A stretch of DNA of 33,337 bases, taken from assembly GCA_017454215.1 (NCBI GenBank), contig JAFTDL010000175.1, forward strand, positions 1 through 33,337. The letters are read 5' to 3'. A model generated the notes under the pieces. It had not been told where the DNA came from. It was given only the letters and a program-made list of their open reading frames with translations, and ran no database searches. This document shows, piece by piece, positions 1 through 33,337 of this stretch. The DNA is from Lentisphaeria bacterium. GTDB lineage: Bacteria; Verrucomicrobiota; Lentisphaeria; Victivallales; Victivallaceae. The translations under genes and the position numbers were made by a program. Within the stretch, counting starts at the first letter, position 1; each line of letters opens with the position of its first letter.

Positions 1-15
1 AAGGATGGGGGGCCC

Positions 16-67
16 GGGGGGAAGGGAAATCCTCTTTTCACGCGAAAAGAGGATTTCCCTTCCCCCC
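16..67. repeat. Perfect 24-bp inverted repeat (long hairpin)
   Basis: Arms 16-39 and 44-67 are exact reverse complements around a four-base loop, seen directly. The outer part is six G:C pairs and the inner part is CCTCTTTT/AAAAGAGG. No T-run follows on either strand, so it is not a classic intrinsic terminator, although it could end transcription arriving from outside the window or protect an RNA end. It lies about 60 bases upstream of the cassette promoter. Confidence 0.85.
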
Positions 68-94
68 GGAACCGGCGTTTCGGCTGCCTTTTTT

Positions 95-121
95 GTCGAG
101 AAAAGCATGTTTTTTTTCGAC
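95..121. repeat. Hairpin just upstream of the cassette promoter
   Basis: GTCGA (95-99) pairs with TCGAC (117-121), and the stem continues through AAAA/TTTT for about 10 pairs including one G-T. The right arm carries a run of eight T. On the + strand it could act as a weak terminator insulating the promoter that starts 7 bases later. The function is inferred. Confidence 0.5.
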
Positions 122-127
122 TTTGAC

Positions 128-156
128 TTGACAAAAAACTTTTTCCGTCCTATAGT
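128..156 (+). promoter_or_regulatory. Sigma70-type promoter of the pseudopilin cassette
   Basis: TTGACA (128-133), a 17-base spacer and TATAGT (151-156) form a near-perfect housekeeping promoter. The expected start of transcription is about 163, giving a short leader before the ATG at 191. It should drive the four cassette genes and probably the MFS gene, since no other good promoter was seen between them. Confidence 0.85.
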
Positions 157-190
157 AGGGCATGAGCAGAGACCCCGCGGGGATGACAAC

Positions 191-913
191 ATGATCTTTC
201 AGTGCGATAAAAGTGCGAAACCGGCGGCCCGTCATTTTTTGACGGGAGCCCGTCATTTGCCCTCGAACCGCCGTCGTTTCACCTTGATCGAAATGCTGGT
301 GGTCATCGGCATCGCCGGATTGCTCTTCACCCTCATCGGTCCCGCCTTCAACCGCATGACCCGCGGCAACGACGTCGAAAGCCACGCCTCCGGATTGAAG
401 CTGGGCATGGAGCGCGCCGCTTCCCTCGCCGCCTCTTCCCGCCGTTACGTCGCCGTCATCCTGCCCTACGGGATCAGCACGATGTCCGATCCCGTCTACA
501 AGTATCAGCGCGGCGGTTACCGTCTCGCTTATGTGACTCGGAATGATACCGGAGCTTATGTTTTCGACGGCTGGCTCCCCGACTCCGAATGGCGGAATCC
601 GGGACAGGATGCCTATCTCGTCGAAGTCGTCGAGGGAACTGCGGGGACTCCCAAAAAAGCGAAGGACGGCAGCACCGACAAGATGACAGACAGTATTTTC
701 CCTCAGGCCATTGAGGGGAGCAACTTTTTGAACGATATCGGAAGCGTCCCCTCCGGCTCCTGCAAAGGCATCGTCTTTTCTCCCTACGGTGACGCGTCCG
801 TGGCGTCGTCGGATCCGGAATTGAAGTTTTATGTCACTGGAACGAATTTTTACGACCGTGTCGTCATACGGCTCAACGCCCTGAGCGGAAAAGTGGAGTT
901 CGTCGACTCATGA
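191..913 (+). CDS. Pseudopilin, Verru_Chthon cassette protein D-like
   Basis: This 240-residue protein (from the ATG at 191) has a type IV prepilin-like N-terminus. FTLIEMLVV is followed by a hydrophobic stretch at about residues 30-50, then a GspH-like region in which SGLKLGMERAASLAASSRR resembles the 'aggregate, then long helix' region of minor pseudopilins. The residue before the mature Phe is Arg, not the usual Gly. The chosen ATG has GGGGA at 179-183. An in-frame TTG at 257 with GGGAG at 244-248 would give a more typical 7-residue leader and is a serious alternative. It is the first gene of a four-gene cassette and overlaps the next start. By family comparison it matches the D member (GspH-like) of the Verru_Chthon cassette; that identity is inferred from pattern and gene order. 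Its role is probably as an envelope or pseudopilus subunit. Confidence 0.8.
   Translation: MIFQCDKSAKPAARHFLTGARHLPSNRRRFTLIEMLVVIGIAGLLFTLIGPAFNRMTRGNDVESHASGLKLGMERAASLAASSRRYVAVILPYGISTMSDPVYKYQRGGYRLAYVTRNDTGAYVFDGWLPDSEWRNPGQDAYLVEVVEGTAGTPKKAKDGSTDKMTDSIFPQAIEGSNFLNDIGSVPSGSCKGIVFSPYGDASVASSDPELKFYVTGTNFYDRVVIRLNALSGKVEFVDS
227..258 (+). promoter_or_regulatory. Alternative hairpin / direct repeat before the prepilin motif
   Basis: CCCGTCA (228-234), TGACGGG (240-246) and CCCGTCA again (249-255) form a three-arm element. The middle arm can pair with either flank, although the right-hand pairing leaves a very tight loop. An 11-base direct repeat, GCCCGTCATTT, sits at 227-237 and 248-258. 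The middle arm overlaps GGGAG (244-248), the possible ribosome binding site of the alternative TTG start at 257. If that TTG is used, the hairpin would control access to it. Confidence 0.45.
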
Positions 914-1617
914 AGCGTTTCAGGTTCAACATGGTCGAGATCGCGTTGGCCATCGCTGTGATCTCCATCGGTCTCTCCGCGGTGCTGGTCCTCTTCCCCG
1001 TGGGCATCAACGCCACCCGCGCCGCCATGGATGAGAATTCCTACAGTGATGCCGCAGAGTACGTCACACGTTATATTCGCGGACAGTTTCTGGGCGTGTG
1101 GCGGAGTACTCCGACGCAATCCTCATTTTCCACTCCTCCCGGCTTTTTCGACACGGAATACAAAGAAGATCCAAGCGAGGACGGCCTCAAGTGGAAGTCT
1201 TCGGGCGAGACCAATTTCGACAAACTTTACAAAGCCACCAATCTCGGAGCGGGCGTCTATAAATTCGTTGAAAGAGGCTATAACGGGGAGGAGATTTTCT
1301 CCGCCGTGGTCAAGGTGTGGATGCCGGCCAATGATCTGACGGACCCTGCGTCAAACGCCTCTTCCGCCTGTCCGCTTTACATCCCCCATACGACCGACCC
1401 GACCAATCCAAATAAACCCAAACGGGTGACGGGAACTGACTCCGCAGAAACCATGAGTATCCCGAACGGTTCTGGCGGGACCGTGAATTTCGGCAGTTTT
1501 GCCCAGTCGGTCCTTGTGGAGATCTCCTGGCCTGCCGATGCCCCCGATGCGGACCGGACGAACAGGCGGGTTTTCCGTGTCGATGTTTACAACCCCTATT
1601 ACGGGATAGCCCCCTGA
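910..1617 (+). CDS. Pseudopilin, Verru_Chthon cassette protein B-like
   Basis: A 235-residue pseudopilin whose ATG overlaps the TGA of the previous gene by four bases, so translation is probably coupled. The N-terminus is MKRFRFNMVEIALAIAVIS, with Phe as mature residue 1 and Glu as residue 5, and again Arg rather than Gly before the cleavage point. A hydrophobic helix is followed by VLFPVGINATRAAMDEN. The 'L-x-PVG-x-N' pattern just after the helix is characteristic of cassette protein B as I recall the family. The C-terminal half includes VLVEISWPADAPD and RRVFRVDVYN, which look like beta strands of a pilin globular domain. No enzymatic motif is seen. It probably works as a minor pseudopilin with its three neighbours. 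Confidence 0.78.
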   Translation: MKRFRFNMVEIALAIAVISIGLSAVLVLFPVGINATRAAMDENSYSDAAEYVTRYIRGQFLGVWRSTPTQSSFSTPPGFFDTEYKEDPSEDGLKWKSSGETNFDKLYKATNLGAGVYKFVERGYNGEEIFSAVVKVWMPANDLTDPASNASSACPLYIPHTTDPTNPNKPKRVTGTDSAETMSIPNGSGGTVNFGSFAQSVLVEISWPADAPDADRTNRRVFRVDVYNPYYGIAP

Positions 1618-1632
1618 TGACGGAGAAGTGAC

Positions 1633-2415
1633 GTGAAAAAACTTCGAAAATATGCATTCACTCTCGTTGAAATTCTCGTCGCCATGGGAGTTTTCAGCAT
1701 TCTGCTGACCCTGATGGTGCAGTTTTTCGCCAGCGCCCGCACCCTGTGGACCGCCAACGAAAAGCGCACCGCGGTCTACGCCGACGCCTCCATCGCCATG
1801 AACCTCATGGCAACTCTGCTTCAAACGACTTTCTATACCGAGGGCGGGACGCCGTTCCAGATTTCCGGCGCGCCTTCTTCCCGGCCCGGTTCCGGGTGGG
1901 ATTCCCGGCTCATGTTCGTCGGCAATACAACGATGAAACTCTCCGACAGCGGCACGGTCCGCTATCTGCGTTTTCAGCGCGGCCCCACTGCCGGAACCGA
2001 CGACAATGTTCTTCAGCTGCGGATCTTCTGCGACACCGACACCGATTTCGCCCAGTGTTTCCAGCCTTTCGGCACGACACCCGCGCCTTTGGACGGAACT
2101 GAAGCCGGTGCGAGATCGTGCATCAACAATTTCCTCGACACCAGAGCGACCGACACGGCTCACCTGAAGCCGATCCTGCGCAATGTCACGGGATTGAAAT
2201 TCACACCGCTGGACCATGCCGGAAACGTTCTGACAACTCCGACGGTGATTCCTCCCGCCGGGATAGAGATAGAGCTCTCGCTGATGCCCGATGAGGCCGC
2301 GGCCAGGGACTGGGCGGCCATGGCCGCCGGAACGGCCAAAGACGATTTCCGGACTAAAAACGAGTACACCTTCCGCAGAACGGTGTGGCTCGGCGACAGG
2401 ACGTTCAACCAATGA
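1633..2415 (+). CDS. Pseudopilin, Verru_Chthon cassette protein C-like
   Basis: A 260-residue pseudopilin starting at GTG 1633 with GGAGAAG at 1622-1628. The N-terminus MKKLRKYAFTLVEILVAMG has mature Phe1 and Glu5, with Ala at position -1. After the hydrophobic helix comes SARTLWTANEKRTAVYADA and MNLMATLLQTTFY, a helical region like that of GspJ/PilW minor pseudopilins and of cassette protein C. The remainder (about residues 60-260) is an extracytoplasmic globular domain without recognised motifs; a late LKFTPLDHAGN segment resembles the end of GspJ-like domains. Its TGA overlaps the next ATG as ATGA. GspJ/PilW-like is the general call; the cassette name is inferred from order and pattern. 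Confidence 0.78.
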   Translation: MKKLRKYAFTLVEILVAMGVFSILLTLMVQFFASARTLWTANEKRTAVYADASIAMNLMATLLQTTFYTEGGTPFQISGAPSSRPGSGWDSRLMFVGNTTMKLSDSGTVRYLRFQRGPTAGTDDNVLQLRIFCDTDTDFAQCFQPFGTTPAPLDGTEAGARSCINNFLDTRATDTAHLKPILRNVTGLKFTPLDHAGNVLTTPTVIPPAGIEIELSLMPDEAAARDWAAMAAGTAKDDFRTKNEYTFRRTVWLGDRTFNQ

Positions 2416-5400
2416 AAAAAGTTCGCACATCTTCGTATGAAAGCGGCGTGGCGCTGATCTTCGCCCTCGGTCTGCTCACTTTGCTCTCCGTTCTGGGCGT
2501 CGCCTTCGTCACCAATTCGCTTACCGCCCAGAAGATCGCCGCCAATGTCGGTTCCCGCGACGAGGCGCGTCTGCTCATGGATTCCGCCGTCAACCGCGTC
2601 ATGATCAGTCTTATGGCCGTGCTGCGGCAGGATAAAAGTACTTCGGATTACTCCATCATCTACAGCACCAATGACATCAATGGCCGCGGCGCCGCGTTCA
2701 GAACAAGAGACCAGCTTGACGATGTCGATAACTCCAAATTGAACATCACTGTTCCCGGCCAGCCGAAATACGACGGCAGCAAAAGCAAGGCTTCCTGGGT
2801 ATATATTCGCGACAACGCCGGAAACATCACCGGGCGCATGGCCTATCAGGTGCTTCCCACAGGCACTTCCAGCATGAGCCTCGATCAGGTGCTCAAAGGC
2901 ATCTACAATCCCGTCTCCGGCGCTCCTGCCGCCGCGGGATCCCCCGCCGCGTGGAACAGACGCATCGGTTTCGACATCAGGGAGTTCAATATCGGCCAAG
3001 CTTACAATGCCCCCGCCGCCTTTACCCAAGAATGGAAATTCGGTTCCGGCCCCGGATACGACGACCTTCCCGGGGATGACAGTGTCGATATCGTTGCCTC
3101 CTTCGACAATTTCTTCGAGGGCAATCCGTTCAAAAAGATCATCGGCGACACGGACGAGAAAAAGGTGTGGCTCCGCCGCTGGTTCTCCGAATCGAAAAAC
3201 GCCTCTCCCGAAGCCTATTGTTACGCCGGAAGCGCCGCAACGAAAATGGAAGACGCTTCCATGTACCACCGCTTCAATCTGGGGCCCCTCTCGGGCACGG
3301 TCGCCGATGCGTGGTATTCCCGTTTCAAGGGGTTCGATAAAAAATCAGATGCAGAGAAGGAAAATTTGAAAAACAGTGAGGATATCGTCAACGAACTTTT
3401 CAAGAAAAGCGATGTCTTTTACCCCGAGGACACGGCGGCGCCTCAGGGCATCGGTCTGCCTTATCTGACGAGGATCTGCAAGGACAAGGGCAGTTTCGAA
3501 AAAATCGAGGACCGCCGCCGTCAGATCGCCGCCAATCTCAACGACTACTGCGACAGCGATTCCATCCCCACCAGCGATGTTGCAGCGGACAAGTGGTTTC
3601 CCAATACTTGGACGGATGGGGATAAACCCAAATATACAGGCAACGAAAAAACGCCTTATATCAACGAACTGGCCCTTGAGTTGAAGTTCGACGTGCAGGT
3701 CCAAAAGACGTCCAATTCCGGCGGGGAGGCGGTCCTGCAGACGGCGCCGAAGATCACGCCGAAGCTGCTGGTCGAGCTCGTCGACATCTACGGCGGCGCG
3801 AACGCGGGAGATTACAAGGCTGTTTCGTGGATCAACAACATCGCCTATACCGTCAGGATAACGAAGGCGACCGGTTCTGTGCTCTTTACCGACGGCACGA
3901 CCGGTTCTTTTACCGATGCAGCGGTGACTTCGCCCGGAACTTTGACTTCGCGCCGGTACTCGCTGGGGGAACATGCGACAGCCGCCGAGGCCGCGCCCGC
4001 GAGTTTTTCTTCCGGGTACGCCGTCGCAGCGATCCCCTACGCGCAGGAAAACAACAGTGCTCTGCTGCCCGATAACTTCCTGCTGACGAAGGAAAATATC
4101 AAAACCGCAATGGGCGGTTCGAGTAAAACGATCGCCAGCATCTCCGTGGCCTCCGTAGAACTGGAGATCGCCAAGGTCAGTTTTGACCTGGAGGCCGTTT
4201 GTCTCAAGCACAACGACGGTCATGGAGTCGATTTCGTCACGGGGCCGGGGACGATCGAACCGCCTGTCGCCGATGATTCGATCACCTTCAGAGTCAGGAT
4301 GCACGGCATCAATGCCGGTCCCGCTTCCAACGCATGGAATTACTTTTACATCACCGGCATGGAGGTCCGTGACCCGCGGCAGAACCTTAATTTCAGCAAA
4401 AGCACGACGACCCGCGATTTCAAAGCCGACGCCAGCGACTGGAAATGCGACCCCAAGGTAGAAAGAGGCAGCGGAACTTTCGATGCCGGGACAATGACGG
4501 TCAACGCCGAAAGCAGCACATTCACCTATACCGGCAAGGTCAACAGTTGCTCTCATCCTAACGCACCGTTTTCCGCCGACGACAAGTTCAGTGCCGCTGC
4601 CGGAGCAGGAGAGGCCGGTGTCGATTATGATAAGGAGAAAGTTGACGATCCCGCATGGCTGGGCGCCGCTTCCAATCAGCACATTTCCACCGCCTATATC
4701 CGCAACGCGCCCATGCAGAGTTTGTGGGAGCTGGGCGCCATCCACCGCGCCTCCGCCTGGGAGACCATCAATATCAAGCGCGCGGTCGTTCCCTCGGGTC
4801 CCTCACAGCGCAGGATCGATCTCTCGGAGAATAAAACAGGCACCCTTTCCGATAACGGCACGGCTTATGCCGACGGCGACGCGGTCATTCTCGATCAGGT
4901 CAAGCTCACCGGAGCCGCCTATACTTCCGGAAAACTCGATGTCAACATGCTTCTGACGACTCCCGCCCCCGCCGGATATACCACCGATTGGGATAAAAAT
5001 ATCGTCAAGGCTCTGTTCTGCGGCATTCGGTACGGTCAGCAGATCGGCGATATCTATCCGACCAACCCCGCCGAGACCGGGACCGTCATCGCCTGGGACG
5101 ACGTCACCGACTCCGTGATCACCCGCGCCAGAACCGTCCCCGGCGGGACTGTTTCTCCCAACTCCGACAAGTATATTTCCCGTGCCGACTTCATCGAAGG
5201 CTCCACCGATCCGGGAAGCGGTGACGCCCGCCGCACCATCGCCAACGGCTTCGGACTTGTCAGCGGCTGGGGGAACCTTTCCGACGCCCAGCAGGAGGAG
5301 ATCATCGGCAAGACCGCCAATCTCCTCACCGCCGGAGCCACCGCCCCCACCACCATTCAGGTCGTCGTCATCGTGCAGACCATCAGATCCATCGCTCCGC

Positions 5401-5699
5401 CCTCCAGCGGAAATATCACCGTCGTCAGGCAGGCCTACAAGAAGAACGGCAATGCCGTCACCAATTCCGAGTCCGTCGCCGATTCCGGTTTGACCAAGGC
5501 TTCCGGGGACAGTCCGGCCATTCAGATCAGCGCCGGAGACCGGGAGTTCAAGGTGTTCTCCTTCCCCGACTCCGACGGCAAGACCAATTACGTCTATTTC
5601 GACGAAATCACCAGCGAGCTCCGCGCTCTCGTTACCATAAAGCGTGTTGTTTGCGCCGGCGAAGTCCGCTTCCAGCTCTACAATGTGCGCTTCCTGTAG
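2412..5699 (+). CDS. Large PilX/GspK-like protein, Verru_Chthon cassette protein A-like
   Basis: A 1095-residue protein starting at ATG 2412, which overlaps the preceding stop as ATGA; an upstream in-frame start at 2385 would lie inside the previous gene and is not preferred. The N-terminus (about 7-35) is ESGVALIFALGLLTLLSVLG, a PilX/GspK-type signal anchor in which mature residue 5 is not Glu. SRDEARLLMDSAVNRVM follows, the helix typical of this class. The remaining thousand residues are Ala/Gly/Asp-rich and contain no motif I recognise. Length, N-terminus and position after three pseudopilins agree with cassette protein A of Verrucomicrobia (usually more than 1000 residues). GspK caps the pseudopilus tip in type II secretion, so a tip or surface role is a reasonable inference, not a demonstrated one. 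Confidence 0.78.
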   Translation: MKKVRTSSYESGVALIFALGLLTLLSVLGVAFVTNSLTAQKIAANVGSRDEARLLMDSAVNRVMISLMAVLRQDKSTSDYSIIYSTNDINGRGAAFRTRDQLDDVDNSKLNITVPGQPKYDGSKSKASWVYIRDNAGNITGRMAYQVLPTGTSSMSLDQVLKGIYNPVSGAPAAAGSPAAWNRRIGFDIREFNIGQAYNAPAAFTQEWKFGSGPGYDDLPGDDSVDIVASFDNFFEGNPFKKIIGDTDEKKVWLRRWFSESKNASPEAYCYAGSAATKMEDASMYHRFNLGPLSGTVADAWYSRFKGFDKKSDAEKENLKNSEDIVNELFKKSDVFYPEDTAAPQGIGLPYLTRICKDKGSFEKIEDRRRQIAANLNDYCDSDSIPTSDVAADKWFPNTWTDGDKPKYTGNEKTPYINELALELKFDVQVQKTSNSGGEAVLQTAPKITPKLLVELVDIYGGANAGDYKAVSWINNIAYTVRITKATGSVLFTDGTTGSFTDAAVTSPGTLTSRRYSLGEHATAAEAAPASFSSGYAVAAIPYAQENNSALLPDNFLLTKENIKTAMGGSSKTIASISVASVELEIAKVSFDLEAVCLKHNDGHGVDFVTGPGTIEPPVADDSITFRVRMHGINAGPASNAWNYFYITGMEVRDPRQNLNFSKSTTTRDFKADASDWKCDPKVERGSGTFDAGTMTVNAESSTFTYTGKVNSCSHPNAPFSADDKFSAAAGAGEAGVDYDKEKVDDPAWLGAASNQHISTAYIRNAPMQSLWELGAIHRASAWETINIKRAVVPSGPSQRRIDLSENKTGTLSDNGTAYADGDAVILDQVKLTGAAYTSGKLDVNMLLTTPAPAGYTTDWDKNIVKALFCGIRYGQQIGDIYPTNPAETGTVIAWDDVTDSVITRARTVPGGTVSPNSDKYISRADFIEGSTDPGSGDARRTIANGFGLVSGWGNLSDAQQEEIIGKTANLLTAGATAPTTIQVVVIVQTIRSIAPPSSGNITVVRQAYKKNGNAVTNSESVADSGLTKASGDSPAIQISAGDREFKVFSFPDSDGKTNYVYFDEITSELRALVTIKRVVCAGEVRFQLYNVRFL

Positions 5700-5702
5700 A
5701 TC

Positions 5703-6908
5703 ATGAACCCTTACGCCGACTGGAAGAAAAATCTCACCGTCATCTGGATGTCGCAGTTCCTCGCCATGATCGGCTTCGGGTGCTGCATGCCCTTCATCCC
5801 CCTGCTGCTGCGCGAAAATCTTCACGTCGACAGCGAAAAACTCCGCGGCCTCTACGTCTCGCTCTACTACCTCGCGGGCATGTCCAGTCTCTGCATCGCC
5901 AATGTCATCTGGGGCATCCTCGCCGACCGCTTCGGACGCAAACTCATGCTTTTGCGCGCCAGCTACGCCGCCGCTCTCTTCTATCCCCTCCTTTCACTGG
6001 CCCCCAACTTCGGCGTGCTGGTGCTCATCCGCTTCGTCTGCTCCTTCTTCTCCGGCACCGTCTGCCCCGCCCAGACCCTCCTCGTCAGCACCACCCCGCC
6101 CGAAAAACACGGATTCGTCCTCGGCGTCATCAGCACCTCCATCTGGAGCGGCAACATGCTCGGCTACCTCGCCGGAGGCCTCATCGTCCACTACGCCGGC
6201 TTCAAGACCGCCTTCTTCACCTGCGGCGCCATCTACCTTCTGAGCGGCGCCCTTGTCCATATTTTCGTCAAAGAGAATTTCGAGTACACGCCCGAGAAAA
6301 AACAGAAGGTCCGCTTCTCCTTCAAATACCTTTCCTCCCCGGCGGTCTTCTGGCTTCTGGTCATGTTCCTCATCATGGGCGTCGCCCGCCGCATCGAACA
6401 GCCCTTCATCGCCATGCAGGTCGAACTCGTCCACGGCACTGACGGCGCCGCCTTCTATACCGGGATCATCTCCGCCGCCGCCGCCCTCGGCGGCGTCCTC
6501 TCCGGCACCGTCATCGGCTGGATCTGCGACCGCTTCACACCCGAAAAGCTCATCGCCCCCATCCTCATTTCCAGCGCCGCATTCACCCTCGGTCAGGCCT
6601 TTTCGGTCAACATCGAAATGCTCACCGTTTCGCGCTTTCTCACCTATTTCGCCGCCGGAGGTCTCCAGCCCGTCCTTCAGGTCATTCTCGCCCGGAACAC
6701 CTCGCCCGAACTCCGCGGCACCTTCTTCGGCTGGTCCGGCGGCATCAACACCGCCGGAGGCATCATCTGCTCCTTCATCAGCGGCGGTCTCGTCCTCTGG
6801 TCCGGCGTCCGCAGCATTTTCGTCGCCGCCGCCCTCTTTCTCCTCCTCATCTTCCTCCCTTACTATCTTTTCTCGCGAAAAGAAAGCGGGCAGACAAAAG
6901 CGGTGTGA
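5703..6908 (+). CDS. MFS transporter (DHA1-like, 12 TM)
   Basis: A 401-residue inner-membrane protein with about 12 hydrophobic segments. MFS motif A is clear between TM2 and TM3 as GILADRFGRKLML (about residues 74-86), and the symmetric loop GWICDRFTPEKL lies between TM8 and TM9. A longer hydrophilic loop with VKENFEYTPEKKQKVRF (about 187-203) separates the two halves. The overall pattern is that of drug/proton antiporters or sugar exporters of the DHA1 group; the substrate cannot be read from sequence. The start lies 3 bases after the stop of the large cassette protein, with no good ribosome binding site, which suggests co-transcription and coupled translation. Whether it serves the cassette functionally is unknown. 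Confidence 0.88.
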   Translation: MNPYADWKKNLTVIWMSQFLAMIGFGCCMPFIPLLLRENLHVDSEKLRGLYVSLYYLAGMSSLCIANVIWGILADRFGRKLMLLRASYAAALFYPLLSLAPNFGVLVLIRFVCSFFSGTVCPAQTLLVSTTPPEKHGFVLGVISTSIWSGNMLGYLAGGLIVHYAGFKTAFFTCGAIYLLSGALVHIFVKENFEYTPEKKQKVRFSFKYLSSPAVFWLLVMFLIMGVARRIEQPFIAMQVELVHGTDGAAFYTGIISAAAALGGVLSGTVIGWICDRFTPEKLIAPILISSAAFTLGQAFSVNIEMLTVSRFLTYFAAGGLQPVLQVILARNTSPELRGTFFGWSGGINTAGGIICSFISGGLVLWSGVRSIFVAAALFLLLIFLPYYLFSRKESGQTKAV

Positions 6909-6920
6909 ACGCTTTTTTTT
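6896..6920 (+). terminator. Intrinsic terminator after the MFS gene
   Basis: AAAAGCG (6896-6902) and CGCTTTT (6910-6916) form a 7-bp stem that merges into a run of eight T (6913-6920). It overlaps the stop codon of the MFS gene. The stem is short, so termination may be partial. More hairpins follow before the convergent gene. Confidence 0.6.
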
Positions 6921-6994
6921 CAAAACGCTCCGTTTCCGGTAAAGGGGATAGGCGCGGGGCGTGTCGCTGAGGAAAACATGCCGGCGTTTCGGCC

Positions 6995-7022
6995 CTGCGC
7001 GCCCCCGACGGGCAGCGCGCAG
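6995..7022. repeat. GC-rich hairpin between convergent genes
   Basis: CTGCGCG (6995-7001) and CGCGCAG (7016-7022) are perfect arms, with a further CCC/GGG pairing inside. It lies between the MFS gene and the convergent phosphatase gene and could help separate the two transcripts. No T-run is adjacent. Confidence 0.5.
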
Positions 7023-7032
7023 TTGCCCCGGA

Positions 7033-7054
7033 GCCGACGTTTCGGCCGGTTTTT
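7033..7054 (+). terminator. Second + strand terminator candidate
   Basis: GCCGA (7033-7037), loop CGTT, TCGGC (7042-7046), then CGG and five T (7050-7054). It is a compact stem-loop plus T-run pointing rightwards, just beyond the end of the convergent phosphatase gene, and would stop read-through from the cassette/MFS operon. Confidence 0.55.
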
Positions 7055-7055
7055 A

Positions 7056-7844
7056 TCAGCGGCGGAGGTTCCGGAAGTCGTGAAAATACGCGAGCATTTT
7101 CTCATGGATCCTGCCGTTGGTACAGAGGAATCCGTCGAAGGGAAAGTTGTCTTTGCCCTTGAGATCGGTGATGACCGCGCCGGCTTCGCGGGCGATGACG
7201 ATCCCGGCGGCCACGTCGTAGGGGGCAAGACAGAGTTCCCAGTAGCCGTCCGCCTGACCGCGGGCAACGTGACAGCAGTCCAGGGCGGCGGAACCGTACC
7301 TGCGGATGCCCGACAGTCCCGGGGCGATGCGGCTGAAGAATTTGAGATTGTTCTCCTCTTTCCACTGGGCGCGCAGACAGGCGAAGCCGGTGGCGAGGAT
7401 GCACTCGGCAAGATCTTCGCGGCGGGAGACTTCCATGCGGACGCCGTTGACGAAACTGCCTTTGCCCTCCTCCGCATAGAACAGGGTGTCGAGCGCGGGC
7501 TGGCAGATCACTCCCGCGACGGGTCTGCCGTTGTGCACGAGGCCGATGGATACGCACCAGTACGCCTGCCCGTGGACGAACGAGGCGGTGCCGTCGATGG
7601 GGTCGATGACGAAGCAGTATTCCCGTTCCGCATGGCTTCTGCCGGACTCCTCGCCGTAAATGCCGTACTCGGGAAAGTGCTGCCGTAATTCGCCGGTGAT
7701 GAAGTCCTCGACTTTGCGGTCGGTGTCGGTCACCAGATCGCGGATATTGCTTTTTGAGTGGATGTTGGCATCCGTGAGGCTGAACTGGTCCGCATAGGCC
7801 ATGGCTCCAGCCCGGCGGGCCAGTGTTTTGAGAAATTCGATCAT
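7056..7844 (-). CDS. Inositol-monophosphatase family phosphatase
   Basis: A 262-residue cytoplasmic enzyme of normal family length. All Mg-binding motifs are present: GEES (residues 64-67), DPIDGT (81-86) and the C-terminal WELCLAPYDVAAG, whose Asp210 is the third metal ligand. VTDTD (38-42) and RRYGSAALD (181-189) also fit the fold. The family hydrolyses small phosphate esters such as inositol-1-phosphate, histidinol phosphate or 3'-phosphoadenosine derivatives; the exact substrate cannot be settled. AAAGGA lies 8-9 bases upstream of the ATG. It is the last gene of the - strand unit that begins with the pseudopilin at 14299, 107 bases after its neighbour. That placement could mean a role in sugar phosphate handling, or mere adjacency. 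Confidence 0.9.
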   Translation of the reverse strand: MIEFLKTLARRAGAMAYADQFSLTDANIHSKSNIRDLVTDTDRKVEDFITGELRQHFPEYGIYGEESGRSHAEREYCFVIDPIDGTASFVHGQAYWCVSIGLVHNGRPVAGVICQPALDTLFYAEEGKGSFVNGVRMEVSRREDLAECILATGFACLRAQWKEENNLKFFSRIAPGLSGIRRYGSAALDCCHVARGQADGYWELCLAPYDVAAGIVIAREAGAVITDLKGKDNFPFDGFLCTNGRIHEKMLAYFHDFRNLRR

Positions 7845-7897
7845 GTTTTCATCCTTTCAAACCCGACTGTTCTTCCGGTCCCGGGGCCGCCGCACGC

Positions 7898-7936
7898 CGC
7901 CCCGCTCTCTTTTCCGCCCCCAACGCCCCGCTCTCT
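7898..7936. repeat. 13-base direct repeat in an intergenic gap
   Basis: CGCCCCGCTCTCT occurs at 7898-7910 and again at 7924-7936, between the phosphatase and the small secreted protein. On the - strand this is a repeated purine-rich block upstream of the phosphatase start. Its function is unknown; it may be only low-complexity sequence. Confidence 0.5.
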
Positions 7937-7951
7937 CTGAAAGATGGAGGG

Positions 7952-8707
7952 TCAGCGGAGCGGTTCGACCGTGAGGACGGCCTCGCGTTCGATGAGGGTC
8001 TCGCCCTTTTCCCAGCGGAACTGCCACAGACCGCCGTCGAGGGAACAGGGAAAAAGCGCGTCTTTTTTCCGCAGGGCGGCGATCACCCGCGGCGCCCGCA
8101 GGGAAACGCGGCATGTTTTCCCTTCGAGAACGATCCTGTCGGGCGCGTCCCAGTTGCGGAAACGGTCGTCCGGGCGCAGAACGAAAGGTTCTTTGCGTTC
8201 TTTGCACACGACGGTGTCGAAGGGCTGTCGGAAATACCAAGACAGGGCGAAACAGCGGTTGACGGTGCAGACGGCGTCCGGCTTTTTGCGGAAAGTGTAT
8301 TTCATGAGAACGGCGGGCGACCTGCGGTCGAATTCATAGCGGCAGAGCGCCTCCACGCCGTCGAGCCGGGTGATGAGCGGCGAAATGTTGCGCCAGAAAC
8401 AGCCGCGGCGTTCGATGACAAGAGCGTTTTCGTCGTTCCGGAGGATCTTCGTTTCGGCCCAGCGCTCCTCCGCGAGGCGGTAGGTTTTGCCGTCCGCTCC
8501 CGTCGCCGCGGCGTCGAAGAGGATGCATCCCGGCGCGGTCCCGTCGCGGAAGGTGAATTCTCCCGGAAAGAGACTGCCTTCGAGGAAGGTGCAGGTCCAG
8601 AAGTCCGTCGTCACGGTGAAATTGCCGGAGATCTTGTCGAAGCGGCCCATCTCCCCGCCGCGCAGCAGGGCGGCGAAACAGCACAGAAGCAGCAGAAATC
8701 TTTTCAT
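7952..8707 (-). CDS. Small secreted protein, unknown function
   Basis: 251 residues with a clear export signal (MKRFLLLLCCFAALLRGGE, cut near residue 18). The rest is beta-rich with many aromatics and evenly spaced Arg/Glu, including WAETKILRNDENALVIERRG and ALCRYEFDRRSPAVLMKY. It resembles the beta-sandwich accessory domains attached to glycoside hydrolases, but I recognise no family. The ATG follows directly on the TAG of the large upstream gene, with GGAGGG about 8 bases before it, so the two are co-transcribed and probably coupled. Acting on or binding the same glycan as the 1605-residue neighbour is the simplest guess. Confidence 0.75.
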   Translation of the reverse strand: MKRFLLLLCCFAALLRGGEMGRFDKISGNFTVTTDFWTCTFLEGSLFPGEFTFRDGTAPGCILFDAAATGADGKTYRLAEERWAETKILRNDENALVIERRGCFWRNISPLITRLDGVEALCRYEFDRRSPAVLMKYTFRKKPDAVCTVNRCFALSWYFRQPFDTVVCKERKEPFVLRPDDRFRNWDAPDRIVLEGKTCRVSLRAPRVIAALRKKDALFPCSLDGGLWQFRWEKGETLIEREAVLTVEPLR

Positions 8708-11700
8708 CTATTTGCCCTCCGGGATATAGCGCCAGCTGCGGAAATTGCAGACCGAACCGCCGTTGAGTTTGAAGAAAATTTTGTTCCTGCCGCCCAGTGT
8801 CCGCAGGGCCGGGATGCGGAATTTGCGGTAATCGCCGAAACTGTCGGTGAGCACGTTCTTGCGGTCGAGGATCAATCTGCCCGCAAGTTCGCCCGAATCC
8901 GGATGGCCGGTCAGGATCTCGATGCTGCCGCCGCCGCTGTAACTCGGCGCGGCGATCTCGACTTCGAAACAGCCTTTCGACGGTTTGCCGAAATCCCCCG
9001 TTCCGGCAAAGAATACGCCGAAGAAGACGTTGTCCAGCACCATGAGGTCGCGGTTGACCCGCGCTCCCAGCACGAGGGGGGACGCCGCGGCGTTCTGCCG
9101 ACGGGTCGCGTCGAAGGGGGGCGTGTCCCCGAACTCGACCTTGTCCACGCCGAAGGGATCCTTTTCGGTGAAGGTCCTGCGGATGACGGCAAAGGAGGAG
9201 TCGATCCGTTTCACCAGTTCCGCATCGGGCGTTTTGCCGTACAGCCGCAATTCGCAGCCGTAAGGACCGATGGAGAAGGCGGTTTCGCTTTCCGTTCCTT
9301 CGCCGGAGCGCCAGACTTTGCGCAGATCGCGCGGCGGAGAGGCGAGTCTGCCCGACCGGGGCCCGCCGGTGGTGTTGACCAGAAGAACGATCGTGTTTCC
9401 GTCAAGCTCCCACGCGCCGGAGACGACGGGCAGTGTCCCCACGTCCTTCGTGCCGTGGTTTCCCCAGCGGGTATAGATCTTTTTTCCCAGCCCGGCGAGG
9501 ACGGGTGGGCGCTTCATGAGCCCGCGGTCGAAAAAGTCGATCGCGCCGGTCCGCAGGTGGCAGAGACGCTTGAGATAGCGCCGGAAGACGCCCCGGGCGG
9601 GCGAAGTGATCTCCACGATGCCGAAGTGACCGATCTGTTCCCCCTGGACCAGCTGGACGGCGGCCTTCACGAACGCGGCGGCCGGATCGGCCCCCACGGG
9701 ATCGCGGCTGGTGTACTGGGTGCGTCCCGAATAGACCATGGCGTGCAGCGGCACCTGATGGTCGTGCATCCAGCGCCACGGACAGAGGGCGTCGACCAGC
9801 CCCACGCAGTGTTCGGAGTTGTCCTCGGTGGACATGACCGCGTCGATGCCGTTTTTTCTCCAGTACTCGCGGATGGGCAGAAAGGCTTTGCGGTGGCCGT
9901 TGACGTTCCAGCTCTCGGGATCGTTGATGCCGTGCCCGTGGCCGGGGACCTGACAGAGAATGGGCCGGGCGGCGCCCAGCTGGTCGATGAAACACCCCGA
10001 GATCCCCTGGGCAACCAGCCGCGTCACCATGCCGAACATGGCCTGCCGGTAAATGTCCGACGCCGGACACAGCACGGCGCAGGGCACGCCGTAGGGCTCC
10101 AGCTGGACCTTGCCGTCGGCCGTCTTCACGGCCGCGGCCGTGCCCAGAGTCCTGTAGAGGGTGCTTTCTCCGCGGCGGTCGCGGGTGGACCACAGGCGGC
10201 CGTTGGTGTAGCTCAGCACGCGGATGCCGTATTTTTTCATGAGTTTCGCGTAGGCGATGTATTCGGCATTGGCCCGGGGAATGGGGCAGAGATGATGTCC
10301 CGGTCCCCGTTCCCACCAGTACCAGTGCTGGATGGTGTAGCCCAGTCCGAGGTATTCCCGGAGCGTGATCGCCTGCTCAGGATCGGGGATGTGAAAGACC
10401 AGCAGCGCCAGCGTGTTTCTGCGGAACCACTCCGGCGTGTCGGTGTCGGGCAGCGTTTTGCGCCACCAGAGCGCGCCGGTGCGCGCAAGTTCGCTCCGGT
10501 AAATGAGGCCCGCGTCGTACCAGTCGCCGCTGAAAAGTTCGACGACGGCGCTGCACTTCGAAGAGAAGGAGTTCTTTTTGTTCCGTGCCGCAAAGGAGAC
10601 CGGATAGTCGATCTTCACCTCGGTCCCGTCGGAGTCGGCGCGGAAGGAATAATACTTCACCCGCCCCAACGGATCCGCGGGCGAAAAGTAAACCCCGCCG
10701 CGGCCGTCGTAGACGGCGCCGAACTGCATAGAGGTGAGCATGCGCGGATAAATCCCGTCATAGGCGATCCTGCGGGATGCCGCGTCGGGGTAGAGCAGGC
10801 CGCCCGCCTCGGGCACGACCAGCGCGGCCCCCTTGTCCAGCGGCGCGATGTTGAGCGCGGGCAGCGTGACCTTTTCGAGCACCGTCGCGTAGGTTTCGGA
10901 GGTTGCATCGAGCGAAAACTCCAGCCGCGTTCCGTCGAAACGCCAGCGCGACCGGCCGCTGACGGCGGGAAAAGCGCGGCGCTTGTGGGAAACGGCGAAC
11001 TCGAGCACGCCGTTTTTTTCGACGGGAGGCGAGAGAAAAACGTTTTCGAGGTCGTTCATGCCCAGAACCGCTTTTTCATTGCCGCGGATAAAGTGGAGCC
11101 TGAAGAAAACATTGTTCCAGTTGAACAGTTCCCGGCCGTTTTTCCTGTCGTATAAAGAAAGAATCCTGACCGCGCCGGGGCTGGTCAGGATGGTCAGGAC
11201 TTTTTCGCTTCCCGCGGAAAAAAGAAATTTTCCGGGGGAGTCGGCCACCCGGTCGAAGTCCGAAAAGCCGCTTTTCGCCAGATTCATCAGGGCCGAACGC
11301 CGCGCGGGATCGGGATCGGCGGCGATCTTTTCGAGCCGCGCTTCCGTCACCCGGGCGGACTTCTGAAAGGCGGGCGTCACGACGCCTCCGAAGGTCAGCA
11401 CCCGGTCGCGGATCTCCTTTTCGGTCAGAACGCGGTTGAAACAGCCGCCGCCGTAGATCTTTCCGCCGAAATTCCACGCGCTTCCGAAACGGGAGGCGGC
11501 GCCGAACTCCCACGCGCCCGGGGGAGGAACGAGCTTCACATTGGGCAGTTTCTGCACGGGCAGCGCCTTGCCGTCGACGAACAGCTGGATCTCGGTCCAT
11601 ATCTCGCCCTGATCCACGGCTTCGTGGTAGCGGCACGACATGGCCGCGTGATGGACTTTGGCCGTCTTTTCGGTGAAGACCGCGGGCGTCAGGAAGCCTT

Positions 11701-13525
11701 TCTGATACTTCTTGCCGTCGAAGTAGAGAAAATAGAAGCTGCGCTGATACCGGGCCAGCACGAAGGAGCCGGGCGCATAGAAGAAGGCGTCGTAAGAGAG
11801 ATCCACGGCGCTGTTTCCTTCCGGCTTCCCGGTCTCGAAAACGAGGTCGAGGGTGAAGCCCCTGCGCAGATCGGGTCCGGCGACGCCGCTCACGGCGACC
11901 GCATTGGTCTTGCCGTCCATCAGCAGAGCGCCGTCGGCGAAGGCGGTCTTGCCCGAAACGGCGGCCGAAGCCGATCCGCGGGCGAACTCGCCCGATTTGA
12001 GATCGGCGGCGCTGAAGACGAAGTTCTCCGCCGAAACATACTCTTTTACCGCGCTCCACTTGGGATTTTGGGCAAGATACTTCAATATTTCGCCTGTGAG
12101 CCGGACGTGGCCCGCCGCGTTGAGATGGACTTCATCGCCCGGCTTGAAAAATTTTCTCCGGCCGGGGACCGCCGCAAGCGGCGCGTAGACGTCGAGAAAC
12201 TCCAGACCGAACTCATCGGCCAGAGCCTTCCAGATTTTGCAGAACTCCCGCATGTTTTCGGTCTTTCCGAAACGGAAGACGTTTTTGGCCCCGGCCGCCG
12301 TGCGGGCGTCGGCTTTTGCCTTGAGAAATCCGTCGTCCAGCGCCAGAGGCGACACGAGGATCGTCCGCGCCCTGGGGTAGAGCGTCCTGATCCGCCGCAG
12401 CACCGAGCGCCCGAGAGTGAGCTGGAGCGCGGGAGGCACGAGGGAGGAAGCGTAGCCGTCTTTGCTCGACGTCATGGTGTCGTTGTGCCCCAGCATGACG
12501 AAAACGAGATCGGGCCTGCACGCGGGAGCGTCTTTGTACGCGTCGGGACGCGGAGCGTACCTGCCGGCAAAGCGGGCGTCGACGCGCCTGAGATGGTCTC
12601 CGGCGACGGCGAAATTCCGGTAGGAAGCCCTGATTTTCGCGGCGTTGAGATAAAAATTCACCTGCGCCGGGGTGTTGCGGCCCCGGTCGAAATCCAGCTC
12701 GCTGTCGCCGAACCAGACCGCGGAAACGCTTTTTCTGCCGATCTTCGCGGCGTCGGCAAGGGCCTGATCGAACTCCTTTTCGGGGACGACGGAGGTCTGG
12801 AACGTGGTCTGCGTCCCGTTGCGGGCAACGGTTATTTCGGCGGATCCGTCGGCCGCAAGACCGATCAGGGCGGCCGGGATCGTGACTTTGCCGTCGGCAT
12901 CGGCAGTGATCCCGCTCTTTTTCGCTCCGCAGAAGACCGTGAAGGCTTTTCCGGGGGCGTTGGTGCGGACGGCGATGTCCGCGGCTCTGCCGCGCATGAC
13001 GGGAATTTCGGGATCGTCGATCTTCACGGCGTCGTCGGCAAGTTTCGTCAGTTTCACGTTGTCGAAGACCAGCCGGGAACCGGCGGGGATCTCGAGGGTG
13101 AGGGCGATCCTGTCGGTAATGGTCTGCGACAGGTCGATCTTCTGCCGGACGCGTTTCGTTCCGTCAGAGAGGGCGATCCTGCCGTGTTCGACGATCCGGG
13201 GTTTCAGCGGGGGCGCGGGAAACACCATGGTCCCCACGGTGACGGAGCCTTTTCCGGAAGCGTCGAAAGCGAGTTCGAAGATCGCGCCGTTCAGATGACG
13301 GTGGGGCAGGACCATTTTGGTGCATCTGCCGAAATTCTGACCGTTCCGGGCCGTCGCTTCGAGGCGCATTTCGCCGTTTTCGCGGGTCAGTTTGCCGTTC
13401 CAGTATTTCGGGGTGTTCCATCCCTCGGCGCTCTTTTCGAAGGAATTCTCGAAGCAGAGCGTTTCCGAGCCGGAAACGGCGGCGGAAAAAACGGCGCAGA
13501 GCACCCACGGCATCAGTCTTTTCAT
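8708..13525 (-). CDS. Secreted multidomain SGNH hydrolase / LamG / glycosidase-like protein
   Basis: About 1605 residues starting at ATG 13525, preceded by GGAGGA. A signal peptide (about 1-19) is followed by a jelly-roll-like region (25-165). An SGNH/GDSL esterase domain (about 265-485) has block I GDSELDF (Ser275), a block II Gly near 309, block III GHND (Asn348) and block V DEVH (Asp464, His467), so the catalytic set is complete. A LamG-type sandwich follows (about 495-700). The C-terminal half resembles the DUF6259 glycosidase-like group: a beta domain, then a TIM-barrel-like stretch with WYWWERGPGHH, GISGCFIDQLG and STEDNSEHC, whose acids are candidate catalytic residues. The protein probably de-esterifies and cleaves a decorated polysaccharide outside the cytoplasm. 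The esterase call is firm; the glycosidase call is moderate. Confidence 0.82.
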   Translation of the reverse strand: MKRLMPWVLCAVFSAAVSGSETLCFENSFEKSAEGWNTPKYWNGKLTRENGEMRLEATARNGQNFGRCTKMVLPHRHLNGAIFELAFDASGKGSVTVGTMVFPAPPLKPRIVEHGRIALSDGTKRVRQKIDLSQTITDRIALTLEIPAGSRLVFDNVKLTKLADDAVKIDDPEIPVMRGRAADIAVRTNAPGKAFTVFCGAKKSGITADADGKVTIPAALIGLAADGSAEITVARNGTQTTFQTSVVPEKEFDQALADAAKIGRKSVSAVWFGDSELDFDRGRNTPAQVNFYLNAAKIRASYRNFAVAGDHLRRVDARFAGRYAPRPDAYKDAPACRPDLVFVMLGHNDTMTSSKDGYASSLVPPALQLTLGRSVLRRIRTLYPRARTILVSPLALDDGFLKAKADARTAAGAKNVFRFGKTENMREFCKIWKALADEFGLEFLDVYAPLAAVPGRRKFFKPGDEVHLNAAGHVRLTGEILKYLAQNPKWSAVKEYVSAENFVFSAADLKSGEFARGSASAAVSGKTAFADGALLMDGKTNAVAVSGVAGPDLRRGFTLDLVFETGKPEGNSAVDLSYDAFFYAPGSFVLARYQRSFYFLYFDGKKYQKGFLTPAVFTEKTAKVHHAAMSCRYHEAVDQGEIWTEIQLFVDGKALPVQKLPNVKLVPPPGAWEFGAASRFGSAWNFGGKIYGGGCFNRVLTEKEIRDRVLTFGGVVTPAFQKSARVTEARLEKIAADPDPARRSALMNLAKSGFSDFDRVADSPGKFLFSAGSEKVLTILTSPGAVRILSLYDRKNGRELFNWNNVFFRLHFIRGNEKAVLGMNDLENVFLSPPVEKNGVLEFAVSHKRRAFPAVSGRSRWRFDGTRLEFSLDATSETYATVLEKVTLPALNIAPLDKGAALVVPEAGGLLYPDAASRRIAYDGIYPRMLTSMQFGAVYDGRGGVYFSPADPLGRVKYYSFRADSDGTEVKIDYPVSFAARNKKNSFSSKCSAVVELFSGDWYDAGLIYRSELARTGALWWRKTLPDTDTPEWFRRNTLALLVFHIPDPEQAITLREYLGLGYTIQHWYWWERGPGHHLCPIPRANAEYIAYAKLMKKYGIRVLSYTNGRLWSTRDRRGESTLYRTLGTAAAVKTADGKVQLEPYGVPCAVLCPASDIYRQAMFGMVTRLVAQGISGCFIDQLGAARPILCQVPGHGHGINDPESWNVNGHRKAFLPIREYWRKNGIDAVMSTEDNSEHCVGLVDALCPWRWMHDHQVPLHAMVYSGRTQYTSRDPVGADPAAAFVKAAVQLVQGEQIGHFGIVEITSPARGVFRRYLKRLCHLRTGAIDFFDRGLMKRPPVLAGLGKKIYTRWGNHGTKDVGTLPVVSGAWELDGNTIVLLVNTTGGPRSGRLASPPRDLRKVWRSGEGTESETAFSIGPYGCELRLYGKTPDAELVKRIDSSFAVIRRTFTEKDPFGVDKVEFGDTPPFDATRRQNAAASPLVLGARVNRDLMVLDNVFFGVFFAGTGDFGKPSKGCFEVEIAAPSYSGGGSIEILTGHPDSGELAGRLILDRKNVLTDSFGDYRKFRIPALRTLGGRNKIFFKLNGGSVCNFRSWRYIPEGK

Positions 13526-13549
13526 CATCTTTCCTCCGTTCGGCAAGGT

Positions 13550-14299
13550 CTACGGCTTGGTAATGGCGCCGTTGCCGTCTATGGAGAAATCGATCATCAT
13601 GGGACAGCCCTTCAGATCACCGGCCGACATGCTGTTCACGTGCCCGTCCCAGAAGGCCACGTTGGCCTTGTCGGAGTGGATGCGCCAGATACCGATATTG
13701 GTGTAAGCCAGAGAACTGACGCTGTACCAGAAGTAATAGGCTTCGGTCTGTTTTCCGGCCGCGGCGATTCCGGAGTCCGCGATCAGGGCGAAGCCGGAGG
13801 GAGACTTCACATCGGTGGGCCGGATCGCCCAGTACCCGGTGCCTGAAACCCGGTTGATCCTGCCGATGCGGTCCAGCCGGGACGCGGCGAACTCGTTGCC
13901 GTTGAGAATGCCCCACAGTCCGTAACTGTTGCGGTTGCCGTTGCCGAAGGGTCCGTTCTGGGGATTCGAGAGGGCGGGCAGCGCCGGACAGCGCGCCGCT
14001 TTGTATCCCACGTAACTCTTGGTCTTGGGAGCCTCACCGGTCAGGATGGCCACCCAGGTCGGTGTGCTGGCGTTGTGGAGGACCCAGCCGCCGTTGTCGC
14101 TCACATACTGCAGCATTCCGGTCATGGTCTGTTTGAGATTCGAAGTGCAGTTGGCCTGTTTGGCTCTGTCCCGCGCCTGCTGCAGCGCGGGCATGAGCAT
14201 CGCGGCCAGTATGGCGATGATGGCGATGACGACCAGGAGCTCGATCAGCGTGAAACGCCGCATGAAAACGCTCCGGACTTTTTCAGTTTCTCTACTCAT
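13550..14299 (-). CDS. H-X9-DG pseudopilin (DUF1559-like)
   Basis: 249 residues from ATG 14299, chosen because GGGAGG lies 7 bases upstream; longer readings extend through the promoter. The leader [15 protein letters not shown] precedes [20 protein letters not shown], with Arg at -1 and Glu at mature position 5. Then comes [22 protein letters not shown], the conserved helix of this group. Near the C-terminus, [12 protein letters not shown] is an exact H-X9-DG motif. These proteins are exported, N-terminally anchored and abundant in PVC bacteria; their function is not established. It heads the unit containing the 1605-residue enzyme, which suggests it displays or assists that enzyme or senses its substrate. 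It has its own promoter. Confidence 0.88.
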
Positions 14300-14347
14300 G
14301 ATATGCCTCCCTGTGATCCGATGGTCTTTCTGACTGCCTTGGGAGAT

Positions 14348-14356
14348 ATTATAGCA
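14348..14356 (-). promoter_or_regulatory. Extended -10 promoter of the second carbohydrate unit
   Basis: On the - strand TGC-TATAAT is a perfect extended -10 element (TATAAT is the complement of 14348-14353). No convincing -35 is present, as is common for extended -10 promoters. Transcription should begin near 14341, about 40 bases before the pseudopilin ATG at 14299. It lies just downstream of a strong terminator, so the two - strand units are separate. Confidence 0.75.
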
Positions 14357-14409
14357 CATTATTCGACAAAAGCATACGGCAATCGGCCAAAAAAATGTCA
14401 TTATCCGCC

Positions 14410-14440
14410 AAAAAAAAGGCGCCGTGACGGACACGGCGCC
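14410..14440 (-). terminator. Strong intrinsic terminator ending the first carbohydrate unit
   Basis: Read on the - strand, GGCGCCGTG, a five-base loop and CACGGCGCC form a perfect 9-bp GC-rich stem (14418-14440) followed by eight T (complement of 14410-14417). It starts 27 bases after the stop of the gene ending at 14468. This is the clearest terminator in the window. Confidence 0.93.
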
Positions 14441-14467
14441 GAAAGGATCCGCCTCCGGAGCGCAAGA

Positions 14468-16096
14468 TCATCTGATGCGGTCGTACGTCGCCAGCAGTTT
14501 GAGGGCCGAGGCGGTGGCGAAACCGCAGTTGATCCAGTCCTGCTCCACGGGACGGGAGAGGTCGCACCACGTGGGGATGCGGCCGTCGGGCCCCTGTATC
14601 CGGGTGACGGCGTCGCCCAGAGCACGGGCCTTGGCAAGATCCATCGGGTTCTTTTCCAGATCGTAGAGGAAGAGATAATACCGGATCATCTTCGCCAGAG
14701 ACGCGTCCACCGGAACGAAACAGCGGTACTGCTCCAGCACCGCGGGCGTCGTCCAGTTGTACCAGCCCCACTTCTTCGTCCGCGTGGCCTCGAGAGGCCG
14801 GAAGCCGGGGATGTGGAATTTGTACATCCACCCCGGCTGCTCCCAGACGACGAACTGATCCTCGGAAAACCGCTGGAGTTCCCGGGCGTATCCCCGCAGT
14901 TCCGGGTCGTCGGGAGTGCGTTTGGCAAGGTAGAAGACGATGTCCGTGCCGTTGTGCTTGGTCAGGTTCTGATAGGGCTTCTGCATCAATTCCACATCCT
15001 CGAACTGTCCCTCCCAGTTGAAGGATCTGAGCATGTTTTTGATGTACGGGATGCCCTTTTCGGCCGCCTTGCGGTACTTGGCGTCGCCCGTGGTCTGCGC
15101 GAGTTTTTCGAGGAAGATCATGACCGACGTGGGAACGGCGTAGTTTTTGCCCGCGGGACTTCCGTCCTTTATCGACAGCGCAAGATGCCACGTGCCGTTG
15201 GGCTGCTGGAGGCGCAGATACTGCTCCCCGATCCTGACGGCGTAATCGAGGTACTGCCGGTCCCCCGTCGCCTTGAAAAGATTGAGCATAGCCGAACCCA
15301 CGCCCGCGGGATAGAGCATCATGATGGTGTTCACGCCCGCGCCGGCTTTGCCGGGATCATTTTCATAGGTGAGCGGCAGGTATTCCAGTTTCTTCCCCGC
15401 GGGGACGGCGTTCTTCATCAGGTGCGCGGCGGAGCCCCGGGCGACGGCAAGGGCGGTCTCCTTCTGCTCGGGGATCATTTCGGCGTGATTGACCATGCCG
15501 TTGATGATGGCCGCGTGCATCTTGCTGGGATAGCAGAAGAGAGAATAGGTGTAGTCCGGCCTGCCCTGAGCCATGTCCTGCACATATTTGAACTTGAAAA
15601 AATACGCGTAGGCCTTGCGGGCGCACTCGGCGTAAGAACAGGTCTTGGGCGGATAACACCCGGTGAAGGGCGCGTTGCGGTAGAAGCTCCGGGTCCCGGA
15701 GACGGCGATCTTTCTGCCGGAGGGATCCAGCGCGTCGACGGTCAGGAACACCGGTCCCGGGGGCAGCTGCGCCCAGACGGGCGAAAGGGCGGCATGGGGG
15801 CTTGACGCCGAAAAACACCGGCGCTCGCCGAAACGGTCCACGGCCGTGAAAAAATAACTGGCGGCCCCGGGGACCTCCTTGAAGTCGAACACCGGCGCAT
15901 AGATGAAGGACAGGGCGTAGGTGTTCCAGAACGCCTGCCCGTTGACGCCTCCCGGACGAACCGGGATCAGACTGTCGGCAATGGCCGACCGGATCATATC
16001 CGCTTTGCTCATGACCGTATCTCCGGACAAATTGAAGACTCCCGCCGCGAAAACCGCCGGAAACAGGGCGGCGCGGGAGATCCGATTTATTTTCAT
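14468..16096 (-). CDS. Secreted protein, possible alpha/alpha-toroid polysaccharide-active enzyme
   Basis: 542 residues with a signal peptide (about 1-25) and AGGAGG about 10 bases before the ATG. The first ~150 residues contain a fibronectin-like sandwich (APVFDFKEVPGAASYFFTAVDRFG) that ends in PSGRKIAVSGTRSFYRN. From about residue 160 on, helix-pair repeats appear, including LDYAVRIGEQYLRLQQPNGTWH, a later KYRKAAEKGIPYIKNML and the final ARALGDAVTRIQGPDGRIPTW. This spacing of 'QQ-x-NGTW'-like turns is typical of alpha/alpha toroids in pectate lyases, unsaturated glucuronyl hydrolases and related enzymes. I cannot name the family or catalytic residues. It is the last gene before the strong terminator and lies 43 bases after the GH28-like gene. 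Confidence 0.72.
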   Translation of the reverse strand: MKINRISRAALFPAVFAAGVFNLSGDTVMSKADMIRSAIADSLIPVRPGGVNGQAFWNTYALSFIYAPVFDFKEVPGAASYFFTAVDRFGERRCFSASSPHAALSPVWAQLPPGPVFLTVDALDPSGRKIAVSGTRSFYRNAPFTGCYPPKTCSYAECARKAYAYFFKFKYVQDMAQGRPDYTYSLFCYPSKMHAAIINGMVNHAEMIPEQKETALAVARGSAAHLMKNAVPAGKKLEYLPLTYENDPGKAGAGVNTIMMLYPAGVGSAMLNLFKATGDRQYLDYAVRIGEQYLRLQQPNGTWHLALSIKDGSPAGKNYAVPTSVMIFLEKLAQTTGDAKYRKAAEKGIPYIKNMLRSFNWEGQFEDVELMQKPYQNLTKHNGTDIVFYLAKRTPDDPELRGYARELQRFSEDQFVVWEQPGWMYKFHIPGFRPLEATRTKKWGWYNWTTPAVLEQYRCFVPVDASLAKMIRYYLFLYDLEKNPMDLAKARALGDAVTRIQGPDGRIPTWCDLSRPVEQDWINCGFATASALKLLATYDRIR

Positions 16097-16139
16097 TTTT
16101 CTGTTCCTCCTGTACGCGCTTGCCGTCTCCGGGGCGCGT

Positions 16140-17426
16140 TCACTTGACCACGCGGGTCGTCACGTTGGTCATCTTGAGTTTCGTGTTGAGGCAGTTGATG
16201 ACGTCGGGCAGGAATCCTCTGGCCCAGACGGTGGGCTTCTGAACGGCCTCGCGGTTGTGGCGGCAATGATTGTCGTGCAGCGTGATGTCGATGTTTTCGA
16301 GGGTGATGTCCGAAACGTTGTCACCGCCGAAGAAGGAGGCGTCGACGGTATCGATCTTCATGTTCCTGAAGGTGATGTTGCGGATGTATCCGGTGTACAG
16401 GTCCCGCCGTTCGGGCAGAACGGAACCGCTCCACAGAAAGAAGGGGCGGCCCACCTGCTCCATGGTGATGTTCTCGAAGAGCATGTTTTCGATGCGGGTG
16501 CCGGAGAACTTCAGGTGTTCGGGGACCACCGAATCGAAATTCAGCCCGTTGCGGGAGTTGACGATCGTGATATTCCTGAAGACGCAGTCGCGGATGGGGG
16601 CGTTGCCCTCGTATCCCACGCGCACGGCGCAGGTGGAACTGCTGAGACGGCAGTTCTCGACGGTGATGCGTTCGCAGGGCTTCATTTTGCCCAGCAGATC
16701 GGAATCGCTCTTGAGGGCGATGGTGTCGTCTCCGGCGTCCAGATCGCAGTTGCGGATGAGCACGTCCGCGGAGCAGTCGATGTCCAGCACGTCGGTGTTG
16801 GGGCCGAAGCGGTGGTTGCGCACGGTCAGCGTGTCGATCAAGACCTTGTCGCAGCCGAGGGTCCACACGGTGTACGAGGGCGAATCCACGATGATGAAGT
16901 TTTTGAGCACCACGTTGCGGCACCCGAAGAACACCATCGGCACCGGACGCTCCGGGTTGCGCAGATAGACCTTGTAGCCGTCGGTGAGCAGATCGTGCAT
17001 GTCGCCCGATCTCTCGCCGTCGTAGTTCCAGAAATGGTGCCCCGAACCGTTGATGATGCCGGGGCCCTCGACGGTCACGTCTTCGATGTTGTGCCCGAGG
17101 ATCATGGCCCTGTTCAGACCGTAGGGACGGCCCTGCAGATGCTTCCACGACAGGTAGTCGTCGAGTTTTGCGCTGCCGACGAGTTCGGCTCCGGCGGCCA
17201 GACGCAGGGTCATGCGGCTCTTGAGTTTGATCCCGCCGCAGCGGTAATGGCCGGGAGGAATGACCAGTGTTCCCCGTTCGGGCAGAGAATCGATGGCTTT
17301 CTGGATGACGGCGGTGTCATTGGTCACGCCGTCGCCCCTGGCGCCGGTGAGGTGGACGATGTTTTCCGCGTCGAGCATGGGGGCGGTGAGCAGCGCCGCC
17401 CAGGCGAGGGTTTTGTTGGTGGTCAT
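16140..17426 (-). CDS. GH28-fold (polygalacturonase-like) protein with altered active site
   Basis: 428 residues with a short N-terminal hydrophobic segment (possible signal, 6-20) and AAAGGA 9 bases upstream. The N-terminus GARGDGVTNDTAVIQKAID is the classic entry of parallel beta-helix enzymes, and right-handed helix turns run to the C-terminus. GH28 motif NTD is present at 210-212, and the catalytic Asp pair is in AGDDTIALKS (Asp233, Asp234). The usual S-GHG segment is replaced by SSTCAVRVGYEG (263-274), without the His, and the usual RIK segment by RNGLNFDS (292-299). It may cleave a glycan other than polygalacturonate, use another mechanism, or only bind. It sits 6 bases after the DUF4434 gene in the same operon. 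Confidence 0.85.
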   Translation of the reverse strand: MTTNKTLAWAALLTAPMLDAENIVHLTGARGDGVTNDTAVIQKAIDSLPERGTLVIPPGHYRCGGIKLKSRMTLRLAAGAELVGSAKLDDYLSWKHLQGRPYGLNRAMILGHNIEDVTVEGPGIINGSGHHFWNYDGERSGDMHDLLTDGYKVYLRNPERPVPMVFFGCRNVVLKNFIIVDSPSYTVWTLGCDKVLIDTLTVRNHRFGPNTDVLDIDCSADVLIRNCDLDAGDDTIALKSDSDLLGKMKPCERITVENCRLSSSTCAVRVGYEGNAPIRDCVFRNITIVNSRNGLNFDSVVPEHLKFSGTRIENMLFENITMEQVGRPFFLWSGSVLPERRDLYTGYIRNITFRNMKIDTVDASFFGGDNVSDITLENIDITLHDNHCRHNREAVQKPTVWARGFLPDVINCLNTKLKMTNVTTRVVK

Positions 17427-17432
17427 GATGAC

Positions 17433-18377
17433 TTATCCTTTCCTGTTGGCTTCGACCCACTCCATGTAGCGGTTGAAAAGATTTCCCGCCTGGGGCCAGA
17501 AGGAGTTGGGGCTCATGAAGTGCGAAAATTCGAAGGTGATGGCCCGTTCGATCCCGGCGTCCTGCGCGGCCTTGAGTTTGAGGCGCATCTTGTCCCACTT
17601 GATCGGCGGGAAGCGGAAGGGCATGTCGCGGTCGAAACTCTCGCAGTTGGTCCACAGTTCGATGCCGTGCCTGTCGGCCAGGCGCTTGTTGACCTTGAGG
17701 GCCGCGGGCAGTTCGTCGAAGGTGACGTGGCCGTCCTGAAAGGCGATGATGTCCACGTGGCCGGAGATGATGCCCATGATCTTGTCCCAGTCCGACTCGT
17801 GCTTGGCGAAGTCCAGATCATGGGCGTTGGGGTCGTTGGGCAGCCAGCATTTGCGGCCGTGCATCCCCGGACTGATCAGCGTGGGCAGATTGCCCGAAAT
17901 GCTCTTGCAGTAGCCGCTGTAGCGCACGAATTCCTCGATGATCTGCAGATTGTCGGCGTCGCCGACCTCCTTCGACAGATACCAGCCCTTGAAGGCCTTG
18001 CGGTGGCCGTAGCGCTCCCAGACTTCGTCCAGCAGGCGGCGTTCGGTGTCCCAGGTCTTGCTGAGGTCCACGTCCTTGTAGTCGCCGTTGCGGCGCATGG
18101 CGTAGGTGCCGAAGAAATACTTCATGTCGTACTTCTCGGCCAGCGTGAGGAACATATCCACCAGATCGACGGAGGGTTCGTAACAGCCCAGCTCGTTCAT
18201 GAGGATCGGCGAAGGATAGGTGATGAACTGGCGCAGTCCGGAGCGGATCATCACCACGGTGTCGATGCCCATCTGCTTCATGGAGGCAAAATCCCGGTCC
18301 CACTCCCTGAAGCCCCAGTTCTGGTGGGGGATGTCGGAACTTATCTCGTCGAGAAAAGTCGCTTTGATCTGGATCAT
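17433..18377 (-). CDS. DUF4434-type TIM-barrel protein (putative glycosidase)
   Basis: 314 residues from ATG 18377, chosen for GGAAGG 9-10 bases upstream; an earlier reading would run into the upstream gene. The N-terminus MIQIKATFLDEISSDIPHQN and then WGFREWDRDFASMKQMGIDTV match the DUF4434 pattern as I recall it. GWYLSKEVGDADN and IIAFQDGHVTFDE give conserved acidic residues at strand ends, as expected of a TIM-barrel glycosidase; FEFSHFMSPN near the end is another. There is no signal peptide, so unlike its operon partners it should act in the cytoplasm, perhaps on imported oligosaccharides. The family's enzymology is poorly known, so substrate and activity are open. Confidence 0.8.
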   Translation of the reverse strand: MIQIKATFLDEISSDIPHQNWGFREWDRDFASMKQMGIDTVVMIRSGLRQFITYPSPILMNELGCYEPSVDLVDMFLTLAEKYDMKYFFGTYAMRRNGDYKDVDLSKTWDTERRLLDEVWERYGHRKAFKGWYLSKEVGDADNLQIIEEFVRYSGYCKSISGNLPTLISPGMHGRKCWLPNDPNAHDLDFAKHESDWDKIMGIISGHVDIIAFQDGHVTFDELPAALKVNKRLADRHGIELWTNCESFDRDMPFRFPPIKWDKMRLKLKAAQDAGIERAITFEFSHFMSPNSFWPQAGNLFNRYMEWVEANRKG

Positions 18378-18396
18378 TTTTTCTTCCTTCCGTAAT

Positions 18397-21033
18397 TTAT
18401 TTCGTGCCCGTGAAGGCGTAAACCGTCCCGTCGGCGGCGGCGATGACCACCGTGTTGCCGGAGACCGCGGGCGAGGAGTAGACCGACGCGCCGAGATCGA
18501 GAGAATAAAGCACCTTGCCGTCGGAAGCCGAAAGCACATAGAGAAACCCGTCGCCGCCTCCGAAGATCACCTTGCCGTCGGCCCAGGCGCATGAGGAGTG
18601 GACGGCGGGCAGTTCGTTCCACGAGTAGGGGATGGAGCTGATCATCTCCTTGCCGGGCTTGAAGGTCCACAGCGGAGCAAGCGTTTTGGCGTCGCAGGCG
18701 AAGAGTCCCAGCGCCGTGCCGAAGAAGACTTTGCCGTCGGCGACGAGGGGCATCGAGAAGCTCTCCATGGGCGGGCGCTTGCGTTTGAGATCGTATTTGA
18801 CCTCGCACTTGCCCGTGGCCGGATCGAGGATGCGCAGACTGGTGCGGGTCTTCTGGTAGAGTTTGCCGTCCGCGAAGGCCGGACCGGAATCGAGGAAGGT
18901 GTAGGCCCCGTTGTCCCGCCCGGTGCGCCACAGGCGTCTGCCCGAGGCCAGATCGTGGGCGTAGACGCCCTGACGCCAGTTTTCGCTCGAGAAGATCTTG
19001 CCGTCGGCGATGACGGCACCGGCATGGCAGGGCGAACCGTGGTTGAGCTTGTCGTCTTCGCGGAGGATCCTGCCCGTGGCCGGATCCAGTTCGGTCAGAT
19101 GGTCCCCGCCGACCCAGAGCCGCCCTTCGTGCAGCGTCGCGGGACCGTAAAGTCCGTCGCTCTTCCTGTTGAAGTAGGGAATGACCGTGCGCCACAGCAG
19201 TTTTCCGTCGGCGGCATCCAGCGCGAAAGCCGTTCCGTCCACGGCGGCTCCGTAGACGCGTTTGCCGTCGCAGGCCAGCGTGTGCTTCACAGAGGGACCG
19301 ATGACGGTCTTCCAGCAGAGTTTGCCGTCGCGCACGTCAAAGGCGCAGACCGCGCCGTCTTTGGCCATGGCGTCGTCGAGCGAGGCGATGTAGACCCGGC
19401 CGCCGCAGAGAACGGGCGACGAGGCGTAGATGCGGCCGGGAGCCCGGACCTTCCAGCGCAGTCTGAGGGGTGTTTTCAGGGGACTTGACGAGATGCCGTC
19501 GCGGGCAGCCGTGCGGCGGAACTGGGCCCAGTCGCCCGCGGGCGCCACGGGTTCGGCCTGTTTGTCGACGGCGGGTTTCGAGGTCCAGTCGACGTTGTTG
19601 CAGACGGTGAAGACGATCCTGCCGTTCTCGCACACGCCGCAGAGGAAGCCTTTGGGAGAGTGGTCCACGGGGCCCTGCTGGGGCGGTGCGCACTCGGTGG
19701 TGATGATGCCGTTGACGATCCGGGTCTGCGTGGCGTGGGTGTGTCCGGAGACTGTTGCGATCACGTTGTTTTTGGGGTCCAGAACCATTTTGGTGACGGC
19801 GTCGTCGAACCGGGTGAAGGGATGGTGGCGGAAGACGATCTTGGGACCGGGATTCATGGCGAAATCCTGTTTGAGCCATTCAAGCTGCCGCGGTTCGACG
19901 TGGGGGGACGGCCGCACGTCCACGCCGACGAAATAGGCGACGATCACGTAATGGATCCCGCCCTGGTCGAAGGCGTAATACAGAGGACCGAAAAGCGTCT
20001 CGAAGGGCTCCTCGCCGCCCTTTTTGCTGCGGTGAAAGTCGTGGTTGCCGATGACGTAATGGACGGGCAGTCCGGCCTTGACCATCGTATCCAGATGGCC
20101 CTTCATGCTGCCGATGTCGCCGCAGTGGACGAGAAAATCGCCCTGCATCTTCTTGGCCTCCGCCGCGACTTTGCCGATGAAGGGATCGGCGCCTCCGCAC
20201 TCGGAGTCGTTGACCGAGAAGAAGACCGTCCGGTCTTTGGAAGGAGTCTTTTTCACGGCGAAGTCCGTCTTGTCCGCCAGCGGTGCGTAATGTCTGCCGA
20301 CGAAGGCGTAACCGTCTGGCTTGGTGACGAAAATGAAACGGCCGAGGGCCCGGGGAATGACGTAACTGCCGTCGGCTCCGGTCTTGACGATCCGGCCGCC
20401 GTCGGAAACCTGCACGCCGGGAATGCCCTTTTCTCCCTCATCCCATTTGCCGTTGCCGTTGGCGTCCTCGAAGACCTTCCCGGAGACCTTGACGGGGGTG
20501 AAGGTTTTTCTGATCTCGGCCTGGATCCGTTCTGCCTCCTTTTTCTCCTGAGTCGAGGTCACGTCTTCGAGCACTACGCGGCGGAACTCGACCATGCCGT
20601 CGGCGTCGGAGAGCTCACAGTTGAGATAAGCCTCCTTCGTGTCGGGCGCGGTGAACTTGATGACGACCTTCTGCCAGTCGAAGGTGCCCAGCGCGTGCTT
20701 CCATAGACCGTGCTGACTGCCGCGGTAGATGATCCTGCCTTTGGCGCTCAGGGAGACGCCGCCGCCGAAGAGGCTTTTGGAGGGGCGCCGAGTGATGTCC
20801 TTTCCGCGCATTTCGAAGGTCATGACGTACTTACGGAAGGGCTCGATGGGAACGCCGTAGTTGGCGTAGCTGTGGGTCTTGTTCGGCGAAGAAAAGACCT
20901 TGACGCTCTTTTCGGTCCCTTCGGTGACCACCTCGTACTTGCCGTAGCTGACGCGGGGCTTGCCGAGGTCGATCTCCAGCGCCGGAAGCGCCGCGGCCAG
21001 AGCCAGCAGTAAAGCAATAGCTGATTTTTTCAT
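18397..21033 (-). CDS. Secreted metallophosphoesterase / PQQ-propeller fusion
   Basis: 878 residues with signal peptide MKKSAIALLLALAAALPALE and AAAGGA upstream. Domains in order: a module (about 20-158) shared with the neighbouring 1168-aa protein; an N-terminal phosphoesterase companion domain (182-245, with the calcium-loop-like DANGNGKWDEGE); a calcineurin-like phosphoesterase (about 268-480); and a PQQ-type beta-propeller (about 500-878) with repeated 'DGK-V/L-x-W' blades. Metal motifs seen are GDIGS (305-309), GNHD (329-332), FRHHPF (His403, His404) and GHTH (430-433). The first motif, normally D-x-H, is DSE (276-278), and GDIGS lacks the usual following Asp, so metal binding is atypical. 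It probably cleaves a phosphate ester or diester on an extracellular glycan; the propeller may be structural. Confidence 0.85.
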   Translation of the reverse strand: MKKSAIALLLALAAALPALEIDLGKPRVSYGKYEVVTEGTEKSVKVFSSPNKTHSYANYGVPIEPFRKYVMTFEMRGKDITRRPSKSLFGGGVSLSAKGRIIYRGSQHGLWKHALGTFDWQKVVIKFTAPDTKEAYLNCELSDADGMVEFRRVVLEDVTSTQEKKEAERIQAEIRKTFTPVKVSGKVFEDANGNGKWDEGEKGIPGVQVSDGGRIVKTGADGSYVIPRALGRFIFVTKPDGYAFVGRHYAPLADKTDFAVKKTPSKDRTVFFSVNDSECGGADPFIGKVAAEAKKMQGDFLVHCGDIGSMKGHLDTMVKAGLPVHYVIGNHDFHRSKKGGEEPFETLFGPLYYAFDQGGIHYVIVAYFVGVDVRPSPHVEPRQLEWLKQDFAMNPGPKIVFRHHPFTRFDDAVTKMVLDPKNNVIATVSGHTHATQTRIVNGIITTECAPPQQGPVDHSPKGFLCGVCENGRIVFTVCNNVDWTSKPAVDKQAEPVAPAGDWAQFRRTAARDGISSSPLKTPLRLRWKVRAPGRIYASSPVLCGGRVYIASLDDAMAKDGAVCAFDVRDGKLCWKTVIGPSVKHTLACDGKRVYGAAVDGTAFALDAADGKLLWRTVIPYFNRKSDGLYGPATLHEGRLWVGGDHLTELDPATGRILREDDKLNHGSPCHAGAVIADGKIFSSENWRQGVYAHDLASGRRLWRTGRDNGAYTFLDSGPAFADGKLYQKTRTSLRILDPATGKCEVKYDLKRKRPPMESFSMPLVADGKVFFGTALGLFACDAKTLAPLWTFKPGKEMISSIPYSWNELPAVHSSCAWADGKVIFGGGDGFLYVLSASDGKVLYSLDLGASVYSSPAVSGNTVVIAAADGTVYAFTGTK

Positions 21034-21188
21034 TTCGTTCCTTTCCCGGTTTTATATTCGATGGTGAATTTTTTTCTCTTCTCCGGAGGGCGGCGCGAGG
21101 GGTCCGCCTCCCGGCGGGACTGCGGCCCACGCCCCCGCGCGGGAGGCGCGCGGGTCACTGTCCGCTGTCGGGCCGCCGCCGGAAATTT
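21034..21188 (-). other. Intergenic gap with GC hairpin and leader
   Basis: This 155-base gap separates the 1168-aa and 878-aa genes. On the - strand CCCGCGCG and CGCGCGGG (complements of 21147-21154 and 21134-21141) form an 8-bp stem with a 5-base loop and no T-run. Further downstream TATAAA, about 25 bases before the ATG at 21033, could be a -10, but no -35 is visible. It may be an RNA processing or attenuation site that alters expression within the operon. Confidence 0.4.
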
Positions 21189-24100
21189 TTATTGTGCGGT
21201 CTTGTACCTGACGGAGAACTTTTTCACGGCCCCCGGGGGAAGCGTGAACGCGTCGGTCTCAGGTTCCACGGTGTAGACGTCTCCGCTGGTGCTCCAGCAG
21301 AAGAACGAGGTGAAAGTCTTGTCCGGCAGGAACGTCATGAGTTCGCTCATGCCGCCGTCGGAGGCGCTGACCGTGACGGGCTTGCCGTCCAGCGGGCGGT
21401 TTTTGGAGAAAGCGACGACGGGCTCACCGTTGACGCGGATGACTTCGGTGAGAGCTTTGCCGCCCGCCACTTTGCCGCCGATCTTGGGAATGTTGCGCAC
21501 CCGGACCTTGAGCTTCATGGGCGTTTTGCGGGGATTGGCGTTCTCGACCTCGAATTCGGCGGCGAGGGTCCTGCCGCCGTCCTCGAGGCGGTAGCGCTTG
21601 CGCACGATCAGTCCCTCAAGGGGATCGGCGTCGGGACGGGCGTCGTCCGGCGGCGGGACCTGATACTCGAAGCACCCGGGCGCGGTGATGCGGTAAGAGA
21701 GGGTCTTCGCGCCGAAACGCGCTTCGGGAATGAAGTCGCCCAGATACCCGCGGTCCTTGCGGCGCAGCGGATCGGCTCCGTCGGGACCGACCCAGCCGAC
21801 GACGTTGGCGTTGGCGTCGGGATCGACGTAGACGGCGTGCTTATCCAGACCGACCTTGGGCAGAACGGTCTTTTCGGGCATCAGCATGCCGTAGTCGCCC
21901 ACAGGTTTCTCGCCTTTGAAGTTGGCCAGTTCCGCTTCAAGCGAGGGCATGACGGGCAGTTTGTACGGCGTTTTGGCGAATTCCACGAGCACGACGCCTC
22001 CCGCGGGGACCTTCACGGTCTTCTCCGCGTTGAGGGCCCGGCCGCTGTTGAGTTCCCGGCCGTACATGCCGGCGGGAGGGGCCAGACGCACGATCATGGC
22101 GCTGCGGGGATGATAGTTGAAAAGCGTCAGCAGCAATTTTCCGTCGTATTCGTGGATGGTGCTGCGGGTGGTGGGGCGGAAGTCGGGCGACTCCACCGTG
22201 ATCTCCCGGCCGTTGTCGGTGAACTTGTGACGGGCGGAGTTGAGGACCTTCCACGAAATGCCTTCCCTGAGCCGCTTGCCGCTCATGTAGAAATCCTCGG
22301 CCCCGGCGATGAGACCGGCTGCCTCGGCGATGGTGACGAAGAAGCGGCCGTCGAAGTAGTCGCTGGGATAGAATCCCTGCCCGATGCCTCCGTTGGCGGC
22401 GCAGGCGAGGATCACCGTCTTGACCCCGTTGGGCGTGTAGCGCACGAAATAGCGCTCTTCCTCTTCCGTGGGATCGATGAGCGGAAAATGGGGCGCGCCG
22501 GTGAGGGTCCTGACGTTGAGCTCCATGGAGTCGAAGTATGCCGCCCCCTCGAAATAGGGCATGTTCGTGTAGAGCTGTACGCCGTCCTTGTCGAACATGC
22601 GGGGATCGACGCCGCACCACTCGGCCAGGGGCTCCGCGCCGACGTGCAGCGGATCGGTGCACATGGCGGCGAGACTGCCGGGGAAGTGTTTGGCGATCAT
22701 TTTGTTGAACTTGCGCGCCACCTCGGCGTGCTGCTTGAGGCGGAACCGGAACCACTCCTTGCGGTGCTTCGAGAGGATCTCCTCCCTGGTTTTCACCGGC
22801 TGCGAAAACCTGGCGCGGCAGACCTCGCAGAAGCAGTAGCTCATGGCTCCCGGTTCGAAGTCGAATTCGATGAAGTGGGGCTTGAGTCCGGCGCAGTAGC
22901 CGCGGATGCCCTCGGGCGCGAAGCGGTCCCAGATGACGCCGTCGGGATCGTCGATGATCGCCTGCGGACAGAGAACGTCCTTCGGGGCGCGGGACTGCCG
23001 GGGCTCCTGCAGACGGTACTTGTGGGGCAGACCGTTCTTCCTGAGCCACGCTTCGAAATTGAAACGGGGCATGGAGCCGAAGACGCTCATGGCCGTGCCG
23101 ATGGTGAACTCCTTCTCGTGCTGCCGGCGCTGTTCCTCGGGCAGATGCGGCCAGGCGATGTGCCAGCCCTTCGTCCACGGACGGGTGTCCAGTTTGAGCC
23201 AGTAGTCGAGGTAAGCCCGGCTCATTTCGGGCATGCCGCCGTAGAAATTCATGGGATAATCGATGTAGAGATGGAACTTTTTCATCGGGCGGGCGGGATA
23301 GACCACGCTCCCGGCGTCCCGCAGTTCGATCTTTTTGTATCCGCCGGTGAATTTGCCGTCGCGTAGACGCCAGTAGGCGCTGCCCGAAGCCTTTGCGCTT
23401 TTGAGATAGACCCGGTAGTCGTTGCGCCACGCGCCGAAGCGCCTGACGGCGGCCTTGCCGACGGTGAGGGTATACCGGGTGTACTTTTTGCCGTCCCGGG
23501 TGATGGCGGACTTTACGGGCGTGTCGTGTTCATAGGTCCACACCTTGGCCTTTTCGTCCACGGGCCACAGGGGGCTGGCCCCGATGCACTCGACGCCCTC
23601 GGGCAGTTCGATGTCCAGCTGCGGTTCTTTCGGCGCCCGGGCGCCTTTGAGTTTGAAATTGAGCGTGGCGGGCATATTGCGGGCGATGTAGTAAACGCCT
23701 TTCTGATAGTCCGCGGGAAAGACTTCCGCGTCCAGCTGCGGCGCGGCTTTCTTGACGGCGGCGGATGCGGGAACGACGGAGAGTCCCGCAAAATCCCCCG
23801 TGCCCGTGGCGTCGGCGACTTCGAGCGAGACGAAAGCCTTGCCGCTCTTGCCGCCCTTGAAGGTGACTTCGAGTTTGGTCCAGCCGAAAGTGCCCAGCGC
23901 GTGTTTCCACAGGCCCAGATGACTGCCGCGGTAGATGGTCTTCCCCTCGCCGGTCAGGGAGATGCCGACGCCTTTGAGGCTCTTGGAGGGAAGCTCCTTG
24001 AGGTCCCTGCCGCGCACGTAGACGCTCAGGCGGTAGCTTTTTCCCGGTTCGACGGAGATGCCGTAGTTGCGGTAGGCGTGGGTCTTGCCCGCGGGCACGG

Positions 24101-24695
24101 TCACGCGGGTGACGGTGCGGCCGTCCTCGGTGAAATCCTCGACCTGACCGTACTGCATCCGGTAGGCGAGAGTTCCGGGGCCTCCCGGAGAGGCGGAGGC
24201 CGCGGGGGGCTTGGGAGCGGGCACGCCTTCATCGAGGGTGAGGCCCGAAAACTCGGCGGAGCCGTCGGCGTCGGACACCTGAAGATAGAGATAGAGCATA
24301 TCGCTCTTGCCGCTCCTGAACGGGAGTTCCAGTTTTGCGTCTTCGAAAGTGCCCAGCGCGTGGACCCAGCGGCCCAGATGACTGCCGCGGTAGATGATCC
24401 TGCCGTCGGCCACGAGATTGATCCCGGCGCCCTTCATGCCTTTGCCGGAGCGCGGCTTGAGGTCTTTGCCGCTGATGCGGATGGTCAGGCGGTAGGGCGA
24501 CTCGGGTTTGACCTTGAAGCCGTAATTGCGTTCGGACGTGCCGCGTTCGGGCGAACTTGTCACGCGCACGGCGTTTTTGCCGCCGATCCGGATCGTTTCG
24601 ACCTTGCCCGAATCATGTCGTATATCGCCCATGTCGATCTCGCCGGAGTACGCGGCGGAAGCGAGGGCCGTCAGTATCAGAAAGAAGTTTTTCAT
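21189..24695 (-). CDS. Large secreted putative glycoside hydrolase with duplicated N-terminal module
   Basis: 1168 residues with a signal peptide (MKNFFLILTALASAAYSG) and GAGGGGG 6 bases before the ATG. Residues about 18-155 and 175-308 are two copies of one module, also found once in the 878-aa neighbour. Each has 'NYG', then 'GxG(I/V)xL', then IYRGS and HALGTF. A Pro/Ala/Gly linker (158-174) separates them. A beta-rich domain spans about 320-465. A TIM-barrel-like region (about 475-830) contains FIEFDFEPG followed by CFCEVCRARF, a Cys cluster seen in several uncharacterised PVC glycosidases. Beta domains of the glycosidase C-terminal kind finish the protein (LLTLFNYHPRSAMIVRLAPP and beyond). 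The acid in DFEPG is a candidate catalytic residue. I cannot give a GH family number; the glycosidase call is inference from architecture and locus. Confidence 0.72.
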   Translation of the reverse strand: MKNFFLILTALASAAYSGEIDMGDIRHDSGKVETIRIGGKNAVRVTSSPERGTSERNYGFKVKPESPYRLTIRISGKDLKPRSGKGMKGAGINLVADGRIIYRGSHLGRWVHALGTFEDAKLELPFRSGKSDMLYLYLQVSDADGSAEFSGLTLDEGVPAPKPPAASASPGGPGTLAYRMQYGQVEDFTEDGRTVTRVTVPAGKTHAYRNYGISVEPGKSYRLSVYVRGRDLKELPSKSLKGVGISLTGEGKTIYRGSHLGLWKHALGTFGWTKLEVTFKGGKSGKAFVSLEVADATGTGDFAGLSVVPASAAVKKAAPQLDAEVFPADYQKGVYYIARNMPATLNFKLKGARAPKEPQLDIELPEGVECIGASPLWPVDEKAKVWTYEHDTPVKSAITRDGKKYTRYTLTVGKAAVRRFGAWRNDYRVYLKSAKASGSAYWRLRDGKFTGGYKKIELRDAGSVVYPARPMKKFHLYIDYPMNFYGGMPEMSRAYLDYWLKLDTRPWTKGWHIAWPHLPEEQRRQHEKEFTIGTAMSVFGSMPRFNFEAWLRKNGLPHKYRLQEPRQSRAPKDVLCPQAIIDDPDGVIWDRFAPEGIRGYCAGLKPHFIEFDFEPGAMSYCFCEVCRARFSQPVKTREEILSKHRKEWFRFRLKQHAEVARKFNKMIAKHFPGSLAAMCTDPLHVGAEPLAEWCGVDPRMFDKDGVQLYTNMPYFEGAAYFDSMELNVRTLTGAPHFPLIDPTEEEERYFVRYTPNGVKTVILACAANGGIGQGFYPSDYFDGRFFVTIAEAAGLIAGAEDFYMSGKRLREGISWKVLNSARHKFTDNGREITVESPDFRPTTRSTIHEYDGKLLLTLFNYHPRSAMIVRLAPPAGMYGRELNSGRALNAEKTVKVPAGGVVLVEFAKTPYKLPVMPSLEAELANFKGEKPVGDYGMLMPEKTVLPKVGLDKHAVYVDPDANANVVGWVGPDGADPLRRKDRGYLGDFIPEARFGAKTLSYRITAPGCFEYQVPPPDDARPDADPLEGLIVRKRYRLEDGGRTLAAEFEVENANPRKTPMKLKVRVRNIPKIGGKVAGGKALTEVIRVNGEPVVAFSKNRPLDGKPVTVSASDGGMSELMTFLPDKTFTSFFCWSTSGDVYTVEPETDAFTLPPGAVKKFSVRYKTAQ
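23865..24533 (-). repeat. Tandem copies of a shared protein module (coding)
   Basis: The best-conserved part of the repeated module maps to 24321-24533 (copy 1) and 23865-24074 (copy 2) in the 1168-aa gene; a third copy is at the start of the 878-aa gene. Conserved features are NYG, G(K/R)D, a G-x-G before a hydrophobic strand, IYRGS, W-x-HALGTF and a late SDADG/ADATG. The repeat is visible at protein level and partly in the DNA (CTGCCGCGGTAGAT recurs on the + strand). Confidence 0.85.
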
Positions 24696-24728
24696 TTATT
24701 CCCCCTCGAATTTCAGGAAGCGTGTCCA

Positions 24729-25445
24729 TCACAAATAGGCGTTGGCCGGAAACGAAAAGTCGTAGTATCCGTGAATGGGATTGCGGTTGGCCGGAGCCAC
24801 CAGTGTCGAATCGTTGACGTAGAGGCTGGCCCGGCCCCAGTTCCAGTCGATCTGGTGGGCTCTCACATGAAGATCGGTGAAGAGACAGTTCGACAGCCGG
24901 TTCGGATGGAACTTGTGCGCAAAACGGATCTCGTCGGCGGTGTAGTGGGCGTTTTCGATGAAGAGAAACCGCCCGCTGACCTTGCGCAGCCGCGCCTGCC
25001 GGATATAATTGAGGTGCTGGTTCCAGCTGTAGTTGGTGTAGCCGACGTAGGTGTTGTAAGTGCTGCCGTAAAACTCGGGCCAGCTGTTGGGAATGAGGGG
25101 ACAGTCCAGCGTCTTGCTCTTGTCGCCGTCGCAGGTGTGGGCCGTCCGCTTCAGGTACTTGACGGCGAAGACGCCCCGCCAGCAGTTGTACCACTCGTAT
25201 TCCGTGGAGACTCCGGCGGCCTCGGGATAGCGCATCCTGTGCGCCATGTAGAAACCGTCGTTGTTCTCGACATACTGCTGCATGCGGAACCCCAGGTCCT
25301 TCATCTGGTTGGTGCACGTGGTCGCCTTGGCCGCGTCGCGGGCCTTCTGCAGAGCCGGCATCAGCATCGAAGCCAGAATGGCGATGATGGCGATGACCAC
25401 CAGGAGCTCGATGAGCGTGAAACGGCTTTTCGGAACATTGATCAT
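24729..25445 (-). CDS. Pseudopilin, tandem paralogue 1
   Basis: 238 residues; AAAGGGGG lies 5 bases before the ATG. The N-terminus [20 protein letters not shown] has mature Phe1 and Glu5 with Arg at -1. [20 protein letters not shown] follows, the conserved helix of the H-X9-DG group. The middle carries [15 protein letters not shown] and [12 protein letters not shown]. At the place of H-X9-DG it has [15 protein letters not shown], so the Gly is lost and the spacing is one longer. It is closely related to the gene to its right (most segments align without gaps), which indicates tandem duplication. It precedes the 1168-aa enzyme by 33 bases, in the same operon. Confidence 0.87.
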
Positions 25446-25496
25446 ATTTTCCCCCTTTGCTGTCGGAATGTTTCAACCGAACGGTAACATTGTACA

Positions 25497-26156
25497 CTAC
25501 AGGCACATATTCTGCGGAGACGAATCGTCGAAGACTCCGCTTACATGGAGACTGGCACGGCCTCTGTTATAGTCGATCACGTGGCTTTTGACATGAAGAT
25601 CCGCGAAGAGGCAGTTCGCCGCTCCGCCCGAGTGAAATTTCTGCCCGAAGAGGATCTCGCTGGTGGTGTAATGAGCGTTTTCAAGAAAGACGAACCGGCC
25701 GCTGATCCGCCGCATCCGGGTCTGCCGGTAGTAGTCGAGGTGCTGGTTCCAGCAGTAGTTGGTGTAGGTGACATAAGTGTTGTAGGAGCCGTAATAGTCG
25801 GGCAGGTTCTCGGGGATCAGCGGGCAGTCGGTGATGGTGTTGAAGCACTCGTGGGCCTTCTTTTTCAGATACTTGACGCCGAAGGTGCCCCGCCAGCAGT
25901 TGTACCACGGGTATTCCGTCGAAACGCCCGCAGTCGCAAAGGGCATGCTGTGGCTCATATAGAAGCCGTCGTTGTCCTCGACATACTGCTGCATGAGAAA
26001 TCCCAGCTGTTTCATCTGGTTGGTGCACGTATTTCCCTTGGCCGCATCGCGGGCCTTCTGCAGGGCCGGCATCAGCATCGCGGCCAATATGGCGATTATG
26101 GCAATGACCACAAGAAGTTCGATCAACGTGAAATAACTTCGCACGATCTTGATCAT
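25497..26156 (-). CDS. Pseudopilin, tandem paralogue 2
   Basis: 219 residues from ATG 26156, chosen because GAGG lies 6 bases upstream and because this start matches the paralogue's; a longer version from 26186, with AAAGGA upstream, is possible. The N-terminus [20 protein letters not shown] has Tyr at -1. It shares CTNQMK-LGF-MQQYVE-NDGFYM, VSTEY-WYNCWRG, GRF-F-ENAHYT and NCLF-DLHV with its neighbour. The two differ in their C-terminal tails and in a short central segment, the likely places of specificity. It is the first gene after the regulator, 174 bases away. No strong promoter was seen in that gap. Confidence 0.86.
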
Positions 26157-26330
26157 ATCGTACCTCTTTTCCTCATAAATTTCCATTGCCGCAGTCCTTT
26201 CTGCCGTCGGACATCCGCCGTCCGGCTGAATCTCACATCCCGTCTTCACATAATCAATATCATGCGAAGCTGCCGTTTCCCCGTCGGTGTTCCGCTTCGG
26301 AAACCTGCAAAACCTCTTTTCCCGGCGGCT

Positions 26331-27425
26331 TCAGCGGACCGGGGAGGCGCAGCTCCCCAGCTCGACGATCTCCGCCGGAAAATCGTACACTTTCTGTTTC
26401 AGCACCTTGCCGCATCCCCGCTGGGCGAAAAGCAGTTCGACGGCCTTCTCCGCCATGGGCACGAGGGGCTGGACGATACTGCTGAAATGCGGATTGGTGT
26501 AACTGTTGATGTCGAATCCGATGATGGAACACTCTTCGGGGATCTTCACCCCCCGGAGCATCAGCCCCTGCCACGCGCCGTAGGCGAAAGTCACGCCGGG
26601 ACAGACCAGCGCCGTGGGACGCCTTCTTTTTTTCCAGAGCGATGCCACGGCCTCCGCCGCGATGTCGTAGGCCGGATCCTCGCGGGAAGTCAGCCTGACG
26701 TATTCGTCGCTCAGCTTCAGACGTTTGACGGACTCAAGAAACTCCCGGGTGCGGCGGTCAAGGTTCTCGCGGGTGTTGCCGATGTAACCGATGCGGCGGT
26801 GTCCGAGTGCGTGGAGATGATCCACCGCGGCGGAAACGGCCCCGTCGGCCAGACGCACGTGAAAACGGTTCTTCGGCACGCCCCCCTGACGCTCGATATT
26901 CATGAAGACCATGGGGATATGATCGAATTCGCGCCCGAAGAACTCGCGGCGGCAGCCGGCCGAGAAGACGATGAGCCCGTCGCAGCCGGTGCGGTTGATC
27001 TCGGCCAGCAGTTTTTCGAGGGAAGGCTCCTGAAATCTCAGCAGCACGAGTTCGGCGGAGCCGCTGCGGCTCACCGCGCCCTCCAGCGCCGTCAGCATAC
27101 GCATGGGGTAGAGGTCGTTGAAATTGTCGGAACTGCCGGAGACCACGCCGATGCGCATGCGCCGCTCGGGACAGCTGTAGGTGATGAAGGTGCCGCGCCC
27201 CTGACACTGCGAGATGAGTCCCTGATCCGAAAGGATCTTCAGTCCCTTGCGCAGAGTGCGGTTGTTTATGCCCAGGCGGGCGGAGAACTCCGCCTCCGAA
27301 GGCAGCCTGCTCCCCGAGGGCATTTCTCCGGAAACGATCCTGCGCCGCAATTCGTCCGCCACGCGGCGGTAGATCGGCAGCGCCTGATTCTCCGTACCCA
27401 GATCCAGTTCCAACGCGTCCATCAT
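26331..27425 (-). CDS. GntR/LacI hybrid transcriptional regulator (AraR-like architecture)
   Basis: 364 residues from ATG 27425; TTG 27434 or ATG 27422 are alternatives. A GntR winged helix (about 15-80) includes IYRRVADELRRRIVSGEMPSG, RLPSEAEFSARLGINNRTLRK and QGLISQCQGRGTFI. The rest is a LacI-type periplasmic-binding-like sensor: IGVVSGSSDNFND, CDGLIVFSAG, ALGHRRIGYIGN, PTALVCPGVTFAYGAW and SIIGFDINSYTNPHFSSIVQP are its standard landmarks. This is the architecture of AraR, a sugar-released repressor. It sits upstream of the carbohydrate locus in the same orientation and is its likely regulator; the ligand is probably a mono- or oligosaccharide from the target glycan. A palindrome overlapping its own promoter suggests autoregulation. 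Confidence 0.92.
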   Translation of the reverse strand: MMDALELDLGTENQALPIYRRVADELRRRIVSGEMPSGSRLPSEAEFSARLGINNRTLRKGLKILSDQGLISQCQGRGTFITYSCPERRMRIGVVSGSSDNFNDLYPMRMLTALEGAVSRSGSAELVLLRFQEPSLEKLLAEINRTGCDGLIVFSAGCRREFFGREFDHIPMVFMNIERQGGVPKNRFHVRLADGAVSAAVDHLHALGHRRIGYIGNTRENLDRRTREFLESVKRLKLSDEYVRLTSREDPAYDIAAEAVASLWKKRRRPTALVCPGVTFAYGAWQGLMLRGVKIPEECSIIGFDINSYTNPHFSSIVQPLVPMAEKAVELLFAQRGCGKVLKQKVYDFPAEIVELGSCASPVR

Positions 27426-27441
27426 GTCATCCAAATCCTGC

Positions 27442-27456
27442 AGTATGATGCATACT
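27442..27456. promoter_or_regulatory. Palindrome over the regulator's promoter (candidate operator)
   Basis: AGTATG (27442-27447) and CATACT (27451-27456) are perfect arms around a 3-base spacer. The palindrome overlaps the -10 hexamer of the regulator's promoter and the expected start point, where a repressor would block transcription. GntR-family dimers bind short AT-rich palindromes of this size. Binding by this regulator is inference. Confidence 0.6.
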
Positions 27457-27482
27457 ATACATCAATGCACATGATTTTGCAA
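27454..27482 (-). promoter_or_regulatory. Promoter of the GntR/LacI regulator
   Basis: On the - strand TTGCAA (complement of 27477-27482), a 17-base spacer and TATAGT (complement of 27454-27459) make a good sigma70-type promoter, giving a start near 27447, about 20 bases before the ATG. This may also be the main promoter of the carbohydrate operon, since no comparably strong - strand promoter was seen between 26156 and 26331. Confidence 0.7.
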
Positions 27483-27592
27483 ATTTTTTTTGCACATTTT
27501 CCGTAATTCTGTGAAAATACGTCATTTCGACGGCTCTGCCGGAAGGCGCGCAAAGGCAGGCAGGGAGTTTCGGAAGGACCGCCCTGCCGCGC

Positions 27593-29161
27593 CTATCTGC
27601 CCTTTTCGCAGAACGAGAGCAGGGATGAGCGCCGGTAGGTGAGCGCCTCGAAGAGGTGGTCCTCCGCAATATTCTGCTTTCCGGCCAGATCGGCGATGGT
27701 GCGGGCGACCTTGAGGATGCGGTCGAAGGCCCGGGGACTGAGCTGGAAGCGGGCGATGGCGCTGCGGAGCATGCTTTCTCCGGCGGGCGAGACGGCGCAG
27801 AACTGCCGGAGACCGCGGCTGTCCAGCTGGGCGTTGCAGTAGAACCCGCTCCCCGCGTACCGGCGCTCCTGGATCCTGCGGGCGATGGCGACGCGACGCC
27901 GGATGGAGGCGCTGGATTCGCCGTCCGGAGCCCGGAGCAGCTCCTCCTGCGAGAGCTGGCGGACATCGACCTGCAGATCGATGCGGTCGAGAAGAGGGCC
28001 GGAGATCCTTTTCTGGTAGCGCCGCTTCTCGTCGATCTTGCACGTGCATCCCAGCTCGGGGTCCCCCATGCCGCAGGGACAGGGATTCATGGCGGCGCAG
28101 AGAATGAACCGCGCCGGAAAGGTGCACGACCCCGTGGCCCGCGAAATGGTGATGAAACCGTTTTCGAGGGGCTGGCGCAGAACTTCCAGCACGGAGCGCT
28201 TGAATTCGGGCAGTTCGTCGAGAAAGAGCACGCCGTTGTGCGCCAGACTGATCTCGCCGGGGTGAGGATCGTGGCCGCCGCCGATGAGACCGGCGTCCGA
28301 AATGGTGTGATGGGGCGCGCGGAAGGGACGGGCATTGACGATGGGCTCGCCCGACGAAAGAAGTCCGAGCACGCTGTGGATGCGGCTGGTCTCGAGGGTC
28401 TCGGCCAATGTCATGGGCGGCAGAATGCCGGGCAGCCGCATGGCCAGCATGCTTTTTCCGGTCCCGGGACTGCCGATCATGAGCACGTTGTGTCCGCCCG
28501 CGGCGGCGATCTCGAGGGCGCGCCGGGCGAGGGGCTGGCCCTTGACTTCGTCGAAATCCGGTTCGCGCCCCCTGTGGTCGGCGATGTACTCCGAAAGGCT
28601 GGCGCGGAAGGGCGCGGGGGAGAGTTCGCCCGAAACGATCCTCACGGCATCGCGCAGGGACTTGACGGGATAGACCGGGAGCCGGTCGCCCGCGGCGAGG
28701 GCGGCTTCGCGGGCGTTGGGTCCGGGAACGAGGAGTCCGGCAAGACCCTTTTCTGAAGCGAGGCGGTCGGCCAGGGGAAGCGCGCCGCGGACGGGCCGCA
28801 GGGAACCGTCAAGCGCCAGTTCCCCGAGGGCGGCGAAGCCCGCGAGCCTGCCGGGATCGAGGTTGCCGGACGCCGCCAGCAGACCGAGGGCGATGCCCAG
28901 ATCGAAGGCGGCCCCCTCCTTGCGGAGATCGGCGGGAGCGAGATTGACGACGGCGGAGCCCCGGGGCGGAACGAAGCCGGAGCTGGCGAAGGCCGGGTAG
29001 ATGCGGTCGCGGCTCTCCTTGACCGCGGCGTCGGGCAGGCCGACGATCGAAACCATGCCGTCGCGGCCGGGGACACCGCTCGAAGCGGAGACATCGGCTT
29101 CGATCTCGACGGTCCAGGCGTCGATGCCGATGACGGCGGCGGAACGGACTTTTGAGATCAT
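27593..29161 (-). CDS. comM: YifB/ComM-type Mg-chelatase-like AAA+ ATPase
   Basis: 522 residues from ATG 29161, which overlaps the preceding stop as ATGA and has AAAGGA 8 bases upstream. The N-terminal Lon-protease-like fold domain (1-180) includes VSIVGLPDAAVKESRDRI and VVNLAPADLRKEGAAFDLGIAL. The AAA+ domain has Walker A GSPGTGKS (230-237) and Walker B VLFLDELPEF (311-320). The MNPCPCGMGDP and CTC cysteines (359-374) form the characteristic cluster of the family, and SGPLLDRIDLQVDV is the arginine-finger region. ComM is a hexameric helicase that promotes branch migration during natural transformation. Length and motif order are normal, so this is an ordinary family member, presumably involved in recombination of incoming DNA. 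Confidence 0.95.
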   Translation of the reverse strand: MISKVRSAAVIGIDAWTVEIEADVSASSGVPGRDGMVSIVGLPDAAVKESRDRIYPAFASSGFVPPRGSAVVNLAPADLRKEGAAFDLGIALGLLAASGNLDPGRLAGFAALGELALDGSLRPVRGALPLADRLASEKGLAGLLVPGPNAREAALAAGDRLPVYPVKSLRDAVRIVSGELSPAPFRASLSEYIADHRGREPDFDEVKGQPLARRALEIAAAGGHNVLMIGSPGTGKSMLAMRLPGILPPMTLAETLETSRIHSVLGLLSSGEPIVNARPFRAPHHTISDAGLIGGGHDPHPGEISLAHNGVLFLDELPEFKRSVLEVLRQPLENGFITISRATGSCTFPARFILCAAMNPCPCGMGDPELGCTCKIDEKRRYQKRISGPLLDRIDLQVDVRQLSQEELLRAPDGESSASIRRRVAIARRIQERRYAGSGFYCNAQLDSRGLRQFCAVSPAGESMLRSAIARFQLSPRAFDRILKVARTIADLAGKQNIAEDHLFEALTYRRSSLLSFCEKGR

Positions 29162-30186
29162 GATTCTATTCCTTTCCAAACTGACAGTTTCACGAGGCCG
29201 CCGCAGTCGGTCCCCCAGTTTCCGGGCTCCGTGGGCACTCCGGCGAGACGGGCCCGGCGGACCAGTTCGCCGACGCGCCCCGGATCCGGCGCGGCTTCCC
29301 CGGCGCGTTCGACGCTGACGGTCTTTTTACTCAGGTCGTAACAGAACACCCGGCGGTGGGGAATGCGGAGAAGATCCAGATAAAACGCCATGGCGAACAC
29401 GTTTTCGTCCGCGGGAAGCGTTTCGGCGTGTTCGAGTTCGGCGGGGCCCGCGTTTCTCACGAAAAGCACGTCCCCTTCCCGGCGGGTGAACTTGGGATAA
29501 CCCGCAAAGATCTGCTCCCTGCGCCGGGGCCACTCGCGCCGGACGAAACCGGCCTTGCGCCGGATCTCCGCAAAGAAGAATCCCTGCGGATCCGGGACGT
29601 CCATGCGCCGCAGAAGACCGCAGACGCAGGCGTCGGAGAGGTTTTCCGACAGGTCGCAGAGAAACCGCGGGAACGGCAGACGCGAAAAGAGAAAACCGTC
29701 GAACCACCGCGCGGGAAAGGCGTCGCGGACGTCCACGAGAAAGAAGGCGTTGTTCTCTTCGACGTACAGAACATTCCCGGGATGGAGGTCCCTGTGCACG
29801 ATCTTCGCGCGCTCGAGAAGTCTGAGAAAATCCACGGCTGCCGCGAGAAATTTTTCACCGGGCGCGCGGCCGCGGATGGATTCCTCGACGGTCACGGAGC
29901 CGGGCAGCGCCGCGGTGACCAGACAGGCGCCCCGCTCCGTCGTGCCGCAGGCGAGGTGCCGGACCACCGGAACGCCCCGTGCGGCGAGCGCACACGCCCG
30001 GCGGAACTCCTTCCCGAAACCGTGCCGGGGCCGCCGGTCGAATTTGAAGAAATATCCGCCGCTCTTCCACACCTCGCGGACGGAATTCCGCTTGACGGGA
30101 ACGGGCGACACGAAGGACGCCATGGGATCCCCCTGCGGAAAGAGCTTCTCCGCGCCCTCCGCGAACCGCCACGAATTTTCTTTCAT
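29158..30186 (-). CDS. WaaP/Kdo-kinase-like small-molecule kinase
   Basis: 342 residues from ATG 30186, which overlaps the rsmD stop as ATGA. The kinase core shows the beta3 Lys in YFFKFD (Lys48), a helix-C Glu (Glu60, in GFGKEFRRA), the catalytic loop HRDLHPGN (131-138; Asp133, Asn138) and a metal-binding Asp in VDVRDAF (Asp152), in place of DFG. This set is typical of lipopolysaccharide core heptose (WaaP) and Kdo kinases and related InaA proteins. It should phosphorylate a sugar of the lipopolysaccharide core on the cytoplasmic side of the membrane; the substrate is inferred from the family only. The C-terminal 180 residues are Arg-rich and without recognised motifs. It is coupled to rsmD and comM. 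Confidence 0.82.
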   Translation of the reverse strand: MKENSWRFAEGAEKLFPQGDPMASFVSPVPVKRNSVREVWKSGGYFFKFDRRPRHGFGKEFRRACALAARGVPVVRHLACGTTERGACLVTAALPGSVTVEESIRGRAPGEKFLAAAVDFLRLLERAKIVHRDLHPGNVLYVEENNAFFLVDVRDAFPARWFDGFLFSRLPFPRFLCDLSENLSDACVCGLLRRMDVPDPQGFFFAEIRRKAGFVRREWPRRREQIFAGYPKFTRREGDVLFVRNAGPAELEHAETLPADENVFAMAFYLDLLRIPHRRVFCYDLSKKTVSVERAGEAAPDPGRVGELVRRARLAGVPTEPGNWGTDCGGLVKLSVWKGIES

Positions 30187-30752
30187 TTTCCGACGCTCCC
30201 GAAAAGAAAGAGCGTGCCGCCGAAACGGCGCAGTTCCACGTCCTGCAGGCCGGGGGTCTGGAGAAACTCCCCCGCCGCGCCGGGACGGTCGGGGATCTCC
30301 CAGACGAGCCTGCTGCCGGCGGCCCGTTCCCGAAAGAGGGGGTCTTTCAGCAGTTCGCCGAAAAGCCGGACGGACTCGGCATAGGGCGGGTCGGCGAGGA
30401 TGAGGCCGCACTTTTCCAGATGCGAAGCGTAGCGCGCGACGTCGAGGATGTCGGCGTTGACGATCACAATATCGCACGCCACGCCGGTTCTGAGGACCCT
30501 TTCGGCATTGGCGCGGATGACCTTCACGTGTTCGGGATCCTTCTCGACGGCGACGGCGGCGGCGGCCCCGCGGCTGGCGGCTTCCAGCGCGGGCGCTCCG
30601 GAGCCGGAACACAGGTCGATGACGCACATCCCGTCAAGGGGCCCCAGACTGTCGAAGAGGGCCTTGCGGGCCCGCCCCGCGGTGGGACGGATCTCCATGC
30701 CGCGGGGGACGAGCAGTTCCAGATTCCGTGCCAGTCCGGCAATGATGTTCAT
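30183..30752 (-). CDS. rsmD: 16S rRNA guanine-N2 methyltransferase RsmD
   Basis: 189 residues, normal for the family. RsmD methylates G966 (E. coli numbering) of 16S rRNA with S-adenosylmethionine. The family's N-terminal RPTAGRARKALFDSLG (22-37) is present. The SAM site is DLCSGSGAPALEA (46-58; most members have DLFAGSG), with acidic Glu70 at the end of strand 2, and the catalytic DPPY is at 121-124. Ribosome binding sequence is weak before the ATG, but the gene starts 13 bases after its neighbour's stop, so coupling is likely. It is the second gene of the four-gene housekeeping operon. Confidence 0.94.
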   Translation of the reverse strand: MNIIAGLARNLELLVPRGMEIRPTAGRARKALFDSLGPLDGMCVIDLCSGSGAPALEAASRGAAAAVAVEKDPEHVKVIRANAERVLRTGVACDIVIVNADILDVARYASHLEKCGLILADPPYAESVRLFGELLKDPLFRERAAGSRLVWEIPDRPGAAGEFLQTPGLQDVELRRFGGTLFLFGSVGK

Positions 30753-30765
30753 GGCGGCGGACGGA

Positions 30766-31224
30766 TCAGTCGACGCGGAGTTTCACCACGGCCTTGACCA
30801 CCGCGGAGCCGGGGTCTCCGATGCCGGGCATGTGTCCCTCGTCGGGGAAGAATACGGCGAAGTTGCCGACCTTGAGCGGCAGCCTGACCCCCCGGCCCTC
30901 TTCCAGACGGTCCATGCCGCAATCGCCGTTTTCGGTGTAGGGAGCGACTTCCTCAAGTCCCGCCAGAGGCGAGTAAACGATCTCCTCTTCGCCCAGCAGC
31001 AGAAGCTGGATGTCGATGTATCTGCGGTGATACTCCAGCTTGTCGGCGTCGTAGGCGTGGGGAGCGTAATGCTGCACATTGACGTAAAGTCTGCCGTCGG
31101 GGAGCAGGTCGTGGCGGCCGCGCTCGGGAACGGTCCCGGAGCCGAGGAATTTTTTCACCTCCGCCCACTGTTCCGGATAGAGAGACGCGTACTTGTCGAA
31201 ATTTTCGAGGTCGTCGTAGATCAT
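30766..31224 (-). CDS. YhcH/YjgK/YiaL (DUF386) family protein
   Basis: 152 residues, the usual length. The N-terminus MIYDDLENFDKYASLYP and the core HRRYIDIQLLLLGEEEI and GNFAVFFPDEGHMPGI match the DUF386 cupin-like fold. Family members (YhcH, YiaL, EbgC) accompany sugar catabolism genes, sialic acid degradation in particular, and the conserved Glu and His residues of HRRYIDIQ and FPDEGHMP bind a metal. Sugar isomerase or mutarotase roles have been proposed for the family. Here it stands first in an operon with rsmD, a kinase and comM, away from the carbohydrate locus, so its substrate is not evident. Its ribosome binding site, AAGGAG, lies about 11 bases upstream. Confidence 0.9.
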   Translation of the reverse strand: MIYDDLENFDKYASLYPEQWAEVKKFLGSGTVPERGRHDLLPDGRLYVNVQHYAPHAYDADKLEYHRRYIDIQLLLLGEEEIVYSPLAGLEEVAPYTENGDCGMDRLEEGRGVRLPLKVGNFAVFFPDEGHMPGIGDPGSAVVKAVVKLRVD

Positions 31225-31272
31225 CTTTCAAGAATCTCCTTGTATATGAGGTTGCTTCGTGGTATATTACAT

Positions 31273-31301
31273 AGTATAGCGTCTCGGAAGCGCAAACGCA
31301 A
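31273..31301 (-). promoter_or_regulatory. Promoter of the rsmD-comM operon
   Basis: On the - strand TTGCGT (complement of 31296-31301), a 17-base spacer and TATACT (complement of 31273-31278) form a good sigma70-type promoter. The start point falls near 31266, about 40 bases before the first gene. It is divergent from the panD promoter. Confidence 0.75.
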
Positions 31302-31319
31302 GTTTTTTTGCGGAAAAAG

Positions 31320-31348
31320 TTGACACAAAGAATTCGGGAGATTATATT
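31320..31348 (+). promoter_or_regulatory. panD promoter abutting the start codon
   Basis: TTGACA (31320-31325), a 17-base spacer and TATATT (31343-31348) form a consensus-like promoter. The -10 ends only five bases before the ATG at 31354, so transcription should begin at or within a base or two of the ATG. The only Shine-Dalgarno-like stretch (GGGAG, 31336-31340) lies inside the promoter spacer and would not be in the mRNA. Confidence 0.85.
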
Positions 31349-31353
31349 ACGCC

Positions 31354-31728
31354 ATGATGAAACTCATGCTCAGCGGCAAAATACATACGGCACGGATAAC
31401 CCGGTGCGTGGTCGATTACGAAGGCAGTCTGGAGATCGATCCGGAACTGCTGAAAGAGGCGGGGATACTACCCTATGAGAAGATCCTCGTCGCGAACCGG
31501 AACAACGGGTCGCGTCTGGAGACCTACGCGATCCCCGGCAAACCCGGCTCCCGGGATTTCTGCCTCAACGGACCGGCCGCGAGACAGGGAAAGGTCGGAG
31601 ACGTGGTGACCATCATGGCTTTCAGCCTCTGCGACGAGAAGGAAGCCGCCGTCATTTCGCCCAAGGTCATCATTCTGAACGAGAAGAACGAAATAGAGCG
31701 GCGGCACGGAAGGATGGACGGGATTTGA
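31354..31728 (+). CDS. panD: Aspartate 1-decarboxylase
   Basis: 124 residues, as expected. PanD converts L-aspartate to beta-alanine for pantothenate and coenzyme A synthesis, and self-cleaves between Gly and Ser to make its pyruvoyl cofactor. The cleavage site is seen in VDYEGSLEID (Gly24-Ser25). MLSGKIHTARITRCVVDYEG, NGSRLETYAIPG, LNGPAARQGKVGDVVTIM and the tail PKVIILNEKNEI agree with the family. The first in-frame ATG is 31354, with another at 31357. The promoter position suggests a leaderless message. A 54-codon pilin-like gene overlaps its stop codon. PanZ/PanM partner and other pantothenate genes were not seen nearby. Confidence 0.96.
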   Translation: MMKLMLSGKIHTARITRCVVDYEGSLEIDPELLKEAGILPYEKILVANRNNGSRLETYAIPGKPGSRDFCLNGPAARQGKVGDVVTIMAFSLCDEKEAAVISPKVIILNEKNEIERRHGRMDGI

Positions 31729-31889
31729 CGCGTTTCCGCTCCGCCCGGGACCGGGGCCAGGTGGTGACCGAGTACGTCATCATGCTGGTCATGGTCCTTC
31801 TGCTGGCCTTCGCCCTCACGGCCTTGTCGCGGGCGGTGTGCGATCAGGGCGAGCGCATGGTCAACGCGGCCGCGTGGAACATTCCGTAG
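31725..31889 (+). CDS. Small Flp-type pilin-like protein (TTG start)
   Basis: 54 residues starting at TTG 31725, which overlaps the panD TGA as TTGA, with AGGA about 10 bases upstream. The sequence has a short basic leader (TRFRSARDRG), then QVVTEYVIMLVMVLLLAFAL. RG|QVVTEY matches the Flp/TadE prepilin site: Gly at -1, Glu at +5, Tyr at +6, then a single hydrophobic helix. A 20-residue polar tail ends in AAAWNIP. Flp pilins are small single-helix subunits cut by a TadV-type peptidase. The next gene has the same pattern, and codon use with G/C at third positions supports coding. It is short and begins with a rare start codon, so it would be missed by usual gene finders. Confidence 0.75.
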   Translation: MTRFRSARDRGQVVTEYVIMLVMVLLLAFALTALSRAVCDQGERMVNAAAWNIP

Positions 31890-31965
31890 CGGCCTTGAGA
31901 GAATTTTTCGTGCGGCGGACGAAGGATCCGCCCGGTGGCGCAACCTTAATTCGGAGGATTTGCCA

Positions 31966-32199
31966 ATGAGCATCAGAAAGAGAAGCAAAAAGTTCCGCCG
32001 TCAGAGAGGACAGGCCTTCGTGGAGTATGTCATTCTCATCGCCGTGATCGCCCTCGCCGGCCTCTTCGTGCTGGCCAACTTCAGCGACCGTCTGCGTGAA
32101 ATGATCACCGGCATCACCGTCACTCTCGGCGGCGAAGCCGATTCCACCGCCGACAAGAAGTCCATCGACATCGTTCAGGAACTGGACGCCAACGGTTAG
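31966..32199 (+). CDS. Flp-type pilin-like protein
   Basis: 77 residues from ATG 31966, chosen because GGAGG lies 8 bases upstream; a TTG six bases earlier is not needed. A strongly basic leader (MSIRKRSKKFRRQRG) precedes QAFVEYVILIAVIALAGLFV, with Gly at -1, Glu at +5 and Tyr at +6, the Flp/TadE pattern. The 30-residue tail ends in SIDIVQELDANG. Flp pilins assemble into adhesive fimbriae exported by Tad machinery; no tad genes are in the window. It follows the 54-aa relative by 76 bases, which contain a small hairpin (GGCGGA 31914-31919 with TCCGCC 31927-31932). Confidence 0.85.
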   Translation: MSIRKRSKKFRRQRGQAFVEYVILIAVIALAGLFVLANFSDRLREMITGITVTLGGEADSTADKKSIDIVQELDANG

Positions 32200-32238
32200 A
32201 GTCCGGCCGGTCCGCCGGATTCTTCTCTTCCTTTCGTC

Positions 32239-32286
32239 CGCCGCCGGAAGCTCCGGATCCGGCGGCGGGTCCGGTCGTGTTTTTTT
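32239..32286 (+). terminator. Probable terminator after the Flp-type genes
   Basis: CCGCCGCCGGA (32239-32249) and TCCGGCGGCGG (32259-32269) are perfect 11-bp arms with a 9-base loop. Six T follow at 32281-32286, separated by 11 bases, so it is not a classic intrinsic terminator but the stem is very strong. It separates the panD/Flp unit from the DUF4886 gene. Confidence 0.5.
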
Positions 32287-32360
32287 CAGGCGTCCGTCCT
32301 TTCGCGGCTCCGCCGGATCCTGCCGGAAACAGAACGTCACAGAATTGAGGATTTTTTTAC

Positions 32361-33266
32361 ATGAACCTCCTGAAACGATCCGCCGTCATTCTTCTCGCCG
32401 CCGCCGCGGTCGCGCTCTCCGCCGCGCCGAAGGAACTCAAAGTCCTCACCATCGGCAACAGTTTTTCCAACAGCGTTTTCAAGACGCTGCCCGCCATCGT
32501 CAAGGCCGATCCCGAATGCAGGCTCGTTCTCACCGGCGCAAACATCGGCGGTTGCTCCCTCGAACGCCATTGGAAGGAGCATCTCAAATCCGAAAAGGAT
32601 CCTGCGCACCGGCCCTACGCCAAAAAGTACACGCTCCGGCAACTCCTGACCAAAGAAAAATGGGACGTCGTCACCATCCAGCAGGCGAGCCGCGAAAGCT
32701 GGAAGGCGGAGAGTTATCACCCCTATGCGGAAAAACTCATCAGCCTTATCCGCGAACTGGCTCCCGGCGCCGAGATCGTCATCCAGCAGACCTGGGCCTA
32801 CAACAGCGCCGCGCCGAGTTTCGCCAAATGGAAAATCACGCCCGACATCATGTACAGCCGCCTGACCGAGAACTACACGGCGCTGGCCAAACAGCACAAA
32901 CTGCGGGTCATCCCCTCCGGATACGCCGTCGACCTCTTCCGCAAAGCTCTGGGAGAAAAACTCGTTTCGGTCTCCCCTGCCGACGTCCTCCGGCTGAAAG
33001 AACCCGAACTGCCCGAAACCAACGACCCCGCCGGAAACTTCTCATGGCGCAAAAATGCCAAAAACGGCAAAAAGGCCCTGCGCTGCGATTACAATCATCT
33101 CAATCCCCGCGGCCGGTACCTGCAGGGGCTGGTCTGGTACGCCTTCCTCTTCGGCAAAGACCCTGAAAAAAGCACCTATACCCCCCAAAATATCTCCCCC
33201 GAAGAGGCCGCGCTCTTCAAAAAATGCGCCGCCCGGGCCGTCGCCGGCTTCCCGCAGGCAAAATAG
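32361..33266 (+). CDS. Secreted DUF4886 SGNH-like hydrolase
   Basis: 301 residues with signal peptide MNLLKRSAVILLAAAAVALSA; GAGG lies about 10 bases before the ATG. The mature part begins with LKVLTIGNSFSNSVF, whose GNS (32-34) stands in place of the GDS of block I. NIGGCSLERHW supplies the block II glycine, VVTIQQASRESW takes the place of block III, and YNHLNPRGRYL carries the late His. These agree with DUF4886 as I recall it, a family related to SGNH esterases and often beside sugar-degrading genes. It probably removes acyl groups from a glycan outside the cytoplasm. No promoter was recognised, and the nearest stem is the terminator candidate upstream. The gene is complete. Confidence 0.87.
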   Translation: MNLLKRSAVILLAAAAVALSAAPKELKVLTIGNSFSNSVFKTLPAIVKADPECRLVLTGANIGGCSLERHWKEHLKSEKDPAHRPYAKKYTLRQLLTKEKWDVVTIQQASRESWKAESYHPYAEKLISLIRELAPGAEIVIQQTWAYNSAAPSFAKWKITPDIMYSRLTENYTALAKQHKLRVIPSGYAVDLFRKALGEKLVSVSPADVLRLKEPELPETNDPAGNFSWRKNAKNGKKALRCDYNHLNPRGRYLQGLVWYAFLFGKDPEKSTYTPQNISPEEAALFKKCAARAVAGFPQAK

Positions 33267-33317
33267 CCCCTCCCCGTTTTCGGAAAATGCGCAGGAGTCC
33301 GGGGGAAGGAAAAAACT

Positions 33318-33335
33318 TCTTTTTGCGGAAAAAGA
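33318..33335. repeat. Short AT hairpin at the window end
   Basis: TCTTTTT, loop GCGG, AAAAAGA. A similar TTTTTGCGGAAAAAG string occurs just before the panD -35 (about 31305-31319). It could be part of a terminator or promoter region beyond the window edge. Confidence 0.4.
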
Positions 33336-33337
33336 CG

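Follow-up and report, generated by a model that had tools for sequence, protein, structure and literature searches.

Do four linked minor-prepilin genes in a Lentisphaeria genome form one system, and which filament would that system serve? The genes lie in the window, the whole 33,337-nucleotide contig that we analysed (G000:C49). They resemble a cassette type that had so far been no more than a family name, the 'Verru_Chthon cassette', with no characterisation; a full-text search of the literature library used here found no Verru_Chthon paper. A first-pass annotation, made from the sequence alone, had called the locus the same system as Verru_Chthon, outside its described host group and of undescribed function.

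Organization of the cassette

We observed four co-directional genes on the + strand, in the order D-B-C-A, spanning positions 191-5699 of the window (Table 1). The promoter-like site lies 35 bases upstream of D and was the sole such site in positions 1-7200. It is a candidate promoter, as agreement with the consensus does not by itself establish activity. The inverted repeat further upstream is possibly the end of an upstream unit. ATGA-type overlaps, which the first-pass annotation had given for the cassette, were present at D/B (910-913) and C/A (2412-2415) but not at B/C, where the genes are 15 bases apart. D, B and C have prepilin N-termini with Glu5. The N-terminus of A is PilX_N/GspK-like and lacks Glu5, an absence common to GspK and PilX (PMC7541494).

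Table 1 Coordinates of the cassette genes and upstream elements in the window
Feature	Position	Strand	Remarks
D, GspH/FimU-like minor prepilin, Verru_Chthon D relative	191-913	+	240 aa
B, GspI/PilV-like minor prepilin, Verru_Chthon B relative	910-1617	+	235 aa
C, GspJ/PilW-like minor prepilin, Verru_Chthon C relative	1633-2415	+	260 aa, GTG start
A, very large GspK/PilX-like minor prepilin, large beta-rich part	2412-5699	+	1095 aa
Sigma-70-type promoter-like site TTGACA-17-TATAGT, before D	128-156	+	11/12 consensus positions
Long inverted repeat gaagggaaatcctctttt...aaaagaggatttcccttc	21-62	no strand	Read from sequence; upstream of promoter

As annotated, the four-gene cassette contains no ATPase gene of its own. 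An MFS gene (5703-6908) begins 3 bases past the A stop codon, and the annotation had attached this exporter to the system. We rejected it as a cassette component because it adjoins the cassette solely in the nearest relative (1 of 20 relatives).

Conservation and distribution

A neighbourhood survey, proposed as a check in the first-pass annotation, found the complete D-B-C-A set in order in 18 of 20 relatives' loci from the same class. The exceptions were L078, without a detected D, and L083, with A only. Relatives of the four genes in the same order were about 20-75% identical. This recurrence in the same order is not due to chance, and the annotated pseudopilin cassette, with its one promoter-like site, proved to be real. 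Full-length A relatives were also found in other orders of the class. In most of 31 loci sampled elsewhere in the phylum the four genes were seen, and the cassette was often preceded by between one and four additional prepilins. Two loci carried additional sets: L126 has two complete D-B-C-A sets in tandem (1649-15038), and L125 has D-B-C without A followed by a full set (1872-10356).

The A profile matched 136 of 195 sampled genomes and, within the class, 62 of 66 (counted from result rows). A-carrying records include Victivallis vadensis DSM 14823 and Lentisphaeria MAGs from gut, rumen and water. Residues invariant in A were present across 43 sequences. In A of G183:C25 and G061:C16 we observed an in-frame stop, reflecting sequencing errors or decay. 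Within the window's own family, most sampled Lentisphaeria genomes yielded one cassette, and A is strongly conserved. G066 and G078, which are described Verru_Chthon hosts, each gave >20 first-look candidates. The cassette type spans Verrucomicrobiota-Lentisphaerota, and the window's form is a divergent, usually single-copy variant. A position outside the described host group therefore holds in the NCBI sense (Lentisphaerota), but not under GTDB, where the cassette is phylum-wide with A in 136 of the 195 genomes.

Relationship to the Verru_Chthon families

We scored the window proteins and the members of four alignments of relatives (D, n = 32; B, n = 36; C, n = 38; A, n = 43) against 18,950 NCBIfam models. 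The best model for window D, B and C was, respectively, Verru_Chthon D (TIGR02596; 4.6e-8, 33.4 bits, curated cut-off 70), B (TIGR02598; 0.0018, 18.5 bits, curated cut-off 51.4) and C (TIGR02599; 1.1e-7, 31.4 bits, curated cut-off 256.5), through N-terminal matches only. For window A the GspK model (2.9e-5) stood slightly above Verru_Chthon A (TIGR02600; 2.8e-4, 18.9 bits, curated cut-off 332.3), again at the N-terminus only. None of the four window proteins reached the curated cut-off of its model. Since all four scores fall well below the cut-offs, the window cassette is, as judged from sequence, a divergent Verru_Chthon relative outside the four curated families.

The relationship was clearer across the alignments, where each Verru_Chthon model was the most-matched model of its alignment. 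Verru_Chthon D was matched by 32/32 members (gspH by 30/32), B by 26/36 (PilV by 24/36), C by 37/38 (gspJ by 26/38) and A by 29/43 (GspK by 27/43). The HMM search suggested in the first-pass annotation thus returned the expected families but not scores above their cut-offs. The H, I, J and K counterparts that it named were borne out, with gspH, PilV, gspJ and GspK among the most-matched models. Profiles built from the window-type cassette found TIGR02600-passing cassettes, whose four proteins answered one-to-one.

Profile-profile comparison covered most of the length of D (204 columns, E 3e-22, hhalign) and C (222 columns, E 5e-18, hhalign) against their Verru_Chthon counterparts. B aligned over 56 N-terminal columns (E 1e-11, hhalign) and A over 67 columns at the N-terminus (E 6e-10). 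Without its N-terminus, A matched Verru_Chthon A weakly (E 0.0016), on a W.Y...IIGR.AY motif. The two A families are connected through intermediates such as that of L152, which the window-family A profile matched over 10-872 (7e-28) and which also matched TIGR02600 in three stretches (2.6e-15).

The window cassette and Verru_Chthon share the same four protein types in contiguous genes with one-to-one best families, and one true cassette (L095) also has the order D-B-C-A. They differ in that the order of true cassettes varies (A-B-C-D, B-C-A-D or D-B-C-A), that one cassette was found in the window's genome against many in true hosts, and that homology of B and A is clear at the N-terminus only. 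The claim that this is the same system stands on the one-to-one models and reciprocal profiles, but not at the level of the curated cut-offs.

Structure and residues of C and A

The AF2 model of C (pLDDT 86) has a predicted GspJ fold. Its top Foldseek matches were all GspJ/XcpW/EpsJ. It matched GspJ, XcpW and EpsJ, together with TTHA1219, a Thermus pilin, at Z scores of 10.5-12.1 (VIA), compared to 3.9 for the next unrelated chain.

The A model (pLDDT 72.5) combines a single long helix at the N-terminus with an extensive beta-rich middle part. GspK was absent among the Foldseek matches shown for this model; we take the missing match as no result rather than as a structural difference. The middle part matched GH2-type beta-sandwiches weakly (Z about 6), not well enough to name a domain. 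Foldseek matches of A to pore-forming toxins were rejected (TM about 0.05, probability <0.5, rmsd >23). Neither A nor B matched solved structures by sequence. A without its N-terminus did not match T2SS GspK profiles significantly (E 0.33); in that non-significant comparison, the A motif NLxDYCDxDS aligned with DYxDxD of GspK. Gly(-1) was present in 39 of 43 A proteins, in which position +5 was F, Y, L or M and never Glu. With no GspK match from the A model, A is assigned to the K role on its position, its N-terminus and the missing Glu5.

Filament machines in the genome

In the 3.3 Mb genome (84% complete), C186 carries a complete T2SS, whose GspG scores above the cut-off and which has separate H, I, J and K proteins of its own. 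An operon of the Amuc_1101/Amuc_1099/Amuc_1098 type (PilM, Amuc_1099-like protein and secretin) lies on C284, with no minor pilins beside it. PilB and PilC are encoded on C261, and a Tad-like locus, judged by gene order and size, lies on C176. There are two prepilin peptidases and 113 prepilin N-termini, most of which share one motif.

Three of the prepilin genes lie in the window itself (13550-14434, 24729-25445 and 25497-26249), among genes for a GDSL/DUF6259 protein, a GH28 enzyme, a DUF4434 protein and a GntR-LacI-type regulator. The stretch 13550-26249 represents pilin genes within a polysaccharide-degradation locus. Among 25 listed prepilins (those of L248-L267 and the three window genes), we counted Gly(-1) in two, that of L248 and one in L251; the others had R, S, A, C, N, P, Y, F, K or W at -1. 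T2SS GspG and cassette A keep Gly(-1), and it is missing in cassette D, B and C. The prepilin peptidase must be tolerant at this position, cleaving after many different residues.

Co-occurrence and neighbourhood

Amuc-type PilM was present in 134 of the 136 A-carrying genomes, a count that ignores shared ancestry. Across the 195 genomes the association of A with this PilM (134/2/39/20; Fisher P = 4e-10) was stronger than that with any GspG match (132/4/48/11; P = 4e-4), both values ignoring shared ancestry. The 39 genomes with PilM and no A match include genomes of genus g38, likely Akkermansia. In two likely-Akkermansia genomes we observed a K-like protein of ~1,350 residues; as it has no D, B or C neighbours, we set it aside as support.

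At most 20 GspG candidates were scored per genome, so that absences are unsafe in pilin-rich genomes, and we therefore searched for GspD. In six genomes (G014, G022, G034, G040, G061 and G067; 94-98% complete), A and Amuc-type PilM are kept and the T2SS GspD search gave weak secretin matches or none, compared to 860-1500 bits in four control genomes. Presence of the cassette does not require a T2SS, as these six genomes without GspD keep A.

In G142, genes of the Amuc_1101, 1100, 1099 and 1098 families follow within about 2 kb after the cassette. The two were seen to adjoin in G142 only, and not in the window's genome or most others. A small toxin-antitoxin-like gene pair, recognised by inspection, stands between them (G142:C16, L239 3065-3618).

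Proposed role and alternatives

The four linked genes almost certainly encode the tip of a filament resembling a type IV pilus. D-B-C-A would be the H-I-J-K priming and tip minor pilins, most likely of the Amuc_1098-1101-type pilus and not of the T2SS, a reading to which we give a probability of about 0.6. The function is in that respect not wholly undescribed, since H-I-J-K filament priming and capping is known from other bacteria. In Myxococcus, pilus priming is the work of the four minor pilins together with PilY1, which are also located at the tip (PMC7541494).

Like type IVa FimU-PilV-PilW-PilX with PilY1, the cassette follows H-I-J-K logic, B relatives match PilV (24/36 members), and the window's genome encodes a T4P-type PilM, PilB, PilC and secretin. 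Unlike that system, the cassette has no PilY1 gene, and A is far larger than PilX; A may do the job of PilY1. With Akkermansia muciniphila Amuc_1098-Amuc_1102, the window's genome shares PilM, Amuc_1099 and secretin genes of the same type. Such genes adjoin the cassette in G142, whereas in the window's genome the cassette lies outside the operon. For Akkermansia, Amuc_1098-1102 have been proposed as the genes behind its pili-like structures (PMC5332112, PMC4960237).

D, B, C and A would be inserted in the inner membrane and processed by prepilin peptidase. By analogy with the known systems, B, C, A and D would be partners in a single complex, with the Glu5-lacking A in the topmost position. 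Such a complex would start filament growth, and A would then be carried outward on the tip. There its roughly 1,100 residues would offer a surface for binding, in place of PilY1 or in addition to it, and A would serve in adhesion or substrate capture. The machine served by the cassette is most likely the Amuc-type pilus, a PVC-type pilus whose PilM, Amuc_1099-like protein and secretin have their genes on another contig of the genome, as do PilB and PilC.

An alternative is that the cassette forms a T2SS tip, replacing GspH-I-J-K for a special group of secreted enzymes. T2SS loci lie about 2-12 kb from the cassette in four Victivallales genomes (G174, G257, G153 and G089), and most cassette carriers have a T2SS. 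The order of types is the same as in GspH-GspI-GspJ-GspK, D, C and A resemble H, J and K, C has the predicted GspJ fold, and the K-type protein lacks Glu5. However, the cassette stands outside any T2SS operon, A is about three times as large as GspK (330 aa in the same genome), and the T2SS already has its own full set of G-H-I-J-K, so that it is not the likely machine. The six nearly complete genomes that retain the cassette without GspD, and the stronger association with Amuc-type PilM, also argue against it. A dedicated enzyme-secretion tip is thus unlikely, and the cassette is not simply a T2SS-type tip.

The cassette might instead build a short pseudopilus that stands alone, has no dedicated machine and draws on any available PilB/PilC and secretin; A would then act as an adhesin at the surface or as a scaffold for enzymes. 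It is usually unlinked to any machine, and the many copies in the described Verru_Chthon hosts (G066 and G078) fit several exchangeable tips on one machine. The single cassette and strongly conserved A in most genomes of the window's own family are instead what is expected of a dedicated tip, and we regard a stand-alone structure as improbable. That the locus is a remnant without function, or that unrelated prepilins have clustered there by chance, is scarcely credible, as low sequence identity and the in-frame stops in A of G183 and G061, and nothing further, point that way, against intact frames, kept order, invariant A residues in 43 sequences and recurrence throughout the phylum.

A broader reading brings in the other prepilins of these genomes. 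The conserved D-B-C-A tip, with its giant K-type adhesin, might serve up to a hundred or more exchangeable DUF1559-like prepilins, some in polysaccharide-degradation loci, and so form substrate-specific retractile polysaccharide-capture filaments in Lentisphaerota. We offer this as a speculation that is probably wrong.

Significance

The Amuc_1098-1101-type system has been studied in Akkermansia because of Amuc_1100. Our reading proposes the missing minor pilins of a pilus of this type. It gives the Verru_Chthon cassette a concrete, testable role as the H-I-J-K priming and tip complex of a pilus, and it concerns a cassette type that is group-wide in Verrucomicrobiota-Lentisphaerota and not confined to a few species. 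Because the cultured Victivallis vadensis carries a close A relative, the proposed role would be testable there.
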